From contig NZ_CP098740.1 of assembly GCF_026167665.1 (NCBI RefSeq), positions 7,254,001 through 7,318,000 of the forward strand: a DNA stretch of 64,000 nucleotides. The letters run 5' to 3'. Under the pieces are notes generated by a model. It searched no databases. It worked only from the letters and a program-made list of their open reading frames with translations, and was not told the origin of the DNA. The DNA comes from Streptomyces drozdowiczii. GTDB lineage: Bacteria; Actinomycetota; Actinomycetes; Streptomycetales; Streptomycetaceae. A program made the translations under genes and the position numbers. Positions 1 to 64,000 of this stretch are shown here, piece after piece. Numbering within the stretch: position 1 is the stretch's first letter; every line of letters begins with the position of its first letter.

Positions 1-788
1 ACCACCTGTCCGAACAGGCCCACATCGTCCAGGACGGCCAGTCCGCTCCCTGGCAGCTGACCACGTTCGTCGTGCTCATCTTCGTGGCCGTCATCTGGCG
101 CGTACACACCCTCATGCACAACGACGGTACGGACGGCCACGGCGGAAACGGAACGCCCGCCCGTACCGGTACGCACCGCAGGACGGACGGTACGGACAGC
201 GTGACGTCCGGCCGTACGCAGCCCGCACGCGGCGGCCTGTACGCCGCGAACGACGGCGGACGACCGAACGGTACGGGCGTCGGACACGACAGTACGGACC
301 CGGCTCACGCCCCCTCCCACCCCTCGCACCACGACGCGGGTGAAGGGGCGCTGACCAGCTCGTACAGCGACCGTACATACGGCGTACACACCACCCCGGA
401 CGGGGCGGCGCGTACAGGTGCAGCGACCCCGAGGCGTACCGGTACGACTCATGCAGCCGTACAGGGACGCGTCGGTGCGGTCAGCGTCCGTACACAGCCT
501 GACCGTGAGCCCGTACAGGGTGGGCGTCCCGGTACGACGACCGGTCACTCCCGTACAACCGGAACCGGAGGGACGGGCCGTACAGGCGGAACGGACCGCC
601 CCGGCACGCCCGCCCGGACGGACGCTGAACTCCTCCCGCTCGTACAGGCGCTCCCGCGCGACGAGGACGGCTACGTCACCCTCTACCGGGTTCGTACCGA
701 CCTCTCGGTCAACCAGCCCCGCGCGGTCCGGCTGCTGAAGGAGACCGGCCTGCTGCGGCCCGAGGACGCCGACAAGTACCTGACCTGA
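1..788 (+). CDS. C-terminal part of a membrane protein with a winged-helix-like tail (5' end outside window)
   Basis: The frame is open from position 3, so the start lies upstream of the window. The visible part begins with the end of a hydrophobic segment (about positions 45-100, TTFVVLIFVAVIW), followed by about 150 low-complexity residues rich in Gly, Thr, Arg and Asp. The last 50 residues (LLPLVQALPRDEDGYVTLY..., ending at 788) look like a folded winged-helix domain. A membrane N-terminus with a helix-turn-helix tail is the architecture of DUF2637/SpdB-like plasmid-spread proteins, and a fuller example lies at 20783. Assignment to that family is inference because the diagnostic N-terminus is missing. 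The low-complexity part is unusually rich in the tetranucleotide GTAC (see findings). Confidence 0.6.
   Translation, partial: HLSEQAHIVQDGQSAPWQLTTFVVLIFVAVIWRVHTLMHNDGTDGHGGNGTPARTGTHRRTDGTDSVTSGRTQPARGGLYAANDGGRPNGTGVGHDSTDPAHAPSHPSHHDAGEGALTSSYSDRTYGVHTTPDGAARTGAATPRRTGTTHAAVQGRVGAVSVRTQPDREPVQGGRPGTTTGHSRTTGTGGTGRTGGTDRPGTPARTDAELLPLVQALPRDEDGYVTLYRVRTDLSVNQPRAVRLLKETGLLRPEDADKYLT
101..780. repeat. GTAC-dense tract inside a coding region
   Basis: I count about 25 copies of the palindrome GTAC between 101 and 780, mostly as CGTACAG, CCGTAC or GGTACGG. About two would be expected at this base composition. They fall in different codon frames (Gly-Thr, Arg-Thr, Val-Arg), so protein sequence alone does not explain them. 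Confidence 0.5.
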
Positions 789-911
789 CCCCCGTCCGGC
801 ACACACCAGTGAGGGCCAGCCCGAAGGAAGCGGGCTGGCCCTTGCTGCGACTGCCGGAAGCAGTCACCTCCACCAGTACAGCAGAACCGACCGCCCCTGG
901 AGGCCGAGCTC

Positions 912-1385
912 GTGAACAGCAACGACCCGAACCACTCGCCCCTGCGCGACGTCGCGCAGAACGCGGAGGCCACCGCCCGCTACCTCGCCGACATGCAGCG
1001 CGTCCTGCTCGACATGGGCGCCAACCTGGAGATCCTCCAGCGTGAGACCCGTGTGCACTGCCGTGGCGTCGGCGTGGAGGGTGACCGCTGGTACCACGCC
1101 CGGTTGCGTGCCCTGCCCGTCGAAAGGGCCCTCAGGGACGTTCTCAAGAGCGTCAATTCCCTCACGGACGGCCTGGAGAAGAGCGCCTATAAGCGCCGCG
1201 CCCATGACGAAACCGTCGTGAATACCGGCAAGACGCGAAAGGAAAAGGAACTCGAAAAGCAGCGTAAGAAGAACCCGCAGCCCCTCCAGGCCGCACCCCA
1301 TCGCGGAGAAGAGCGTGACACCGGCCGGAATCCCGGCTATGGTGGTCCTGCGTCGATTTACGACCTCGACAGGCGGTCGGCGTGA
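912..1385 (+). CDS. hypothetical protein, helical, charged C-terminus
   Basis: 157 residues, GTG start with GGAGG about 8 bases upstream. The first 90 residues are predicted helical (ATARYLADMQRVLLDMGANL) and are followed by a strongly basic stretch (KTRKEKELEKQRKKN). I do not recognise a named family. It is translationally coupled to the next gene, because its stop overlaps the following GTG (GTGA). With the FtsK-like gene 3 kb downstream and other small helical proteins nearby, it probably belongs to a plasmid transfer or maintenance set; that role is inference only. Confidence 0.7.
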   Translation: MNSNDPNHSPLRDVAQNAEATARYLADMQRVLLDMGANLEILQRETRVHCRGVGVEGDRWYHARLRALPVERALRDVLKSVNSLTDGLEKSAYKRRAHDETVVNTGKTRKEKELEKQRKKNPQPLQAAPHRGEERDTGRNPGYGGPASIYDLDRRSA

Positions 1386-1612
1386 CGAGGCCTCTCCTGA
1401 AATCCGAACTCAAGACGCAACGGTCCCGGGAATATCTTCTCGCTCAACGGACCGCGTTTATTGAGAAACACGGCGAGGACCTCGGCGCTTTCTACTTCCT
1501 CGTCATGCTGGTTCAGACGCACGGCAGGAAAGCGCTCAAGCGCGGCGACACCGCGGCCCTGCGTGCACTGGCCCACGACCTGCACGCGCTCTACCTCAAG
1601 CACACCGCGTAA
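1382..1612 (+). CDS. small hypothetical helical protein, coupled to the preceding gene
   Basis: 76 residues starting at GTG within the GTGA stop-start overlap with the gene at 912, so the two are almost certainly co-translated. The sequence is mostly amphipathic helix (EYLLAQRTAFIEKHGEDLGA, LRALAHDLHALYLKH) with no cysteines or transmembrane segment. No family recognised. A strong hairpin at 1630-1660 closes this two-gene unit. Confidence 0.65.
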   Translation: MTRPLLKSELKTQRSREYLLAQRTAFIEKHGEDLGAFYFLVMLVQTHGRKALKRGDTAALRALAHDLHALYLKHTA

Positions 1613-1629
1613 CCACTTGGCGAGTCCAC

Positions 1630-1660
1630 GAGGGCCGCCGCTCACTGAGCGGCGGCCCTC
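1630..1660 (+). terminator. perfect hairpin after the 912-1612 gene pair
   Basis: GAGGGCCGCCGCTC (1630-1643), loop ACT, then the exact complement at 1647-1660: 14 bp without mismatch. It starts 17 bases after the stop at 1612. There is no U-run, as is common for Streptomyces terminators. Confidence 0.7.
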
Positions 1661-1672
1661 GGCGCGTCCCCA

Positions 1673-1720
1673 ACGCCCAGGCGCCCAGGCGCCCACACGC
1701 CCAGGCGCGCACACGCGTAC
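1673..1720. repeat. six tandem 8-bp units (consensus RCGCCCAS)
   Basis: The intergenic sequence divides exactly into ACGCCCAG, GCGCCCAG, GCGCCCAC, ACGCCCAG, GCGCGCAC and ACGCGTAC. TraB-type translocases of Streptomyces plasmids recognise 8-bp repeats in the clt region, and an FtsK/TraB-like gene lies 2.5 kb downstream. A clt or operator role is inference. Confidence 0.55.
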
Positions 1721-1764
1721 GCGAGGCCGTCACTCCTTGTCAACCCCTCGGGAGGGAGCATCTC

Positions 1765-3174
1765 GTGTCGAACGACGACACCGACGCCCAGCTCATCGCC
1801 TTTCCCGCAGCACCCGATGTTCTCAATCAGCCACCCGAACTTCCGGATCCCGGACGCCTTTTTCCTTCGGTGCGGGAGGAACCTCCACAGGCCCCGGAGG
1901 AAATCACCCTGCAGCTTCCGGTAATCCCGCGCCCCATGGATCCGGAAATGGCCCTTCGTTCGGAAGGGGTTCCGGACCCCGAAATCGACGAAGAATCCGG
2001 CGGTGCTGACGAAAGCGAATATGTTCACCGCCGGTCCCTGGCGGAAAGGCTGGGTGACTGGCTCGAATACCGGATCTCTCTTGGGCAGGCGCGCTTTGAG
2101 GGCGAGGCGCCATTTCGCGAGGCGGAAATCGCCCGAAAAGTAGAGCTGCTGAATGCGAGGACGGCCCGGGAAGTCGGCTTGTTGGAACAGCAGAACAAGC
2201 TCCGGGCGGCCCAGTTGAAGGCACGCGCCGACCAGGCGGGCGCCCGTGGCAGGAGCGGGTCCGGCCTGGGCGCGGACAAGGGTGGCCGAAAGAACGCTTC
2301 ACAGGGAGCCGCTCCCAGGCAGCAGCCCAAGCCGACCGCCCCGACCCCGAAGCCGCTCGCGCCGGTTCAGAAGCCGCCCGCCTCCAAAGCCCCGGCTCCA
2401 GCGCCGAAGGCTCCGACTCCAAAGCCGCCTGCGCCGAAGCCGCCCGGTCCAAAGACCCCGGCACCGGCCACGAAGCCGCCCGGGCCGAAGGCTCCGGCTC
2501 CGAGGCAGCCCGCGCCGAAGCCGCCAGTCCCCAAAGCCCCGGCCCCAGCGCCGAAAGCCCCGGCTCCGAAGCCGCCGGCGTCAAGGACAGATGACCGGAC
2601 AGGAGGCCGGAAGGTCGACCTGTCCAAGCGCGACGGCAAGAAGACACCCGAGCGCACGAAGGGCACCGGGAGCGGCGGCGGGAAGGCCCCAGGCCCGGGC
2701 GCGGGCGGTGGCCCGGGCAGCAAGGACGAACGGGACCGCACCGTCCGGTACGGCAAGGCGAAGGACCTCCCGCCCGGGGTACGGCATGGGAGCGCGGAGG
2801 CATACGTCGAGCATCAGTGCCGCTGCCGCCGCTGCGTGAACGCCGCGCACCGTGCAGGAAAGGGCACCGGGGCGAGGGCCCCGAAGAACGACCCCAGGAA
2901 CGGCCCCAAGCGTCCCTCAGGCGGCCCGAAGGAGCAGCGTCGGCCATCGGGTCCGGGAGGTAGGTCCGAGCGGGCTGAGCGCCCGTCAGGCGGCTCGCGG
3001 AACGGTCCTGGGGCGGGCGCCGGCGGCGCCTCGGCCGAGGGCCCGGGATGGGCGGGGAACCGCAGGGAAACCCCGCAGTGGCCCCCGGCTACGACCGCCC
3101 GCCGCGCCGCGACGCCCGGCATCAGGAGGACATCGTCGACGCGGACATCGTTCCTGACCAGCCGTCGGCCCTGA
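1765..3174 (+). CDS. large repetitive Pro/Lys/Ala-rich protein with a small Cys motif
   Basis: 469 residues, GTG start after a GGGAGGGAG ribosome site. Residues 1-150 are acidic then helical/coiled-coil-like (RFEGEAPFREAEIARKVELL). Residues about 185-275 are a Pro-Lys-Ala repeat (APKPP, APAPKAP) that is probably extended. Near residues 325-365 there is H-G-S...Y followed by CRCRRC, a pattern seen in small phage and plasmid DNA-associated proteins. The tail is Gly/Arg-rich and disordered. From 3048 a second frame (MGGEPQGN...) is equally GC3-rich up to the next gene, so the last 42 residues could be misassigned by a one-base error. Function unknown. Length and repeats suggest a structural or DNA/cell-wall-associated role. 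Confidence 0.65.
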   Translation: MSNDDTDAQLIAFPAAPDVLNQPPELPDPGRLFPSVREEPPQAPEEITLQLPVIPRPMDPEMALRSEGVPDPEIDEESGGADESEYVHRRSLAERLGDWLEYRISLGQARFEGEAPFREAEIARKVELLNARTAREVGLLEQQNKLRAAQLKARADQAGARGRSGSGLGADKGGRKNASQGAAPRQQPKPTAPTPKPLAPVQKPPASKAPAPAPKAPTPKPPAPKPPGPKTPAPATKPPGPKAPAPRQPAPKPPVPKAPAPAPKAPAPKPPASRTDDRTGGRKVDLSKRDGKKTPERTKGTGSGGGKAPGPGAGGGPGSKDERDRTVRYGKAKDLPPGVRHGSAEAYVEHQCRCRRCVNAAHRAGKGTGARAPKNDPRNGPKRPSGGPKEQRRPSGPGGRSERAERPSGGSRNGPGAGAGGASAEGPGWAGNRRETPQWPPATTARRAATPGIRRTSSTRTSFLTSRRP

Positions 3175-3260
3175 CACCGGGCGCCAAGGGCCTCCCCCCG
3201 GCCCCGGAGCCGCACACCCAGCGACCCGGCACGACCCGCCCCACCGCACAGGAGGAACCC

Positions 3261-3689
3261 GTGGCATCCCAGGTCAGCAAACCCGTCCCGACCCAGACAG
3301 GTATGGCGGCCCAGCACCGTACCGACATCACGTTCGGCGAGTACCTGACGGACATCGTGAACATCGCGGTCGACGCCGGGAGGGACAAGGACCACGCCCA
3401 GAGCCTGGCCGGCGCGCTCGGCAAGGTCTCCAACGCGCTGCGGGACATGGCAACGGACCTGGGCGGCGACCACAACATCGACACCCGGGTCGTCAGCCAG
3501 ATCACGGACCTGGCCGACGCGGCATCCCGCATGAAGGCACTGGCCGAACGGTGCGCGGCGGCGTGCGACGACGCCGCCGAGGCCGCCCTGACCGCCGCCA
3601 CGGCGGTCGGCCGGACCTACAGCGAGGACATCCACGCCATGGACAACGCCGGTCTGACCAACGCCTCCTCCGCCACCCACCACGACTAG
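3261..3689 (+). CDS. hypothetical helical protein
   Basis: The frame is open from 3048, but AGGAGGAA sits just before GTG 3261, which gives a 142-residue protein starting (M)ASQVSKPV. The body is long helix (YLTDIVNIAVDAGRDKDHAQ; DLADAASRMKALAERCAAAC; DDAAEAALTAATAVGRTYSE), suggesting a helical bundle or coiled coil. It resembles the next gene product in size and composition, and the two lie 17 bp apart, so they may be partners. No family recognised. Confidence 0.65.
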   Translation: MASQVSKPVPTQTGMAAQHRTDITFGEYLTDIVNIAVDAGRDKDHAQSLAGALGKVSNALRDMATDLGGDHNIDTRVVSQITDLADAASRMKALAERCAAACDDAAEAALTAATAVGRTYSEDIHAMDNAGLTNASSATHHD

Positions 3690-3706
3690 CAGAAGGGAAC
3701 GCCCTG

Positions 3707-4123
3707 ATGAGCGACCTCACCCCTCACCCCGAGGGTGGCGCAGCAGCCCCGACCGACGGCGACAACCGGTACAAGGCTGTCCAGCACAAACTCAGGACAC
3801 TGGGCACGGCCATGGACATGGCCAGCAACGAACTCGAAAGGCTCCAGTGGAGCATGCGTATGAACGCGCAGCGCTCCGAGGGCCTGGCCGTCGACATCGC
3901 GAACGCCGAACTCGACAAGACGTTCGTGGAGATGACCAACCAGGTCTCCCTCGCCCTGGGCGGCGCCGCCGTCGAGGTGCGCAACCTCCACGAGACGGCC
4001 CGGGAGGTCTCCGGCCTCGCCCACGACACCCGCCGTACTCACGCGCGTCTGTACGAGGGCCTGGACACCATCCGCTCCGGCCGCAAGGAACGCACCCCCA
4101 AGCCCGGATTCTTCGCCCACTGA
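3707..4123 (+). CDS. hypothetical coiled-coil protein
   Basis: 138 residues from ATG 3707, preceded by AGAAGGGA. Upstream in-frame codons from 3551 lie inside the preceding gene and are not used. Residues 25-125 form almost continuous helix (DMASNELERLQWSMRMNAQR ...), as in a methyl-accepting or tape-like helical hairpin, and there are no transmembrane segments. Its position immediately upstream of the FtsK-like translocase suggests an accessory role in transfer, but this is context only. Confidence 0.65.
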   Translation: MSDLTPHPEGGAAAPTDGDNRYKAVQHKLRTLGTAMDMASNELERLQWSMRMNAQRSEGLAVDIANAELDKTFVEMTNQVSLALGGAAVEVRNLHETAREVSGLAHDTRRTHARLYEGLDTIRSGRKERTPKPGFFAH

Positions 4124-4204
4124 CCCCACCCACCCCAGCCCCCTGAAGGGCCGGCCGCCATGACGGCGGTCCGCCCCTTCACCACATCCAGAAGGAGAAC
4201 CCCG

Positions 4205-6322
4205 GTGTCCGTGCCGCGCAGCGTCGTCCTGGAACGCACCCTTTACAGCCTGGCCGCGCCGGTTCTCGCCGCGGCCCCGAACCTCTCCCCCGACAGTCCC
4301 GTCAACACCGTCGTCCAGCTGGCCGGCGCCGCCGGGATCGGCGGCTGGGTGCTGGCCGTGAAGAGCGACGAGTCCGGCGCCGGCCGCAAGATCCTGCGCT
4401 GGTCGCCGCTGGTCCTCGCGGCCGCCGTCGATATCGCCGCGAGGAACACAATCGGCTGGGGACCGTGGTGCCTGGACGGCATCCTCGCCGCAGCCTGGGC
4501 TGCGGCCGGATGGGCGGTGATGCCGTTCTCCCGGCACACCCGCCGCCATCACCGCCCCGCCCTCGCCGGCCCGGCCCCCGCACCACAGCTCCACCCCGCC
4601 GCCCCCGAGCCGGTCCTGACGCAGCCGGCCGACGGCGCCGACTCCTTCACCCGGCAGGTCCGCCAGCTGTGGGAGGCCCGCGGCATGCCCGGCCGGACCA
4701 TCGTCGCCAAGGCCACCCCGCACGCGGGCATGCCACACGACCTGAGCCTCCTGCTGCGCGCGGCCGAGGCCGGGCGCCCGGTCTCCGGCCTCACCCAGGA
4801 GGCCGTCGCCGCCGCGTTCGGCGTCGACGTCAGCGATGTGCGCATCGAGGACGTGGCCCGGCAGTACGGGCGAGAGGGCGGCCCCGGCTGGAAGGAAGTC
4901 CACGTCACCCCCGACCTGAACGAGCGCCGCAGCAAGGCGCCCACCGCCCAGGAGTGGTGGGCCGACCGTATCGGCGCCGCCGGCGGCGGCGTCCCCGGCT
5001 CCGAATTCGTCAAGAAGGTCCGCGACGAGCGCCGCCGCGTCACGCACTACATCGCCCAGGTCCCCGACGAGCTGGGCGAGCCGCGCGTCAACCAGCACGC
5101 CCTGGCCGCGGCACTGAAGACGAAGTACGACGAGGGCCGGCTGTTCGTCACCGTCGACGGCAGCCAGGTCCTGGTCTCCCTGTGGGACTCCAGCCCGCTC
5201 GCCCAGGTCTTCCCCGCCACGCGGGAGCTGCTGACCCCGGACAAGGACGGGCGGTGGGTGACCGGCTACCTCGGCAACGGACAGCCCGCCCGCAACCGCG
5301 TCTACACCGACCGGGGCGCAGCCCACGGCCTGTTCGTCGCCCCCTCCGGCGGCGGCAAGACCCAGCTGATGGCCCTGCACGTCGCGGCCGACGCCCTGTT
5401 CGGGGCCGTGGTCATGCTCGCCACCGAGGCACCGGACGAGAAGACCCTGGCCCTGGGCGAGCACACCGCCCGCTACGGCGTCGGCGCCCTGTTCATGATC
5501 CGGCTCCTGCGGGTCATGAACGCGCTGATGGAGATCCGCGGCGAAATGATCTGGGAGGACGGCCAGATCCACGAGTGGGACCCGACCCGGCCCGGCTGCC
5601 CCTACCGGATGCTCTCCGCCTACCTCGACGAGTTCCTCTCCGCCGCCCGCCACGGCGACTACGGCCCGGAGATCATGGACCTTGCCGAGCTCGTCTCGGT
5701 CAAGGGCCGCAAATACGGCGTCGGGCTCAAAGTCGCCGGCCAGTCCATCTACGTCCAGGACGGGTTCACGCAGCTGCTCTGCGAGAACCTGCGCGAGAAC
5801 TGCATCCCCGTCGTACTGAAGGTCGCGCCGAAGAAGGTCGGCGAGATGTTCAAAGCCCTCGGCATCCCCTCCGAGAACACCCCCGACCCCCTCCCCCGCA
5901 GCTTCTCCCCGGAGGAAGCCGGCCGGATCGAGCGGGTGATGGCCGGGCAGCCCGAACCGCCCTCCGACTCCAACACCGGCGGCGCCGGATGGATCATCGA
6001 GGGCAAACAGCCCGATGTCCTGCGCACGCTCTACATGGACTTCAAGGCCGGCATCGACGGCTTCTTCCCCGACACCGTCGCCACCCTCACCGACCACGAG
6101 ATCCGCGAACTCGAAGCGCGCGACCTGTGGTTCGACTGGACCGAACCGCCCCGGCCCGGTGAGTTCGGCCCCGAACCCGACGACGAGGACAGCGACATCG
6201 AGGCGCCCAAGAAGCGCGGCGGTCAGGGGCGCAACGGCGGAGGGAAGCCCGCCACACGCCGCGACACGGTCACCTCACCCCGCCAGGCCCTGGAAGCCAT
6301 CAAGAACCTCTCCGGGATCTGA
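4205..6322 (+). CDS. membrane-anchored FtsK/SpoIIIE-type DNA translocase (TraB-like transfer ATPase)
   Basis: 705 residues from GTG 4205, which has AGAAGGAGA just upstream; the in-frame ATG at 4160 has no such site. Residues 5-110 contain two or three hydrophobic segments (VVQLAGAAGIGGWVLAV; GILAAAWAAAGWAVMPF). The motor domain has a Walker A motif, APSGGGKTQL, near residue 378, and a Walker B, SAYLDEFLS, near residue 473. The C-terminus is acidic then basic (EPDDEDSD...KKRGGQ). FtsK-like proteins of this size are the sole transfer proteins of many Streptomyces conjugative plasmids, moving double-stranded DNA between hyphae by hexameric pumping at the membrane. The specific TraB role is inference. 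It is followed by a hairpin that also serves the opposite-strand gene. Confidence 0.85.
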   Translation: MSVPRSVVLERTLYSLAAPVLAAAPNLSPDSPVNTVVQLAGAAGIGGWVLAVKSDESGAGRKILRWSPLVLAAAVDIAARNTIGWGPWCLDGILAAAWAAAGWAVMPFSRHTRRHHRPALAGPAPAPQLHPAAPEPVLTQPADGADSFTRQVRQLWEARGMPGRTIVAKATPHAGMPHDLSLLLRAAEAGRPVSGLTQEAVAAAFGVDVSDVRIEDVARQYGREGGPGWKEVHVTPDLNERRSKAPTAQEWWADRIGAAGGGVPGSEFVKKVRDERRRVTHYIAQVPDELGEPRVNQHALAAALKTKYDEGRLFVTVDGSQVLVSLWDSSPLAQVFPATRELLTPDKDGRWVTGYLGNGQPARNRVYTDRGAAHGLFVAPSGGGKTQLMALHVAADALFGAVVMLATEAPDEKTLALGEHTARYGVGALFMIRLLRVMNALMEIRGEMIWEDGQIHEWDPTRPGCPYRMLSAYLDEFLSAARHGDYGPEIMDLAELVSVKGRKYGVGLKVAGQSIYVQDGFTQLLCENLRENCIPVVLKVAPKKVGEMFKALGIPSENTPDPLPRSFSPEEAGRIERVMAGQPEPPSDSNTGGAGWIIEGKQPDVLRTLYMDFKAGIDGFFPDTVATLTDHEIRELEARDLWFDWTEPPRPGEFGPEPDDEDSDIEAPKKRGGQGRNGGGKPATRRDTVTSPRQALEAIKNLSGI

Positions 6323-6380
6323 CACACACGCGCACCCCTGGGGCCAGTCGCCCGAGCGCGGTCGGCCCCTACCGATCACC

Positions 6381-6407
6381 CGCCCGCCGGCAGTCAGTCG
6401 GCGGGCG
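6381..6407. terminator. bidirectional hairpin between convergent genes
   Basis: CGCCCGCCG (6381-6389) pairs with CGGCGGGCG (6399-6407) around a 9-base loop. It lies 58 bases after the FtsK-like gene and overlaps the stop codon of the minus-strand zinc-ribbon gene. Confidence 0.6.
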
Positions 6408-6558
6408 TCCACGGCCCGTCCGGCGTCGTGCTCGTGCCCCCGCACGACCAGCAGTCGAACTCCCCCGGATCCTCGAAACGAGTCCCCCAGAACCCCGCGC
6501 GCGGACAGAACATCACGCATTCCTCCCCGCACCAGCCGCACAAGAAGACGAAATCCAT
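6394..6558 (-). CDS. small zinc-ribbon-like protein
   Basis: 54 residues from ATG 6558, preceded on the minus strand by GGGAGGGG. The frame is open further upstream, but only this part has sensible composition. Cysteines at C-x2-C-x3-C (LCGWCGEEC), FCP and CWSCGG suggest one zinc site. Small proteins with this WCGEEC...CWSCG layout occur on Streptomyces mobile elements; their role is unknown. It is convergent with the FtsK-like gene. Confidence 0.55.
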   Translation of the reverse strand: MDFVFLCGWCGEECVMFCPRAGFWGTRFEDPGEFDCWSCGGTSTTPDGPWTPAD

Positions 6559-6740
6559 CCCGGCCCCTCCCAGCCCAGGCTGCCCGCATACAGGGGCTGC
6601 CCGCCCAGCGCACCAGCACAACGCACCCAGGCCGGACGAGCTGCACAGGCCCGTCCGCCACACCTCACCACCCTGCCCAAAGGACGCCACCCACACCCCC
6701 TACGGCGGCTCCCGTTGCCGTGCCCTGCCTGGAGCCCCCG

Positions 6741-7265
6741 ATGCCCCACACCACGCTCTCCCCCACTCCGACCCCCGCCCCGGCCCTATCCCTCGACGAA
6801 CGGCTCGCCCTCGCCAACACGGAGATGACCGCCCGGCTGGATGAAGCCGCCGTTGCCTACGAGGTCAACACCGCACACATCACCACCGAGCCCGTCGACC
6901 TGGCCGACCTCGTCACTCTCCCGCTGACCCCGACCCTCCAGCCACCGACTCCGCACCCGACGCCGGTCGCGGCCCTCCTGCAGCGAGCCCACCACCGGCT
7001 GCTCACCGGCGGCTGGTGCGCCGGACGGTTCGAGGACGAGAACGGAGCCCTGTGCCTGTTCGGCGCGGTCCGAACCGAAGCGCGTTTCGACCTGCGGCTG
7101 GAGATGGCCGCCATGGACGTGCTGCTGGACGCCATCCGCCGCCAGTTCGGCGACCGCTTCCAGTCCGCGGTGGCCTTCAACGACGCCCACAAAGGCAGCG
7201 ACGGCCGCGTCCCGATCCGTCTCCTCGGTCAGGCCGCCGACCTCGCCCACGCCCGCAGCATCTGA
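6741..7265 (+). CDS. DUF6197-like protein
   Basis: 174 residues from ATG 6741; the long upstream open frame (from 6015) overlaps the FtsK-like gene and is a shadow. The C-terminal 110 residues carry the signature RLLTGGWCAGRFEDENGALC followed by a helical segment and FNDAHKG, matching the actinobacterial DUF6197 family (GWCQG...D..G..C...A, then WND). These proteins are small cytosolic orphans common on Streptomyces plasmids and prophages, with no known biochemical activity. A hairpin follows at 7290-7318. Confidence 0.7.
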   Translation: MPHTTLSPTPTPAPALSLDERLALANTEMTARLDEAAVAYEVNTAHITTEPVDLADLVTLPLTPTLQPPTPHPTPVAALLQRAHHRLLTGGWCAGRFEDENGALCLFGAVRTEARFDLRLEMAAMDVLLDAIRRQFGDRFQSAVAFNDAHKGSDGRVPIRLLGQAADLAHARSI

Positions 7266-7289
7266 CCCACCGCTCCGGACCACCTGCCT

Positions 7290-7318
7290 CGCACCCGACC
7301 GCGAACGGTTCGGGTGCG
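7290..7318 (+). terminator. hairpin after DUF6197-like gene
   Basis: CGCACCCGA (7290-7298) pairs with TCGGGTGCG (7310-7318). A shorter inner stem CCG-CGAA-CGG lies in the loop. Confidence 0.6.
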
Positions 7319-7367
7319 TGCCAGGCCGCCCGGCCTCTACCACCGCCCCTGAAGGAGCAGCCCCGCC

Positions 7368-8108
7368 GTGACACCCAACGACCCCGCCCAGGCCGTCGAC
7401 AACGACCACCCGACGAAGCCCAACAAGGACCGCTTTGCCGCAGCCCGCGCCTGGTGGAGTGAAGCGTGGGACGAGGGCGGCACCCTCCACGAGAAGTGGG
7501 AGGACGTGCGGCGCGCACCCGGAGCGGGATGGCACGGCATGGCCAACTGGATTAAGGCCGTCGCCGCCATCGCCGGAGCCTCGCTCGTCATCCTGCTCTT
7601 CAACGGCGCCGTCGGCGTCCTGCTGGACACCGCGCACCGCATCCTGACCGCCGTCCCCGACGTCCAGGTCGGCAACAACACCTCCACCGGCGTCTGGGCC
7701 ACGATCGACAACCCGGTCCGCTCCTACATCGCCGCCCACACCGCCGGCCTGCCCATCACCGCCTCCACCGTCTACACCCTGTGGCAGATCACCGGCCTGT
7801 TCTCCCTGCTCGCCGGGTTCATCACCCGCAACAACGGGATCCGGCTCACCTGGACATGCTGGGGGCTCGCAGGCATCGCGATGGTCTGGACGACCACCCC
7901 GGACACCTCCCGCACCGTCGCTACCGCCATCGCCGTCCTCGCCTGGACCACCGCATCAGCCCTCGCCCTGCGCGGGCTCAGCCTCCGCCCGCAGTTCCAC
8001 TCCTCCGTGCACACCGGCGCCCCGCAGGTCACCCTCCAGCCTCAGATCCACATCCCCGCCCAGTCCGACGGCTCCGCCCCGGACAACGTCCGCCACCTGA
8101 ACCACTGA
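7368..8108 (+). CDS. integral membrane protein of plasmid/ICE type
   Basis: 246 residues, GTG start with GAAGGAG upstream. The N-terminal 55 residues are hydrophilic. They are followed by hydrophobic segments at about residues 62-85 (AVAAIAGASLVILLFNGAVG), 135-155 (ITGLFSLLAGFI), 160-175 (WTCWGLAGIAMVW) and 185-205. The tail is soluble (PQVTLQPQIHIPAQ). Proteins with this topology are regularly found near FtsK-like transfer genes in Streptomyces integrative elements and may take part in intramycelial spread (Spd-like); no specific family is assigned. It ends before a 16-bp hairpin at 8128-8163. Confidence 0.65.
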   Translation: MTPNDPAQAVDNDHPTKPNKDRFAAARAWWSEAWDEGGTLHEKWEDVRRAPGAGWHGMANWIKAVAAIAGASLVILLFNGAVGVLLDTAHRILTAVPDVQVGNNTSTGVWATIDNPVRSYIAAHTAGLPITASTVYTLWQITGLFSLLAGFITRNNGIRLTWTCWGLAGIAMVWTTTPDTSRTVATAIAVLAWTTASALALRGLSLRPQFHSSVHTGAPQVTLQPQIHIPAQSDGSAPDNVRHLNH

Positions 8109-8127
8109 CCCGGTCGCTCCGCCTGGT

Positions 8128-8163
8128 CCTTGCCCCGTCCCGCAGCCGCGGGACGGGGCAAGG
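8128..8163 (+). terminator. strong hairpin, 16-bp stem
   Basis: CCTTGCCCCGTCCCGC (8128-8143), loop AGCC, perfect complement at 8148-8163. It separates the membrane-protein gene from the pair at 8221. Confidence 0.75.
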
Positions 8164-8220
8164 GTCGGACAGGCCGACCGGCCTGAACTCCCCTTCGCAC
8201 CGGATCTCCTCGGAGGATTC

Positions 8221-8631
8221 GTGATCACTGAGTCCGTCACCCCTACCGTGTCGCCCACTCCTCGCAGACCACAGGAGCACCCCGGCACCGTCCTGTTCAA
8301 CCTGTTGCTGCAGGCCGGGCTGGACGCGGACACCGCCCGCCAACGCATCCACGCGCACGCCGGGATGATCGCGCGCGAACAGCAGTACCTCGCCGACGCG
8401 GACGCCCCGCACGTCCGGGTCACCTACCGGCTGGAGTACCGAGAGTGCGAGGACGACGTGTGGCAGCCGGGCACGGCGGGCATCGGCGTCCGCTGGTCCT
8501 GCACCAACCAGTCCGAGGCCCTCGCCCATCTCGCTGAGGCACGGCAGCGGTGGCCGCACTACGAGCATCAGCTGGTGGAAGTCACCACCACCGTCACGCA
8601 GATGCCTCTCGCTGTCCCGGGAGCACCGTGA
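8221..8631 (+). CDS. hypothetical protein, coupled to the next gene
   Basis: 136 residues, GTG start after a TCGGAGGA-type ribosome site. The N-terminal half is helical (LFNLLLQAGLDADTARQRIH), and the C-terminal half looks like beta strands (HVRVTYRLEYRECEDD; HQLVEVTTTVTQM). No family recognised. Its stop overlaps the next GTG (GTGA), so the two products are likely made together. Confidence 0.65.
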   Translation: MITESVTPTVSPTPRRPQEHPGTVLFNLLLQAGLDADTARQRIHAHAGMIAREQQYLADADAPHVRVTYRLEYRECEDDVWQPGTAGIGVRWSCTNQSEALAHLAEARQRWPHYEHQLVEVTTTVTQMPLAVPGAP

Positions 8632-9308
8632 CCGCGACCGACCGTGAGGCAATGGTCCGCTACGACCAGCTCGCCGCCCGCGTCTACGAGGAACGCCGCA
8701 TCCCGGCCGGCACCCGTGACCTGGTCCTCGCGCTGGGCTGGGCCACCCTCCGCGACCCACGCCGCCATCACCCCGAACAGGGTGTCTGGACCAGGACGCG
8801 CGACATCCTCAACATCGACGACCGGCGGATGTGGCAGCTCCTCGCCGACGACGTGCCCCGCTACGAGCACGACTGGCACGCCGAGCCCCGCGGCTGCCAG
8901 GCCCCCATGGTGAAAGTGGACCGGCTCTGCGGACGCGGCGTGGTGCACGGCTTCTGCGAGTTCGACCCGCACACCGGGTGGGCCAGGTTCTGGGGGTTCT
9001 GTAACCGGCCGCGCTGTCGGGCCTACGCAACACCGATCGCCCAGCGGGCCGAGCACAGCGCCACCAAGCGGCCCGAGCCGATTCCCAACACCGGTGGCCT
9101 GCTGCCCCTGTTCTTCACCTGGAACTGGGAAGCGAGATACGCCAAGGCCATGGACGTCATCAAGCGCTGCCCCACATGGGAGCCGCCCTCCCACGGGCTG
9201 TCCGCGGACCAATGGCCATCGGTCCCCGGCACCACGCCGGTCAAGGCATTCCCCAAGCTCCGCCTGGTCGCCTCCGACGGCCGCACCCTAGCCCCCGCAC
9301 CCCACTGA
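8628..9308 (+). CDS. hypothetical Cys-containing protein of Streptomyces mobile elements
   Basis: 226 residues from GTG 8628 inside a GTGA overlap with the previous stop. The open frame to 8550 is upstream shadow. The middle contains several conserved-looking cysteines and histidines (GCQAPMVKVDRLCGRGVVHG, FCEFDP, FCNRPRCRAY), a plausible metal-binding module. Aromatic residues are frequent in the C-terminal third (LFFTWNWEARYAKAMDV). Function unknown. The coupling with the 136-residue neighbour suggests they act together. Confidence 0.65.
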   Translation: MTATDREAMVRYDQLAARVYEERRIPAGTRDLVLALGWATLRDPRRHHPEQGVWTRTRDILNIDDRRMWQLLADDVPRYEHDWHAEPRGCQAPMVKVDRLCGRGVVHGFCEFDPHTGWARFWGFCNRPRCRAYATPIAQRAEHSATKRPEPIPNTGGLLPLFFTWNWEARYAKAMDVIKRCPTWEPPSHGLSADQWPSVPGTTPVKAFPKLRLVASDGRTLAPAPH

Positions 9309-9447
9309 CCAGACGGCCGACTCCGACTTCACCACCGACCAACCGGTCGCCCCGCACTCCCATCCACACCCGTCGCCCCGCACCCCGGTGCCGCAGGGCC
9401 AGGCCCAAGCCGACCGCCTGACAACCCACCCGAAAGGACCCCGCCCC

Positions 9448-10089
9448 GTGAGCACCGACCTGATCACCTGGTACGACGACATCACGATCAACGGCGTCCC
9501 CTACCCCACCCGAAACACCAGCCCCCTCAACACCCAGAACAGCAGCGACTACCTCGGCGACCTCCCCAGCCACCACCGCCACACCCTCCGCGCCCACCAC
9601 GAAGCCGCCCACGCCATTACCAGCCTCGCCGCCGGCGGCCACATCCACCACGCCCAACTCGCGCCCCCCAGCACCGCAGACAGCCTCCCTGCCACCGGCG
9701 CCAGCATGAGATCCTCTGGCGCCGTCACCGGCTGCGGACTCCACCACGGCAACGACTACGCCATGGTCTTCGCCGCAGGGGAACGCGCCGAGGACCACTG
9801 GCTCCGCCAGAACAACCTCTGGACCCCGGACCGTGCGGTCGGCGTCGAACTCTGCGCGTACGCAGACCGCACCGCGTTCCTCGCCGGCTGCCCCGACGCC
9901 GGATTCAACGGCGGGGCCTCCGACTACTGCCATGCTCACAACCTCGCCGACCAGGCCATCACCCACCACTGGGACGCCATCACCGCCGTTGCCCAGGTTC
10001 TCGCGGACCGCCTGTACCTGACCGGGCAGGAACTCGCCGCCATCGCCCAGATGCCGAACGGAACCCACACCTGCAACCGCCCCTGCTGA
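9448..10089 (+). CDS. HEXXH-containing protein, M41/FtsH-peptidase-like
   Basis: 213 residues from GTG 9448, chosen because GAAAGGA precedes it; an in-frame ATG at 9388 has none. Residues about 50-56 read HHEAAHAI, the HEXXH zinc-protease signature in the form typical of the M41 (FtsH) peptidase clan (HEAGHA). There is no ATPase domain or membrane segment. A further acidic helix (AAGERAEDHWLR) could supply the third ligand. Similar stand-alone M41-like proteins occur on actinobacterial plasmids and phages. The proteolytic role is inferred from the motif. It converges on the minus-strand HTH gene across a large hairpin. Confidence 0.6.
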   Translation: MSTDLITWYDDITINGVPYPTRNTSPLNTQNSSDYLGDLPSHHRHTLRAHHEAAHAITSLAAGGHIHHAQLAPPSTADSLPATGASMRSSGAVTGCGLHHGNDYAMVFAAGERAEDHWLRQNNLWTPDRAVGVELCAYADRTAFLAGCPDAGFNGGASDYCHAHNLADQAITHHWDAITAVAQVLADRLYLTGQELAAIAQMPNGTHTCNRPC

Positions 10090-10196
10090 TGCGCAGCCCT
10101 CGCATCCGGTAGGGGTTCCTCGCTCTCACCGCCAGACTGGTCACCCCGTCTGGCCACCGGCACCGCCGCCCCTTTGAGACGCACCAGCTGGACACA

Positions 10197-10233
10197 GAAG
10201 TGCGCCGCACGGATGATCCGTGCGGCGCACTTC
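10197..10233. terminator. bidirectional terminator, about 16-18 bp stem
   Basis: GAAGTGCGCCGCACGGAT (10197-10214) is an exact inverted copy of 10216-10233. It lies between the convergent M41-like and HTH genes. Confidence 0.8.
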
Positions 10234-10257
10234 AGCTCGGGGCCGGTCTGCGTGCTG

Positions 10258-10494
10258 CTACTGCTGCGGGGCGGATCTCGGCGGCCGGCCGCCGACGTTC
10301 GTACGGTCCCATCCCTTTGCCCACTTCTCGACGACCGCCCGCTCCCACACGCGGCCTGCCTTCGTTCGTGCGAAGCACGCCGGGAAGTCCGGCCTGGCAA
10401 CGAGGACATTCGCCCGCTGGCGGCTGACGCCCAGCATCTCCCCGATCTCCGTGACCCCCACGTGCGAGGTAGCGGAAGTATCCGAATTCGTCAT
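10258..10494 (-). CDS. excisionase/AlpA-like helix-turn-helix protein
   Basis: 78 residues from ATG 10494. The core (VGVTEIGEMLGVSRQRANVL...GRVWERAVVEKWAKGW) has the MerR-like fold seen in excisionase and AlpA-type DNA-binding proteins: a helix-turn-helix followed by a small wing ending in Trp. No integrase is present in the window, so a regulatory role is more likely than excision. A TTG at 10530 could extend it, but that TTG lies within a good -35 box, which favours leaderless translation from 10494. It is divergent from the RRQRL gene. Confidence 0.7.
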   Translation of the reverse strand: MTNSDTSATSHVGVTEIGEMLGVSRQRANVLVARPDFPACFARTKAGRVWERAVVEKWAKGWDRTNVGGRPPRSAPQQ

Positions 10495-10501
10495 GCCTAC
10501 G

Positions 10502-10530
10502 AGGATCAAGCCAACCCTCCATCCTGTCAA
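10502..10530 (-). promoter_or_regulatory. candidate promoter for leaderless HTH gene
   Basis: On the minus strand TTGACA (10530-10525) is followed 17 bases later by GATCCT (10507-10502). This would place the transcript start at or next to ATG 10494. A second TTGACA, on the plus strand at 10552, may serve the divergent gene at 10629. Confidence 0.45.
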
Positions 10531-10628
10531 CGTCTTTCGCCTGGCAACCCGTTGACACAGTAAACCCCTTTACAGCATGGTGGTGGTGCACCGAGCGAGA
10601 CCACCCACTGACTCCGGGGGAGGCACCC

Positions 10629-11045
10629 GTGCACGCCCACGACGCCAACGACGACCTGGCCGCCACCGGCCCGCACGACTCCGGCAACGGTTGCCTGCCC
10701 GTCTACAAGCGGAACCAAGCACCCCAAGGGCTCGCCACAAAACGGCAGTTGAGGGCAATGGGGCTGCGTCCTGGCGGCCAGCAGGTCGTTGCCGAGGTCG
10801 AGACCCGTGGTCCAAAGAACGGCTTCCTCTACGAGATCGCCAAGGCCAAGCCCCGCCGGACCCCGACGCTCGCCCAGGAGCAGGCGCTGGACCGGGCGAT
10901 GGCGGCCCGCCAGACCTGCCCCGAGTGCATGCGCCGCTACTTCTACTGCCTCCGTACCTCGCTCGGGATCTGCCTGGAGTGCCACGAGGGCACGCCGGCC
11001 GACCCCAGCACCTACATAGCGCCCGCGGTCGCCAAAGCCGCCTGA
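10629..11045 (+). CDS. RRQRL-motif zinc-binding protein
   Basis: 138 residues, GTG start after GGGGGAGG. It contains TKRQLRAMGLRPGGQ (residues about 37-51), the variant of the RRQRL motif that names this family, and a C-terminal zinc site CPECMRRYFYC...CLECH. RRQRL zinc-binding proteins are short orphans found almost only on Streptomyces plasmids and integrative elements, with unknown function. It is transcribed away from the HTH gene and is followed 38 bp later by a coiled-coil gene. Confidence 0.75.
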   Translation: MHAHDANDDLAATGPHDSGNGCLPVYKRNQAPQGLATKRQLRAMGLRPGGQQVVAEVETRGPKNGFLYEIAKAKPRRTPTLAQEQALDRAMAARQTCPECMRRYFYCLRTSLGICLECHEGTPADPSTYIAPAVAKAA

Positions 11046-11083
11046 CCCGCACATCCCATCCCACGCCCAGAAGGAGATCAGCC

Positions 11084-11476
11084 ATGGGCCTCTTCGGACC
11101 GAGCAAGAAGTTCTCGCGGATGCAGACCGAGGAGGAAAGGTACGCCGCTTCCGGCGCCTTCCAGCAGACCGAGCAGGTAACCCGTAACAAGTCGTTCGAC
11201 CGCACGTCCCGCGCACGCCGCCAGACCCGCCAGGAACAGGAACAGGCGGCGACGCAGGAACGCCGCCAGCAGGTTACTCGGCCCGGCACGCTTCACCTCC
11301 AGGGCGGCACCGCCGTCCTCTCGGACGGCTGGCAGTTCGCCACGGACAAGCTCCCCGCCGGCAACCTCAACGGCCTCAAGGTCGACGGCTCCACCCTCGG
11401 CGACCTGTCCATCAAGGACTTGCACGACCTCGCGACCAACCACGGCCCCAACTGCCGCTGCAGGCTCAGCAGCTAG
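11084..11476 (+). CDS. hypothetical protein with charged helical N-terminus
   Basis: 130 residues from ATG 11084, preceded by AGAAGGAGA; the open frame back to 10577 is a shadow of the preceding gene. Residues 15-65 are rich in Glu, Gln and Arg (RARRQTRQEQEQAATQERRQ) and form a probable coiled coil. The C-terminal half looks beta-rich (LHLQGGTAVLSDGWQFATDK) and ends in a small Cys pair. No family recognised. Confidence 0.65.
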   Translation: MGLFGPSKKFSRMQTEEERYAASGAFQQTEQVTRNKSFDRTSRARRQTRQEQEQAATQERRQQVTRPGTLHLQGGTAVLSDGWQFATDKLPAGNLNGLKVDGSTLGDLSIKDLHDLATNHGPNCRCRLSS

Positions 11477-11567
11477 CCGCAGCGCCCGACCTTCTGCACT
11501 CGCAGGGGCCACCTCGTGAACCAGCGCACTGGCACCAGCCAGCCGCCCCCAGGAAGGACACCCACGC

Positions 11568-12413
11568 ATGAGCATCACGATCACGAACACGTACGGCACC
11601 GCGCACAACGTCAGTGAGAACAACCCGGCTCACGTCACGAGCTGCGACTACTACCGGCTGCCCCTCGTCGGCACCATCACGCCCGGCAACCCCGGCTACC
11701 AGGGCATGGTCGAAATACTGAAGGACAACGGCCACGACACCCGACCCGAGGGGTACGGGCTGATCTTCCTGGAGTCCGAGGAGTTCAGCGCGACGTACTT
11801 CGGGCCGATCGAGCAGATCGAGCAGTACAAGCGTGACAACGCCGACGGCAAGGCAACCTTCGACGCCTCACAGGGCGTCACGTACGCCCAGTGGCCCCAC
11901 GGCAAGGCCTGGGACGACTTCCTCCCCCGCGTCTTCTGGAACCAGGAATGGCGCGGCGCGGTCGCGGACGGCGTCGGCCTCGTCACCGCCTTCGCCCACA
12001 CCGAGACGCCGGGCGCCGAGGTCATCGTCTACGAGTTCGAGGGCATGTGGAGCCCCGGCGGCGAACCGAAGCAGATGGTCACCTACCACTGCACCGCCTG
12101 CCACATGGACACCTTCCACGACAGCGGCCACGTCCACGAGAACAAGGGCCCCGGCAGCCGCCGGTGGGCCGCCCGCCAGGCCCGCCAGCACATCATCAGC
12201 GCCGCCCGGCACGGCGTCGGCGACAGGAACAGCGCCTGCCGACCCAACAACGGCGAGATGCTGCGCGCCGTGAACGCGGTCGCCCGCGACATGTGGGGCA
12301 CCACTGGCAACGCCCTGCCGGACACCGACGACGCGTACTGCGCCACCAAGGGCCCCTGCTCGATCATCCGCGAACTCCGTGCTGGCGCCCGACCGCCCGT
12401 CTACCGCGCCTGA
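11568..12413 (+). CDS. hypothetical protein
   Basis: 281 residues from ATG 11568, preceded by AGGAAGGAC. It has a beta-like N-terminus (SITITNTYGTAHNVSENNPA), a central region with aromatic residues, and one CxxC (YHCTACHMDTFHDSGHVH) followed by a basic helix (RRWAARQARQHIISAAR). The CxxC plus HxH is a plausible metal site. Function unknown. It is one of a run of plus-strand accessory genes. Confidence 0.65.
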   Translation: MSITITNTYGTAHNVSENNPAHVTSCDYYRLPLVGTITPGNPGYQGMVEILKDNGHDTRPEGYGLIFLESEEFSATYFGPIEQIEQYKRDNADGKATFDASQGVTYAQWPHGKAWDDFLPRVFWNQEWRGAVADGVGLVTAFAHTETPGAEVIVYEFEGMWSPGGEPKQMVTYHCTACHMDTFHDSGHVHENKGPGSRRWAARQARQHIISAARHGVGDRNSACRPNNGEMLRAVNAVARDMWGTTGNALPDTDDAYCATKGPCSIIRELRAGARPPVYRA

Positions 12414-12655
12414 CCGCAAGCCGATTTCGGGGCCGCCAGGACCCGGGAACGTCGAGGGAGCGCGCCGTCCGCACCTGCCACGTAGCGGGTCCTGGCCGGG
12501 CGACCTGATCGCCTCCCCCGTCGACGACGTCATCAGCCTCTTCACCCGCTGACCCGGCCCGCTTCTACCGTCCCCGAGCCCACCGCCCGGGGCCGGTGGT
12601 GGCCGACCGGCCCTCTTTCTCTCCGATACTCAACGACGTCCAGGAGGACGCCCTG

Positions 12656-13624
12656 ATGAAGCTCCCGTGGATGAGCCGCTCCGACAAGAGGAAGTGGAGG
12701 AACGCCTCCTCGTTCCCCGCCGTCACCGAGCTGATGGCGTTATGGCTGGAAGGCGAGATCGGCAGCTGGCCCGGTTACCAGCCCCGCTACGGCCCCGACG
12801 AGGAGACCCTGCCCTTCACCGGGGTGCTCGCTGCCGCCAACCGCGCCGGCTACCTGACCATCGGCAGCCAGCCCGGCTCCTCCGACACGAGATTCGACGG
12901 CCAGCTCTGGGAGCAGCGCGCCGCCGTCGAGGGGTTCATCGCCGACCGGGCCCTGCTCCTTGCGCTGATCGACGCCGGGGAGAAGGCCGACCTCAAGGTA
13001 CAGCTGCACAGCCTGCTGAATGCGTGGGGCAGCGACGCCGTCACCGTCACGACCCGCGGCGGCAAGCCGAACACCAGCTTCGGCACGGCCCTGAGCATGG
13101 GAGACCTGGACTTCATGTGGCGTGGCTGCGCCCCGGAAGCAGTCGACGCGATCGCCGGGTCCCACTACGTGACTGTGGTGGATCCCGAGTTCGGGCCGAA
13201 CACGCGGCTGTGGGAGGTCCTGGAGCAGGTCCTCACCCGGCCCGTGCCGCCCCCGCCGACGGATGCGCCGAAGGTGCTCTGTTCCTGCGGGTGCACCGCG
13301 CTCGGGTGGCAGTTCTGCGGCGATGGCTGCAACGGCGTCGTCGACCAGGCCGACGGCCGCTGCGCGGCCTGCATCGACCCCAGCGTGATCATCGACTGGT
13401 CCAAGGTCTGTGACGACGAAGAGAACGAGTGCGCCAACTGTGGCGCCCCCTTCTTCTCCTCTGGGAAGTACTGCTCCACCGCGTGTGAGGACGCCGACGC
13501 CTACGACGAGGACGACCTGGACGGCGTCGACGCGCCCGTCGAGCCGCGCCCGGTGGGACCGGTCTTCGACCCCTGGGCCAGCATCTCGGCCCCTTCATCC
13601 GGCTCCCACGACGCGCCGTTCTGA
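12656..13624 (+). CDS. DUF6919-like protein with a C-terminal Cys-rich module
   Basis: 322 residues from ATG 12656, preceded by CAGGAGGA. The N-terminal 200 residues match the actinobacterial DUF6919 pattern: LMALWLEGEIGSWPGYQP, then VLAAANRAGYLTIGSQPG. The C-terminal 120 residues add many cysteines (LCSCGCTALGWQFCGDGC, CAACID, CANCGAPFFSSGKYCSTAC), probably two zinc knuckles, and an acidic tail. DUF6919 proteins have no known activity. The added zinc module may mediate nucleic-acid or protein binding. Confidence 0.7.
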   Translation: MKLPWMSRSDKRKWRNASSFPAVTELMALWLEGEIGSWPGYQPRYGPDEETLPFTGVLAAANRAGYLTIGSQPGSSDTRFDGQLWEQRAAVEGFIADRALLLALIDAGEKADLKVQLHSLLNAWGSDAVTVTTRGGKPNTSFGTALSMGDLDFMWRGCAPEAVDAIAGSHYVTVVDPEFGPNTRLWEVLEQVLTRPVPPPPTDAPKVLCSCGCTALGWQFCGDGCNGVVDQADGRCAACIDPSVIIDWSKVCDDEENECANCGAPFFSSGKYCSTACEDADAYDEDDLDGVDAPVEPRPVGPVFDPWASISAPSSGSHDAPF

Positions 13625-13784
13625 CCGCCTTCTGTGCCGCCCCGGCCCTGCCGGGACGGCACGGTGGGTCCTCAACTCGGCCCTCTGCTGCAGCGAAGGA
13701 GCCCTCGCCGGGGCGGCCGCAGCATCGGCAAGAGGCCGGCCGCCCCACTCCCTCACCCGCATTCGAGATCAGGAGAACCTCAGC

Positions 13785-13829
13785 ATGCACCATCTGACCC
13801 TCACCACCCGCCCCGGCGCCCGCCGGTGA
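13785..13829 (+). CDS. 14-residue leader peptide
   Basis: ATG 13785 follows CAGGAGAACC and encodes MHHLTLTTRPGARR before a TGA that overlaps the next start (GTGA at 13826). The next gene has no ribosome site of its own except inside this peptide, so translation of the short reading frame probably delivers ribosomes to it. Confidence 0.5.
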   Translation: MHHLTLTTRPGARR

Positions 13830-14167
13830 ACCGCACCCGCCTGGAGCGCGTCCGCGCCGCGGCCGGAATCGTCTCGCTGGCCCTCCAGCAGATCGAGGAC
13901 GACCTCAAGGCCGACGATGTCGACCAGCAGGAGCTCGCCGCGATCCTGCGCGAGCTCCAAGAGGACACCGACGTCCCCATCGGCCTCGTCCCCGCCCTCG
14001 CGCAGCTGCTCACCACCGCCGCTCGCAGAGCGGAACAGATCGAGCCCGACCGCGATGGTGACGCCTCCTGCCCCCTGCACGAGGCCGCCGCCCTGCTCAC
14101 CGACACCGCCGGGCCCCGCCTGACCCAGGCAGCCCGCTCCCTTCACCCGCAAGGAGACCCCGCATGA
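13826..14167 (+). CDS. hypothetical helical protein
   Basis: 113 residues starting at GTG 13826, overlapping the stop of the 14-residue leader peptide. Its own stop overlaps the ATG of the kinase gene (ATGA at 14164). All-helical composition (ARAAAGIVSLALQQIEDDLK; QQELAAILRELQ) without motifs. It is part of a tightly coupled chain leader-113aa-kinase-115aa. Confidence 0.65.
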   Translation: MNRTRLERVRAAAGIVSLALQQIEDDLKADDVDQQELAAILRELQEDTDVPIGLVPALAQLLTTAARRAEQIEPDRDGDASCPLHEAAALLTDTAGPRLTQAARSLHPQGDPA

Positions 14168-15150
14168 CCTCGGTGCTTTACCCGGACCTGCCCGAACACG
14201 GGCTGATCGTGCTGATCGGCGCCTCCGGTGCAGGCAAGTCCACACTGGCCCGCACCTGGCCGTCCTCCCAGGTCCTCTCCCTCGACGCCCTGCGCGGCAC
14301 GGTCAGCGACGAGCCCGGCAACCAAGAGGCGACCGGCGACGCCGCCGACATCCTCAAGCTGATTCTGGAGCGCCGGATGGCCCGCAAGCTCAACACGGTC
14401 ATCGACGCCACCAACGTCGAAGAGACCGTGCGGATGGAGCTGGTGACGGCCGCCAAGCGGCACGGCATGCCGACTGTCGCGGTCATCGTCGCCACGCCGC
14501 TGACCGTGTGCCTTCAGCGGCAGAGCCTGCGTCCGGACAGCCGGCGCGTGCCAGAGGACATCGTCCGCTCCCAGCACCGGGCCATGGTCCACTCGCACCA
14601 GCGACTCACGGCCGAAGGCTTCAACACGGTCATCTTCGCTGACGCCCTGAACCGCCTGGAGCCGTACCTCAACCGGCTCTCCCAGGCCCGGAAGGCCGAC
14701 CTCGGGTGCGACGGCAGCGACGGCCTGGGCGACCTGTGGCTGGCTCGCAGGTTCTTCGGCCCGGAGATCCTGCCGCTGTGGCGGTGGCGGCCCGGCTCGG
14801 ACCTGGCGGGCGGCAACCGCGTCGCGGAGCTCCGCCTCGGACAGCAGACCCTCACCCTGGCACTGCGCGAAGACGTCGACGGCGTGGGCGACTTCTCCTT
14901 CGACGTCCTACTGCCCTGCCCCACGGACCCCGAGTGCGCCGGGCAGGCGTGGGCGCCGGTCTACTCGGTCATCGACCTGCACAAGGCGCTGACCGGCGCG
15001 ATGGACAACGACCCGGACATCATCTGCACCACCCATGGCGGCCCCGACGACGTCGACCAGGAGGCCGACGACCACTACCAGGGCTGGGACGACGACCCCG
15101 ACGGGCGCGCCGACCTTGAGGCCCAGGCCCTGGAGGCGATCAGCGCATGA
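14164..15150 (+). CDS. P-loop kinase of polynucleotide-kinase type with C-terminal extension
   Basis: 328 residues. Walker A GASGAGKST is at residues about 19-27. It is followed by LDALRG and VIDATNVEETVRMELV, the pattern of the PNK-like ATPases (T4 Pnkp kinase domain, Zeta-like small-molecule kinases). A lid region, RRVPEDIVRSQH, follows near residue 125. The last 140 residues are acidic and unassigned. It would phosphorylate RNA/DNA 5' ends or another small substrate, and the substrate cannot be deduced. It is coupled by ATGA overlaps both upstream and downstream, so it belongs to one operon with the 113- and 115-residue proteins. On mobile elements such kinases act in RNA repair against host anticodon nucleases or as toxins; both are speculation here. 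Confidence 0.7.
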   Translation: MTSVLYPDLPEHGLIVLIGASGAGKSTLARTWPSSQVLSLDALRGTVSDEPGNQEATGDAADILKLILERRMARKLNTVIDATNVEETVRMELVTAAKRHGMPTVAVIVATPLTVCLQRQSLRPDSRRVPEDIVRSQHRAMVHSHQRLTAEGFNTVIFADALNRLEPYLNRLSQARKADLGCDGSDGLGDLWLARRFFGPEILPLWRWRPGSDLAGGNRVAELRLGQQTLTLALREDVDGVGDFSFDVLLPCPTDPECAGQAWAPVYSVIDLHKALTGAMDNDPDIICTTHGGPDDVDQEADDHYQGWDDDPDGRADLEAQALEAISA

Positions 15151-15494
15151 GCACCAACGCCCCCGAGTGCGGGTGGGACCAGGCCGTCTTCCGGTGCGGG
15201 CGGTGCGGCGCCCAGAACACAGCCACCACCGAGGCCGACTACCTGAAGGCCATCGACACACACAGCGACGCCCACGCCGTGTGGGACCGGCTGAACCCCA
15301 TCGAGCGCGACGGAATCACCTCGATCCTGCGCACCATCCTGTCCGCCCCGGAACTCGCCCTGGAACTCCTCGCACTCGCCGACCGCCAGTCGGCCCGGGG
15401 CCAGGGCCGGCAAGCCGCGCCGCCGACAGGCCGCACCCCCACCGCGACTCAGGCGACCGCCGCGCCCTCCATCACCATCCGGCTCGACTTCTGA
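15147..15494 (+). CDS. small zinc-finger-like hypothetical protein
   Basis: 115 residues, ATG within the ATGA overlap with the kinase gene. An N-terminal C...CGRCG followed by HSDAH (residues 8-43) could bind one zinc ion. Then comes a helix, LNPIERDGITSILRTILSAP, and a Pro/Thr-rich tail. No family recognised. Translational coupling points to a shared role with the kinase. Confidence 0.6.
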   Translation: MSTNAPECGWDQAVFRCGRCGAQNTATTEADYLKAIDTHSDAHAVWDRLNPIERDGITSILRTILSAPELALELLALADRQSARGQGRQAAPPTGRTPTATQATAAPSITIRLDF

Positions 15495-15507
15495 CAAGGA
15501 AGCCCTC

Positions 15508-15807
15508 ATGGCCGTCCAAACCGACACCCTCGCCGCGCTCGACGCGTGCTTCAGCACGGACCTCGCAGCCCTCACCGGCCGCCTGCCGACGCGCAGCCTC
15601 ACCCCGACCCAGTTCATCGACCTGGTCGAAGAGGTCCGCGACCTCCTGACCGACTCCCGCCTCCCCCACCACGAGGACGCCAGCGACGACCTGCACCACG
15701 CTGCCGACCACCTCACCGAGGCGCTGACCAGCCCGGCCGACGAGCAGCACACGCTCCTGGCGCAGGCGCGCACGCACCTGCGCTCCGCCATCGCATCAGC
15801 CAACTGA
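15508..15807 (+). CDS. small hypothetical helical protein
   Basis: 99 residues, ATG preceded by ACAAGGAAG, 13 bp after the previous stop. It is helical throughout (FIDLVEEVRDLLTDSRLPHH; LHHAADHLTEALTS), with no cysteines or membrane segments. It is probably the last gene of the 13.8-15.8 kb operon. Function unknown. Confidence 0.65.
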   Translation: MAVQTDTLAALDACFSTDLAALTGRLPTRSLTPTQFIDLVEEVRDLLTDSRLPHHEDASDDLHHAADHLTEALTSPADEQHTLLAQARTHLRSAIASAN

Positions 15808-16131
15808 CCCTCACCTGAGTTGAGCGCGCTCCGTGCCGCCCCGGACCCCGCACGGTCTCGGGGCGGTCGCGGTGGCCCCTCAACCCACGGAAGAGGCGCC
15901 CGCGGAAACCGGCCCGGCTGGAAGCCCGACCGGCCCGCCGCGACTACCTGCCGCTGGACGAACCCCAACAGGTGGACCAGCCCCAAACCTACGAGCTCTG
16001 CGCACCGGCCTCCGCCTATGACCTGAGCGACTCCCCCGTTCTGACCCGCAACGCAAATACCCGGGACCACCGCTGACACGGCGCTCCCGGGCTGTCCCCT
16101 CCCGTACCGCAGACGAGAAGGAAACCTCAGT
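15808..16131 (+). other. gap with a possible frameshifted small gene
   Basis: Within this 324-bp gap two frames look coding: APQPTEEAPAETG from a GTG at 15872, and, one frame over, DYLPLDEPQQVDQ through to a TGA at 16076. Joined, they would make a protein of about 65 residues. Support is weak: no ribosome site and no homologue known to me. A GAAGGAA site at 16117-16125 belongs to the GGDEF gene. Confidence 0.3.
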
Positions 16132-16791
16132 ATGACCACCGCGCTGTTACCGCGTAAGGCCCTGCACATCACCGCCATGGCCCTCCCCCTGGCCGGATGG
16201 ACCCTCCACAGCACCGTCCTGCACCACCGCCTCACCCAGGCCAACCGCGACCCCCTCACCGGGGCCTGGCGCCGCACAGAGTTCACCGTCCGCGCGCAGC
16301 GCCTCGTGGACCGTCACCCCGGTGACGTCGTCCTGGTCCTCGCGGACGCCGACAGGTTCAAGGCCCTGAACGACACGTACGGGCATGCGGCGGGCGACGC
16401 CGCACTCGCAGCGATCGGCACCCGGCTCACCGAGTGGTCCGGGCCCCGCGGCGTCGTTGGCCGCCTCGGCGGCGACGAGTTCGCCGCCCTGGCCCGCATC
16501 AAGCCCCGACACCAAGGGCTGCGCCTGGAGCACCTCGCCCGCCTCATGTCCCGCCCCGTCCCGTACGAGGACGGGCTGCTGCCCCTGGGCGTCTCGCTGG
16601 GCGCAGCCACCCCGGCCGCCGTCGCAGCCACCGACCTGCCGACCCTGATGCGCGCCGCCGACGCAGCTATGTACGAGGGCAAGCACAGCGGCCGCGTGTT
16701 CCTCGCTGACCGTTCCCACGCCGCTGTCCCGTCGGTGAACGGCCGCCGCGCTGGACGGCCGGGTACCAACCTCAAGGGGCGAGCCGCGTGA
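16132..16791 (+). CDS. GGDEF diguanylate cyclase
   Basis: 219 residues. A short hydrophobic N-terminus (HITAMALPLAGWTLHSTVL) precedes a compact GGDEF domain: DPLTGAWRR, DADRFKALNDTYGHAAGD, then RLGGDEFAAL with the active GGDEF at residues about 113-117, and DAAMYEGKHSGR. All catalytic residues for making cyclic di-GMP from two GTP are present. The RxxD inhibitory site usually five residues before GGDEF is absent, so product inhibition may be lost. Single-domain GGDEF proteins are recurrent on Streptomyces plasmids and integrative elements, where they may alter host development, which c-di-GMP controls through BldD. It is coupled to the ASCH gene by a GTGA overlap. Confidence 0.85.
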   Translation: MTTALLPRKALHITAMALPLAGWTLHSTVLHHRLTQANRDPLTGAWRRTEFTVRAQRLVDRHPGDVVLVLADADRFKALNDTYGHAAGDAALAAIGTRLTEWSGPRGVVGRLGGDEFAALARIKPRHQGLRLEHLARLMSRPVPYEDGLLPLGVSLGAATPAAVAATDLPTLMRAADAAMYEGKHSGRVFLADRSHAAVPSVNGRRAGRPGTNLKGRAA

Positions 16792-17225
16792 TCCCCACCC
16801 CGCTGCCCGCTGGCGACTGGATCCGCGGCATCACCATCCGTCAGCCCTGGGCAACCTGCATCCTCGCCGGAAAAGACGTGGAGAACCGCCCCCGGCCCTG
16901 GCAACCGGGATGGGTCCTCCTGCACGCGGGACAGCAGACCGACCGCCACTCCCTGCGCATCCCGCTGGTCGCCCGCACGATCCGACACCGCGAACTCACC
17001 ACCGGCGCGGTCATTGGCATCGCCCGGATCACCGACTGCCACCAGGACCCGGACCGCTCCACGTTCTGTTCCGAGTGGGCCCAACCAGATGCCTGGCACC
17101 TGGTGCTCGCCGACATCCAAGAGCTGCCCCTGCCGATCCCGGCGCGCGGGCAACTCGGGCCCTGGCGCCCCACGGAGGATCTCGTCGACCAGGTCCTCCA
17201 GCAGCTGCCCGCGTTCCGGCCGTGA
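16788..17225 (+). CDS. ASCH-domain protein
   Basis: 145 residues, GTG start overlapping the GGDEF stop. ITIRQPWATCILAGKDVENR near the N-terminus, then HAG and GAVIGIARITDC with a final W-x-LVLAD, is the ASCH/PUA-like fold that binds RNA or modified nucleotides. Some ASCH proteins are ribonucleases or N4-acetylcytidine hydrolases; which activity applies here is unknown. ASCH proteins of this type (QPWA...K..ENR) are frequent on phages and plasmids. Overlap on both sides suggests joint translation with the GGDEF and zinc-protein genes. Confidence 0.75.
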   Translation: MIPTPLPAGDWIRGITIRQPWATCILAGKDVENRPRPWQPGWVLLHAGQQTDRHSLRIPLVARTIRHRELTTGAVIGIARITDCHQDPDRSTFCSEWAQPDAWHLVLADIQELPLPIPARGQLGPWRPTEDLVDQVLQQLPAFRP

Positions 17226-17500
17226 CCCGCACCCGCTCCAAGAGCCCGCTGTGGGAGCCGGGCCCCATCCCGCTCCCCGGCGGCCTCCTCGACTGGCGCG
17301 ACCCCCGGCATTACGACCGCCGACAGGACCACCCCTGCACCCTGTGCGGCACCCCCACACCGCTGCGCTCCCACACTGGCGAGCCAGCGCACAAAAGTTG
17401 CGCTGAAGCCTGGATCGCCGCGAATCCCGCTGAGGCCCGGACCGGCCGGTTCGCCTCCGACAGCAACACCGGACGCAGCCGCCGCGACGACCACGCCTGA
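17222..17500 (+). CDS. small zinc-binding hypothetical protein
   Basis: 92 residues from GTG 17222 in a GTGA overlap with the ASCH gene. One likely zinc site: CTLCG...HTGEPAHKSC (C-x2-C-x14-H-x2-C, an HNH-finger-like spacing). The remainder is basic and probably disordered. Function unknown. It is the third gene of the GGDEF-ASCH unit. Confidence 0.6.
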   Translation: MTRTRSKSPLWEPGPIPLPGGLLDWRDPRHYDRRQDHPCTLCGTPTPLRSHTGEPAHKSCAEAWIAANPAEARTGRFASDSNTGRSRRDDHA

Positions 17501-17542
17501 GCCCACCACCCACAACAACCCACCGACCAAAGGACAACAACC

Positions 17543-17960
17543 GTGACCGAGACGTTCGAGACCATCCGCTACACCGCCGACATCGTCGTTACCCGTACCG
17601 ATGGCCACGTCCTGCTGATCCAGCGCGGCTGGGACCCGCACAAGGGGATGTGGGCCCTGCCCCGGCGGACACGTCGATCCCGGCGAGACCAGCCGCGCCG
17701 CAGCCGCCCGCGAACTGCAGGAGGAGACCGGCCTCCTGGTGGCCGCCGACGACCTGCGCCAGATCGGCGTCTGGGACGCGCCCGGCCGTGACCCGCGTGG
17801 TCGATACGTCACCGTCGCCTACGCGGCCGTCGTCCCGGCGGGCGCCTCGATCGTCGCCGGGGACGACGCCCGCACTGCCCACTGGTGGTCCCTGAACCAC
17901 CTGCCGGACCGCCTGGCGTTTGACCACGCCGACATCCTCCGCGCGACCACAGCCTCCTGA
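17543..17960 (+). pseudogene. Nudix hydrolase with one-base frameshift
   Basis: The first frame encodes TADIVVTRTDGHVLLIQRGW...KGMWALP. The rest of the protein continues one base later: GGHVDPGETSRAAAARELQE followed by ETGLLV, a perfect Nudix box (Gx5Ex7REUxEEXGU), through to TGA 17958-17960. The break is at the CCCC run 17660-17663, where CCC would restore the frame. Joined, it is an ordinary ADP-ribose/NTP-type Nudix hydrolase of about 138 residues, which hydrolyses nucleoside diphosphate derivatives. It is either an inactivated gene or a sequencing indel. Confidence 0.75.
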
Positions 17961-18038
17961 CACACCAAGTTGGCTCGAAGCCTCCGTAGGGGATGCCCGC
18001 AACCTGTCCAGGCCCGCCCGCTGCGTACCGCCCTCGAA

Positions 18039-18070
18039 GCCCTGCCCCGTTCCCCGGGGCAGGGCTTTTT
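18039..18070 (+). terminator. Rho-independent terminator
   Basis: GCCCTGCCCCG (18039-18049) pairs with CGGGGCAGGGC (18055-18065) and is followed by TTTTT. It ends the 16.1-17.96 kb gene group before the partition locus. Confidence 0.85.
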
Positions 18071-18107
18071 CTGTTTTGTGGCGTCTTTGATGGTCTGTCC
18101 GTCTGGC

Positions 18108-18122
18108 GTTTTCAATGGAAAC
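18108..18122. promoter_or_regulatory. parS-like site 1
   Basis: GTTTTC-AAT-GGAAAC, one mismatch from a perfect inverted repeat. The dyad extends to 12-nt arms (CTGGCG...CGCCAG). It lies 200 bp upstream of parB. Confidence 0.6.
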
Positions 18123-18263
18123 GCCAGTCCGATCCACTGCCCCGGAGCGGGGATGCTTCTCCGTCAACCCCCGGATAGAGCCCGGTGGTTCTTCGACGAG
18201 CCAGCCCCCGGCCGCTCGGCGAGACGACCAGCTATCCCCGCGCGGCTGCGTGAGGGGATCAGC

Positions 18264-18278
18264 GTTTCCAACGGAAAC
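18264..18278. promoter_or_regulatory. parS-like site 2
   Basis: GTTTCC-AAC-GGAAAC, perfect 6-bp arms flanked by C and G. It lies 42 bp upstream of the parB start, so ParB binding here could also repress the operon. Confidence 0.65.
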
Positions 18279-18319
18279 GGCTAGTCTCTGGCCGTACCGT
18301 CTGTCGTCCTGGAGAATCT

Positions 18320-19612
18320 ATGGCTGCCAACCCCCTTCCGAGGCCCAAGCGCACGAGCACCAAGCCCTCTGCGGCTCCATCGAAGGAAGCGGCGTTCTAT
18401 CGGGGTGGGAAGGACCGTAGCGGCGACGTGGTCGAGCTCCACCCCAAAGACCTCTGCCCCAACCCGTTCAACCGGCGGGCAATGTCGGGCGTTGCGGAGC
18501 TTGCGGCCACGATCCAAGAAGTCGGCCTCCTCCAAAACATCGCACACATCCCGGCGGACATCTGGGTCGCGCATTACCCGGAGACGGCCGACAACATCAC
18601 CGCTGCGAACGTCATCCTTTTCGGGGAGCACCGCTGGCGCGCCGTCCAAACCCTGGGCTGGGAAATGATCCCGAGCGTCCTGATGGACGACAAGGTCGCG
18701 GACGCCCGCCTCATCACGCTGATTGAGAACCTCCGGCGCGCACAGCTCAGCCCGCTGGAAGAGGCCGAGCACTACGTGGCCCTGCGAAGCAGCGGGCTGT
18801 CGTACGAGCAAATCGCGCAGAAGGTCGGCGAGACCGCCAAGGGGGCCATTTCCAAGGGCACCGTGTGGAAGCGAGTGCAGCTCCTCGCGCTGGAGCCGGA
18901 GGTCCAAGGAGCTCTCCGAAACGGCACCCTGGCTGTGAGCACTGCCGAAAAGCTCCAGAAGATGAGTGCGGAGGATCAGCGGGAGGCCGTGACCCTAGTG
19001 CAGGGCGGGATGCGGCCGCTTGAGGCGCAGGCGCAGATCCTCGCACGGCAGCGGCAGACTGAGACCGAGCCGGCCGAAGGAAAGCCTGCCGTTTCCAGTG
19101 GAAACGCCGCCCCCCAGTCCCGGACAACGGCAAAGAAGGAACAGCCCAAGCCGTCGGCTGACCAGTACGAGCAAGACCGAAGGATTGCAGCGGCAGCCCG
19201 AGACACCGCCTGCCAGCTCCTCGTGGAGACCACCGACGTTGGCGACCCCGCCAACAGCGAGCTTCTCCTCAAGGCCATGACCGGTGCACTGCTCGCTCCG
19301 CAGCAGCAGTCCGCCGCACAGCAGCGCGCCCTGGTCTGGCTCCGCCGCGCCGAACGCCACAGGCTCGACGACCAGAACGCCAGCTCGTACTTCAACGCAG
19401 TCCAGGACTCGGGTGACGGCGAACTTCAAAGGCTCGCCGCCTTCGCCATCTCGCTCGCCGCCGCCGAGCTCCGCACTGCCGCCCGCCGGCACTCGTGGGG
19501 AACCCGCGAGACCGGCTACCTCCACCTTCTCCAAGAGCACGCCCAGTACACCCCGGACACCGCGTGGGAGAAGAAGGAGCTGGCCTTCGACACCACAGGA
19601 GAGACCGAGTGA
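18320..19612 (+). CDS. parB: ParB-family partition protein
   Basis: 430 residues from ATG, with GGAG upstream. The ParB/Srx N-domain is seen as LCPNPFNRRAM near residue 45, and GEHRWRAVQTLG at residues about 103-114 (canonical GERRxRA CTPase motif). LIENLRRAQLSPLEEAEHY and the helix-turn-helix LSYEQIAQKVGETAKGAISK follow at residues 133-195. The C-terminal half is a long helical region. ParB loads as a CTP-dependent clamp at parS and stimulates ParA ATPase for plasmid segregation. Four parS-like palindromes lie upstream, inside and downstream of the operon. The stop overlaps the parA start (GTGA). The order parB-parA is the reverse of the usual one. Confidence 0.85.
   Translation: MAANPLPRPKRTSTKPSAAPSKEAAFYRGGKDRSGDVVELHPKDLCPNPFNRRAMSGVAELAATIQEVGLLQNIAHIPADIWVAHYPETADNITAANVILFGEHRWRAVQTLGWEMIPSVLMDDKVADARLITLIENLRRAQLSPLEEAEHYVALRSSGLSYEQIAQKVGETAKGAISKGTVWKRVQLLALEPEVQGALRNGTLAVSTAEKLQKMSAEDQREAVTLVQGGMRPLEAQAQILARQRQTETEPAEGKPAVSSGNAAPQSRTTAKKEQPKPSADQYEQDRRIAAAARDTACQLLVETTDVGDPANSELLLKAMTGALLAPQQQSAAQQRALVWLRRAERHRLDDQNASSYFNAVQDSGDGELQRLAAFAISLAAAELRTAARRHSWGTRETGYLHLLQEHAQYTPDTAWEKKELAFDTTGETE
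19091..19105. promoter_or_regulatory. parS-like site 3 (inside parB)
   Basis: GTTTCC-AGT-GGAAAC with flanking C/G. It lies within the ParB linker codons, as parS sites within par operons sometimes do. Confidence 0.6.
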
Positions 19613-20472
19613 CACGCACAGTCGAACCCCGCTTTCGCCCCAGAGGGCGGCGCCACCCCAAGATCTACGCCTTCATCCTTGAGTGCGGCGGCTCCACCAA
19701 AACCACCAGTGCCACCTCCATGGCGACCGAGGCGGCACTGCGGGGGTATCAGGGCACCATCTTCGACTTCGACGCCAACCGGTCCACGACCACAATCCTC
19801 GGCTACGACGAAGAGGCCATGAAGGGACGCAAGACCGTCCTCGACCTCATCCACGGAACCGCGACGTTGGACGAGGTCGCCCTCCCGGCGCGCTACCGCA
19901 TCGGTGACGGATACGACGACGACGCCTTCGCCTACATCCCCGGCCTGCGCCTCGTGCCCAGCTGCAAAGAGATGTCCAGCGCGGACACCGCCATCGCCGA
20001 GGACGCGGACCGACAAGACTGGTTCGCCGAGATCCTGCTCGGCTACGACGGCGACGAGGACGACGTCTTCTGGCTCGACTTCCCGGCCAGCTACGGGAAG
20101 ATGGTCTACTCCGTGATCCGCATGCTCGACGAGGACGACTCCGTCATCCCGTCGGTCCGCGCCGATCCGAAGGACGTCAAGCTGCTGGTGCCCCTGTTCG
20201 AGGAACTCGACCGCGTCCGGGAGAAGAACCGCCTTCGGCGCTCGGTCCCCGCCCGCCCGACGGTCAACCACCTCATCCTCACCGGGACCCCCACCGCCAG
20301 CTATACCGAAGCATCAGCAAGGAAGGCCACGGCGCTCGCAGAGTTCCTATACGGCGACATCCTCACGCCCTACATCCGGTACTCCGCTGACGCCAAGAAG
20401 CTGTACGACGACTGCTGCCCCTCCCCATCCTCCTCCCCAACTCGGTACCGGCCGTCGACTACCGGAAGCTGA
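19609..20472 (+). CDS. parA: ParA-like partition ATPase (atypical Walker A; 3' end probably frameshifted)
   Basis: 287 residues from GTG 19609 in overlap with the parB stop. ECGGSTKTTSATSMA at residues about 23-37 aligns with the deviant Walker A KGGxGKTT, but the N-terminal signature lysine is replaced by Cys and the second Gly by Thr. IFDFDANRSTTTILG follows as the A' motif (D..pq.s.t). Near 20415 the frame appears to lose one base. In the neighbouring frame the protein would end LPLPILLPNSVPAVDYRKLM... at TGA 20502-20504, a far more protein-like tail than CCPSPSSSPTRYRPSTTGS. Together with ParB and the four palindromes, this is a plasmid partition cassette. Confidence 0.75.
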   Translation: MTRTVEPRFRPRGRRHPKIYAFILECGGSTKTTSATSMATEAALRGYQGTIFDFDANRSTTTILGYDEEAMKGRKTVLDLIHGTATLDEVALPARYRIGDGYDDDAFAYIPGLRLVPSCKEMSSADTAIAEDADRQDWFAEILLGYDGDEDDVFWLDFPASYGKMVYSVIRMLDEDDSVIPSVRADPKDVKLLVPLFEELDRVREKNRLRRSVPARPTVNHLILTGTPTASYTEASARKATALAEFLYGDILTPYIRYSADAKKLYDDCCPSPSSSPTRYRPSTTGS

Positions 20473-20508
20473 TGTCCAGCATTGGTTTCCCCGACCGCAC
20501 TTGACCCC

Positions 20509-20523
20509 GTTTCCATTGGAAAC
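20509..20523. promoter_or_regulatory. parS-like site 4
   Basis: GTTTCC-ATT-GGAAAC, perfect arms. It lies 5 bp after the restored parA stop and just before the terminator hairpin. Confidence 0.65.
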
Positions 20524-20530
20524 GGCGCCA

Positions 20531-20565
20531 TGGCTCGGCCACCCAAACTCTGGGTGGCCGAGCCA
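20531..20565 (+). terminator. terminator hairpin of the parBA operon
   Basis: TGGCTCGGCCACCCA (20531-20545), loop AACTC, perfect complement at 20551-20565: 15 bp. Confidence 0.75.
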
Positions 20566-20782
20566 GTGCGTTCTACGAAGGCCCCAGCGGTTGCCGGAGG
20601 CTGGATTGCAACTGCTTCTCTGCGCGACTGGTGAACGGTTGTGGCGTTGGACTCGGTCGTGTCCGGTGAACCTTCAGCCAGGCTGCTCGGTGGCGAATAC
20701 CTCGATCACTTTTCGCTGACGATCTGCTGCTCGTCGGCCAGCAGCAGCACAGGCCGTTCAGGCCACATGAGAGTGTGATCGG

Positions 20783-22042
20783 ATGATGCAGCTGACCCGA
20801 ACCCACCGAGTCCTGATCGGTCTGGTCGTGGCCGGTGCGGTGCTGATCGCCGCGATCGGCTTCGCCGGTTCGTACGCCGCGGTGCGCGAGCTGGCCCTGA
20901 GCAAGGGGTTCGGGGACTTCTCGCTGGTCTTCCCGATCGGCATCGACGCGGGCATCTGCGTCCTGCTGGCCCTGGACCTGCTGCTCACCTGGCTGCGCAT
21001 CCCGTTCCCGCTGCTGCGCCAGACGGCCTGGCTGCTGACGGCCGCGACGATCGCGTTCAACGGCGCCGCCGCCTGGCCCGACCCGCTCGGCGTCGGGATG
21101 CACGCGGTCATCCCCGTCCTCTTCGTCGTCGCCGTCGAGGCCGCCCGGCACGCGGTGGGCCGGATCGCGGACATCACGGCCGACAAGCACATGGAGGGCG
21201 TCCGCCTCACCCGGTGGCTGCTCTCGCCGGTCCCCACCTTCCGGCTCTGGCGCCGGATGAAGCTGTGGGAGCTCCGCAGCTACGAGCAGGTCATCAAGCT
21301 GGAGCAGGACCGCCTGATCTACCAGGCCCGCCTCCAGGCCCGCTACGGCCGCGCCTGGCGGCGGCGGGCCCCCGTCGAGTCCCTGATGCCGCTGCGCCTC
21401 GCGAAGTACGGCGTCCCGCTCGCCGAGACCGGCCCCGCGGGCCTGGCCGCCGCCGGCATCGAACCGGCCCTACTCCCCCCGGCCCCGGCTCTTCCGGGAG
21501 TGGCCGATGAGGGCGTGGTGAACGACAGCGACCGGGTGCCGGTGACGGCAGCCGCGGCCGTGGATGTTGCTGTGGGCGGCCGTCCGGTGGGCTCAAGCGG
21601 CGCGGGGCCTTCGCAGATCGAGGCTAGCGCGCCGGTCGTGACGGGTCGGCAGTTCGTGGACGCGGGGGAGCAGGAAGAGCAGCAGTCCGTCGTGGCACTG
21701 CCTGACATTGACTACCGGGACGCGGTCCAGGGCTACCTCGCCCAGTTCGGCCGCTTCCCTGACGCGGTACAGCTCAGCTCCTTCCTCGCGCAGTACGGAA
21801 TTGTGGACGCCACGGGTGACCCGCTCCCCGAGGCACTGCTGGGCCCGGTCCTGGACGGCATCCGGAACCACATGCAGTCCGTCCTGGAGCACGAGGACGT
21901 AGAGGCGCGATCGGCGGCTCCGTCCGGTAGTGAGCACCATGACGATGGCAGAGACCGGCCCGCTGCGGTTGCCGGCCACGCCTCGGCGGCCGTCGAGCCC
22001 CCGGGGAGCCGGAGCCCGAGGTGTTCGGTGAGGGCGCCCTGA
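20783..22042 (+). CDS. DUF2637 membrane protein (SpdB-like), C-terminus displaced by a frame break
   Basis: 419 residues in the uninterrupted frame, ATG start. Four hydrophobic segments (LIGLVVAGAVLIAAIGFAG; FPIGIDAGICVLLALDLLL; AWLLTAATIAFNGAAA; AVIPVLFVVAVEAARHAVG) with the characteristic PIGIDAG and VEAARHAVGR motifs identify DUF2637. This family is found on actinobacterial plasmids and integrative elements and includes SpdB-type spread proteins. It continues with a long helix (WELRSYEQVIKLEQDRLIYQ) and a variable linker. Near the C5G4 run at 22000-22008 the natural frame seems to shift to the segment ending at 22401. It follows parBA at 310 bp. A role in plasmid spread or anchoring is inferred. 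Confidence 0.75.
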   Translation: MMQLTRTHRVLIGLVVAGAVLIAAIGFAGSYAAVRELALSKGFGDFSLVFPIGIDAGICVLLALDLLLTWLRIPFPLLRQTAWLLTAATIAFNGAAAWPDPLGVGMHAVIPVLFVVAVEAARHAVGRIADITADKHMEGVRLTRWLLSPVPTFRLWRRMKLWELRSYEQVIKLEQDRLIYQARLQARYGRAWRRRAPVESLMPLRLAKYGVPLAETGPAGLAAAGIEPALLPPAPALPGVADEGVVNDSDRVPVTAAAAVDVAVGGRPVGSSGAGPSQIEASAPVVTGRQFVDAGEQEEQQSVVALPDIDYRDAVQGYLAQFGRFPDAVQLSSFLAQYGIVDATGDPLPEALLGPVLDGIRNHMQSVLEHEDVEARSAAPSGSEHHDDGRDRPAAVAGHASAAVEPPGSRSPRCSVRAP

Positions 22043-22401
22043 TCGAGGAGGACGGGCCGTGGACTCACACCGGGACGGCGGCCGACCGGACGGGCGCCGC
22101 TCCGCGGATCACTGCACAGGCGAGGATCCCGGCCCCGGCCGGGAGTCCCGAGCAGACGCGCGAGGTGCTCCCGGAGCCGGAGCCCGGACAGTCGGCCGAG
22201 GAGGAGCCGGGCTCATCGGTGCCGCTGCTGGGGCCTGCCCTCGTGGAGTACCACTACCGGGAGCTGTCGCCGGAGGAGCAGCAGCGGTCCGCGAACGCGC
22301 TCGCGCCGGTGCTCGCTGAGCAGACCGGATACGCGGTCGGGACCGTCCGCAAGTACATCGGACAGATCAAGCGGAGCGATGCCGCCGCGATGCCGAGTTA
22401 G
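22021..22401 (+). pseudogene. displaced C-terminal HTH segment of the DUF2637 protein
   Basis: In the -1 frame relative to the DUF2637 gene, GEPEPEVFGEGALIEEDG continues to a folded end: YHYRELSPEEQQRSANALAP followed by VLAEQTGYAVGTVRKYIGQI, a helix-turn-helix typical of the C-terminus of plasmid DUF2637 proteins. It has no ribosome site of its own. The simplest reading is one protein of about 539 residues (20783-22401) broken by a single missing base near 22000. Confidence 0.6.
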
Positions 22402-22960
22402 GTCCAAGGCTGAGAATTCCAACGGAGGGGAGGCCGTTCCAACGCGGTTGGAATAGCTCGGCTGCCCGATGTCCGGGCGGTACTCGATGGCGTTCCAACT
22501 GGGGTGCCAGGAGGTGCCCGCCCCTCCCCGTGGGCGCACCCACGAAGGACCGTTCCAGTCTCTCGGCGGCCGATGACCCAGGCCCCGGCCTGGGAGACGG
22601 CGCAGGGAACCGGCCGTGCTGGAATCCGCAGTGACTTGGAATATCCCAGTTGGAAAACTCCCTGACCTGCGATTTTCCAACTGGGTCAGCGTTTGGGTCA
22701 GCGGTGGGTCAGCGTTCGGGTCAGCGCTGACCCACCCTCCATCCGAGAAGGCCGCAGCGGCCGGCGGTGGGATGGCCCGGGCTCGGTCGAATGAACGAGC
22801 GTGCCTCGTGGGGTGAGCGGCCGGGCGTGGTCGGCGGGTGGAACGCGTTGGAATCGGCGACGCCGCAGGGTTGGCCGGCACAGAACTCGGCCCGGGTTGG
22901 AATGCTACGGGGAAGAGGTGCAGTGCCCCGTGCAGGATTCCAATCCGGGCCGTAGCCGGG
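22402..22960. repeat. convergent non-coding region with iteron-like repeats (candidate origin or centromere)
   Basis: No gene is supported in these 559 bp, which separate convergent genes. I see at least ten copies of TTCCAAC/GTTGGAA in both orientations (22417, 22437, 22447, 22492, 22636, 22649, 22675, 22847, 22896, 22938). Two form an inverted pair at 22437-22453. A 13-bp perfect inverted repeat, CCCAGTTGGAAAA, pairs 22645-22657 with 22673-22685. Four direct GGGTCAGCG copies start at 22683, 22695, 22706 and 22718, spaced 11-12 bp; the last forms the palindrome GGGTCAGCGCTGACCC. A fifth copy is at 22958. Confidence 0.65.
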
Positions 22961-25900
22961 TCAGCGGTGGGATTCCAACTGCCGTAGCAGCTCTTCGGTG
23001 GCCTCTTCCACGCTGGTTCCGAGGTCCAGTACGAGTGCGTCCAGCTCCCGGACTTCGGACGCCAGATCGTCGAACTGTCCGAGCATCGCCAACGCCCGGA
23101 ATCGGTGCCGCCACAGGCATTCCATCTCCCGCGCCGCGTCCAGACCCCGCGCCACCGCCCACAGCGCACCGCGGGCATCACCCATCTTCAGGCACCGGGC
23201 GGCCAGGTCGTCCGCGGCGTCGACGATGGCGGAGACCATGTCCTGGCACAGGGGCTCGGCCCAGGTGTAGCGGCGGGCCGGGATCCCCGCGAACGGCCGG
23301 CCGCGGACGAGGGTCAGCGCCTCACGGAGCAGCTGCTGAGCGTCGGCGCCGTCCGTGCGGTGGCTTTCATGGACCAGGCGCTCGAACTCTGCCCAGTCGC
23401 AGCGCACACCGTCCAGCCGGTAGAGCTTGTCCGGCTGCTGGTTCATGTGGGGCAGGTAGAAGGTGTCAGCGGGGGCGGCTGGGTTGGTGCCGAGCCACTT
23501 GCGAACGTCCCCGATGCGCGAGTTGCGGGTGGCCCGGGTGACGCGCCCGGAAGGAGCGATGACTTCATCGAGCTGGTGGCTGTTGGCACCAGGGTGGAAG
23601 GCCAGCCATGCAGTCAGCTCCAAAGCGAGAGTGCGCCGGTTCGACGCAACGGAACCCCTCGCCCCCCTCAGCTCCACCGGCCCGAGCACACAGACCAGCG
23701 GGCCCGAATCGCCGTCAGCGTCGATGTAGGCATCGTCGGCTGAGGCCTTGGCGGGGATGTCGGTCCTTTCTTCGACGGACCCGGACGCGCCCGCGTCGAT
23801 CGGCTGCGGCAGCCGGACGCTGACCTTGGCTGTGGAGACGAGTGCGGGCAGGACTTCGCCAGGCGACGAGGCCGCCGACGGAGCCAAAGGCGCAGCCGAC
23901 TCCTGATGGACCGATGGGCCTTCGTCGACGGGACGCTCCTCGGGTGCGTCGGGTTCGTCGTCCAGATCGGCCAGCCCGACCAGGAGACCCGGCCCCCGCA
24001 CGCCCTTCCCGCCCGGGCCGCTGACGCCCGCGGGGTCGGTGCCCGCTTCCGTGTACGCCGGCTCTTCGTTGTAGTACGGCACAGCCGGGGCAACAGGATG
24101 AGGTTCCGGGGCCCCAGCGGTGGGCCCGGGTGGTCGGTGGGGGAGTCCGCTGTGAGCCCGAGCTCCAGGACGTCGATGTACTCCTCTTCCGTGACGGTGA
24201 CCAGCCTGACCCGCACCCCGCTGCCCGGGACGGTCAGCTCACCGGCGTCCGTGTCCACGCACCACACCCCACCCCTGTCCGGGGCCACGGTGCTACTGGT
24301 CACAATCGCCATCGCGGACCGCACCGGCGCCTCCAGCACCTGCCACAACCGCCCTTGGCTCTGCTCCCCGTCCGGGCACATGTCGAGATCCGCGAGCACG
24401 ACCAGCGGCCACAGCTCCTCAACGAGGTCCTCGGATGCCCGCGCCACGGACAACGAACCCTCCTCCCCGAACTCTCCCAGGACCTGCTGCTGCCCGGCCT
24501 GGTGCTGCTCCAGCACCCGTACGGCGTCGCCGAGATCGGGGTAGGGGGTGACACGGTTGCCGTCCAGCATGGACAGCCCGGGTGCTGTGTCTTCCCCCGC
24601 CACAGCGATCTCGATCTGTTCGGCCAGCGGGGTCAGCGCCAGCGACAGAGCCAACGTCCGCAGAAACGCCAGGCGCCCGGTACCTGTCAGGTGCAGGGCA
24701 CCGACGTGCTCCAGGTCGATGAGCACGATCGCACCGTCCTCGTCCTCGCCCAGGACGGCCAGAGCCGGGAACGGCGGGTCGACGTCCCGCAGCTCCTCGG
24801 CCGGCAGCAGCTCCCGTGTCCCGGCCGGGCACCACCACTGCGCACTCTCATCCGGAGCGGCGGTGAACGGCGCCACCGGCGCCACCGCCTCGGCGAGGTG
24901 CAGACGCACGCCTCGCGCGCCGAGCTGCACGGTAGTGATCTCAGGCAGCGGCCGCCCCTCCTGGGCCAGGTTCAGCGCGACAGTACGCAGCGCATCGGCC
25001 AACAGTGCCAGTTCCACACCGGCATCCACGCTGCGCATGGCGCGCTCGGTTTCGGCGGTGCGCCCGGAGGGCATCGCGATGCGGTGACCGCGGCGCCGCC
25101 GGCGCTGCTGCATCATGCGGCGGTAGGCCAGCGACCCGACCAGCGCCGCCGCCAGGAATCCTGTCGCTCCCAGGCCGATCCTCCCGGCCCGCGTGCCAGC
25201 CGCCGACGTCTCCTTCTCTTGCCCACCCGCCGGTGCCGCCGCCGTCGTCGTGGACTCGGTGGGCGTCGGCGCCGACGGTGTCGTGTTGGCTTCCGGAGCA
25301 GCCGGCCGCGACGGGCCCGGGTCAGCGGCCGTAGACCCGGTCGGCGCCGCCCGGGTCGGTTCCCGGGTCTGCTCCCCGGCCGCCCCAGCACCGGGTTCAC
25401 TCTGCTGCGGCTGCTGGGCCCGGGGCGTTGCGCCTTGGGCGTGCTCCTTCTCTGGAGTCGGTGTCGCCTGGTGTTCGTTGGTCTCCGGCGCGTTCTGCTG
25501 GCCGGTACGCGAAGTCGTTGACCGGTCCGGGGCGGTCCGGGCGCCGGGCTGGTCGGGCCGGACTGTCCCGGGCAGGGCGAGTTCCTGCCCGGGGTAGATC
25601 CGGTCCGGGTCGGTGAAGGTATGCCCGTAGGGCTGCTCGCTGCCCCTGTTCGCCTCGTAAAGCTCGGGCCACCGGTCACCGTCGCCGAGTTCGGTCTCGG
25701 CGATCTTCGATAGGTAGTCACCAGGCCGGACCGTGTAGGTGGTCGCTGCTTCTTCGTCCGCGGTGCCCTGCTGGTGCATCGTGCTCGTGGGACGATCCGC
25801 CGTTTCGGAGGCGGAGGCTATCGGTACGGGAAGGCGAGCGTCCTGGGGCAGGGTAAGCACGGCGCCCTGGGGGAGGTACTGGTCGCCCGCGATGAGTTCG

Positions 25901-26478
25901 GGGATGTCGGGGTTGAGGGCAGCGATGTCCCTCCAGCGTGGTCCGCTGCCGAGGTAGGTCTGGGCGAGCTCCCATGGCGATTCGGTGGCGGAGGTGACGG
26001 TGTGCTGCAACTTCGCCACGGGCGGCGCCGGTGTGTCGCCGGTGTTGTGGGCGCCCTGCCCGTCGGTGTGGGAGACGGTCGCGGCGACTGCGGGTGCGAC
26101 CGTGGCTGCAGAGGCGGCGGTCGGGGCGAGGAGCACGATGCCGCCGATCAGGAAGCTCGCGAGGGACTGCATGCCGCCCAGGCCGCGGATGCGGGGAGCG
26201 GACCGGCGGCGCAGGACCGCGATGAGTTCTACCAGGACGGAGAAGGCGAAAGCCGCCCAGGCGGCCCAGCCGATGCAGGTCATGACGACCAGGAGCAGCG
26301 ACCCGTCGTCCTGCTGGGTCAGCAGCTCTGTGCCGCCGGGCAGTTCGGTGGGCTGGTGGCCCACCGTGAGCAGCAGGAAGGGGGCGCCGAGGACCAAGGC
26401 GGCCAGGAGGGACAGGCCGAGCAGCGCCCGCAGTACGGTGCCGGCTGCGCGCAGCGGGGCGGGGGAGCGGTTGGCCAT
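22961..26478 (-). pseudogene. LysM + BTAD membrane protein ending the Tad/T4SS operon (frame broken once)
   Basis: From ATG 26478 the protein has three hydrophobic segments in the first 140 residues. Two LysM-like modules follow (SPWELAQTYLGSGPRWRDIA; YTVRPGDYLSKIAETELGDG), then a long Thr/Pro/Ala linker, a further hydrophobic segment (GLGATGFLAAALVGSLAYRR) and a large cytoplasmic region. The frame breaks near 24088 (CCCCGG) and continues as AVPYYNEEPAYTEAG through a winged helix (VCVLGPVELRGARGSVASNR) and a BTAD/SARP-type helical domain (CDWAEFERLVHESHR...LREALTLVRGRPFAG) to 22961. Joined length is about 1172 residues. LysM-BTAD proteins are regular members of actinobacterial Tad-like loci; LysM binds peptidoglycan, BTAD suggests regulation. 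One base missing explains the break. Confidence 0.75.
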
Positions 26479-26486
26479 GGTGTGGC

Positions 26487-26948
26487 TCAGCCTCCAGCTT
26501 GGGTCTGCAGATGGGCTTTCGCGGTGCCGGTGACGCTGATGGATCCCACGCCGACGAGCTGCGCGAAGTACGTGTCGTAGGTGTCGTGGACGGTGACGGT
26601 CAGGCTCTGTCCGTTGTCGGTGATCTGCACGTCGCCTCGAACACCGGCGGCAGCGAGGTAGTCCTGTACGGCGCCGGCGGCGGCATCGGGATCGATCGTG
26701 ATGGCGGTGCCTTCGATGGCCTGGGCGGGGTCGATTTGCTGTCCGGCGGTGCGGGCGGCTTCCTGGGCCAGCGACGTCACCCGGTTCCCGGCGTTCAGCG
26801 CGCCGCCGCCGTCGACGAGCAGCCCCATCACCATCAGGATCGCGAGCGAGGCCAGGGCGAAGAACAGGGACATTGACCCCCGGTCCCGGTGGCGGGCGGA
26901 CATGGCCGCATGCCACCGCACCAGGAGCCGGCGGGCAGAGAGGTTCAC
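26487..26948 (-). CDS. TadG/TadE-like pseudopilin
   Basis: 153 residues from GTG 26948, overlapping the stop of the preceding gene (GTGA). DRGSMSLFFALASLAILMVM follows a basic N-terminus, giving the prepilin-like G-S-(x)-S-L-F hydrophobic helix of TadE/TadG proteins. Then comes a predicted extracellular domain (NAGNRVTSLAQEAARTAGQQ ... LTVTVHDTYDTYF). It is a minor pseudopilin of the Tad secretion/pilus machine, inserted in the cytoplasmic membrane. It is third in the TadE-TadE-TadG trio. Confidence 0.75.
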   Translation of the reverse strand: MNLSARRLLVRWHAAMSARHRDRGSMSLFFALASLAILMVMGLLVDGGGALNAGNRVTSLAQEAARTAGQQIDPAQAIEGTAITIDPDAAAGAVQDYLAAAGVRGDVQITDNGQSLTVTVHDTYDTYFAQLVGVGSISVTGTAKAHLQTQAGG

Positions 26949-27412
26949 TGGCGTCCCCGGTAGGTGTCGATGGGGCTGGACCACGACGCGGTCAACGTCT
27001 TGGCGCCGGGCAGGCCGGGCAGACCGATGTCGGAGAGGCTGGCCGTGCAGGCGACGGTGGCCGTCACGTTCGCCTCGGTGCCCAGATCGAGGGCGTAGCC
27101 GCCGGTGTCGACCACCACACTGGAGGTGCTGCACTGGATGCCCTCGCCCTGCAGGCTGCGGTCCGCAGCGGCCTGTGCCTGAGCCTGGGCGCTGCTGGCG
27201 TCACGCTCAAGGGACGCGGCCCGGGCCGCCGCCCGGGCCGCGGAGTCCACCGCACCGTCGGCGTCGGTCACCCGCCCGAACGCGATCATGAGCAGAATCA
27301 GGGCGATCATCACGGGCGCGAGGATCGCGGTCTCCACCGCGTACGAGCCCCGGTCACCGCCTCGTACCCGGACCGCCAGCCTGAACATGCGGGTGCGGGA
27401 GTGGGAGGTCAC
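26945..27412 (-). CDS. TadE-like pseudopilin
   Basis: 155 residues; its GTG start overlaps the previous stop and its own stop overlaps the next start. DRGSYAVETAILAPVMIALI is the typical TadE signature (GS..vE.A...P.......), with Glu at +5. It is followed by a helix (DSAARAAARAASLERDASSA) and a Cys-containing beta-rich domain. It is a pseudopilin of the Tad system. Confidence 0.8.
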   Translation of the reverse strand: MTSHSRTRMFRLAVRVRGGDRGSYAVETAILAPVMIALILLMIAFGRVTDADGAVDSAARAAARAASLERDASSAQAQAQAAADRSLQGEGIQCSTSSVVVDTGGYALDLGTEANVTATVACTASLSDIGLPGLPGAKTLTASWSSPIDTYRGRQ

Positions 27413-27837
27413 GGGGTGCTCCAGCGTTCGACAGGACCATCGGCGTGCTGGACCACGTCCAGCGTCAGGCCGGGAACCAGCGTGGCGACGCTGCCCCGCA
27501 CCGTGATGCGAATCCTCTGCGCGCTGCTGCCGGCCGAGGACACGCTCGCCCCGCGCACGCTGTCACCGAACCGGGCGAGGAACTCCTGCGCCTGGGCGAC
27601 ACCGTCGCCCTCACCGGCGCCGAACTGCCGCCCGGCCTCGACACCCTGACGGGCGGCGGACTGTGCGACTTTGCGTGCGTGGTAGTACAGGCCTACTTGG
27701 AGAGCGGTGAAGACCAGCGCGAGAACGACTACGGCCAGGACCGCGAACTCCACGCTCCCGAAACCATGATCGCCCCCGAACCGGCGGCCACGCCGGGCAG
27801 CCCGGGCGGTCGGTCGGGCGTCTGGTAGTCGGGGCAC
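27409..27837 (-). CDS. TadE-like pseudopilin
   Basis: 142 residues, GTG start with AGGAGG upstream. GFGSVEFAVLAVVVLALVFT is the TadE signature and transmembrane helix, followed by LYYHARKVAQSAARQGVEAG, typical of the family. It is the first of the three consecutive pseudopilin genes after Flp. A 51-bp gap separates it from flp, so it may have independent translation. Confidence 0.8.
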   Translation of the reverse strand: MPRLPDARPTARAARRGRRFGGDHGFGSVEFAVLAVVVLALVFTALQVGLYYHARKVAQSAARQGVEAGRQFGAGEGDGVAQAQEFLARFGDSVRGASVSSAGSSAQRIRITVRGSVATLVPGLTLDVVQHADGPVERWSTP

Positions 27838-27888
27838 TGACAGATCCTCCTCTCGACGTGATGACGGTGCTGAGTGCGGACAAGGTGG

Positions 27889-28077
27889 TCAGCCGCCGTT
27901 GATGATGCCGATCTTCTCCATGAGCTTGGTCCGGATCGCGAGGACCAGCAGACCGGCGCCGACCAGCAGCGCGCCCGCGATCAGGGCGAGTTCGGCGGAG
28001 GTCTGCCCGGAGTCCTTGCCGGCCTTCAGCGCCGCGTAGTGGCTGCGAATCCACACGGTCAAGGTCTGGATGTCCAT
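27889..28077 (-). CDS. flp: Flp-type IVb pilin-like protein
   Basis: 62 residues, ATG start. A short basic leader (YAALKAGKDSG) is followed by QTSAELALIAGALLVGAGLL, the Flp pilin pattern with Glu at about +5 after the processing glycine, and a short polar tail (KLMEKIGIINGG). It is the likely major pilin of the Tad machine. Processing would need a TadV-type prepilin peptidase, which is not present in this window. Confidence 0.75.
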   Translation of the reverse strand: MDIQTLTVWIRSHYAALKAGKDSGQTSAELALIAGALLVGAGLLVLAIRTKLMEKIGIINGG

Positions 28078-28091
28078 GAGTGCCTTCTCTC

Positions 28092-28988
28092 TCAGCTTCC
28101 GAGGATGGTGACGGTGACGGGGATCATGACGAAGGTGAGCATGAGGATCACGCCGAAGGTGACCGGCAGGATCATCGCCGCGCTCGCCGCGTTGGCCTGC
28201 GCCTTCGCGTCCGACAGCAGCGCGATCCGCAGCTGGCGGGCCTGTGCCTGGAGGGTGGTGTAGACGGCCGCGCCGTCACCGGCCAGGGCCAGGGTGTCGG
28301 CGGGGCGGGAGAGCTCGGGGATGTCGAGCTCTTCGCCGAGCTGCTTGAGGGCGTCCCAGACGGTGACTCCGGAGAGATCGGCCTCGTGGAAGACCTGACG
28401 CATGCGCACGAAGATGAACCCGTCGCCGACTTCCGCGGTCTGCGTCAAAGCCTGGGCGGCCCCGGAGTTCGCGATGCGGGCCAGCGCAACGCGCTCCAGG
28501 TAGGAGGCGGCCGCGTGCCGGACGACGAGACGTGCCGCTGCCGCGTCGCGGGCGACTTCCTTGACCGGCCAGAACCAGAACAGGGCGGCCATGACCAGGG
28601 AGAACAGCGCCGGGAGAGCGAACGGGAACGGCGTGCCCGCCGCGGCCAGGAGCGCCTGGACCAGCTGCGGCAGCACCAGTCCGTACACCGCGTACAGGAA
28701 GCGTTTGCCGAGGTGCGCGGCTGGGCTGATCCGCAGCAGGTTCAAGTCCTTGACGGGCAGCGTGAGATGCCCGCCAAACTCGTCGAGGAGCCGGGTCCCG
28801 ACGCGTTCGCTCAGCGAGCCTCCAGCCGTGGGTGCGGCCGTCGCCAGGAGCGGGCCCGCAGTCTTGGAGGCGTCCAGCCGGTCAAGGACCGAGGACAGGT
28901 CGCGGCGGGCAGGCAACGCCGCCCGCACGGCGAGACCGAGCAGAACACCGGCCGCGGCCGCCGGCACCACAGCCGACATCGGGATCAT
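28092..28988 (-). CDS. tadC: TadC-like inner-membrane platform protein
   Basis: 298 residues from ATG 28988 within an ATGA overlap with tadB; the frame extending to 29744 is a shadow. A T2SSF/GspF-type domain occupies the second half (YLERVALARIANSGAAQALT; MRQVFHEADLSGVTVWDALK; ANAASAAMILPVTFGVILML). Transmembrane helices lie at both ends and around residues 100-150. With TadB it forms the membrane platform on which the TadA ATPase acts. Confidence 0.8.
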   Translation of the reverse strand: MIPMSAVVPAAAAGVLLGLAVRAALPARRDLSSVLDRLDASKTAGPLLATAAPTAGGSLSERVGTRLLDEFGGHLTLPVKDLNLLRISPAAHLGKRFLYAVYGLVLPQLVQALLAAAGTPFPFALPALFSLVMAALFWFWPVKEVARDAAAARLVVRHAAASYLERVALARIANSGAAQALTQTAEVGDGFIFVRMRQVFHEADLSGVTVWDALKQLGEELDIPELSRPADTLALAGDGAAVYTTLQAQARQLRIALLSDAKAQANAASAAMILPVTFGVILMLTFVMIPVTVTILGS

Positions 28989-29911
28989 CGGGCGGCTCCA
29001 GAGGTGAGCGGGTCGAGGTGATCGGCTGCGGGCAGCGGCGAGATCAGCCGCGGGTCGGGCTTCGTACGGGCGATACTCCGCAGCCACCGCAGGGTGTAGG
29101 CGAACGCTGCGCCGAGGCCGGCGAGGACGAGCTGGCCGAGCGGGGACTGGTACCAGCCGGACCAGGCGTCGTTGAGCATGCAGCCCACGACGACGACGCA
29201 GATCACGATCGAGACTAGGCGCGCGCTCTTGCGGACCTTCGCCCGGTCGGCCTCCACGTCGCGGGCATCGGCCGCCTGCTGGTGGATCGTGGCCGCCAGC
29301 GCTTCCAGCGCCTCGGACAGACCGGGCCCCTTGTACACGGCGTGCGACTGGCACAGGAGCACGACGTGGTCGCTGACACCGTCGGCCAGCTCGTCCGCGA
29401 ACAGCGCGAACGCGTCGTGCGCTTCCATCCCGGAGCGCAGCCGCTCGGCCAGGGCCCGCACGTTCCCGGCGATGGGTGCGGGGGCGGCCTTCGCGGATGC
29501 CTGGATCGTCTGGGTGAGGCTGATGCCGGCCTGGTGGATTCCGGCAAGGTGGTTGAGCCACTGCCCGAGCGCCTCCAGGCGCTCGATCCGCTGCATTGCC
29601 GCCGTACCCGGGTTCAGCAGGTACGGCAGGGCGAGAACGGCGCCGCCGGCGAGCAGCCCGTGCACGGGCCAGCCCGTCCACGCCCACACCACCAGCACCG
29701 TGACACCCGCCGTGGTGAGCAGGTACCGCCAGCGCTGCTGCCACGCCAGCGGCAGCTCCGCCTTCGCCCGCTGGAGGCGCCCGCTCATGTGGGAGGCCGG
29801 CTGGGCCGGATCCGGGGTCCGGCCCCGGAACTCGCGCACCGCGGCGGACAGGGCGAACAGGGCCAGCACGGTGCAGCAGGCCGCGACGAGCGAGAGCTGT
29901 GAGGTGTTCAC
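28985..29911 (-). CDS. tadB: TadB-like inner-membrane platform protein
   Basis: 308 residues from GTG 29911, overlapping the CpaF stop (GTGA). N-terminal hydrophobic segment, two more near residues 70-105, then a T2SSF domain (LGQWLNHLAGIHQAGISLTQ; GMEAHDAFALFADELADGVS; GPGLSEALEALAATIHQQAA) and C-terminal membrane helices (LVSIVICVVVVGCML). It pairs with TadC. Confidence 0.8.
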   Translation of the reverse strand: MNTSQLSLVAACCTVLALFALSAAVREFRGRTPDPAQPASHMSGRLQRAKAELPLAWQQRWRYLLTTAGVTVLVVWAWTGWPVHGLLAGGAVLALPYLLNPGTAAMQRIERLEALGQWLNHLAGIHQAGISLTQTIQASAKAAPAPIAGNVRALAERLRSGMEAHDAFALFADELADGVSDHVVLLCQSHAVYKGPGLSEALEALAATIHQQAADARDVEADRAKVRKSARLVSIVICVVVVGCMLNDAWSGWYQSPLGQLVLAGLGAAFAYTLRWLRSIARTKPDPRLISPLPAADHLDPLTSGAAR

Positions 29912-31443
29912 CGGGCCCCCACGGTCTGAAGCGGTTCCTGCCAGGCGCCGTACGGGTTGTCGGTCAGCCACTGCCGGCGCAGCAGCCCGGTGCGCTCCAG
30001 GTCGCCGATGAACGACGGCATGTTCTTGTACACCGCCCGCGGTTCGCCGCCCTGGGGCGCGAAAAGCTCGGTGGTGACGGGCCTTCCGCCTTCGCCGACG
30101 ACGTCGTGGACCTCGTGGATGCTGCTGACGAACCGGTGCTTCTTCCCGCCGATCGCGGTCTCGTCCAGGTAGGTCAGATAGACAACCACGTCGATCGAGG
30201 ACGCGATGAGGTGGTGGGCGGCCTCGGTCTGCATGCCGGACTCGGTGCACAGCTGGACCAGGCGGCTGATGATCGCGTGCGGACGGCGGACGTGGAGCGT
30301 GCACATCGAGCCGGACCCACCGGAGGACATGGCGTTCAGCATCGGCACGATCTCCGTGGAGCGGACCTCGCCGACGATGACCCGGGTGGCGTTGTAGCGC
30401 AGCGCGGTGCTGAACATGTCGGCGATGCTGACTTCACCGGCCCGGTCGCCTGCGCGGACCTCGCCGTTGGACTGCCTGGCCTCGAACGCGAAGGTGACCG
30501 GGCCCGGCTTCGGGCCGGGCTCGTCCAGGTAGAGCTCGCGGTCCGATTCCAGAGTGACGAGCCGCTCGGCGGGTGGGATCTCGCGGCCCAGCGCACGCAG
30601 CAGCGACGTCTTGCCCGCCCCCATGTCGCCGACGACCAAGATGTTCATCCGGGCGTGGACGCACGCGGTCAGGAACCGCTCCAGCACCGGGTTGATCGAG
30701 CCCCACCTGACGAGCTCGGCGATGCCGTGCTGGCGGATGCGATGGCGGCGGATGACCACGGACGGCCGGGAGGTGAGGAGCGAGGCGGTGACGCGGGAGC
30801 CGTCAGGCATCCGGAACCCGACCATGGGCGTGGCCTGCGTCAGGGCCCGCTCGCCGTGCCCGGACAGCCGCGCCATCCGGTTGACCCAGGTGATCAGCTC
30901 GTCGTGGCTGTCGGCGACCTTCTCGATCGTGCGCCGGGGCCGGTCGTGGTACTCGACATGGGCGCGCAGCCCGTCGACCATCACGTCCTCGACCCCCGGC
31001 TCGTCGAGCAGAGACTGCAGCCGGCCGCCGCGGAACATCGAGTCAAAGACCGCCGTGCCGATCGCCCGTTCCTGCTCGGCGGTCAGCGGGACGTTGCCGT
31101 GGGCGTGCTTGGTCGCCCACTCCGCGACCTTGCTGGTCACCAGCGTCCGGGCCAGCGCACGCCGGTCGGCCTCCTCCAAGTGCTTGTCGGGGTCCTCCGC
31201 GCTGAGCGCCTTCGACACCTCACCCTGGAGCGCCTCGATCACCTCCCACCCCACCGGCAGCTCACCGGGAAGCCCGGCCAAACGCGGCACCGCGCCCGGG
31301 TCGGCCGCGACCGCCTTGGCTGGGGCCTGCGCGGGAGGAGCGGGGGAGGGGGCGGCGTGCTGGCCGAGGTGCCCGGAGAGCAGCGAAGCGAGCTGTTGCG
31401 GGTTCAGGGCCGCGGGCCCGGGTCGCTGATGCGTGTCAGCCAC
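29908..31443 (-). CDS. cpaF: TadA/CpaF secretion ATPase
   Basis: 511 residues from GTG 31443, which overlaps the end of the CpaE-like gene. Walker A GDMGAGKTSLL is near residue 270. It is followed by LESDRELYL (Asp box), IVGEVRSTEIVPMLNAMSSG and CTLHVRRPHAIISRL (His box), all in the order expected of GspE/VirB11-like hexameric ATPases of the CpaF family. The N-terminal 150 residues include the usual TadA N-domain (AVFDSMFRGGRLQSLLDEPG, VEDVMVDG). It powers pilus assembly or secretion from the cytoplasm. Confidence 0.88.
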   Translation of the reverse strand: MADTHQRPGPAALNPQQLASLLSGHLGQHAAPSPAPPAQAPAKAVAADPGAVPRLAGLPGELPVGWEVIEALQGEVSKALSAEDPDKHLEEADRRALARTLVTSKVAEWATKHAHGNVPLTAEQERAIGTAVFDSMFRGGRLQSLLDEPGVEDVMVDGLRAHVEYHDRPRRTIEKVADSHDELITWVNRMARLSGHGERALTQATPMVGFRMPDGSRVTASLLTSRPSVVIRRHRIRQHGIAELVRWGSINPVLERFLTACVHARMNILVVGDMGAGKTSLLRALGREIPPAERLVTLESDRELYLDEPGPKPGPVTFAFEARQSNGEVRAGDRAGEVSIADMFSTALRYNATRVIVGEVRSTEIVPMLNAMSSGGSGSMCTLHVRRPHAIISRLVQLCTESGMQTEAAHHLIASSIDVVVYLTYLDETAIGGKKHRFVSSIHEVHDVVGEGGRPVTTELFAPQGGEPRAVYKNMPSFIGDLERTGLLRRQWLTDNPYGAWQEPLQTVGAR

Positions 31444-32308
31444 GGTTGCCCCCTCGTTGCCCGGCCAGGTGCTGGAGCACGCCGGCCAGTTGCGGGTTGC
31501 ACCGGCGGGCCGGGTACTCCTGCTGGATCCGGCGGCGCGAGACCGCCGCCTCGATCTGTTCGGTCGCCGTACGGGCGTGACGCAGCAAAGGGCTGCGGGC
31601 ATGCCCGCGCGGCGGCCGGCCCCCGGATGCGAAGTACTCGGCCGTGACCTGGTCCCACGGCAAGGTCGCCAGCACCGGCGTCTTCAACGCGTCACCGACC
31701 TGGTGCGCCCGGTAGGGGCCGTCCTCGATGAGGAGCAGACCGAGCGTGTCGGGACCTGATCCGCGTTCCTGTAGCTCGGTGCGCAGGGGATCGATCATGT
31801 GGCGGGCCAGCGCGAGGGACGCCTCGGAGCTGCGGATCACGAGGAGGACCTGGTCGGCCTGATGGATCAGGGGGGCGGGTGTCAGCGTCTCGTTCAGGTG
31901 CCCGGTGTCCAGCGCGAGCCGCCCGGCGTCGATCACCACATCGTGTCCGGCCTGCGTGGACAGGATGTGCAGTACTTCGGACAGCCGCGGCCACGTCAGC
32001 CCGAGCGCGGATGCCTGGGCCGGGTCGGTGAGGCCCGGCAGCAGCTTGCGGTGTCCGGCCTCGTCCAGCGGCCACAGGTGATTGACGAACGCGTTCGACA
32101 AGGCTTCGGGGCCGCTGCGCTGGGCGGCGGCGAGGTGGAAGAGCCCGAACCCCGCGGCGGCCTCCCCGTTGAGGAACCCTGCTCGAAGGGTGCCGCCGGC
32201 CGGGTCGCACTCGGCGAGCAGCGAGGGCCGCCTCGATGCCAGGGTCAGGGCGAGCGCGGAGGTGGTGACGCCGCAGGACTTCGCGGATACAAGTGCGGTC
32301 ACGGCCAT
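31436..32308 (-). CDS. CpaE/TadZ-like MinD-family protein
   Basis: 290 residues. A degenerate Walker A at the N-terminus (SAKSCGVTTSALALTLAS) replaces the usual KGGxGKT, followed by LLAECDPAGGTL (A') and HDVVIDAGRL (Walker B). Such decayed ParA/MinD proteins (TadZ/CpaE) mark the site of Tad machine assembly at the membrane or pole, often without ATPase activity. It overlaps cpaF by 8 bp. Confidence 0.75.
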   Translation of the reverse strand: MAVTALVSAKSCGVTTSALALTLASRRPSLLAECDPAGGTLRAGFLNGEAAAGFGLFHLAAAQRSGPEALSNAFVNHLWPLDEAGHRKLLPGLTDPAQASALGLTWPRLSEVLHILSTQAGHDVVIDAGRLALDTGHLNETLTPAPLIHQADQVLLVIRSSEASLALARHMIDPLRTELQERGSGPDTLGLLLIEDGPYRAHQVGDALKTPVLATLPWDQVTAEYFASGGRPPRGHARSPLLRHARTATEQIEAAVSRRRIQQEYPARRCNPQLAGVLQHLAGQRGGNRG

Positions 32309-32310
32309 GG

Positions 32311-33021
32311 TCAGTTGCTCCGCGGTTCGCGGACCAGGGCGATCCGTCCGGTCGAGGCACGGGTGGCCAGCAGCGGGCCGTCGCTGGTGGCCACGGCCAG
32401 GTTGACCACGATGGTGCCCGAGGCGTCCGGGCGGGACACGGAGACCACGACCCCCTTGATCGAGGTCGGTGGCGCCTCGACATCCTTCGGATCGGCCTGC
32501 TCACCCGGGGCCGGGGTGGTGACGGCCAGCACCTTGTCGCCGGGGGCCAGTGCTCCTGCCGGGGCCTGGCCCCGTTTGACCTGCACACCGACCTGCTGCT
32601 TGTCGTCACCCAACCCGGTACCGGCGGCCAGTTGAGAGGCGGTCAGCAGCCCGCCCTTGCGCAGCTCGACGGCGGGACGCTTCCCGATCACGGAAGCCCG
32701 GTCGGAAGCAGGCACCGGCGAGAGGCGTGCGTCGGCCGATACCTCGGCCACCGTCAGGTCGTCCTGGGTGAGTGCCTGACCGGCAGGAACGTCGCGGGCG
32801 ATAGCGAGCACCTGGGTCCGGTCGGACGCAGAGGTGACCGCCGCTGCTGCCCCCAGCCCGCACAGGACGGCGAGCACGATGCACAGGGCGGTCACCGACC
32901 AGCGCCGCTCACGCTTGACCGGTGCGGTGGTAGTGATGGGCACGTCGGGGCGGGTCGGCGCGCCGGTTCGGGGTGCGGGGGGCACGGCGACGGGGGACTC
33001 CATGCGGGTGTTGCCTCTCAT
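32311..33021 (-). CDS. cpaB: CpaB/RcpC-like SAF-domain protein
   Basis: 236 residues. One transmembrane helix (SVTALCIVLAVLCGLGAAAA, residues about 42-62) is followed by an SAF domain (VLAIARDVPAGQALTQDDL ... VIGKRPAVELRKGGLL) and a further beta-rich region, the CpaB (RcpC) layout. In Gram-positive Tad loci this protein sits outside the membrane and may bind peptidoglycan through SAF. It is 2 bp from the CpaE-like gene. Confidence 0.75.
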   Translation of the reverse strand: MRGNTRMESPVAVPPAPRTGAPTRPDVPITTTAPVKRERRWSVTALCIVLAVLCGLGAAAAVTSASDRTQVLAIARDVPAGQALTQDDLTVAEVSADARLSPVPASDRASVIGKRPAVELRKGGLLTASQLAAGTGLGDDKQQVGVQVKRGQAPAGALAPGDKVLAVTTPAPGEQADPKDVEAPPTSIKGVVVSVSRPDASGTIVVNLAVATSDGPLLATRASTGRIALVREPRSN

Positions 33022-33044
33022 ATCGGATCAGTGCACTAAGGCTG

Positions 33045-33938
33045 CTAGTTGAGGACCTGGACCTCGGCGACGGTGACGTCCACCGCGCTGTCACGGACTT
33101 CGGTGAGCTGGCCGCTCTGGCCGCCGCCCTCCCAGTCGATCGTCCAGGTCGACGTCGCGGTGACGTGGTACTTCCCGGAGCCCTGGGTGGAAGAGGGCAA
33201 GGCGTAGCGGTGCCCGCAGTCGGGGGACGGCTTCTTGCCGTACTCCGCCCGGTACGGGGTCCCCGCGGTCGTGCAGGTGACCGTCGTGCCGTCACCCATC
33301 GCCCAGACGATCTTGCTGACCCTCGCGGTAGCCGACACGGTCACCGCCCCCGCCGTCGCGGACGCGGTATTCGGCCCGTACGTCTCGGGCCCCTTGGCCG
33401 TCCACATATAGACCGGCATGCCCACGACGCCCTTGCCGCCAGGCTTCGGCGTGATCCCGATCGCCGGGGCCTTGAGCAGCATCTTGTCCACGGCAACCTG
33501 GGCGAGCACGACCGGCGCGACCGTGGGTTCGGGCGGACCGTCGGGACCGCCGTAGAGCGCCTCGGGCATCATGGCCAATCCTCCCCCGTCCATGAAGGCC
33601 GGGCAGTTTCGCACGTACACGGCTCCACCCTCGGAAGGGTCATGGCCTTCCCACAGCTCACTTGAGGCCGGCGGCTGCGGGTCAAGCTTCTTTGCCGACG
33701 TGCATGTGGGCTTGGTGTCCCCGCCCGAATTCTTGGGTCCCGTCGTCGTACTGTGTGTGGTCCCGGTCTTCGTAGATCCTGGGCCGCGGGTGCCCGTCTT
33801 CCCTTGTTCCTTCGCGGTGACGCATACGTAGCGTCCGCAGCCTTCCACACCCTCGTCCGGGCTCTCCTGCGCATGGGCGGGGGCAGCGACCGCCAGGGCC
33901 ACCACGGACAGGGCGAGGGTCAGACACCGGCTCAGCAC
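33045..33938 (-). CDS. secreted protein of actinobacterial Tad loci
   Basis: 297 residues from GTG 33938; the 48-bp upstream extension is unlikely. A clear signal peptide (LTLALSVVALAVAAPAHAQ) is followed by a Thr/Gly-rich stretch and a beta-rich domain with several cysteines. In Streptomyces genomes such genes next to cpaB are often labelled 'ATP/GTP-binding protein', but I see no nucleotide-binding motif here. A surface or periplasm-like accessory role in the pilus is more plausible. Confidence 0.65.
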   Translation of the reverse strand: MLSRCLTLALSVVALAVAAPAHAQESPDEGVEGCGRYVCVTAKEQGKTGTRGPGSTKTGTTHSTTTGPKNSGGDTKPTCTSAKKLDPQPPASSELWEGHDPSEGGAVYVRNCPAFMDGGGLAMMPEALYGGPDGPPEPTVAPVVLAQVAVDKMLLKAPAIGITPKPGGKGVVGMPVYMWTAKGPETYGPNTASATAGAVTVSATARVSKIVWAMGDGTTVTCTTAGTPYRAEYGKKPSPDCGHRYALPSSTQGSGKYHVTATSTWTIDWEGGGQSGQLTEVRDSAVDVTVAEVQVLN

Positions 33939-34543
33939 GGCTTGCCCTGGGGCTCGTCCTTGATGACCCGCCAGCCTTCGGGCCACCGTTCGACGGTTGA
34001 GACGACGAGGTACTTAGTCAGCCTCTCCGACGGCAGCGGGACGGCCTTGTTCGTTGTGGCCTTGACGACCTTCCAGCGCGTGATGTCGAGGCAGCTTGAG
34101 ATCACGGCATTCGGAATCTTTCGGTCGACGTCGATCGTCGTCACGGTGGGTCTCCCGACGACGACCGTGCCGGTGATGAGGTTGCCCTTGTCGTGCATCC
34201 CCTTTGCGTCCGTCTTGGCCCCTTCCAGGGCGGGACCTGCCGCGAACTTCGTCAGCCCGGCAAAGTTGTTGTGGCTGTCGGCGTAGAGGTGCTGCATTTC
34301 CTCCCAGTACCGCTTGTACGTCGCGATGGCCTCGACTTTGGCAGCCTCGGCGGGGTCGGCCGGCTTGGCCGACGGCTTCTTGGCCGTAGCCGTTGCCGAG
34401 GGGGCAGCCTTCGGGTCCGAGGACTTGTCGGAACTGCATCCGGAAGCGGCCACCATCGTGCAGGCCACGGCAACCAGAGTGCCCATGTAGGCATGGTTCC
34501 GCTTGCGAACTTTCGCTCCTGCTGGTCGTGCCTGCTGAGCCAT
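33932..34543 (-). CDS. lipoprotein of the Tad/T4SS operon
   Basis: 203 residues from ATG 34543 with AAGGAGG just upstream; longer starts (to 34813) lack this and add implausible sequence. A basic N-terminus and hydrophobic segment end in VAASGCSSD, a lipobox. The mature part begins with a disordered Ala/Pro/Lys linker and continues as an NTF2/VirB8-like alpha+beta region (KVEAIATYKRYWEEMQHLYA ... ITGTVVVGRPTVTTIDVDRK), as in mobilisation lipoproteins. It is probably a cell-surface accessory of the machine. The preceding 297 bp (34544-34840) are non-coding and AT-richer and may hold an internal promoter. Confidence 0.7.
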   Translation of the reverse strand: MAQQARPAGAKVRKRNHAYMGTLVAVACTMVAASGCSSDKSSDPKAAPSATATAKKPSAKPADPAEAAKVEAIATYKRYWEEMQHLYADSHNNFAGLTKFAAGPALEGAKTDAKGMHDKGNLITGTVVVGRPTVTTIDVDRKIPNAVISSCLDITRWKVVKATTNKAVPLPSERLTKYLVVSTVERWPEGWRVIKDEPQGKPC

Positions 34544-34840
34544 CGAGCCTCCTTGTGCATATGCCACAATGCCCCCCGAACTGCGCGATCCGCCCACAAG
34601 AGGTGGCGTTGGCCTTCTCGCGCCCTTGAAACAAACCCTTCGGTCGGCTGTCAGGTTACGCAAAGTCGCGTCATAACCCCAAAGAGTTCGAGGAGTTGAG
34701 ATCGCCCCGCACGCCGTGAAACGGCACATTCCGTGATGGAACTCCGTGCATTGTTCCGGGATTTGATGAATCCGAGACCTTGTGACGCCCCGTCGGAAGG
34801 CATAGCGGTTCATCGGGAAATCCTCCAGCGCATCGTGTCG

Positions 34841-35782
34841 TCACGTGGTCTGAAACGGGGTGAGCAGTACGTTCGTCAACTCCGGCGGGCCGAGGAGCGG
34901 CGTGACGACCGGCGCGAACGGGCCCTTTTCCTTGAGGAGTTCGGCGGTCGTGACCCCTGCACGCAGCAGCCCGCCCTGGGAGAGCCGCGGGTCGACCGCC
35001 GCGAGAGCGCGCAGGTCCGTCGTCCGGCGCGCGAGCGCCGCCGGCCCGGCGCCGGACAGGATGATCAGCAACCTGGGGAAGACTGGGTACCGGTCGCGCC
35101 ACGCCTCCCGGGCACCCCGGGCCTGCCGGCGCCTGCCCGCCAGCGGCGTGTACGTCGCGTATCGGGCGTACGTGCTGAGCTTCTGGCCGAGGCGGGCGAC
35201 CTGCATCGTGGCCCGGTCGACTTCGAGGAAGAACGTCAGCATCTGCCGGCGCCCCTCCTGCGTGGTGTGGGTGTAGCGCAGGACCGCGTCCGGGATGAGG
35301 AACGCGTCGTCGCCCATGCGGTTGTCACCCTCACGGACGCGGTGCGCGAGCTCCGGCTCCCAGTCCAGGGCGCCGCATTCATCACCCAGATGCTCGGCCC
35401 ATTTCGTGAACGTGATTCCCGTATCGACGACAGCGAGGGTGTGCTCCTGGAGCTGGGAAGCGGCCGCCCTGGTGCTCATCCGGTACGAGCGCGTGGTCAC
35501 AGCGCTACTGGCCTCGACGACCTCACAGCCCGCAGGCGTGACGTGCCAGAGCAGCTCACAGCGCCCCAGTCGGCTGGCGCGCCGGTCGACGGACTCGACG
35601 AGTCCCGTGGTGCGGAGGTGCCGTAGCTGGCGCAGCAGGTACTCCGGGCGCTTCGTGTGCGGTGTCAGGAGGCGGTGAAGCTGGCTGGTGGACATCAGCC
35701 GGTGCTGGTACAGGAGAGGCAGCAGCCGCTGACTGAACCGGGAGACGCTCCCCGTGGGTGCTTCGGCAAGGGGGTGGGGCAT
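34841..35782 (-). CDS. replication-relaxation family protein (first copy)
   Basis: 313 residues. ATG 35782 overlaps the restored stop of the TraD-like gene (TGATG). The N-terminal winged helix is LLYQHRLMSTSQLHRLLTPH ... YLLRQLRHLRTTGLVESV, followed by an alpha/beta domain (LIPDAVLRY..., FFLEVDRATMQVARLGQKL) with a D...E-V-D nuclease-like pattern. This matches the Replic_Relax family of actinobacterial plasmid proteins, thought to act as relaxase- or replication-associated factors. Its place between VirD4-like and Tad genes suggests DNA processing for transfer. A longer paralogue lies at 62638. Confidence 0.75.
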   Translation of the reverse strand: MPHPLAEAPTGSVSRFSQRLLPLLYQHRLMSTSQLHRLLTPHTKRPEYLLRQLRHLRTTGLVESVDRRASRLGRCELLWHVTPAGCEVVEASSAVTTRSYRMSTRAAASQLQEHTLAVVDTGITFTKWAEHLGDECGALDWEPELAHRVREGDNRMGDDAFLIPDAVLRYTHTTQEGRRQMLTFFLEVDRATMQVARLGQKLSTYARYATYTPLAGRRRQARGAREAWRDRYPVFPRLLIILSGAGPAALARRTTDLRALAAVDPRLSQGGLLRAGVTTAELLKEKGPFAPVVTPLLGPPELTNVLLTPFQTT

Positions 35783-38017
35783 CAGGCGACCTCGCTCTGC
35801 TCGATGGTGGGGTCTTCTGCGTGGATGTGAGGTTCTTGAGGTGGGTCAGGATCGTGTCGTCGAGACCCGTTAGCTGGTCCTCGTCCCCGTCGAGAAGGCG
35901 CAGGACCTCTCCGACGGGGCGCCGTTTGAGGTTGCGGTCTATTGCCTCGTCGAGCGTGGGCATGAGGTCGGGGCGGTGGTAGTCGGCCAGGGCCTGGTGG
36001 ACCGCGACGCCCCGGACCCGGAAAGGTGTGGTGCGTTCGCCGTCGAGCATGGTCGAGGCCACGTACTGGTACTTCGCCAGCTGCTCCAGCACCTCGGGCG
36101 CGATCCCGCCCAGGCGCTTGGCGACGAACGCGGCCTCGTTGTGGTCCGCGCCGGTAGCGGTCAGCAGGGACTGGTTCTGCATCAGGGCCTGGCGGGTCTC
36201 TTCCGACAGGCGCATCACCATCTGTGTGAGCCCCATCAGCCGCACCTCGTACTTGCGCAGCTGCTCCAGGATCGCGGCGACGTAGCCGCGGGAGGCGCCG
36301 TCGATCGCGGTCAGCTCGTCCGCGAACGCGAACATCGTCGCCAGGTCCTCCTGCGGCACCCCCTCACGCGACAGACCGGCCAGGAAAAGATCGAACAGCA
36401 GCAGGCTCGTGATGATCTGGTCCGCGCTCCCTGAGCCGGAGCAGCGGAGCATCACGATCTTGTTCTCGTCCATCGCGGCCCGCACGTCGTACGTCGACCG
36501 CGGCTGCCCCAGGAACGCCCGCAGCGAGTCCGACGTCTCCAGCTGCTCCAGCATCTGCGTCACGACGGGGACCGCCCCCGCCTCGTACTGCGGGAACGTC
36601 AGCTGCCAGAACCGGGAAAGACGCTTCGGCAGCTGCTTGAGGACGTGTGTCCGCCACTCCTCGTCGGTCAGCAGCCGGGTGATCGAGAAAAGGGTGGGCT
36701 GAAGGTCGGGCCGCCCCTGCGCGCACATCAGGAGCGCGAGGTGGGCCAGGACCTGCACGGCGTGGGACAGGATCGCTCGCGCACGCGGCGCCCGATCCCC
36801 CACCCCTGCGCCGAGGCGAGCCCGCCCACGACCGCGCCGACGACCTCCTGGACCTGGTGGACATCCCGGCCTTCCATCGACAGCGGGTTCCACGCGCCGA
36901 TCCGGGCCGTGGGGTCCTTGACGCTCACGTCGATCAGCAGCACCCGGCCTGTCAGTGTGGGATGGGTCAGGTAGGGGAGTGCGCGCTGGACCGCCGCACC
37001 GTGCGGGTCCAGGAACCACACCCCGAACCCCGCATAGGCAAGCGTCAGCGCCTGGAGCAGCGCGAGCTCCGACTTCCCGAAACCCGATCGCCCCAGCCCC
37101 GCCCCGAACAGCACATCCTCCTGTGGCACCGCCCCCAGCCGCTCCCGCCCGTCCGGCCCGGTCACCAGTCCCAGCGGCACCACCCCGGGCTGACCGGTCC
37201 ACTCCGGCAGCCGCGACGGAGCCGCCGGCACCACACCCCCGGTACGCACCACGTTCGACGCCGCGCAGTGCACCGACGGCGGCTTCAGGAGCGCGGCGAT
37301 CTCCCGCCCCGTCACCCACTGGCGCCGCGACGGCGCGAACTCTCCGGTCTCGAACCGGCGGTCGAAGCTGCGACGCAGCCACCACACATCGCTGTACGGA
37401 TGCCACGCACCGAACCGCGGCCCGCGCGGACGCCACCAGTTCTCACCCGACCACGCATCCATCACCGCCAAGGCCCGCTGCAAAAGCCCCTGCGCCTGCC
37501 CCGGATGAGGGGCAACGGCCCGCAGCAGGACCTGTGCCGCGAAGACTGTGGCGTCGGCTGTCGGCAGGAACTTTCCCACTCCGGCGGCCAGGTCCGAGGC
37601 ACGCGGCGCCCGGCCGGTGCCCTGCCCGCGTTCCCGACCGCCGGCGTTCAGACCGCCGGCCACGTTCGACCACCACCGCCCGCCCGGCCCCGCACCGTCC
37701 GCACCGGACAGCTGCTCACCGAACGCCGACGGCCCGCGCTGCTGCGCACGCCGCAGCAGCCGCCGTCTCCACCTCGCCACGCGCGGCCCCGACACCGGCA
37801 CCAGGTCGACAACGAGCTGGACCTCCTCACCCAGCTCGGCATCGGCATGGGCACAGGCGGAGGCCATCAATTGCAGCGGATCCGGGTTCAGAGCGGCTGC
37901 TGTCAGCTGGCGGTGATCGGGCCGGGCGAGCACCAACTCCGCCCGGGCCACGTAGAGCCAGCCCTCGTCGTCGGCGCCTTCGCCGGCAGACGGCGTCTTC
38001 TCCAGGTCGATGCTCAT
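35782..38017 (-). pseudogene. VirD4/TraD-like coupling ATPase, two single-base frame breaks
   Basis: The N-terminal part (ATG 38017, ATGA overlap with the preceding gene) carries Walker A GLGRSGFGKSELAL near residue 308 and WFLDPHGA. The frame then runs out at a G5 run (complement of 36797-36801). One base later it continues as GDRAPRARAILSHAVQVLAH through the Walker B region MFAFADELTAIDG and LMGLTQMVMRLSEETRQALM. A second break near 35830 would restore the ending HAEDPTIEQSEVA at 35782, directly abutting the next ATG. With both bases restored the length is 745 residues. It is a type IV coupling-protein/HerA-like ATPase that would deliver DNA-protein substrates to the secretion channel. Confidence 0.75.
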
Positions 38018-38502
38018 GCGCCCGTCCTTTCGGCAGTGCTCTCCCTCAGGAGAGGGGGAGCGCCGTCGAACCGGATCCGGGGCACGTCGTGACTCGCGTA
38101 CGGATCGACGACATCGACGTCAGCGAAATCCTGGAGCTGAAGCAGCGCCGACGCTTGGGACGGGCCCTCCAGCCGATATGAGAGCTGGCTCTGCGTACTG
38201 GAGAGACGCAGCCGCACGGCCATACCTCGCCGCGGCGCCCAACCGACAACCGCCGGCACCCTCGCGAGCCGCGCGGCATGCCGGTCGATCTCTTCGGGCG
38301 ACGGATCGAACCCGGCAGCCGGCACCAGGGCCACCACCGTCCTGTCCGACAGCATGATCCGTGCCCGCCGAAGCCACCACCACCGCACCGCCCTCCAGAC
38401 GCACACGGCGCCCACGCACCCGGCCAGCACCCACCACCGGCTGCCCCGCACCGCCCCCACCAGCCAGTCCGGACCGGCGGCAACATCAGGCACCCCAGCC
38501 AT
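38014..38502 (-). CDS. small membrane-anchored protein preceding the coupling ATPase
   Basis: 162 residues from ATG 38502 (GGAGG upstream; an in-frame GTG at 38508 is adjacent). One hydrophobic stretch near residues 20-45 (WWVLAGCVGAVCVWRAVRWW) precedes a soluble domain (MLSDRTVVALVPAAGFDPSP...EIDRHAARLARVPAVVGW). Its stop overlaps the start of the TraD-like gene (ATGA), so they are made together. It is probably the membrane-proximal partner of the coupling protein. Nothing coding is seen in 38503-38749 upstream. Confidence 0.65.
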   Translation of the reverse strand: MAGVPDVAAGPDWLVGAVRGSRWWVLAGCVGAVCVWRAVRWWWLRRARIMLSDRTVVALVPAAGFDPSPEEIDRHAARLARVPAVVGWAPRRGMAVRLRLSSTQSQLSYRLEGPSQASALLQLQDFADVDVVDPYASHDVPRIRFDGAPPLLRESTAERTGA

Positions 38503-38749
38503 GCGCACCTCCCAAACGACGGCGCTCTGCCGTTCGCACCCACCACAAGGACGCCGTCGGGTCGAAACGTGACAGCGAATCGCGAAGAAGTTTCGTCAGC
38601 TCGCAAGCCGGGAGGCCAGACTCGTACGTTCGCCGTGGAGGGCCGAGGCATACCGCCCCATGGCTGTCTGGCTGCCGGCCGATGTTCCGACGGGATCTTG
38701 GCCCGCGGCCGAGCCGCCCGGGCCTCCGCCACCGGCCGAGGCCCGGGCG

Positions 38750-39859
38750 CTACAGCACCCTTCGCACGTCCCAGTCGTACTTCTCCCAGTACCCGGCCAG
38801 GGATGTGGTCTCGACGGTCTTGCCGGGCCGGGGTGCGTGGATCATGGTGTGGTTGCCGGTGTAGAGGCCGACGTGTCCCCAGTTCCCGTCGTTGTTGATC
38901 ACGATGAGGTCGCCGGGCTGCATGTCCGCGCGGTCGACGTGCGTGCCGGTGTGGCGCATCTGCTGGGAGGTGCGAGGAAGGGCGACACCCGCGCCCGTGT
39001 GGAAGGCGTAGAGCATGAGGCCGGAGCAGTCGTAGCCGCCCTTGGTCGGCCCGGTGGTACTGCCCCCGCCCCACACATACGGTGTGCCGATCTCGGCGCT
39101 CGCAGCCCTGATCACCGCCCCGGCCTGCCCGGCCGCCGCCGCACTCCCGCCAGTGCCGACGGGCAGGGCGTCGTACTCGGCGACGTAGCCGGTGACGTCG
39201 TTCACGTAGGTGTTGGAGTGGTTGTAGCGGTAGATCGCCTTGCGTAGTTGGTCGGTCTTCTTCAGGTTGGTGGCGGTGGTGCCGCAGAGGTAAGCGGCGG
39301 TGCCGAGCGCGGCGTCGAACGCGTTGTGCGGGTCTTTGAGGCCGTCGTTGTTGCCGTCCTGCCCGGTGGGTCCGTTCCAGGTGGAGGGCAGGAACTGCAT
39401 GGGGCCGACCGCCCGGTCGTACGAGGTGTCGCCGTCGAGCCGGCCGCGGTCGGTGTCCGTGAACGAGGTGCGGTTGCCGCCGACGCCGGAGCCGTTGAGC
39501 CTGACACCGAGGATGTGCGGGGTGATGTTCCCGTTGGCGGCGACGGTGCGCCCGGCGGCGTGGTTCGACTCGACCTTCCCGATCCCCGCGATGACGGACC
39601 ACCGCATGCCCTTGCACTTCGGCCGCACAGAAGTGACCTGGCTGGAGGCGCGCGTGTAGGCGGACAGCATCACCGGGTTGATCCCCGCCACCTTCCCCGG
39701 CGCCCCGCCCGCCCCCGCGACAGGGGCGGCTTCTGCTTCTTCGTGGCCGGCCGCCCCGTTGGCGACGGCCGCGACGAACAGCACCACCAGTCCGAGGACC
39801 AGGACGACCGGCGCCAGGAGCGCCGACCCGGCCAGGAACACCTTCCCCTTCCCGGTCAC
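38750..39859 (-). CDS. bifunctional lytic transglycosylase / NlpC-P60 peptidase (VirB1/TcpG-like)
   Basis: 369 residues from GTG 39859, overlapping the stop of the VirB6-like gene (GTGA); the longer frame to 41062 is a shadow. One N-terminal transmembrane helix (LLAPVVLVLGLVVLFVAAVA). SLT domain with catalytic Glu in GKVESNHAAG and AVGPMQFLPSTWNG. NlpC/P60 domain with GYDCSGLMLYAF (nucleophile Cys about residue 276), GDLIVI and GHVGLYTGNHTMIHA. It cuts both glycan and peptide bonds of peptidoglycan to let the conjugation channel cross the wall, as in Gram-positive T4SS (TcpG/Orf14). Confidence 0.85.
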   Translation of the reverse strand: MTGKGKVFLAGSALLAPVVLVLGLVVLFVAAVANGAAGHEEAEAAPVAGAGGAPGKVAGINPVMLSAYTRASSQVTSVRPKCKGMRWSVIAGIGKVESNHAAGRTVAANGNITPHILGVRLNGSGVGGNRTSFTDTDRGRLDGDTSYDRAVGPMQFLPSTWNGPTGQDGNNDGLKDPHNAFDAALGTAAYLCGTTATNLKKTDQLRKAIYRYNHSNTYVNDVTGYVAEYDALPVGTGGSAAAAGQAGAVIRAASAEIGTPYVWGGGSTTGPTKGGYDCSGLMLYAFHTGAGVALPRTSQQMRHTGTHVDRADMQPGDLIVINNDGNWGHVGLYTGNHTMIHAPRPGKTVETTSLAGYWEKYDWDVRRVL

Positions 39860-42705
39860 GCTGCTCCCGGCCCTCTCCGGCGGCGCCCGGTACGCGGCTG
39901 CCCCGGTGCGCGCGGCGCGGGCGCCGGGTCGGTGGCGCGGTTGTGCCGTACGCGGTGGAGTTGTTGGTGGAGGCGTGCGTGCGCCGCGCTGGCGGGCGGC
40001 TGGAGACCGCGCCGGGGAGCCGGCCGCCGCCGCACACCGCCCGGTCGCGGCGCCCGGTCCGGTCCGGACCCCGGCTCTGCGGCCCCCGGTTCGGCGGCCG
40101 GGGTGGTGGGTGCGGGGAGGCGGCGGGCCGCGGGCACAGTCGGCGGAGCCTGCTGCGGGACCGGCGTCGGGGCCGGCGGTGTGGCGGGGTGGTAGGCGCC
40201 GAGGCCGGGGCGGCCGCGGACGATGCGTCCCAGAGAGCGCACGTTGTGCCGGGCTTCCCGGCCGAGTTCGAGAGCCGGCTGGACCCGGGTGCTCATCTCC
40301 TGCCTCCGGTCGTGCAGTTGCCGGACCGCACCCGAGAGGCGCGCGGATGCCTGCCCCGGCAGCGCGGACACGGCGGGCCCGACCCGGCGCGCGACGCGGG
40401 GCCCGTAGACGGGCAGGCCGACGGTGGCCTGGAGCCCGACCCTCCCGGCCCGTACGGCGGTGCGTGCTCCTGCCCGGACGGTGCGTTCGGCGGCGTTGGC
40501 CAGTCCGGTTGCGGTGCGGCCGCCGGTGCGGGCCAGGCGCGTGGTGATCCCGGCGGCCGCGCGCCCGCCGCCGATCCGGGCTGCTGTGCCGAGCGCGGTG
40601 CTGGTGCCGCCGGTGGCCACTGCGGCGCCGAGGGCGAGCCCGCCGAGGACCAGCCGCTTCCCGACTCCGCGCCGCTCCCGCCCCGGGGGCGTGGTGGCGG
40701 CCCCGCCCAGGGGGCTGTTCCCGAGCCGCTGGCGGACCCGGGTGACCATGCCCTTGGTGGTGCGGGCGAGTTTGCGGCGGTAGAGGAACGCGGCGACGCA
40801 GATGCCGTCGAGCACGATGAACCGCACGGTCAACCCGCCGGGCAGATCGCTCTCCGGGGTGTTGAGGACGGTGTTGACGACGACCACGAATACGGCCAGG
40901 GAGGTGACGCAGGCCAGCATGAGGGCGAGGCTGCGGGCGATGGCCGCGGCCCGTTCCCACAGCCATGCCCGCCCGGGGCCGGGCAGGATGCCGGCGGCCA
41001 GGGCTACTTTCGCGATCATCGCCTCGATGGCGATGTTGACCTGCGCGAAGAGGAACCCGCATCCGAGGACGGTGATGAACGCGCAGGTGAGGAACGCGGC
41101 CAGGAGCATGAACGCGGCGCCGCCGACCTTGTCCATCGACGCCTTCTTCACCGTGCCGGCGTCCTTGACGCAGTCCTTCTCGAAGCTGGCGACCGGCCCC
41201 GAGCCGTGGATCATGTTCATCACTTCGTCGGTGGCCACGTCCACGGTGGTGTCGAGGAGCCAGTCCTTCACCGGGCCGGGCAGCGCGACCCCGAGGCCGG
41301 GGATGTGCTTGAGGAAGGACTTGCCCTTCTCCTTGCGCTGGTCGACTTCCTGGTCGTAGACGGCCTGCTCGATCCGGGAGTCACGGAACTCCTTCCCGCA
41401 CTTCCCGTCGAAGGTCTGCCCGTAGGACAGGAGCATCGCGGGCCGGGCCACGAACGCGTCGACGAGGGCGTCGGTGATCGGCCGGGCCAGCGCGCTGGGT
41501 GCGGAGCGCACCTGCTCACCGACGCTGTGCCCGGACGGCTTCTTCTCCCATCCGGCGTCGGTGGTGGGCCGTGTGGTGTCGATGGGTTCCTTGTCCAGGA
41601 CCAGGGCGGCCGTCTCCACGGCGAGGTTCCGTACGCTCGCCACGGCCCCGGTGTCCTTGCTGAGCAGGAGCTGCGGGGGAGAGGCGAGTGCCCCGATGGC
41701 GAGTGCGGAGATGACCAGCGCGGCCGCCATCTCGCCCCAGCCCCGCACCCGGTTCCCGAAGAGCAGATGGAAGGCGGCCACGACCATGGTGACGGTCAGG
41801 AAGAGCAGCGGAAGCCCGAGCTGGGTGACGACGCTGCCGTACAGCGACGTCGAGACCTGGAGGGCCGGCTTCAGCAGGAGCCCGGCCAGGAAGAACGACA
41901 GGCTCCAGGAGATGAGGAAGCACGCGAAGCTCACTGCCCACTTGATGGCCAGGAAAAGCATGTCGACGAGGAACCCCTCAATGCTCAGGTCCCAGTCCTT
42001 CCAGTCACCGGTGTCGGCGTAGATGCGGTACGAGCTGACCGGATTCCCGTCCCGGTCGGTCACCTCGAACGCGGACAGCACCCCGCCCTGGGCCGCCCGG
42101 TCCTTCTTGTACGCGTCGACCTTCTTGTCGAACTCCTCTTGGGCCTTCTTCTCCTTGCGCTGCTCCTCCTCGGCGGCTTCCCTCTTCTCGCGTTCCTCCT
42201 TCGCACGCGCATCGTCGAGGAGGTCGGAGAGGCCGTTGTCCGTGGCTGATGGGCTGGGTACCAGCGGGCTCGGCTTGAGCGGGTTCGGCGGCCCAGGCAG
42301 CATCGGGGGAGAGGACGTGGACCCGGACGTACCCGGAACGGGCCCCTGAGGGCCGGGCACGAACGGGTTGTCGAGCAGCCCGCGGCTGGCCGACGGGGAC
42401 GGCGTCGGGCTGGGCGCCGCGTGGGCGGCCACACCGGCGAGTACGACGGACATCAGGCACGAGAGCGCGAGGAGGACGAGCCCGGCCGCCATGCTCCTCC
42501 CCGGCCGCAACCACCGCCGCACACCGCGCACTACACGCAGCACGCGTACGGGAACGCGCCCGCCCAGCGCCCGGGCCGCGCCCCGAAGGGGAACACGTCC
42601 GTACCGGCCCCGGTTCAAGCCGCTGCGGCCGCGTTCGGCGGCTGCGTCCCGGGCCCGGGGCTGGTCCTTGGTCTGTGCCGGTGTCCCGGCCCGCCGCAGG
42701 GTCAT
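39856..42705 (-). CDS. VirB6/TrbL-like polytopic membrane protein
   Basis: 949 residues from ATG 42705 in an ATGA overlap with the VirB4-like gene. A signal-like hydrophobic segment (AAGLVLLALSCLMSVVLAGV) precedes a Pro/Ser-rich region and a charged coiled coil (KEEREKREAAEEEQRKEKKA). At least seven transmembrane helices follow between residues 270 and 620. The last 300 residues are a basic Arg/Gly/Pro-rich cytoplasmic tail. Size and topology match the channel-forming VirB6-like proteins of Gram-positive T4SS (TcpH). Confidence 0.75.
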   Translation of the reverse strand: MTLRRAGTPAQTKDQPRARDAAAERGRSGLNRGRYGRVPLRGAARALGGRVPVRVLRVVRGVRRWLRPGRSMAAGLVLLALSCLMSVVLAGVAAHAAPSPTPSPSASRGLLDNPFVPGPQGPVPGTSGSTSSPPMLPGPPNPLKPSPLVPSPSATDNGLSDLLDDARAKEEREKREAAEEEQRKEKKAQEEFDKKVDAYKKDRAAQGGVLSAFEVTDRDGNPVSSYRIYADTGDWKDWDLSIEGFLVDMLFLAIKWAVSFACFLISWSLSFFLAGLLLKPALQVSTSLYGSVVTQLGLPLLFLTVTMVVAAFHLLFGNRVRGWGEMAAALVISALAIGALASPPQLLLSKDTGAVASVRNLAVETAALVLDKEPIDTTRPTTDAGWEKKPSGHSVGEQVRSAPSALARPITDALVDAFVARPAMLLSYGQTFDGKCGKEFRDSRIEQAVYDQEVDQRKEKGKSFLKHIPGLGVALPGPVKDWLLDTTVDVATDEVMNMIHGSGPVASFEKDCVKDAGTVKKASMDKVGGAAFMLLAAFLTCAFITVLGCGFLFAQVNIAIEAMIAKVALAAGILPGPGRAWLWERAAAIARSLALMLACVTSLAVFVVVVNTVLNTPESDLPGGLTVRFIVLDGICVAAFLYRRKLARTTKGMVTRVRQRLGNSPLGGAATTPPGRERRGVGKRLVLGGLALGAAVATGGTSTALGTAARIGGGRAAAGITTRLARTGGRTATGLANAAERTVRAGARTAVRAGRVGLQATVGLPVYGPRVARRVGPAVSALPGQASARLSGAVRQLHDRRQEMSTRVQPALELGREARHNVRSLGRIVRGRPGLGAYHPATPPAPTPVPQQAPPTVPAARRLPAPTTPAAEPGAAEPGSGPDRAPRPGGVRRRPAPRRGLQPPASAAHARLHQQLHRVRHNRATDPAPAPRAPGQPRTGRRRRGPGAA

Positions 42706-45341
42706 GCCGTGGTGCTCTGCAGGGGCTGGGAGTGGATGTGGGCGACGGCTTGCTCGTCGGCGGGCAGGGTGATCTGCATGGCGCCGATCCGGCCGGTGAG
42801 GTCGCGGTGCAGGCACTCGCCGGCCCGGGCGGCACGCTCGTCATCGCTCAGCTCGGGGCTGTTGGGCGAGAGCCCGGTGGTGACGAGCGCGAGGAGGTCC
42901 TGGTCGTTGGGGTCGCAGCCCAGGAACGTCAGGGCGCGGCGGGCGAGGGTGACGTCGGTGTGCCGGAAGACGAACTTGCGGGGGATGAGGCCGCGCAGGA
43001 TCTGCCCGTCCTCCAAGTCCCCGGAGCCGATGTCTTCGTCGTCGTGCCCGCCGAACAGGGCGCCGGCGCCGTGCTTGCGCCCGTCGCGTACGAGCTCCAG
43101 GGCCAGGGCGAGACCTTCGGGGCTGGAGGTCAGCCACCAGCACTCGTCCCACACCACGAGCGCGAACTCGTCCAGGTCCGCGTACACGATCTTCCGGCAC
43201 AGCGCGGCGATCAGGTACATCACGGCCCGGCCGAAGACCTTCTCGAACTCCATCTTCTCCAGCCGACCCTCGCGCAGCTCGCTCTTCGTCGGCAGCGCGA
43301 GCGAGGCCACGGAGAAGACGAGGGTGTCGGCCGACGAACCCCTCACCACGGGCAGCGTCTCGTCGAACACCGCCCGGGCGAGGTCCTTGCGGCGCACAGC
43401 GGACAGCCTGCGGGCGGCCATCGCCGAGCAGGCGTCGCCCAAGGTGCCGCGGTTGGTGAGCTCCTCGACCAGGACCCGCATCGAGGGATGCGGCTGGGCG
43501 AGGACGGTCTCGATCGCCTCGGACAGAGCAATGCCTTCGTCGCTCATCGGCGCGAGCCCCAGCAACAACGTCAGAAACGACTCGGTGAAGCGTTGGGCTT
43601 CGCGGCCGGTGAAGGTCCGCAAAGGGTCGAGGGAGATGCGGGCGTGATCGTCGATGGTGATGCACTCGGTCTGGCCCGGGCACGCCTGGGCGTAGCGGAG
43701 CCATTCCTGACGTGGGGTCCGGTCCACGATCACGACACGGCCGCGCCGGTAGCTCCCTCTTGTTCTGCGGCCAGCTGCGAGTACTGAGTACACCGCCGCT
43801 TTCATCGCGGTCGACTTGCCCGCGCCGAGTTCCCCGATGAACGCCGCCGTCGCCGACGTGTTCTCCCTGGGGCCGCGTGTCCAGTCGGTGAGCACAGGGC
43901 GTACGCCGCCTCCGGCGAGCTGGAGCCCGAACAGGGGCCCGGTGCTGTCGCCGAGCCCGCCGCCGTTGAACGGGGCGGCCATCGCGAAGTCCCGCGCCAG
44001 CAAGTACTGGGCGTACTGGGCCATGACCTGCGGGGTGCGGGTGCCGGGCAGCATCCCGTACCAGAGGTTCTCCTGCTCCCCGCGCGGCCGGGCGAAGGTG
44101 TACTCGTTGCCGGCGAAGTGCCCGGCCAGCTCCCCGGCACGCCGCTCCGCCTCCTCGGGGGTGCCGCCCCAGACACACAGCGCGGCCATCGCCCGCACCT
44201 CGACCTCGGTACTCGACGCGGTCAGCCGCTCGCGGTACTCATCCAGACCGCCGACGGCCTTGTCGACGCTGGCCGGCACACCGGCACTCTCGCCCTCGTA
44301 CTCGGCGTACTGATGGGCGAGCTCGCGCGCCTGGCGCCGGGTCTTCGCCTCCGCCTCGGCCCCGGAGGACACATGCAACCGCACCACCCAGTCCACCGGG
44401 AACGAAAACGCGTCCAGGGAAGCCAGGTACTCCGAGCCGGGAAACACGAACGCCTCCGGCATCTCCGCCAGAGCGAGCATCACCTGATACGACGGACCCC
44501 ACTCCGTCGTGACCTCCAGCCACCGCCGCGCGAACGGACTCACCGGCCCTGTCTTGCGCCCGCGCCGGCGCCCGCGCCTTCCGGCCCGGCCATGAACAGC
44601 TCCGTGGCCCGTACGGTGAGGGCCCCAGCCCACGTTCACCCCGCCGTCGTCGTCGTCCTCCAGGTCCTCCAGAAGGTTGCCGCCTTCAGCGAGCGCGACC
44701 TGCCCGAGTGACGCAGCGCCCCGGCCCCGCCCGCGCCTTCGTGCCTGTTCCCCTTCGGGAAGTACGGGTTCGAGCAGGCCGCGCCGGGCGCTGTGGCCGT
44801 AGATCCACAGGATTTCGGGTGTCGTCGCGGCCCGCAGCGCGATCCCCGACGGCCACATCGACGCCATCCGCTCGGCCTGGGCCAGGCGCTCGCCCTCCTC
44901 ACGCGCCGACACCGGCCGCGGCAGCAACCCCAGCTGCAGGGCGACGTCGGCCCGGGCGGCGGCGAACACCTCGCGTACCGCCTCTCCACGGGCCAACGGC
45001 AAGGGGACGGCGAGCCAGTCGGTACGGCCGGTCAGCTCCAGCTGCTCCAGCTGCCCGCGCAGCAGCTCGGTGGACTCCCGGTAGCGGGCAGAGACCGTCA
45101 GGTCGATGCCCGTCGTCATCTTCGCCAGGACGCTCTCAGGGTCGACGGCCGGGCACAGGCTCAGCAGCATCGACTCACCCGTCAGCGACTTGACCAGCGC
45201 CTCCAGCTGCCCCAGCCGCCGGTCCTTCGAACGCCGCGACGTATCACCGCCGCCCGACCCCGCCACCCGGTACACCGCCCAGACCTGCCCGTGCACCGTC
45301 CACATCACATTCCCGGCCACATGCCGGATCGGCATCCGCAC
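42702..45341 (-). CDS. VirB4/TrbE-like conjugation ATPase
   Basis: 879 residues; GTG 45341 or the ATG six bases later. Walker A ELGAGKSTAMK is near residue 502 and Walker B FALVVWDECWWL near residue 725. LLARDFAMAAPFNGGGLGDS lies before Walker A, as in TcpF/VirB4 proteins. The N-terminal 400 residues form the usual VirB4 N-domain, with an Arg-rich insertion near residues 205-265. It is the motor of the T4SS at the cytoplasmic membrane and is coupled to the VirB6-like gene. Confidence 0.85.
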   Translation of the reverse strand: MRMPIRHVAGNVMWTVHGQVWAVYRVAGSGGGDTSRRSKDRRLGQLEALVKSLTGESMLLSLCPAVDPESVLAKMTTGIDLTVSARYRESTELLRGQLEQLELTGRTDWLAVPLPLARGEAVREVFAAARADVALQLGLLPRPVSAREEGERLAQAERMASMWPSGIALRAATTPEILWIYGHSARRGLLEPVLPEGEQARRRGRGRGAASLGQVALAEGGNLLEDLEDDDDGGVNVGWGPHRTGHGAVHGRAGRRGRRRGRKTGPVSPFARRWLEVTTEWGPSYQVMLALAEMPEAFVFPGSEYLASLDAFSFPVDWVVRLHVSSGAEAEAKTRRQARELAHQYAEYEGESAGVPASVDKAVGGLDEYRERLTASSTEVEVRAMAALCVWGGTPEEAERRAGELAGHFAGNEYTFARPRGEQENLWYGMLPGTRTPQVMAQYAQYLLARDFAMAAPFNGGGLGDSTGPLFGLQLAGGGVRPVLTDWTRGPRENTSATAAFIGELGAGKSTAMKAAVYSVLAAGRRTRGSYRRGRVVIVDRTPRQEWLRYAQACPGQTECITIDDHARISLDPLRTFTGREAQRFTESFLTLLLGLAPMSDEGIALSEAIETVLAQPHPSMRVLVEELTNRGTLGDACSAMAARRLSAVRRKDLARAVFDETLPVVRGSSADTLVFSVASLALPTKSELREGRLEKMEFEKVFGRAVMYLIAALCRKIVYADLDEFALVVWDECWWLTSSPEGLALALELVRDGRKHGAGALFGGHDDEDIGSGDLEDGQILRGLIPRKFVFRHTDVTLARRALTFLGCDPNDQDLLALVTTGLSPNSPELSDDERAARAGECLHRDLTGRIGAMQITLPADEQAVAHIHSQPLQSTTA

Positions 45342-45347
45342 CCCGGA

Positions 45348-46127
45348 TCACACCCCTCGCCGCGCACCACGCGGATCGCTCACGTCTTCCCGGACCTTGC
45401 GGCGGCGGGCTGCCAGCAGCGCCGCGGCGACCGGCACCGGCCGCTCCACCAAGGCCCCGTCCCTACCGGCCCCACCTGCGCCATTCGCGTCGGCCGAGTC
45501 CCGCCCTGCTGCCCCGAGACCGCCCGTGGGCGGGAGGACGACGTCGTCCTGGTCGAGGTCGTCGCCCTGGTCGCGGTCGACGCAACGACGAGCAACTGCG
45601 CCCGGGCGCAAGGCGCTCCCCGAGCCGGGCACGCCCGTACCGGCCCGGGAGGCGCGGAGCCTCGGCGCGGCAACCGTCTGCTCTGGGGCCCGTACCGCTC
45701 CATCCGGGGCCCAGGTGATGCTGCACACCCCGATCACCGGCCGCCGACCGCGCAGAGCCTTGAGGGGGCGCCCGCCGAGCCGGCCACCGGAGGGCCGGGT
45801 CAGCAGCCCGAGCGAACTGGCGGCCACCGACAGCGGGCTACGGCCGTCGACCTGCACATGCCGTACCAGCAGGGACAGCCCGTACGGCATGCCGAGCGCG
45901 AGCACGTAGTTGAGGAGCCCGAAGTGCGCCCACACCGCCCGGGTCAGCAGCAGCAGGGTCAGTGACCCGGCGAGAACGACCATCTGCGGCACCGTGTAGG
46001 GCCCGCCCCAGATCCGGCCGCGCCCGCCGGGCCACCGACCGATCATCAACGGATGCCGCCGAGATCGCGTGTAACACCGCCCGACGAGCACCTCCGGCCC
46101 CGAACCGGCCACCACCGCGCTGCTCAC
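45348..46127 (-). CDS. TcpE/PrgI-like membrane protein
   Basis: 259 residues; GTG start overlapping the previous stop. RIWGGPYTVPQMVVLAGSLT begins a two-helix membrane segment (VLAGSLTLLLLTRAVWA; LNYVLALGMPYGLSLLVR) followed by YxxRP-like SSLGLLTRPSGG, the TcpE/PrgI pattern of Gram-positive conjugation systems. The last 120 residues are low-complexity Arg/Ala/Asp-rich and probably cytosolic. It is a likely inner-membrane partner of VirB4. Confidence 0.7.
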   Translation of the reverse strand: MSSAVVAGSGPEVLVGRCYTRSRRHPLMIGRWPGGRGRIWGGPYTVPQMVVLAGSLTLLLLTRAVWAHFGLLNYVLALGMPYGLSLLVRHVQVDGRSPLSVAASSLGLLTRPSGGRLGGRPLKALRGRRPVIGVCSITWAPDGAVRAPEQTVAAPRLRASRAGTGVPGSGSALRPGAVARRCVDRDQGDDLDQDDVVLPPTGGLGAAGRDSADANGAGGAGRDGALVERPVPVAAALLAARRRKVREDVSDPRGARRGV

Positions 46128-46468
46128 CGCTGCTCACCCCGATCAGGCGACGGGGCGTAGCTCTGGACGACCGCGCTCTCGGGGCCCGCCCCGTGGACCG
46201 CGCTACTGCTACTGCTGCTGGGGGTGAGGTCGTCACCGACGCTGTCGCGGAACATGGGCGCGTTCAGCACCACGAACCAGAGCGCCGCGCCACCCAGCGC
46301 CGCGACGAATGCCGCCACCACCGACTTCGACTTCGCCCACGTGACCACTACGGCGGCCACCACCATCAGCAGCATCACCGAGCCGCTCAGCAGCGTCGTC
46401 ACCTTCTGGGCCAGCCGGTCGACGTCGTCGACCGCCCCCGCCAGCACCATCACATCCGCATGCATCAC
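46124..46468 (-). CDS. small two-helix membrane protein of the T4SS operon
   Basis: 114 residues with GTG/ATG starts (46468 or 46465) in overlap with the TcpC-like stop. Two hydrophobic helices (LLSGSVMLLMVVAAVVVTWA; VVAAFVAALGGAALWFVVLN) and a Ser-rich tail. Size and topology suit a VirB2/TrbC-like pilin or TcpD-like component, but there is no diagnostic motif. Confidence 0.65.
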   Translation of the reverse strand: MMHADVMVLAGAVDDVDRLAQKVTTLLSGSVMLLMVVAAVVVTWAKSKSVVAAFVAALGGAALWFVVLNAPMFRDSVGDDLTPSSSSSSAVHGAGPESAVVQSYAPSPDRGEQR

Positions 46469-47505
46469 TGCGCCTCCTTCTCATCGGCCCGCGCCGAGCC
46501 CTTGCTCAGCACGGGAGCTCCCTCCACGGACCCGATCTCCCAGCGCCCGTCCCGCGCGGTGATCGCGATGGCGTACACCAGCGGCCGCTCCTGTCCGGCC
46601 GCATCCGTCGCGGCGACCTGCACCAACAGCTCCCGCCGCGCCCCGTCGGCTGGCGTCGATTGCTGCGCACCCGGGTCGTTGGTGCCGGTCTCGGCAACTT
46701 GCGCGACCTCGACCCGCGAGTACGGCGCGGGCGAGACGGCGGACAGTGTGGTGCCGGGGGAGAGATAGCGGTCCAGCTGTCCGCTCCCGGCCAGGTACGC
46801 GGCGAAGAACCCCGTCAGCGTTTGCCCGGCCGGATCCGCGGCCGGTACGGGCACGGACTGCCCGTACGCCAGGGCCGGCGCTTCACCCGAGACCGGTGCT
46901 GCGACCTCCGCGGGAAGCGCGGCCGCCGACAACGCCCCGCCTGCACCGGAGCGCACCGCGACCTGGAAGTACCGCAGCACCGCCCTCGACGGAGCCGAGC
47001 CCGCCTCCGACCCCGACCTGCCCTCAGGCTTCGCCTTGGTGTCCGTCGCCCCGCTGGGGACGACGCGGGCGGCGACGGTCACCGACCAGTACCCGCCCGA
47101 CACCTCGCGCACCTTCACCGCCGCGAGCTCCTGCGCCCGCTGCGCCCCCGGAGCGGCCCTCAGCGTCACGTCGCGGGCGGTCGGCAGGAACGGGGCGAGG
47201 GAGTCCTCGGTGCCCTCACCGGCCGCCAGGTACGCGCTGACGAACAGCTCCGCGAACCCGCCCGGCCCCGCCGACTGCCCCACCGCGGGCTGCTCCTGGC
47301 GGACCGGAGCCACCGGCGCCACCGGAGCGGGCCGCGAGACCAACACCCACACCGTGAGGACCGGCCCGGCCACAATCAGCGCCCACGTCGTACGACGCAG
47401 CACCGTCACCGCATTGGCGGCGGCGCCGAGGGAACCCAGCGCCCACCCACCGGCCTCACCCGGCAGTACGTCCTGAAGTTCTACGTCCTCGGTGCGCCGC
47501 CTCAC
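46465..47505 (-). CDS. TcpC-like conjugation protein
   Basis: 346 residues from GTG 47505 in a GTGA overlap; the frame open to 47964 is a shadow upstream. One transmembrane helix (TWALIVAGPVLTVWVLVS) is followed by two NTF2-like domains (FAELFVSAYLAAGEGTEDSL ... RVVPSG; GFFAAYLAGSGQLDRYLSP ... YAIAITARDGRWEIGSVEG), as in TcpC, the VirB8 counterpart of Gram-positive T4SS. It assembles the channel outside the membrane. Confidence 0.78.
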   Translation of the reverse strand: MRRRTEDVELQDVLPGEAGGWALGSLGAAANAVTVLRRTTWALIVAGPVLTVWVLVSRPAPVAPVAPVRQEQPAVGQSAGPGGFAELFVSAYLAAGEGTEDSLAPFLPTARDVTLRAAPGAQRAQELAAVKVREVSGGYWSVTVAARVVPSGATDTKAKPEGRSGSEAGSAPSRAVLRYFQVAVRSGAGGALSAAALPAEVAAPVSGEAPALAYGQSVPVPAADPAGQTLTGFFAAYLAGSGQLDRYLSPGTTLSAVSPAPYSRVEVAQVAETGTNDPGAQQSTPADGARRELLVQVAATDAAGQERPLVYAIAITARDGRWEIGSVEGAPVLSKGSARADEKEAQ

Positions 47506-47765
47506 AGATGCCCCCGCAGCGCCTGGCCGACCTGACTGGTCCGGCTCTGCTCCGGCAGGCGGCGCCAGCGGGCGAAAGCGGAGCTCGCCCGGGTGGCGTC
47601 CTCGTCGAGATACGCGCGCATCGACTCCGCCGTCTGCTGTGCGAACGGTGCGACCTCCAGCTGCACCACGAGTTCGCGCAGCCTCTGGCGTGCCCGCACC
47701 AGCACGGCGAGATCCGACTGTTCGTTCGCGTCGCTGTCTGTTGTTGTGAGCCCAGGGTCCGTCAT
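47502..47765 (-). CDS. small helical protein of the T4SS operon
   Basis: 87 residues from ATG 47765 (GAAAGGGG upstream). A longer start at an ATG overlapping the previous stop (near 47874) is possible but adds poor sequence. Helical and charged (LAVLVRARQRLRELVVQLEV; TAESMRAYLDEDATRASSAF), soluble. Function unknown. Its stop overlaps the TcpC-like GTG. Confidence 0.6.
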   Translation of the reverse strand: MTDPGLTTTDSDANEQSDLAVLVRARQRLRELVVQLEVAPFAQQTAESMRAYLDEDATRASSAFARWRRLPEQSRTSQVGQALRGHL

Positions 47766-47869
47766 GACCCGCCCACCCCTTTCCGGCAGTACCTCTGCCG
47801 CCACCCACCCCAAGGAGCCGCCAGCGCCCAGACGTGACCCACGAATCCGAGAAATCTGAAAATGAGGCG

Positions 47870-48697
47870 TCATGCCGCCTGCACCCACTGCTCCGCGACC
47901 GCCCGCATCTGCCGCACCGCCCGGCTGCGCCGCTTTCGCCACGCGACCGCCGACACCCCGGCACGCTGTGCCCCGGCCCGGGTCTCCTCCGCGATCAGCC
48001 GCGCCCGGCCCACGTCCATCCGGCCCGCGTCAACAGCCCACACCAACAGCTCGACCAGCTCGCCCCGCGCCCCGTCGATGCCTTCCCCGTCCCGCAGCAG
48101 CCCCGCCTGCACGGCCCGCTGACCCAGGACGCCCGCCCACACGGCCTCGGCCGGATCGTCAACCGCCGGCTCACCGACCAGCACCTCGTCGAGGAACGGA
48201 TACAGCACGACGTCGTACTCGGCGCCCTCGGCCTTCAGCTCACGACTGGCCAGGTGCAGTGTCTCCAACAGCAAGTTCGCCGCGGCCCCGCTCGTACGCC
48301 CGAGCGGAAAGCAGCGCACCACCTGGAAGAGACACGCGAGGACCACCTGCCCGGTCTCGTCGAAGTCCCGGCCCGCCTGAAGCCGACGCGTCAGCCGCAT
48401 CGCGGCCGGCACCATCGCCTGCACCACCACCCGCGCCGCGAGCAACGCCCCCGCGCCCTCGCCACCCGCACGCTCGAGCAGCACCCGAAGCCACCGGTCG
48501 CTGTGCCCACGCCCCTGTGCCCGGCCCCGGCGCCCCAGCTCGGCCAGCACCTCCGACAGACCACCCGCGGTTGCGGTGTCCGCGAGCGGAATGCCGCCCT
48601 CGCGCAGCCAGCCCAGCACTGTTTCCGCGTGGCCCGGCTCGGCACACACGACGTCCCACTCGGCGTTCAGCGACTCAAAAACCCGTGTTCCATTCAC
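47870..48697 (-). CDS. first gene of the T4SS/Tad operon: sigma-/HTH-like regulatory protein
   Basis: 275 residues from ATG 48697 (CGGGAG upstream). It is all-helical. A central helix-rich region (LLAARVVVQAMVPAAMRLTR) and a C-terminal helix-turn-helix-like segment (ETRAGAQRAGVSAVAWRKRR, SRAVRQMR) are arranged like regions 2 and 4 of a divergent sigma factor. I cannot confirm this family. Being first in a 26-kb operon with clustered GGGTCAGC repeats in its promoter region suggests it controls the operon. Confidence 0.6.
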   Translation of the reverse strand: MNGTRVFESLNAEWDVVCAEPGHAETVLGWLREGGIPLADTATAGGLSEVLAELGRRGRAQGRGHSDRWLRVLLERAGGEGAGALLAARVVVQAMVPAAMRLTRRLQAGRDFDETGQVVLACLFQVVRCFPLGRTSGAAANLLLETLHLASRELKAEGAEYDVVLYPFLDEVLVGEPAVDDPAEAVWAGVLGQRAVQAGLLRDGEGIDGARGELVELLVWAVDAGRMDVGRARLIAEETRAGAQRAGVSAVAWRKRRSRAVRQMRAVAEQWVQAA

Positions 48698-48751
48698 GAC
48701 GACTCCCGTTCAGGTGATGCCGTGAATGCTTCTCAGGACCCCCCACCCAAT

Positions 48752-48853
48752 CGCTGACCCGAGCCCCAAAAAGCGCAGGTCAAGGGGTTGCCCAAATGCT
48801 GACCCCGGCCTGGGGGACGGAGCCGGGTCAGCAGGGTCAGCACTGGGTCAGCC
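48752..48853. promoter_or_regulatory. GGGTCAGC operator cluster at the T4SS operon promoter
   Basis: Five copies of GGGTCAGC, two on the minus strand (near 48752 and 48798) and three on the plus strand (48825, 48834, 48845). On the minus strand TTGACC (48784-48779) followed 17 bases later by a GGGTCAGCG copy in the -10 position makes a plausible regulated promoter for the operon starting at 48697. The same motif is repeated at 22683-22733. Confidence 0.55.
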
Positions 48854-48936
48854 ACCTGCGGTTCCCCTGAAGAAACCAGCGCCGCTCAGCTCGAAGCATC
48901 ACTGCTCCGCTCCCCGGCACGACGTTCATCGTTGTT

Positions 48937-49170
48937 TTGCTGGGCCTGATGCTGTTCATCCTGGTCATCGTCTGGGCCGTTCTCGGCGTGCACGGTCTGC
49001 TCCTTGGCCGCATGCCGGGTCACTGGCTCCAGCAGCGCGTGCGGCAGCCGAGACTCTGGGGAGGGGGCGCTCTGCTGATGCTGCTCAGCTTGAGCGTGGA
49101 CTCACCGTCGCTTCACGCCGTGGGAGTCGGCCTCGTCGTCCTGGGGCATGTGGTGAAGCCGACTCGGTAG
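48937..49170 (+). CDS. small two-helix membrane protein
   Basis: 77 residues from a TTG, or 73 from ATG 48949; no clear ribosome site. Hydrophobic segments LMLFILVIVWAVLGVHGLLL and ALLMLLSLSVDSPSLHAVGV with a basic loop between them. It is divergent from the T4SS operon across the operator cluster. Function unknown; the start is uncertain. Confidence 0.45.
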   Translation: MLGLMLFILVIVWAVLGVHGLLLGRMPGHWLQQRVRQPRLWGGGALLMLLSLSVDSPSLHAVGVGLVVLGHVVKPTR

Positions 49171-49212
49171 AGCTGTTGGCGCAGCTGCCCCGAAGGCAGA
49201 CGGCACGTCAGC

Positions 49213-49461
49213 TTGCCGTTCAACCTCGCGGCCCCTCGCGCCCTCGCCGCGATCGACCTGCGTGAGGCGTCCGCCGCCTTTTCCGTCCCCATCGACGGCA
49301 CCGCCCGCGTCGCACAGCACCGACCGCAAGGCACGCCGCGGTGCCGACTCAACGCCGGTTGCTCTATTGGTTGCGCAACGGGTTGTACTACAGGTTGCCG
49401 GACAAGGTGCGCTACGGGTTGTGCTACGGGTTGTCTACCCGAAATCCATGGGAGTGCGTAG
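49213..49461 (+). CDS. possible small protein ending in a Cys-every-four-residues repeat
   Basis: 82 residues from a weak TTG start. The first 48 codons have strong GC3 and read like protein (FNLAAPRALAAIDLREASAA). The C-terminus is CSIG-CATG-CTTG-CRTR-CATG-CATG-CLPE, seven cysteines spaced by exactly four residues, encoded by the 12-nt repeat at 49356-49439. The repeat codons have low GC3, so the repeat may be a DNA element and not selected as protein. Confidence 0.3.
   Translation: MPFNLAAPRALAAIDLREASAAFSVPIDGTARVAQHRPQGTPRCRLNAGCSIGCATGCTTGCRTRCATGCATGCLPEIHGSA
49356..49439. repeat. seven tandem 12-nt repeats (consensus GGGTTGTGCTAC)
   Basis: Units CGGTTGCTCTAT, TGGTTGCGCAAC, GGGTTGTACTAC, AGGTTGCCGGAC, AAGGTGCGCTAC, GGGTTGTGCTAC and GGGTTGTCTACC run without gaps. 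A GGGTCAGCGC copy follows at 49481. They lie in the 760-bp stretch between 49171 and 49934, where only a weak gene (49213) and hairpins are otherwise seen. Iterons of an origin or regulator sites are possible. Confidence 0.6.
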
Positions 49462-49640
49462 CCGCAGGTCAGCCGTCATTGGGTCAGCGCTTCCTTCCGG
49501 CGACACCTCTTCCCCGAAGGGGAAGAGACCTTCTGCTTCTCCCCTCCCCGCGGCGGCCGGCAGCGGAAGAACTGGTTCGGCTCAGCTGAAGGCCCAAGGC
49601 CACGAGGGCCGTGTACCTACCTGTTCCCGGGCATGAAAGC

Positions 49641-49686
49641 GGCCGGTGCCCCGGTCCGCCGAAGCGGGTGGCAAGGGGCACCGGCC
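49641..49686 (+). terminator. hairpin with 12-bp stem
   Basis: GGCCGGTGCCCC (49641-49652) pairs with GGGGCACCGGCC (49675-49686) around 22 bases. A second small hairpin, CTCTTCCCC-GAA-GGGGAAGAG, lies at 49507-49527. Confidence 0.5.
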
Positions 49687-49934
49687 AACCGAAATCACAC
49701 CCCCGCAGGCGAACCCGGGAGGGGACTCGCTGACCAGGTTACCGTCCCGCTCGTGTGGCCGTGGCGAGGGCGCGTGGTGGTGAGAGCTTGCGGAGCATGA
49801 CAAAAACGTGGCATCTTTGTCTCCCTTGGTGGGGTGGTTGCCGTGGGTCGACGTTCGTCGGTCCGGGTGCCACGTCGCTGTCGGCGGGATCGCCTGAGCT
49901 CCTGCCTCCTCGAATCGAAGACGGGACGAACGCG

Positions 49935-50959
49935 ATGATCCGCGCCGGACGGCTCAAGTACGTGCAGACGCTGGCCGGCCTGGCCGAGCAGCTGGGTGTC
50001 TCGTACGGCACCTTGAGGAACAAGAGGCTGCACGCGGTCGAGGGGCATCCGGCTCCGATCAGTTCGCCGACGGCGCGGGTCCAGCTCTGGGACTCGGAGC
50101 AGACTGCGGCGTTCCATGCGGGGAAGCCAGTTCCGGCTCTTTCGGACACGGATGACGACCAGGACCTCCTGGACCGCCATGAAGCCGCTCTCGAACTGGG
50201 CGTCTCCGCGGCCACCTGGAACGGCTACAAGAGCGACCCCAGGCTGGCCGAGCATGTGGTCCAGGTGCCGGAGGAGGGGGGACGGAGCACTGGCCCAGGT
50301 ATGTCGTGCGCGAGTTCAAGAACTCCAGGCCGGGCCGCGGCGCCGGGGGCGGGCGGCGTACGGGCAGCGGTGACGTGGTCCCACGGGACCAGTTGCAGCC
50401 GCGGATCGCCGAACTCCTCGACGCGAACCCGGCGGTCACGGTCGGCGACGTCGTCGACGCCCTGGGCGTCGTGTTCCCCACCGCGCAGGCCGGTCTCGTC
50501 CGAGTCCGCGGCCGGCGCATCGCCGACCTGGTCGAGGCCGAGCCGGAGCTGACAGCCGCACAGGCCGCCGAGCGCCTCGGCTTCCCGAAGGCCACCCGCA
50601 AGGGCGCGGTCGCCGCAGCTGAGGCGGAGCTCCATGCGCGCAGCGCCCTGCCGTACCTGCAGAACGTGGCAGACGTACTGGCCCGGGCCGGGGTGGCCGA
50701 GCCCGTCCAGGTCGAGGTCCGCCAGCTGGCGGGCGGGCACCTGGCTGCCGCCGTTCCGCTCGCCGCGGGGCAGGGCGCGCCGGCTCTTGTGTGGGACGAG
50801 CGGTTCGGGTGGCGTACCGCGACCAGCCGCCGCCACCCCATCGGCAAGGACGCTGGCACTCGCCCGGAAGGAGAGGGGATTCACTACCTCGCCTCCGGTA
50901 CGCACCCGGATCCGGAGGTCCTGATCGGCTCGCTTGCGAAGGTCGGCGCGCAGCGCTGA
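49935..50959 (+). pseudogene. multi-HTH DNA-binding protein with DUF6292-like C-terminus (one frame break)
   Basis: From ATG 49935 (codons upstream of it have poor GC3) two helix-turn-helix units appear: LAGLAEQLGVSYGTLRNKRL and RHEAALELGVSAATWNGYK. At a G6 run (50277-50282) the frame shifts by one base, and the protein continues EHWPRYVVREFKNSRPGRG with further HTH-like helices (TVGDVVDALGVVFPTAQAGL; LTAAQAAERLGFPKATRKGA). It ends in a domain ALPYLQNVADVLARAGVAEP ... ALVWDERFGWRTATSR resembling actinobacterial DUF6292. Joined length is about 341 residues. Repeated HTH units suggest a plasmid regulator or replication/partition DNA-binding protein. The break is probably an indel in the homopolymer. 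Confidence 0.65.
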
Positions 50960-51135
50960 GCGGACATGGCGCCGGTCTCGGGGCGCGGGCGGCAAGCTGA
51001 TTGTGGGCGGTAGGGGCGCGGCGTTGGCGGGTGCGGGGCTGCGGTGGTGCTCGCATCGGATCGCTCGTCAGTCGTGGTGGGGGATCCGGGTGTTCTGTTC
51101 CGAGGGGTGGTCGACACACCCCGCGAAGTGACAGA

Positions 51136-51178
51136 TGCATGGTAAGCTTTTCTCGTTGGTCGGTGGTGGCAGCCGACC
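51136..51178 (+). promoter_or_regulatory. promoter-leader module, copy 1
   Basis: TGCATGGTAAGCT followed by TCGTTGGTCGGT-GGTGGCA-GCCGACC. The last part folds as a 7-bp RNA hairpin with one G-U pair. It lies 38 bp upstream of the ATG at 51216. It is one of five near-identical copies (see findings). The 50960-51135 stretch upstream is non-coding. Confidence 0.65.
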
Positions 51179-51215
51179 CGCATCCGAAAGCACACGCACC
51201 CCAGGGGAGACCCCT

Positions 51216-52357
51216 ATGTCCTTCGACCCCGCCCTGAGCAAGCCCCCCACCCCGACCGAGTTCGGGGAGGCGACCCCGCAGACCTGCCTGCGCGTGGTCC
51301 GAGCGGCCGCCACTCTCGCCGCGGCCGCCGACGACGCGGCGCTGGACGCATTCTGCAGGAGCAGCACCAGGAGCATGGCCCGCCTGGAGACGGTCATGCA
51401 TGCCACCCACCGCGAGGCGGTCGAGGCCGAGCGCTACGCCGCTCTCGCCGAGGAGTGGGACGCCGACCCGAGCATGCCCGACCGGGCGCTGCGGCGGTGC
51501 GCGACCCAGGCCGTCACCCACGCCCTGGCCGCCCAGCGCGAAGCGGGTGTCGAGCTGACGGCCCTCGCGCTGCGCGGCGAACTGGAGCGCGCCCTCACCC
51601 CCAGGAGCGCGCCGAGCGGGAGAGCGCCCAGCGCAAGCAGGAGGCCGAGGAAGAGGCCGCAGAGCGTGCCGCCACCGGCATGGACCAGGAGAACCGGCAC
51701 CTCGCCGCCATGAACGGCTACCTCGCCAAAGAGGTGGTGCCCGACCTCGGCTGGACCGCCGGTCACCTCCGCGTCCTGGAGGCCGCCGCGACCGGACGGC
51801 TGTACGTCCGCGACGGTCAGGTACGGCGCGCCCCCGCAGACGGCGGGTTCAGCGGCGGCCGCAGGGTCAGCAAGGACCGGACCCAGGCCCTGTACGCCGC
51901 ACGCTTCCTCACCGCCCGGGCCATCGACGGGGTCCGCGTCCTGACACCGACCCCGATGGGTCAGGTCGCCCTGGAGCTCGCCCGTCTGTACCCGCAGGGC
52001 CTGCACGAGAGCGACAAGGCGGCCTACGAGGCCCGCTACGCCCGGGTCGCGAAACGGCACATGAGCATGGACGACAAGAAGGCCGCCGCCCGGCGCCTGC
52101 CCGCCCTGGACCGCTGGAGGATGGCCCGCTACCGCCGCCCGGTCACCCTCGTCGAGCAGGAGGCCCGCGCCGCGCGCGAGGCGAGCGAGCAGTGGGAGAG
52201 CGAGGGCGGCTACTGCCCGGGCGTCGGCACGCCGAGCCCGGAACCCGGGCGTCGCACCGAGAAGGGTCCGAAGTCCGGGGCGCAGCAGGCCGGGGAGCCG
52301 CAGGGCGCGCCGACGACTGCGCCCGCACGCCCGTCGGCCCGGTCCACCACCGCCTTC
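51216..52357 (+). pseudogene. helical protein fused to or preceding the methyltransferase (frame break)
   Basis: ATG 51216 follows module copy 1 and CAGGGGAGA. The N-terminal part is helical (CLRVVRAAATLAAAADDAAL; ATQAVTHALAAQREAGVELT). At the C5 run near 51598-51602 one base is missing and the frame continues PQERAERESAQRKQEAEEEA, then KEVVPDLGWTAGHLRVLEAA and a winged-helix-like region (LYAARFLTARAIDGVRVLTP). No stop separates it from the methyltransferase motifs downstream in this frame, so a fusion protein is possible. Function unknown, though a helical plus winged-helix layout suggests DNA binding. Confidence 0.55.
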
Positions 52358-53115
52358 GTGCTCCTGCCGACGGGCAGGCGGTTCCGCCGCCCGCGAGTCC
52401 TCGACCTCTTCTGCTGCTCGGGGGTGCGGGGATGGGGTACTGGCTCGCCGGATTCGACGTCGTCGGCGTCGACATCGTGCCCCGGCCCCGATACCCCTTC
52501 GAGTTCATCCAGGGGGATGCCCTGGACGTCATGCGGGAGCGGGGGCAGGAGTTCAACCTGGTCCACGCCTCTCCGCCGTGCCAGGCGCACACCACGCTGA
52601 CCAAGGGCACCAACAAGGGCCGCACCTACATCGACTTGATCCCGCAGATGCGGGAGCTGTGTCTGTGGTTCGGCGTGGACTGGGTGATCGAGAACGTGCC
52701 GGGCGCCGACATCCGCCGGGACCTCAGCCTGTGCGGGGAGATGTTCGGGCTCGGGGTCATCCGCCACCGCGACTTCGAGACCGGATGGCTCGGCACCCCG
52801 GGACCGGAGCAGCCCCGGCATCTCAAGCACCGGGGCTCCGTACGGGGATGGCGCCACGGTGTCTGGCGGGACGGCCCCTACATCGCCGCGTACGGCAAGG
52901 GCGGCGGGAAGGGCACCGTCGCCGAGATGCAGAAGGCCATGGGCATCACCTGGACGGACGTGCACGAGGAGCTGACCGAGGCGATCCCGCCCGCCTATAC
53001 CCACTACATCGGCCAGCAGTTCATCACCACCGGCGAACTCGGCGCCGCCCATCTCCCGGACCCGGCGGCGCGCCTGGCCGCGCTGGAGCGCTCCGGACTC
53101 GCACTCGTCAGCTGA
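52358..53115 (+). pseudogene. C5-cytosine DNA methyltransferase, one frame break
   Basis: Motif I begins in one frame (RVLDLFCCSG) and continues after a missing G in the G5 run near 52422-52426 as GAGMGYWLAGFDVVGVDIVP. Motif IV is ASPPCQAHTTL, with catalytic Cys in PPC, and motif VI is WVIENVPGA. The C-terminal motif is YTHYIGQQF. Length from GTG 52358 is about 252 residues, the short form common in actinophages and plasmids, with little room for a separate target-recognition domain. It would methylate cytosine C5 in DNA. No cognate endonuclease is visible. It precedes the PP-loop enzyme. Confidence 0.75.
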
Positions 53116-53140
53116 CCCGAACCGCCAGCTGAGCTGCACC

Positions 53141-53167
53141 GCCCGCCGGGCCCTCGACCCGGCGGGC
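53141..53167 (+). terminator. hairpin after the methyltransferase gene
   Basis: GCCCGCCGGG (53141-53150), 7-base loop, CCCGGCGGGC (53158-53167). Confidence 0.55.
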
Positions 53168-53246
53168 CGGCCCGCCACCCCGGGGGTGGCCGTGGCAGCC
53201 ACCCCCGACCGAAGACACACCACCCTTCCGTCGTGAGGACACACCC

Positions 53247-54554
53247 GTGGACATCACCACCCGCCTCCACCTCCTCGACACCGCCCGCCGCGCCTACCAG
53301 GCCGACACCGCCCTGAGCGCCGCGGACCGCTCCTTCCACCGCTCCGCACGGGCGACCGCCCAGGCGCTTGTGACCATCACGGACTGCGAGGAGCAGCTGG
53401 CCGCCACCCGTCACCTCTCCCAGGCCATGGCCGCGAGCGCTGCTCTGGACGACGCCCGGCAAGCGCACCGCGACTGCACCGGCCGCCGCCGCAAGGCCGA
53501 CAGCAGGCGGCGCCGCGCGTTCACGGCTTCCCGGAGGGCGAATCGGGAGCTGGCCGCCCTTTACCGGCCGCACGCGCGAGGGCGCGGGACAGGCGGCAAG
53601 CGCCTCTCGTCTGTGACGGCGGGTCTGCTGGATGAACTGGTGGCCATGCCGCTGGATCTGATCCAGGCGGCCGACGTCCTGCTCGTGCAGTCCAGCGGCG
53701 GCAAGGACTCGCTCGTGATGCTGCACCGGATCGCCACCTGGGCGGCCCGGGCGGGCTGCACGGACAAGGTCGTCGTCGTCCACTGCGACCTGGGCGAGAA
53801 CTCGGAGTGGCCGGGGGTGCGCAAGCTCGCCCAGCGCCAGGCCGAGCGGTACGGGCTGCGCTTCGTCGCCGTCGACTCCACGGGCGGCCTGCTCGGACTC
53901 GTCGAGAAGCGCGGAATGTTCCCGGACGCCGCCCGGCGCCTGTGCACGGCGTCTTTGAAGCGGGACCGGGCCAACGTCCTGCTCACGGAGATCGTCGCCG
54001 CGCTCGGCCTCGACCGCCAGGTGCTCGTCCTCAACTGCATGGGACTGCGCGCGGCCGAGTCACCCGCCCGCAGCAAGAAGTCCCCGCTCTCCATCGATAC
54101 CCGGACCAGCAACAACAAGCGCCTCGTACTGACGTGGCATCCGATCCTCGATCTCTCCGAGACCGCCGTCTGGCAGACGATCGCGGACGAAACCCTGGAG
54201 TACCACCCGGCTTACGACGCGCTGATGCCACGGCTGAGCTGCGTCTTCTGCGTCCTGGCCGGATTCGACGTCCTGGTCCGCGCGGTCCGCCTGTGCTGGG
54301 CCCTGGACTTGCCCCTGCCCGAGCAGTACACCGATCTCGAAGCCCGCATCGGCCATCGGTTCAAGGACCAGTACAGCCTCGCCGACGTCGTCGCCGAAGC
54401 CCGCCACGTCGAGGAGCGCGAAGGCCGGCTCACCTGGACACGCGGAGACGCCCTGCGCACACACCTCGGGGGTGAAGCCGCGGCGGCGTACCTGGAGCGG
54501 ATGGCGGACTACGAGTCGGACGCCTATCTGGAGCGATTGACCCTGGTCGTCTGA
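53247..54554 (+). CDS. PP-loop enzyme of the PAPS-reductase family
   Basis: 435 residues, GTG start. Residues 1-110 form a helical, Arg-rich extension. The catalytic core starts VLLVQSSGGKDSLVMLHRIA (PP-loop SGGKDS at residues about 150-155), then VVVHCDLGENSEWPG, RRLCTASLKRD (the C-T-S-L-K-R pattern of phage and plasmid PAPS reductases), GLRAAESPAR and HPILDLSETAVW. A Cys pair, LSCVFCVLA, is near residue 335. The family activates or transfers sulfur through ATP pyrophosphatase chemistry; relatives include DndC of DNA phosphorothioation and phage CysH-like proteins. The substrate is unknown. It sits directly after a DNA methyltransferase, so DNA or nucleotide modification is a reasonable guess. 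Confidence 0.75.
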   Translation: MDITTRLHLLDTARRAYQADTALSAADRSFHRSARATAQALVTITDCEEQLAATRHLSQAMAASAALDDARQAHRDCTGRRRKADSRRRRAFTASRRANRELAALYRPHARGRGTGGKRLSSVTAGLLDELVAMPLDLIQAADVLLVQSSGGKDSLVMLHRIATWAARAGCTDKVVVVHCDLGENSEWPGVRKLAQRQAERYGLRFVAVDSTGGLLGLVEKRGMFPDAARRLCTASLKRDRANVLLTEIVAALGLDRQVLVLNCMGLRAAESPARSKKSPLSIDTRTSNNKRLVLTWHPILDLSETAVWQTIADETLEYHPAYDALMPRLSCVFCVLAGFDVLVRAVRLCWALDLPLPEQYTDLEARIGHRFKDQYSLADVVAEARHVEEREGRLTWTRGDALRTHLGGEAAAAYLERMADYESDAYLERLTLVV

Positions 54555-54865
54555 CGCGGGCCAGCCGTCCGGATGATCAGTCTCACCGTGGACGCGCGGC
54601 CGGCGCCTGCCTGACCTACCGTCGGATCGGGTGCTTCCTGACAGGACGTGGCGCTCAGGGGTGGCCTCGCGGAACCTTCGCACGTGCGCGGGGCCATCCG
54701 TCCGTTCAGGCGCCGTTGCTCGCCGCTTGTGTGGTCTGTGGGCTTACGGGCGGGTGCCCATCTTTGTGAGACCGCCCGGGAATGCGGTCGTCCGCGTCGG
54801 GAACGGCAGTTGATGCCGAGGGTGTCCTGGCTGGGGAGGGCGGAACACAAACACTCCGCGACAAA

Positions 54866-54908
54866 TGCATGGTATATTTTTCTTGTTGGTTGGCGGTGGC
54901 AGTCGACC
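54866..54908 (+). promoter_or_regulatory. promoter-leader module, copy 2
   Basis: TGCATGGTATATTTTTC with extended -10 TGGTATATT, then GGTTGGC-GGTGGCA-GTCGACC, which still pairs fully as RNA using two G-U pairs. It lies 40 bp before the gene at 54948. The rest of the 54555-54865 gap shows no gene. Confidence 0.7.
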
Positions 54909-54947
54909 AGCGCCGAACTCACGCCATCCCCCTTAAGGATCAACATC

Positions 54948-55529
54948 ATGACTAGTTCTCACGCCGTCGCTCTCAACGACTTCGTGGCCGTGTGGAGCAG
55001 CAGCACCAGCGTTGCGCCCGCCCTTTCGTGCGCGGAGCTGGACGCTCTTCTCGCGCTGTTCGGCGCCGCCGGTCGACGGGAGGCTGCTGCCGCGTGGATC
55101 GGCGCGCACGCGGAGTCCGGTGACTGCGAGGGCCACGACGCTCCCGCCACCCCCGCGCTCGCACCGGCCGTCCACGCAAGCGGTGTCTACTGCCCGCCGC
55201 CGGGGACCGAGTTCCCCTTCTCCGTCTCCGACGTGGTGCGCGCCGTCGCCCGCCTCCTCGGCAAGGGGTGGACGGTCGATACCGGCTCCTGGGGCCTGGA
55301 CGGCAACGTCGTCAGCCCCTGCGGAGCCGTCTTCAAGATCTATGTCGACCACGAAGGCGACCTCATCGCCGAGTGCCCGTCCCATGACATCCCTGAAGAC
55401 CTGGATCTGCCCGACGGCTTCCTTGGGTGCGACGACGGCATCTACCTCGAACTGGCCACCTACAGCGACGGCCTGGACTACCTCGCCGGACGGTACGCGG
55501 ACGCGATCCGCGCCGTCATCGGCGACTGA
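54948..55529 (+). CDS. orphan protein; C-terminal half paralogous to the next gene
   Basis: 193 residues from ATG 54948 (AAGGA upstream) behind module copy 2. An N-terminal helical part is followed by a domain of about 100 residues: FSVSDVVRAVARLLGKGWTV, DTGSWGLDGNVVSPCG, IYVDHEGDLIAECPSHD and YLAGRYADAIRAVI. The gene at 55769 repeats this pattern (FDLARAAVRTLGRDWAVKRG, DWGV...LLWVDESGDLCLD), so the two are paralogues. No known family or activity. It is followed by a 15-bp terminator, so it is a single-gene unit. Confidence 0.65.
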   Translation: MTSSHAVALNDFVAVWSSSTSVAPALSCAELDALLALFGAAGRREAAAAWIGAHAESGDCEGHDAPATPALAPAVHASGVYCPPPGTEFPFSVSDVVRAVARLLGKGWTVDTGSWGLDGNVVSPCGAVFKIYVDHEGDLIAECPSHDIPEDLDLPDGFLGCDDGIYLELATYSDGLDYLAGRYADAIRAVIGD

Positions 55530-55575
55530 ATCATCGCGCCCCCGGGCCTGACCGGCCCGGGGATGCAGTGGCAGT

Positions 55576-55610
55576 GAGCAGGGGCCCCGCCCATGGCGGG
55601 GCCCCTGCTC
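55576..55610 (+). terminator. 15-bp perfect terminator hairpin
   Basis: GAGCAGGGGCCCCGC (55576-55590), loop CCATG, perfect complement 55596-55610. Confidence 0.8.
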
Positions 55611-55686
55611 GCGCGATCGGCTCCTGCGGTCGATGCCTTGTCGGCCGCGCCGCCGCGCCGCACGAACCACCGACATGCATGGCAGA

Positions 55687-55729
55687 CGCATGGTATATTT
55701 CTCTTGTTGGTCGGCGGTGGCAGTCGCCC
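55687..55729 (+). promoter_or_regulatory. promoter-leader module, copy 3
   Basis: CGCATGGTATATTTCTC with extended -10, then GGTCGGC-GGTGGCA-GTCGCCC; one mismatch in the hairpin. It lies 40 bp before the gene at 55769. Confidence 0.7.
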
Positions 55730-55768
55730 AACTCCGAAATCCGCACCCTCGATCCACGGAGGACACCC

Positions 55769-56347
55769 ATGTATCCCCACCCCGATGATCAGACCCGGTT
55801 CAGCATCTTCGATCTCGCTCGCGCGGCCGTCAGGACCCTTGGCCGCGACTGGGCGGTCAAGCGCGGAGACTGGGGCGTCTCCGCAACCCTCTTCAACGAG
55901 TCGCGCACCTTCCTGCTCTGGGTGGACGAGTCCGGCGACCTGTGCCTCGACTACACCCGCCCGTCCGACGAGCTCCTGCCCGAGGTCATGCCGAATGGTG
56001 TCGCGGTGTACCCCGGCGGCATGTTCTTCGAAGCGGCCCGCGCCACCGAGGGGCTGTTTGCCCTGTCGGTGAGGGTCGCGTCCGCGGTACAGGCCGCCGT
56101 TACCGGAACCTCGGAATTGATGATCGAGATCCCGGCGCCGACCAGCGGTGACGAGCTGGGGCGCGCACACGCGCAGTGCGGCCCGATCCTCATCTACCCG
56201 GCTGGTAGGCCCCTGATCTGCCACTCCGCCGAGCATGACGCTCCGACTGTCGCCGAGCGCATGGTGTCGTACTGCGGCTTCACCCTCCCCGCCTGCGGTG
56301 ACCACGAGGCCGCCGCCGCCGAGTTCGCACGCGAGTGGACGACCTGA
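55769..56347 (+). CDS. orphan protein paralogous to 54948
   Basis: 192 residues from ATG 55769 (CGGAGGAC upstream) behind module copy 3. The first 110 residues contain the shared domain (IFDLARAAVRTLGRDWAVKR, LWVDESGDLCLDY, GMFFEAARATEGLFALSVRV). The C-terminal 75 residues are unrelated to the paralogue (GPILIYPAGRPLICHSAEHD). The conserved GDWGV/GSWGL and (V/D)DESGDL positions may be structural. Function unknown. It is probably a soluble cytoplasmic protein. Confidence 0.65.
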   Translation: MYPHPDDQTRFSIFDLARAAVRTLGRDWAVKRGDWGVSATLFNESRTFLLWVDESGDLCLDYTRPSDELLPEVMPNGVAVYPGGMFFEAARATEGLFALSVRVASAVQAAVTGTSELMIEIPAPTSGDELGRAHAQCGPILIYPAGRPLICHSAEHDAPTVAERMVSYCGFTLPACGDHEAAAAEFAREWTT

Positions 56348-56434
56348 GCCGACCCGCACCGCCGGGCGGGTGTGCCGCGAGCCCACGCCTGCCCGGCCCC
56401 CGCTCACCAACCGCCCCCCGCAGAAGGAACCGCG

Positions 56435-56749
56435 ATGAGCACCACGAGCCGCGCCATGTGGACAACGGGTTACATCAAGCCGGTCGACCTCCGGTTTCGC
56501 GACTGCGTCCGGATCGACGGCCGATGGGTGGAGGTGCTGGACGTCTGGAAGAACCCGGCCGACTTCGACCCGAACGGCTGGAGTGACGAACGGTGCGCCG
56601 AGGTACTCGACCACCTTGACGACGAGGGCCTGTACGTCGTCATCCGCCACCTTGTTGAGGAAGGGTTCCACGACGGGGAGGACCGGATCAGGGTGCTCCG
56701 GTGCGCCGACCTGGTGGAGATTCAGACTCCCGTCTGCGGCGCCCCCTGA
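56435..56749 (+). CDS. small orphan protein
   Basis: 104 residues from ATG 56435 (AGAAGGAAC upstream). Compact alpha/beta composition: DLRFRDCVRIDGRWVEVLDV, LDHLDDEGLYVVIRHLVEEG, RIRVLRCADLVEIQ. It lacks its own promoter-leader module and lies 87 bp after the previous gene, so it is probably co-transcribed with it. A 14-bp terminator follows at 56877. Function unknown. Confidence 0.6.
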   Translation: MSTTSRAMWTTGYIKPVDLRFRDCVRIDGRWVEVLDVWKNPADFDPNGWSDERCAEVLDHLDDEGLYVVIRHLVEEGFHDGEDRIRVLRCADLVEIQTPVCGAP

Positions 56750-56876
56750 CAGCCCGCCAGGCCCAGGGTGGAGCGGCGCGCGAGTCGTACCGCCCGACGG
56801 CCTGCTCCGGTGAAGCCTGGCAGACGTAGCGGCACACCGCGCAACGTCGCCCCGGGCCGGCCAGAAGCGCAGACCA

Positions 56877-56906
56877 GAGAAGGGCCCCGCTTGCGGGGCC
56901 CTTCTC
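56877..56906 (+). terminator. 14-bp terminator hairpin
   Basis: GAGAAGGGCCCCGC (56877-56890), TT loop, GCGGGGCCCTTCTC (56893-56906). The remaining 56750-57003 stretch is non-coding. Confidence 0.75.
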
Positions 56907-57003
56907 GCGTTCGGGGCAGACCTGCGGCGACACTAGTCAGCGGTGCTGTGACCTGTGTCAATGCTTGGCGTTGAGGGTTCGAGAACCACCGGGAATGACG
57001 AAT

Positions 57004-57045
57004 GCGTGGTATCCTTTTCTTGTTGGTCGGTGGTGGTAGCCGACC
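57004..57045 (+). promoter_or_regulatory. promoter-leader module, copy 4
   Basis: GCGTGGTATCCTTTTC, then GGTCGGT-GGTGGTA-GCCGACC; 7-bp hairpin with one G-U pair. It lies 39 bp before GTG 57084. Confidence 0.7.
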
Positions 57046-57083
57046 CACACCGAGATCAGACACCCCATCACGGAGGAGGCCCC

Positions 57084-57743
57084 GTGCCCTTCGACCTCAG
57101 CAACCCGTTTGAGTTCAGCGTCTTCACGATCGTTGATCCGTACCTGCTCACGGACGAGACGTACGAGAAGCCCGAGACGCTGCTGGAGCTGACCAGCATC
57201 GGCACTCAGCCGTACGCGACGCTCCCGCTCATGCCGGGGGTGGAGATGCACCACTGCCCTGGCGACCCCGGCGCCCACAACGAGCTCGCGGTCGCAGTTG
57301 CCGCCCGCTTCGGGCACGAAGGGGCCCGCATCCACGGGCCCGTCCACTTCACCGGCGTGTCCACCGGCCCGTACCTCGCGCCCGGTATGGAGCCCGGCAC
57401 CGTTCTGGACTTCTACGATCACCTCGGCGCCGTGTGCCGTGACCTCGGCGTCCGGATGTGGCGCCAGCGCCGCCCCTCCGACACGGTCAGCATCCGCTAC
57501 GACGACCTCGTCCAGGGCGACGCCTTCTGGTTCCTCAACGAGGCGCACCGCTTCATGGGCTTCCGTGACCTCCCCGCCGACAGCCCCACCCTCGATCTCA
57601 TCCCCGGCGCCCGCATGCTGTTCTGTGACGACGGCTTCGAGATCCCCGTAGTCCCCTCGGCGACGTACCGGGACCGCGCCGACCGGGCCCCGGCCGGTTA
57701 CTGGCAGCGCACCGGCAACCAGCTCCTGCGCGCCGACAGCTGA
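57084..57743 (+). CDS. orphan protein
   Basis: 219 residues from GTG 57084 (GGAGGAGG upstream) behind module copy 4; the open frame back to 56955 covers the leader and is not used. Mixed alpha/beta with many aromatic residues (FSVFTIVDPYLLTDETYEKP; DTVSIRYDDLVQGDAFWFLN; LDLIPGARMLFCDDGFEIPV). The central EHYD-like part, LDFYDHLGAVCRDLGVRMW, is helical. No family recognised. A 13-bp hairpin terminates it. Confidence 0.65.
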   Translation: MPFDLSNPFEFSVFTIVDPYLLTDETYEKPETLLELTSIGTQPYATLPLMPGVEMHHCPGDPGAHNELAVAVAARFGHEGARIHGPVHFTGVSTGPYLAPGMEPGTVLDFYDHLGAVCRDLGVRMWRQRRPSDTVSIRYDDLVQGDAFWFLNEAHRFMGFRDLPADSPTLDLIPGARMLFCDDGFEIPVVPSATYRDRADRAPAGYWQRTGNQLLRADS

Positions 57744-57750
57744 CACCCCC

Positions 57751-57779
57751 CGGGCCCGGCGGTCGCACCGCCGGGCCCG
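57751..57779 (+). terminator. 13-bp terminator hairpin
   Basis: CGGGCCCGGCGGT (57751-57763), loop CGC, ACCGCCGGGCCCG (57767-57779). Confidence 0.75.
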
Positions 57780-57800
57780 TCCCGAGACCAGGAGAACCGC

Positions 57801-58079
57801 ATGACCACCACACGCACCCCGGCCCCGTGCGACACCGCACCGGAGGCCACAGCGAAGACCGTCACGGTGACGGTCGAGCTGACCGTCACCGAGGACGTCA
57901 CCTACGAATTCCGCTCGGAAATCGACATCCCGGCAGGCATTGCCGCCGACCCCGACGAGCTGCACGACTACCTCTCCGAGAACGAAGACGTCTGGCTGGA
58001 CGATCTCGACCCCGTCGGCGCAGTCCTGTACATCAACGAGCGGCACCTGGACCAGGCCGCCATCGTGCTCACCGCCTGA
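57801..58079 (+). CDS. small acidic orphan protein
   Basis: 92 residues, ATG preceded by CAGGAGAACC. Strongly acidic (ELTVTEDVTYEFRSEIDIPA; HDYLSENEDVWLDDLDPVG), probably a single beta-sheet domain. It lies 20 bp behind a hairpin terminator, so it depends on read-through or its own promoter. It resembles the next small protein in size and the TVTVELTVTEDVTYEFR / YEVSWTIELEAPG strand pattern. Acidic small proteins on phages and plasmids may act as DNA mimics; that is speculation. Confidence 0.6.
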   Translation: MTTTRTPAPCDTAPEATAKTVTVTVELTVTEDVTYEFRSEIDIPAGIAADPDELHDYLSENEDVWLDDLDPVGAVLYINERHLDQAAIVLTA

Positions 58080-58091
58080 CCGCCCACACCT

Positions 58092-58128
58092 GGTGGCTGC
58101 CGCGCCCCGACGTGGCGCGGCAGCCACC
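58092..58128 (+). terminator. 15-bp hairpin between two small genes
   Basis: GGTGGCTGCCGCGCC (58092-58106), 7-base loop, perfect complement 58114-58128. Confidence 0.65.
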
Positions 58129-58149
58129 CACGGCACCGAGAGGAATCCG

Positions 58150-58347
58150 ATGCCCGAGTACGAGGTCTCCTGGACCATCGAGCTGGAGGCCCCGGGCCCC
58201 GTCGAGGCCGCCCGGGCCGCGCTGGCCATCCACCGCAATCCGGCGTCCTGGGCCACCGTCTTTACCGTCCGCAGCGACACCGAAGACGTCACGGTCGACC
58301 TGGACCCCGAGCACACCGACCCGTCAGGACACGGGACACGAACGTGA
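58150..58347 (+). CDS. small orphan protein
   Basis: 65 residues from ATG 58150 (GAGAGGAA upstream). YEVSWTIELEAPGPVEAARA followed by TVFTVRSDTEDVTVDLDPEH: a strand-helix-strand pattern common in short actinobacterial orphan proteins (VEA..A.....P.S.A..F.V). Function unknown. It ends before a long GC-rich hairpin at 58378-58411. Confidence 0.6.
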   Translation: MPEYEVSWTIELEAPGPVEAARAALAIHRNPASWATVFTVRSDTEDVTVDLDPEHTDPSGHGTRT

Positions 58348-58377
58348 CCCCGCCAGCCTGACCGACACCCCCCCATG

Positions 58378-58411
58378 CGCCCCGGAGCGGCACCACGCCG
58401 CCCCGGGGCGC
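58378..58411 (+). terminator. compound hairpin
   Basis: GCGCCCCGG (58378-58386) pairs with CCGGGGCGC (58403-58411), with an inner GCGGC/GCCGC stem. Confidence 0.6.
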
Positions 58412-58597
58412 CCACACGCATCGGGCCGTCTTGCCCCCGCCCCTCCTGCCGCCCCTCAGGGGCGCAGCACAGGGGAGCGGACGGGGCGCAGCACGGGGAA
58501 TTGGGCGCAACAAGCCGGTGTGGCGCCCTCGGCCAGCCAGGCGCCACATTCCTTCCGTACGGGTGCCCGGGGCGGGGCGCGGCCGGGGCGCCGTGGC

Positions 58598-58838
58598 GGG
58601 GGCCGGTCCGCTGCGCTCCCCGGCCCCGCGCGTGCCGGGTCCGCTGCGCTACCCCGGACGACCGCTTCGCCGGTCTCACGCGGATGCGGGGTCCGCTGCG
58701 CTCCCCTTCCGCATCACCGGCGTGTCCGCTGCGCTCCCACGTCGGGCCGCCCGGCCGAGCGGGACCGGTTCGCTTCGCTCCCCGCCCCGAGCGCTGCGCG
58801 CTGCCGGACGGGCCCCCGTTCCGCTGCGCGGAGCGGGG
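58598..58838. repeat. array of about eight hairpins with GCTGCGC/GCTTCGC centres (telomere-like)
   Basis: Successive inverted repeats each centred on GCTGCGC or GCTTCGC: stems at 58599-58606/58620-58627, 58635-58639/58653-58657, 58660-58664/58671-58675, 58683-58689/58709-58715, 58721-58724/58738-58741, 58759-58763/58781-58785, 58790-58794/58798-58802 and 58814-58824/58828-58838. TCCGCTGCGCTC recurs as the loop. No gene is seen in 58348-58931. Streptomyces linear-replicon telomeres consist of palindromes with these same centres (GCGCAGC/GCGAAGC on the other strand). Confidence 0.65.
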
Positions 58839-58931
58839 CAGGCGGCGCCCCGACCACGCCCCGCCCCGGGCACGCGTGCGCTCTGACCTGCGGAAACACG
58901 CCGAGATCCCTTGATCGATGACACTAATTCA

Positions 58932-58968
58932 GGTATCTTTTCTTGTTGGTCGGCGGTGGCAGCCGACC
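58932..58968 (+). promoter_or_regulatory. promoter-leader module, copy 5
   Basis: GGTATCTTTTC, then GGTCGGC-GGTGGCA-GCCGACC, a perfect 7-bp hairpin. It lies 37 bp before ATG 59006. Confidence 0.7.
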
Positions 58969-59005
58969 GCAAACCGAGATCGCTCACACGAATAAGGGGA
59001 CACCC

Positions 59006-59395
59006 ATGTCTGAAGCACGCTTCGCGCTGATCCTCCGCCCCGGCGGCTCCTTCGACGTCATCGACTGGCCCACCGAACTCGCGGCCGGCCTGACCGTCCT
59101 GGCCCAGGAGTTCCGCACCCTCAGCATTGCCGCGCTCGGCCTTTGGCCCGACTGCTCGATGTGGACGGACGCGGAGGCAGCACAGGGAACGGCGCCGCTG
59201 AACCGGTTCGCCGAGAGGGTCCACTGCGCAGCGGGCCTCGCCGCCGAGCACTACTACGGCAGCATCGCGCTCACCGGCGGACTCACCGACGCCGATGACG
59301 GCACCCACACCGGCCTTACCCTCGACGCCTGCCGCGAGTTTCTGAAGCTCGCCGAAATTTCCGTGCCGAGGATTCCCCACCTCCGCACGAAGTAG
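59006..59395 (+). CDS. orphan protein
   Basis: 129 residues from ATG 59006 (AAGGGGAC upstream) behind module copy 5. Compact alpha/beta sequence: RFALILRPGGSFDVIDWPTE, LNRFAERVHCAAGLAAEHYY, GLTLDACREFLKLAEI. The N-terminal strand pattern and 'RPGGSFDVIDWP' resemble small actinophage/plasmid orphan proteins; no family is assigned. A 13-bp terminator follows directly, making it monocistronic. Confidence 0.65.
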   Translation: MSEARFALILRPGGSFDVIDWPTELAAGLTVLAQEFRTLSIAALGLWPDCSMWTDAEAAQGTAPLNRFAERVHCAAGLAAEHYYGSIALTGGLTDADDGTHTGLTLDACREFLKLAEISVPRIPHLRTK

Positions 59396-59407
59396 CTGAC
59401 CTGCGGT

Positions 59408-59437
59408 GTCGGGGCTCTGCCTGAGCAGAGCCCCGAC
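59408..59437 (+). terminator. 13-bp terminator hairpin
   Basis: GTCGGGGCTCTGC (59408-59420), loop CTGA, perfect complement 59425-59437. Confidence 0.8.
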
Positions 59438-59539
59438 GCCCCCGAGACCAATCTCCGCACAATCCGGTTCGAGTTGAGCCGCCCACAGGGCCCGCTCCTC
59501 ACCACTCCTCGCCTGTTCCCCATCCTTTTAGGGACTCCC

Positions 59540-60115
59540 GTGATTCCGGTCAAGAGCACCGAAGAGCAGCGCGCCTCCTACACCCAAGCAATTATCGACA
59601 TGTGGAACTCGGCCACCCGTGACCAAGTACGACGCGGCCGCACGTGGTACTCGAAAGCACACGAATTCGCAGCAGAAATCGCAGCCGGAAACACACACAA
59701 AGGCGCGGGCGTTCTTGCCGCACTCTCCGCCAACAAGTCGTGGAGCGAGAACTGCCGACTGGCCCGAAAAGCATTCTACGAAGGATCCGCAAGCGGACAT
59801 TTCTCCGACGCGATCAGCAAGGCCAACCGCATCATGGCCGGAACGGACCCCGCAGAAGTCCTCCCCATGAACATCAAGACCGGATGCTTCTACGTCTGCA
59901 TCGCACAACCGGACCACCCGGAAACCGTCGTGATCGACCGTCACGCCCACGACATCGCCGTACGCGAAATCTACGGCCAACGGGAACGGGGCCTGGGCGC
60001 GCTCGGCCGCTACAACACCCTCGCCGACTGCTACCGTCTCGCCGCTCACCGCCTCGGCGAACTCCCCAGCACCGTCCAGGCCGTTACCTGGGTGGCGCAC
60101 CTCGAACGCAGGTAG
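59540..60115 (+). CDS. DUF7178-like phage/plasmid protein
   Basis: 191 residues from GTG 59540; upstream in-frame codons lie next to the terminator. The pattern RGRTWYSKAHEFAAEIAAGN, GVLAALSANKSWSENCRLAR, MNIKTGCFYVCI and VVIDRHAHDIAVREI matches a family of actinophage and plasmid proteins (DUF7178 in my recollection) that looks like a helix-hairpin-helix DNA-glycosylase fold: 'ALSPxxxWxxN', a K-x-x-x-F step and a 'D-R-H' acid-base end. Enzymatic activity is unproven. Base composition is lower in GC than neighbours from here to 61.3 kb. Confidence 0.6.
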   Translation: MIPVKSTEEQRASYTQAIIDMWNSATRDQVRRGRTWYSKAHEFAAEIAAGNTHKGAGVLAALSANKSWSENCRLARKAFYEGSASGHFSDAISKANRIMAGTDPAEVLPMNIKTGCFYVCIAQPDHPETVVIDRHAHDIAVREIYGQRERGLGALGRYNTLADCYRLAAHRLGELPSTVQAVTWVAHLERR

Positions 60116-60257
60116 GCCGCGCGACAGGAGATTCTCTCAGGCCTTGTCAGGGTGTGGATGCGCCGTCGACGGAAACAGCAGCAGCGAGGACCAGGCAACG
60201 GGGACGTGCGGGCGATCCGATCGCCGACCAGGGACGCAGTAGAAAGGAGAGAATCGC

Positions 60258-61259
60258 ATGGTGATAAGGAATCTGGTTCAGGAGCCCCTCCCTCGTGCTG
60301 AGTGGGTGCAGGACGATCAATGGGAAGCGATCAGTGACGCTTACGGTCGCTTGTCAGCTGCCGTTGCCTGCGACGACCGTCCGTTGGTCGTGGGATCGGC
60401 GAAGGAGCTGGTCGAGAGCGTTGCTCGCGTCACGCTCGTTTCCTATGGCCGTGTAGTTGCTGACGGCGACGAGTACATGAAGGTGCTGGGACAGGCGCAT
60501 TCGGTCGTCGAGCATGTCATCGGGGATGCGGTGCCTGCGAATCATCCGCTGCGCCAGATACCTGGCGCAGCGAAGAAGATGGCTGGCCAGTTGCGTGATC
60601 TACGGAACGCCTACGGGACTGGGCATGGTCGAGCAGTCGTGCACCAGGTCACCGACGAGGTTGCCGAGGCGGCCGTCCATGCGGCACTGCTGTGGGTGCG
60701 ATGGGCGCTGGCTCGGCTTCATACCGTGCTCTTGGGCGCGGTCTCGCCGCTGGTGTCTGATCTTCAGAACGGCACTGTCTTCTACGGGGGCGATCTTGAG
60801 GCTCGGCTGGAGGCAGCTAACGTCCCTGGACTCGAGGAGTCTGAGCAGCATCGCCTGGGTGTTGCCGTCGGGCAACGAGCGGCGAACGAGACGAATAATG
60901 TCCGCCTGGAAGGTATTTGCGCGTGTGCGAAACACCCGGAACGGTGGCCGGATGCCTACCGGCACGGGGTGGTCCAGGGGCTGTTCGTCAACGAGGACGG
61001 GCAGGCGCACGCGTACGCCGCTGCCAGCGCTGACTGCGCAGCCGAACTGCTACAACACCACTCCGCGCCCGAGCGCGTCCTCACGGAGCTCTCTGCCGTA
61101 CTGGCGTCGGCATCATGGTCCCTCACCTTCCAGCACAAGCATGTCGAGATCCTTAAGGCCATGAAGGACGCGCAGGCGAAAATGCCGAGCCAGGCAAATG
61201 AAATCTGGGCCAGCATCATCGAAGAGCTCGAAGCCCGGGCCCCTCGCGGAGATCGTTGA
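60258..61259 (+). CDS. Abi-family protein with HEPN-type motif (candidate phage defence or toxin)
   Basis: 333 residues, ATG preceded by AGAAAGGAGA. Residues 45-150 (VGSAKELVESVARVTLVSYG ... LRDLRNAYGTGHG) match the C-terminal domain of abortive-infection proteins (Abi_C). RNAYGTGH at residues 116-123 gives the Arg-x6-His arrangement of HEPN ribonucleases with a polar residue after Arg. The C-terminal half is helical with a few cysteines (GICACAKHPERW). HEPN proteins cleave RNA and act in abortive infection or toxin-antitoxin systems. GC is visibly lower than in neighbouring genes, suggesting separate acquisition. A small overlapping reading frame follows. Confidence 0.65.
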   Translation: MVIRNLVQEPLPRAEWVQDDQWEAISDAYGRLSAAVACDDRPLVVGSAKELVESVARVTLVSYGRVVADGDEYMKVLGQAHSVVEHVIGDAVPANHPLRQIPGAAKKMAGQLRDLRNAYGTGHGRAVVHQVTDEVAEAAVHAALLWVRWALARLHTVLLGAVSPLVSDLQNGTVFYGGDLEARLEAANVPGLEESEQHRLGVAVGQRAANETNNVRLEGICACAKHPERWPDAYRHGVVQGLFVNEDGQAHAYAAASADCAAELLQHHSAPERVLTELSAVLASASWSLTFQHKHVEILKAMKDAQAKMPSQANEIWASIIEELEARAPRGDR

Positions 61260-61442
61260 GCCAACAGCCCACTGTCGGTGCTGGCCTGACTGCCGCGATA
61301 GCGCGGGAAGCCGCCCGGTCCATCACGGCCCGGCTGGGGCGCGTATCGAGTTGCGATCAGCCGGTGGGAGGAGGAGCTGGAGACCGTCTTCCTGGACGAC
61401 CTCGAGTTCGCGTGGGGGCCGCGCATCCGACTCAGCCGGTGA
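61256..61442 (+). pseudogene. small reading frame coupled to the Abi gene, one frame break
   Basis: TTG 61256 overlaps the Abi stop (TTGA). One frame gives LTAAIAREAARSITARLG, and after a G4 run (one G extra) the next frame gives AYRVAISRWEEELETVFLDD followed by LEFAWGPRIRLSR to TGA 61440-61442. Joined it would be about 61 residues, helical and acidic. A hairpin follows 20 bases later, which supports a real gene end. It could be a partner of the HEPN protein or a gene remnant. Confidence 0.4.
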
Positions 61443-61461
61443 GCAGCCGGGAACGAGCAGC

Positions 61462-61492
61462 GGGGCCGGGCAGGGTGATCCTGTCCGGCCCC
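61462..61492 (+). terminator. terminator hairpin
   Basis: GGGGCCGGGCAGG (61462-61474) pairs with CCTGTCCGGCCCC (61480-61492) with a single G-U pair. Confidence 0.7.
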
Positions 61493-61563
61493 GTGTCTCG
61501 TCCGCCGAAGTCCTGCTCTCTCCCGCGCTCGGCAGACCTTCGAGACGCGGCCAGCTTGGAAAC

Positions 61564-62055
61564 TCACCCTTCGGCAAGGGTGGCGCGTAGACGTTCCCCC
61601 AGCGCCGCTGCTTCCACGTCCGTGTAAGACAGCGTGCCGTTCTCGGTCATCAGGGCGTGGAACTGCTGTTCCCTGTACGGCGTTCCTGGGGGCAGGCCGG
61701 CGATGTGCCAGTGAAGGTGCGCGTTGCCCTGCTGGCTGCCCAGGGACAGCAGGTAGGTGCGCTCGGGTGCGACGACCGCTTCCACCGCGAGTGCCACCTT
61801 GCGAACCACGGACATGAGCGCAAGGTAGGCGGGTTCCCCAAGTTCGCGGACGGCGTGCTCGATGTGGGTCTTGGGAGCCACCAGCACCTTTCCCGGCACG
61901 GTGGGATACCGGTCGAGAAAGGCGATGTGCTGATCGTCCTCGTACACCGTCACATGCCCGGGCTCACCCGCCACGAACGCGCAGATGAAGCATGGCCCGT
62001 TACGCACCCTGGCCTCGTACGCGTCCAGGTCCATGGGGCGCCGATCCGCTGCCAC
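61564..62055 (-). CDS. HIT-family nucleotide hydrolase/transferase
   Basis: 163 residues, GTG start with GGAGAG upstream. CFICAFVAGEPGHVTVYEDD and HIAFLDRYPTVPGKVLVAPK are the HIT N-terminal signature, and NAHLHWHIAGLPPG holds the catalytic histidine triad (HxHxH, residues about 112-116). HIT proteins hydrolyse AMP- or nucleotide-linked substrates (AP4A, adenosine phosphoramidates). The C-x2-C at the start may bind zinc. It is the first plus-to-minus switch on the right side. It lies downstream of, and probably is co-transcribed with, the hypothetical gene at 62096. Confidence 0.82.
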   Translation of the reverse strand: MAADRRPMDLDAYEARVRNGPCFICAFVAGEPGHVTVYEDDQHIAFLDRYPTVPGKVLVAPKTHIEHAVRELGEPAYLALMSVVRKVALAVEAVVAPERTYLLSLGSQQGNAHLHWHIAGLPPGTPYREQQFHALMTENGTLSYTDVEAAALGERLRATLAEG

Positions 62056-62095
62056 AAGGCTCTCCTCTTCGATTCAGTCACCGGGCGTCAGCACG

Positions 62096-62578
62096 TCAGA
62101 CGATGGCGTGGTCCACCAGTGCCCACATCCGATCCAGTTGCCCGTGCTCGATCGCCGTGCCCGGGTCCTGCGCGAGCAGCCGCGCTGCCCCTGCGACCAG
62201 CGAAGCCACCGCCACCAGCCGGATCTGCTGATCCGCAGTGAGCCACGGCGCGTCCTGGACCACGCACGCCACGGCGGCCAGCTCGCTGCGCGTCACTTCG
62301 TCGAGGCCGCCCGTCCCGTCGCTCATCACGCCAAAGGGGTCCATGCGGTCGCACTCCTCCGGGGTCAGGGAGGCCGTCGCGGTCTCGATCGCCTCCGGCA
62401 ACTCCCGGGCAAGCCAGGCCCCGACCGGGCCGGGGGTCGGTGCGCCGGGCAGGGAGCGGATCCAGGCCGCTGCCCGGCGGCCGGCAGCCGCAGCGGCGGC
62501 CAGGGCCTCCTCCTCGCCCTCCCACAGCTCGCACGGAACGTCATCAGGAGCCCCGGGGGGCAGGTGCGAGATCGTCAC
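62096..62578 (-). CDS. hypothetical protein
   Basis: 160 residues, GTG start. Helical and acidic (WEGEEEALAAAAAAGRRAAA; VTRSELAAVACVVQDAPWLT; RLVAVASLVAGAARLLAQ), with no motif recognised. It lies 40 bp upstream of the HIT gene and 59 bp downstream of the replication-relaxation gene in the same direction, so the three may form one transcript. Confidence 0.6.
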   Translation of the reverse strand: MTISHLPPGAPDDVPCELWEGEEEALAAAAAAGRRAAAWIRSLPGAPTPGPVGAWLARELPEAIETATASLTPEECDRMDPFGVMSDGTGGLDEVTRSELAAVACVVQDAPWLTADQQIRLVAVASLVAGAARLLAQDPGTAIEHGQLDRMWALVDHAIV

Positions 62579-62637
62579 AACCCTCTAACCGCTGGAGGCG
62601 GCTGGAGGTCACCAACGGGCTCGCAGCCACCCACACC

Positions 62638-64000
62638 TCAAGTGCGCCAGCGTGAGAACCACCGGCCGGGCTCCCGCCGCTCCGGCCCTGCTTGCTCCTG
62701 GCCCTCCTGGTCGTGGCGCTCGGGACGGTTGTGGAGTGTCTGGGCGAGCTGTACGGCGACGAGGGCGCGGCGCTTGCACCGATCGCAGAGCGTGGGGTGG
62801 CTGTCGGCCGGGGTGCCCCAGTCTGCGGTCTGGGTCGCCTTCCAGCCTGCGTCGGTGAACTTCGTCCCGCAGCGCGCGCACGCGGGTCGTTGTGCTTCTC
62901 GTTCCGCGGCGCGCTGTTCGGCCTCCTGGCGCTCGCGTTCCTTCGCCTCGCGCTCGCGGGCGCGCTGCTGGGCCCAGTAGCGGGCGTGGGCGGCGTCGCG
63001 GCGGGGGTTGCCGATCGCGTCAAACAGGGACTGTGAAGTGGGGCGGCCGAAGCGGCGGAAGACGTGGCCGTGCGGGCCGTGCTCGCGGAGGTCGTCCAGG
63101 GTGGTCGTGATGACGGGGATCTTCCTGTCGTAGTGGTGGAAGTCCTCGTCGTAGTCCTTGGTGCCTGCCCAGAGGTGGCGGGTGAGGGCGGCCAGGCGCG
63201 GGATGGTGCGTTCGAGGTTGCGGGCGCCGCGCGGGTTGAAGACGAGGAGCAGCGGCGGGTACGAGTCCTCGGGCCGCGTCCCGGGTGGGGTGGTCCAGCG
63301 GGTGCGCCACATCGGCTGGGCCTTGCCCTCGGTGTCCTTCACCTTGCGGCGGAAGAAGCGGGCGTACTTCTCTAGCTTGTCCGCGAGCTCCTCCGCGGTC
63401 TCGTGGCAGTTGTCGACCTCAACGAACAGCAGCGGCACACCGTCCTGGGGCGCGGTCAGGACGATGTCGGCCTGAGCGCCGCCTCGGCCCGGCGTACTCC
63501 AGGACCCGGCCACCGGCAACGGGACCTCGGTCCAGTACGAGCCGATGCTCCCCACACCGTCAGGTGCGTCGACGACGGCCTGGGCGGCCGACCGCACCGC
63601 GGGCGGATCCGTGGCCAGCTTGGCCAGGTCCGGCTTCGGGCGCAGCAACGCGATGACGGTTTCGTTGACAGCCATCGGGTGGGTGGCACCGCCGGCGCCC
63701 GCACCTCGTGCGGTGGCGCCCATCTCCGACAGGGGGCGCTGGAGCTCCGTGGCGGCGGCCTCCAGGCCCTTGAGGGTCAGGTGACGCAGGGCCTCGCCCG
63801 TGCTTGTGGAACCGCCGGTCGCGGTGAGGCGGTGGGTGCGCAGGTCGGCCAGGGCGGCGGTGTGGGTGGCGGTGCGGGCTGTCTTCCGCTTCGCCGCCGT
63901 CGGCTTCTCCGTGTGGCGGTGGTTCAGGTGCGGCAGAGCGATCCGCTGGATCTGATCCGTGGTGGCGACCTTGAGCACCCCGAGGACGCGCAGCACATCC
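62638..64000 (-). CDS. replication-relaxation family protein, second copy (5' end outside window)
   Basis: At least 453 residues; the frame is open to the right edge, so the true start is beyond 64000 (the GTG at 63996 is probably internal). The N-terminal winged helix is LRVLGVLKVATTDQIQRIAL with HTAALADLRTHRLTATGG. A nuclease-like alpha/beta core follows: ADIVLTAPQDGVPLLFVEVD (D...E-V-D) and KLEKYARFF. It carries an extra C-terminal coiled coil (REREAKERERQEAEQRAAER) and a zinc ribbon (CARCGTKF ... LCDRC), absent from the copy at 34841. The family is typical of actinobacterial plasmids and is linked to replication or mobilisation. Confidence 0.75.
   Translation of the reverse strand, partial: DVLRVLGVLKVATTDQIQRIALPHLNHRHTEKPTAAKRKTARTATHTAALADLRTHRLTATGGSTSTGEALRHLTLKGLEAAATELQRPLSEMGATARGAGAGGATHPMAVNETVIALLRPKPDLAKLATDPPAVRSAAQAVVDAPDGVGSIGSYWTEVPLPVAGSWSTPGRGGAQADIVLTAPQDGVPLLFVEVDNCHETAEELADKLEKYARFFRRKVKDTEGKAQPMWRTRWTTPPGTRPEDSYPPLLLVFNPRGARNLERTIPRLAALTRHLWAGTKDYDEDFHHYDRKIPVITTTLDDLREHGPHGHVFRRFGRPTSQSLFDAIGNPRRDAAHARYWAQQRAREREAKERERQEAEQRAAEREAQRPACARCGTKFTDAGWKATQTADWGTPADSHPTLCDRCKRRALVAVQLAQTLHNRPERHDQEGQEQAGPERREPGRWFSRWRT

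Follow-up and report, generated by a model that had tools for sequence, protein, structure and literature searches.

On the IncN plasmid pKM101, conserved upstream sequences termed CUP precede several leading-region genes and are DNA sites bound by ArdK, according to the cited parts of PMC6289460. In the pLS20 family, one conserved sequence (EGeRS1 or EGeRS2) is present before several operons of variable cargo and is confined to a part of the plasmid. In the cited parts of that source (PMC8708921), EGeRS1 is 420-750 bp long, is predicted to be highly structured and has no constitutive promoter shown, whereas EGeRS2 combines a strong promoter with a repressor. The single-strand promoters Frpo/ssi are a repeated regulatory element which, in the passages used here, is reported from leading regions with many anti-defence genes (PMC11541004). 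In cluster K mycobacteriophages, start-associated sequences (SAS) are described as a 13-bp asymmetric repeat, present in 11-19 copies per genome at the translation initiation sites of a subset of genes (PMC3203893, in the part cited).

A repeated leader, consisting of a promoter-like part and a small hairpin, was analysed in the window, i.e. the whole stretch of 64,000 nucleotides under study. The window corresponds to positions 7254001-7318000 of a single contig of 7,386,614 bases and is part of a chromosome arm, not of a plasmid as the earlier note had assumed. The leader stretch is 74-82 kb from the chromosome end, amid plasmid-type genes, and window positions 49330-60115 partly match the right end of the linear plasmid CP108999.1 (11% of a 16-kb query). 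The stretch is probably a plasmid-type arm, of plasmid origin, stranded in the chromosome arm.

Leader copies in the window and the genes behind them

The five repeats claimed upstream of start codons were all found, on the + strand and with 37-39 nt from the hairpin end to the start codon. The covariance-model matches are at 51134..51182 (copy 1), 54864..54912 (copy 2), 55685..55733 (copy 3), 57001..57049 (copy 4) and 58925..58972 (copy 5). The -10 hexamers of copies 1 to 5 are TAAGCT (51143-51148), TATATT (54873-54878), TATATT (55694-55699), TATCCT (57010-57015) and TATCTT (58934-58939), and the spacing from these predicts +1 at 51155, 54885, 55706, 57022 and 58945, respectively. The hairpins span 51158-51178, 54888-54908, 55709-55729, 57025-57045 and 58948-58968, and the spacing in copy 5 is one base shorter than in the other copies. 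The -10 region reads TGGTATATT in copies 2 and 3, and TGGTAAGCT, TGGTATCCT and AGGTATCTT in the other three.

These repeats are real and far above chance. Copies 1 to 5 had 5, 2, 3, 5 and 8 mismatches to the 40-base core consensus; at 17 differences came two leaders read on their palindromic reverse strand, and no unrelated site had fewer than 18. Across the whole 7.39-Mb genome, the five leaders scored 63-72 bits and the sixth best site 18. The consensus given in the earlier note, when read literally (TGGTATMTT, then GCCGACC), had no match. The G-U pairs that it placed in the stems of copies 1, 2 and 4 are present, but copy 3 also has G-U pairing, together with one mismatch.

The region behind copy 1 (51216..53115, +) contains an ORF (51216-51713) followed by a DNA methylase-like sequence spread over more than one frame, which may reflect a disrupted gene or a sequence error. 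The best plasmid DNA methylases align from residue 88 of ORF 52192-53115, and the region had no Pfam match. Homology to the leader-preceded methylase of NZ_CP108771.1 was dropped as a candidate because tblastn gave no match at E 1e-3; other plasmid methylases do match. A PAPS-reductase-like (PP-loop) protein of 435 aa (53247..54554, +) has 58% identity to a plasmid relative. The genes behind copies 2 (54948..55529, +; 193 aa) and 3 (55769..56347, +; 192 aa, then 56435-56749, 104 aa) are paralogues in cluster 7, the one such pair among otherwise unlike genes, as had been noticed earlier. Copy 4 precedes a cluster 5 gene (57084..57743, +; 219 aa), followed by 57801-58079 and 58150-58347, and copy 5 a cluster 1 gene (59006..59395, +; 129 aa) that is DUF3846-like at 20 bits, under the Pfam cut-off of 27.5. 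The copy-4 and copy-5 proteins are not orphans, as they had been called: the first has relatives in 10 Streptomyces plasmid records (43-51% identity) and the second in 18 plasmid records.

Most of these units were also thought to end in a perfect terminator. Perfect inverted repeats do follow copy 2's gene (16 bp, 55576..55610, terminator-like), copy 3's unit (13 bp, 56877..56906) and copy 5's gene (13 bp, 59408..59437), and another of the 13-16 bp class lies inside copy 4's unit, but all are without a T run. The scan used (stem 8 or more, loop 3-12) detected no inverted repeat behind copy 1's unit, and behind copy 4's unit just one of 9 bp.

Distribution, cargo and orientation of the leader

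The covariance model detected the leader on Streptomyces linear plasmids, with 1-19 copies each, and in two further Streptomycetaceae genera. The leader was present in at least 13 of 392 sampled Streptomyces genomes (own genome counted), and covariance-model searches with stricter filters detected none in 395 other genomes of the phylum sample. Samples of more than 40 genomes were run with these stricter filters and few candidates were scored, so that the genome counts are lower bounds. A first genus sample gave matches in 11 of 101 genomes at E up to 0.1, where seven of the ten genomes other than the own one had single matches of 23-26 bits, several of them partial, which were treated as chance. 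Ten of the 18 plasmid records with a copy-5 relative were outside the earlier set of 18 leader records; six of these ten were examined, and in all six the leader precedes the relative (E below 1e-8 in five, 0.0023 in one). No phage record was matched by copy 2 with blastn, and no viral contig by a degenerate leader pattern. Rfam 15 had no match in the window at the gathering threshold, and at E up to 1 only two sub-threshold matches, both outside the leaders. No description of the leader was found in Rfam or in the open-access papers searched, in agreement with the earlier impression that it is new for Streptomyces plasmids.

In all but one of the 125 distinct copies (124), an open frame begins 27-62 nt downstream of the hairpin, a count obtained by scanning only 18-75 nt downstream and in G+C-rich DNA, where 50-aa frames are common. 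The first genes behind these 124 leaders formed 28 protein clusters (BLASTP at 1e-5, with possible distant relatives among the singletons), and one conserved upstream sequence was found before several unrelated transcription units per replicon, which is the regulon layout that had been proposed. As many unrelated genes of terminal arms carry the leader, they would belong to one regulon. The cargo includes a DNA methylase, a sliding clamp, DUF932, DUF3560/LPD29, DUF3846 and PAPS-reductase-like proteins. Most of the cargo is without known function. PADLOC reported only methylase-type matches plus weak BrxP or SspD matches, and the Pfam and NCBIfam scans made gave no match to ArdA, ArdB or ArdC among the cargo.

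Leader copies are concentrated in the terminal arms of replicons. Among the matches listed for Streptomyces replicons (148 copies: 150 of 157 matches, minus two from G016 and G019), 136 point toward the nearer end and 128 are within 30 kb of an end, where about 50 would be expected if they were uniformly placed. These replicons were chosen for carrying the leader and include the near-identical W03/W06/W08 and W10/W18; when W03, W06 and W18 were removed, 116 of 126 copies pointed toward the nearer end. Ten of the 12 exceptions belong to a divergent pair that drives a WYL protein and a 66-aa protein. The copy-5 relatives, which are a leader-independent test, point to the nearer end in 18 of 18 plasmid records, 17 of them within 3.2 kb of it. 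On plasmid NZ_CP108410.1 of Kitasatospora, the 14 copies detected in the right 29 kb are all directed inward, away from the nearer end, and end-ward orientation is therefore not general. Some arms have nearly all of their genes pointing outward (19 of 19 in the L006 arm), so that in these arms the leader by itself does not account for the orientation.

Selection on the RNA hairpin

Selection acts on the hairpin as sense-strand RNA, as the earlier note had suggested. In the covariance model of the leader, built as it had also proposed, 97.5% of stem cells in 70 distinct rows were paired, with changes on both sides in six of the seven pairs. In 125 distinct rows, the stem cells comprised 709 Watson-Crick, 144 G-U, 4 A-C and 13 other combinations, these cells not being independent events. 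A ten-pair stem that includes the predicted +1 base was 90.2% paired, compared with 6.7-56.1% in slid controls; one of five measures for this stem (both-side changes) was equalled by 21 of 500 shuffles. There was no unpaired 5' base in 64 of the 125 copies. The 33 Kitasatospora copies, which are not independent because their plasmids are related (86% identical over L105), have other hairpin sequences and no common loop. Pairing is kept in them from the predicted +1 base, with a mean pairing probability of 0.87 for bases +2 to +5, compared with 0.59 in shuffles.

Each position of the GTGGCA loop was conserved in at least 121 of 125 rows, a near-invariance that is due in part to the way the model selects copies, as the loops of weaker ones differ. 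Such conservation is beyond the need of plain 5' shielding. When folded with downstream context, the hairpin pairs of the 124 leaders had a mean probability of 0.59 (median 0.78), and in copies 2 and 3 the hairpin was not the minimum-energy structure. Control of ribosome-site access by the leader was rejected, with an accessibility of 0.49 compared with 0.47 in the shuffled control and no clear gain.

Proposed role, alternatives and related systems

The leader may be an expression cassette of linear Streptomycetaceae replicons, which would serve an establishment-type regulon and place a protective hairpin at the 5' end of its mRNAs. We give this reading an even chance. The putative promoter has no recognisable -35; a GTGATG motif lies some 27 to 22 bases upstream of the predicted start, which is a purine, and the -10 is TATAGT after GG (in part with a TGn extended -10). 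The GTGATG motif might be read by a special sigma factor. The hairpin stem would start at, or within 3 bases of, the mRNA 5' end and shield this end from decay, and a short stretch leads to the start codon about 37 bases on. On this reading, entry of the plasmid into a new cell would most likely produce a coordinated burst of establishment functions drawn from the cargo (DNA methylase, sliding clamp, DUF932, DUF3560, DUF3846 and PAPS-reductase-like proteins).

The regulon might instead serve the upkeep of the plasmid, routinely or under stress, and independently of entry, as the presence of a sliding clamp in the cargo could suggest. Methylases, however, are reported among the leading-region genes of conjugative elements (PMC11541004, in the passages used), LPD domains are stated to derive from phage and conjugative-element proteins (PMC5512222, likewise), and the copies cluster at replicon ends, all of which speaks against upkeep indirectly. 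We regard upkeep as possible, with a modest likelihood.

It is rather unlikely that a dedicated protein, either the WYL-only or the basic 66-aa protein behind the divergent leaders, reads the hairpin loop in the mRNA, sets translation or stability and controls its own synthesis. The near-invariant loop would suit such a reader. The WYL and the 66-aa gene were found together, in 11 of the 30 records or genomes that bear the leader, and in each of these 11 there is a pair of divergent leaders whose starts are separated by 168-190 bases. Binding to single-stranded RNA is described for a WYL protein from a CRISPR system, but this needs other domains too, according to the cited part of PMC6547453. 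The two genes were not found in this genome (five copies), in W03 (eight) or G346 (four), or in the eight plasmid records that carry one copy or two; the 66-aa frame of W13 has an internal stop, and Kitasatospora lacks a common loop. As a universal factor these small regulators were rejected, being present in only the 11 of 30. A combined reading, in which every member mRNA of a post-transcriptional establishment regulon has a near-blunt 5' hairpin recognised by a plasmid-coded, self-regulated candidate RNA-binding protein (WYL or 66-aa), is quite unlikely. If true, incoming plasmid genes would be strongly expressed until that protein accumulated, and such RNA-level zygotic control would be unlike the cited DNA repressor and single-strand promoter systems.

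The inverted repeat could also act as double-stranded DNA, as an operator to which a repressor or activator of the plasmid binds. The dyad is directly downstream of the -10, and the analogues ArdK/CUP and EGeRS2 act through repressors in the cited accounts. This is improbable given the excess of pairs possible only in the sense strand (G-U) over those possible only in the antisense strand (A-C), even with cells that are not independent, and given that Kitasatospora keeps pairing and not sequence. A Frpo-like promoter that works in single-stranded DNA, on the strand that enters, would fit the end-ward orientation, which would make the strand with its 5' end at that end the template. It is very improbable, as a sense G-U is an A-C in the template strand, eight template strands folded within 1.6 SD of shuffles (z -1.53 to +1.29) and the -10 complement was wholly or nearly unpaired in six of the eight minimum-energy folds (of the other two, one had it partly and one mostly paired); in Kitasatospora the orientation is also opposite. 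Recent whole-gene duplication, or chance, recalls the paralogous genes behind copies 2 and 3 but has a negligible likelihood in view of the 28 first-gene clusters, the three genera and window copies far over genome background.

As a short mark of terminal-arm genes that would be expressed together, the leader points to candidate genes for establishment and counter-defence, mostly of no known function. The leader also offers a testable promoter and a 5'-terminal RNA element with a directly measurable effect, and would open the settling-in of linear Streptomyces plasmids in a new cell to experiment.

The likeness to mycobacteriophage SAS that had been drawn was not borne out beyond the presence of many copies before a subset of genes. 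In the cited part of the source, SAS/ESAS are phage elements defined by GGGATAGGAGCCC, a 13-bp sequence located at the translation start and in some cases directly preceded by 17-bp inverted repeats (PMC3203893), whereas the leader has another sequence and its conserved part stops about 37 nt before the start codon. With Frpo/ssi the leader shares a repeated regulatory element, but its template strand is without a promoter-like duplex in most folds. The best reading is that the leader regulon is analogous to CUP of pKM101 and EGeRS of pLS20. As in those systems, conserved sequences precede several genes or operons of a replicon; with EGeRS the leader also shares a location in one part of the plasmid and variable cargo. 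The leader differs from CUP in the selected RNA hairpin and the linear replicons, and from EGeRS in its length of less than 100 bp, in combining a promoter-like part with a single small 5' hairpin, and in its place close to linear plasmid ends.

Leaders in the chromosome arm and their anatomy

The five repeats claimed by the earlier note were found in the window as described, all on the plus strand, with starts at approximately 51134 (copy 1), 54864, 55685, 57001 and 58925 (copy 5). They differ from a 40-base core at 2-8 positions, against 18 for the best unrelated window site. With a first covariance model, built from these five copies, they scored 63-72 bits in the whole own genome, where the next best match scored 18. 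The window was taken to be a plasmid by the earlier note. As it is positions 7254001-7318000 of a 7,386,614-base contig (G000:C1), the leaders lie in the chromosome, approximately 74-82 kb from its right end. Window positions 62980-63999 match 'replication-relaxation' proteins of Streptomyces plasmids, and plasmid-type sequence therefore extends past the leaders. A PAPS-reductase-like protein of the window shares 58% identity with a plasmid protein. By eye, a run of GGTCCGCTGCGCTCC-like repeats occupies the gap that precedes copy 5 (58590-58840). Behind copy 1 (51216-53115), methylase-like sequence is spread over more than one reading frame, and its best plasmid relatives align from residue 88 of ORF 52192-53115.

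The anatomy was examined in 137 matches (125 distinct), with a consensus of approximately GTGATGnATGnntGGTATAGTTGTCTTGTTGGTCGGCGGTGGCAGYCGRCCAACA. The lower-case t is weak, and only some copies have a complete TGn extended -10. In the -10 region, TA and TT are kept in 125/125 distinct copies. At the seventh base past the -10, all 124 copies having a letter there carry G or A, preceded by T or C in 122/125, and we infer that this purine is the transcript start (+1). The GTGATG motif lies at approximately -27 to -22 relative to this predicted +1, and no canonical -35 was visible in the leader matches. The seven-pair stem starts at +4 and can be extended to +1, the additional pairs being formed in 73/124 (+1), 86/124 (+2) and 96/110 (+3) cells. 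Unpaired 5' bases number none in 64 copies, one in 20, two in 27 and three in 14 (n=125). For 124/125 copies, an open frame begins 27-62 bases past the hairpin (median 37; 18-75 bases scanned). At five loci (L116, L117, L118, L119 and L120), the leader is preceded by a second conserved string, GGGTTGACCTGC, approximately 115-130 bases before the DUF3846 gene; by eye, window copy 5 has the similar CTGACCTGCGGAAAC.

Pairing of the leader hairpin

Of the stem cells in 70 distinct rows, 97.5% were paired, with both-side changes in 6/7 pairs, and none of five stem-pairing measures was reached by any of 500 shuffles. The stem cells of the 125 rows comprised 709 Watson-Crick, 144 G-U, 4 A-C, 13 other and 5 gapped. 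As these rows share ancestry and were aligned to fit the structure, their cells are not independent events. Shuffled columns gave a mean of 18 A-C cells, compared with the 4 observed, and 6/7 stem pairs had G-U in 3 to 19 gene clusters each. Since mutation is strand-blind, this excess of changes that pair in the sense strand only indicates RNA. The 125 rows retain the loop GTGGCA, but weaker copies carry other loops. Predicted folds of 124 leaders that included downstream sequence gave the hairpin pairs a mean probability of 0.59 (median 0.78); for window copies 2 and 3, a different fold beat the hairpin.

In Kitasatospora, 33 copies were collected from five loci with the promoter and first five transcribed bases as search key. 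Mean identity was 0.74 for the promoter and 0.46 (ungapped) for the hairpin body. Pairing probability of bases +2 to +5 was 0.87, compared with 0.59 in shuffles (0.49-0.65 over twenty control sets), and that of +1 was 0.70 versus 0.36. Selection on RNA, as proposed in the earlier note, is thus upheld by the G-U and A-C counts and by the retained 5' pairing in Kitasatospora. Judged from sequence, the conserved feature is a hairpin beginning at the predicted mRNA 5' end. By eye, the hairpin is followed by CCCTTCGAACC or a sequence close to it in many Kitasatospora leaders (L104, L105, L106, L113).

Distribution, orientation and genes

The plasmid and phage search suggested in the earlier note, performed by blastn with copy 2, matched 18 plasmid records at 47 places, all Streptomyces, and no phage record. 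The covariance model, likewise suggested there, found copies on other replicons. With a second model, made from 77 matches of the first and run on the 18 whole plasmid records and three genomes, 1-19 copies per plasmid record were detected, and 17 in genome G078. At E up to 0.001, the leader was present in 13/392 sampled genomes of the genus (own genome counted), 13/394 of the family (3/17 genera) and 1/396 of the phylum sample, the own genome only. For one of the two other leader-bearing genera, the closest plasmid relative was Kitasatospora sp. NBC_01300. A degenerate Streptomyces-type pattern matched 22 stretches, each with a Streptomyces title, in a collection of 84,980 species genomes, and no viral contig. 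No prior description was found in Rfam or in an open-access paper library. An 8.2-Mb contig (G346:C1) has equally scoring leaders close to either end and mirrored in orientation, at 6273 and 8095 (-) and 8207949 and 8209771 (+), the pattern expected for terminal inverted repeats.

On 19 replicons, 136/148 listed copies face the nearer end and 128/148 lie <30 kb from it, where approximately 50 would be expected if uniform. Some arms have every gene pointing outward, such as L006 with 19/19 annotated genes; at three loci with mixed neighbours only 19/50 annotated genes do, compared with 4/4 of the leaders that the first model detected at these loci. Ten of the 12 orientation exceptions belong to divergent leader pairs with starts 168-190 bases apart; in these the exception is the inward-pointing leader, which faces a 66-aa gene, with a WYL gene on the opposite side. 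These two genes co-occur in 11/30 tested records or genomes. At L056, WYL-only and basic 66-aa proteins are divergent, each behind a leader (25406-25603 (-) and 25915-26301 (+)), as also at L034, L058 and L059; the protein search gave 16 members of the 66-aa family, which has no Pfam match. As a leader-independent test, a protein search was made for relatives of the copy-5 product. In 18/18 plasmid records they were oriented to the nearer end, and 17/18 lay <=3.2 kb from it. Eight of these records were already among the blastn-matched plasmids; in the six examined of the other ten, a leader precedes the gene in 6/6, with E <1e-8 in five and 0.0023 in the sixth, where the loop differs. Plasmid CP108999.1 has, close to its end, a leader (L115:18295-18343, +) followed by a stretch annotated only with an opposite-strand gene, a call that may be wrong. 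Outward orientation is not a general rule: on the Kitasatospora plasmid, the right 29 kb has 14 copies, 14/14 pointing inward, and the pattern that found these gave no copy in the left 25 kb.

The first genes behind leaders form 28 clusters, identified from scanned representatives, many of which had no Pfam match. These include DUF3846 (33 members, with the copy-5 product), DNA polymerase III beta clamp (12), WYL (6), the 66-aa protein (6), DUF3560 with LPD29 (5), DUF932 (2) and C5 DNA methylase (2). LPD domains have been described from phage and conjugative-element proteins (PMC5512222). The copy-4 product belongs to a 7-member cluster, those of copies 2 and 3 to one 6-member cluster, and the first ORF of copy 1 is alone in its cluster.

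Possible mechanism and known systems

A 5'-end hairpin slows 5'-dependent mRNA decay, and in linear Streptomyces plasmids the end may enter first at transfer. The 5'-terminal hairpin would shield leader mRNA from such decay; this requires structure without a fixed sequence, which matches the Kitasatospora hairpins. Expression would occur at plasmid entry, perhaps under a common factor. An additional reader of the loop may exist in Streptomyces. Leading regions of conjugative elements carry many anti-defence genes and single-strand promoters (PMC11541004). A single-strand promoter is unlikely here given 4 A-C versus 144 G-U stem cells, and is also disfavoured by the predicted folds of eight template strands.

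Shielding of the mRNA 5' end is probably how the leader works, in a layout that is probably that of an establishment regulon, because one upstream sequence precedes many variable genes in a restricted region. The establishment regulons of pLS20 and p576 are described with these three features (PMC8708921). The CUP of IncN plasmids likewise consists of conserved upstream sequences, which are there ArdK sites (PMC6289460).
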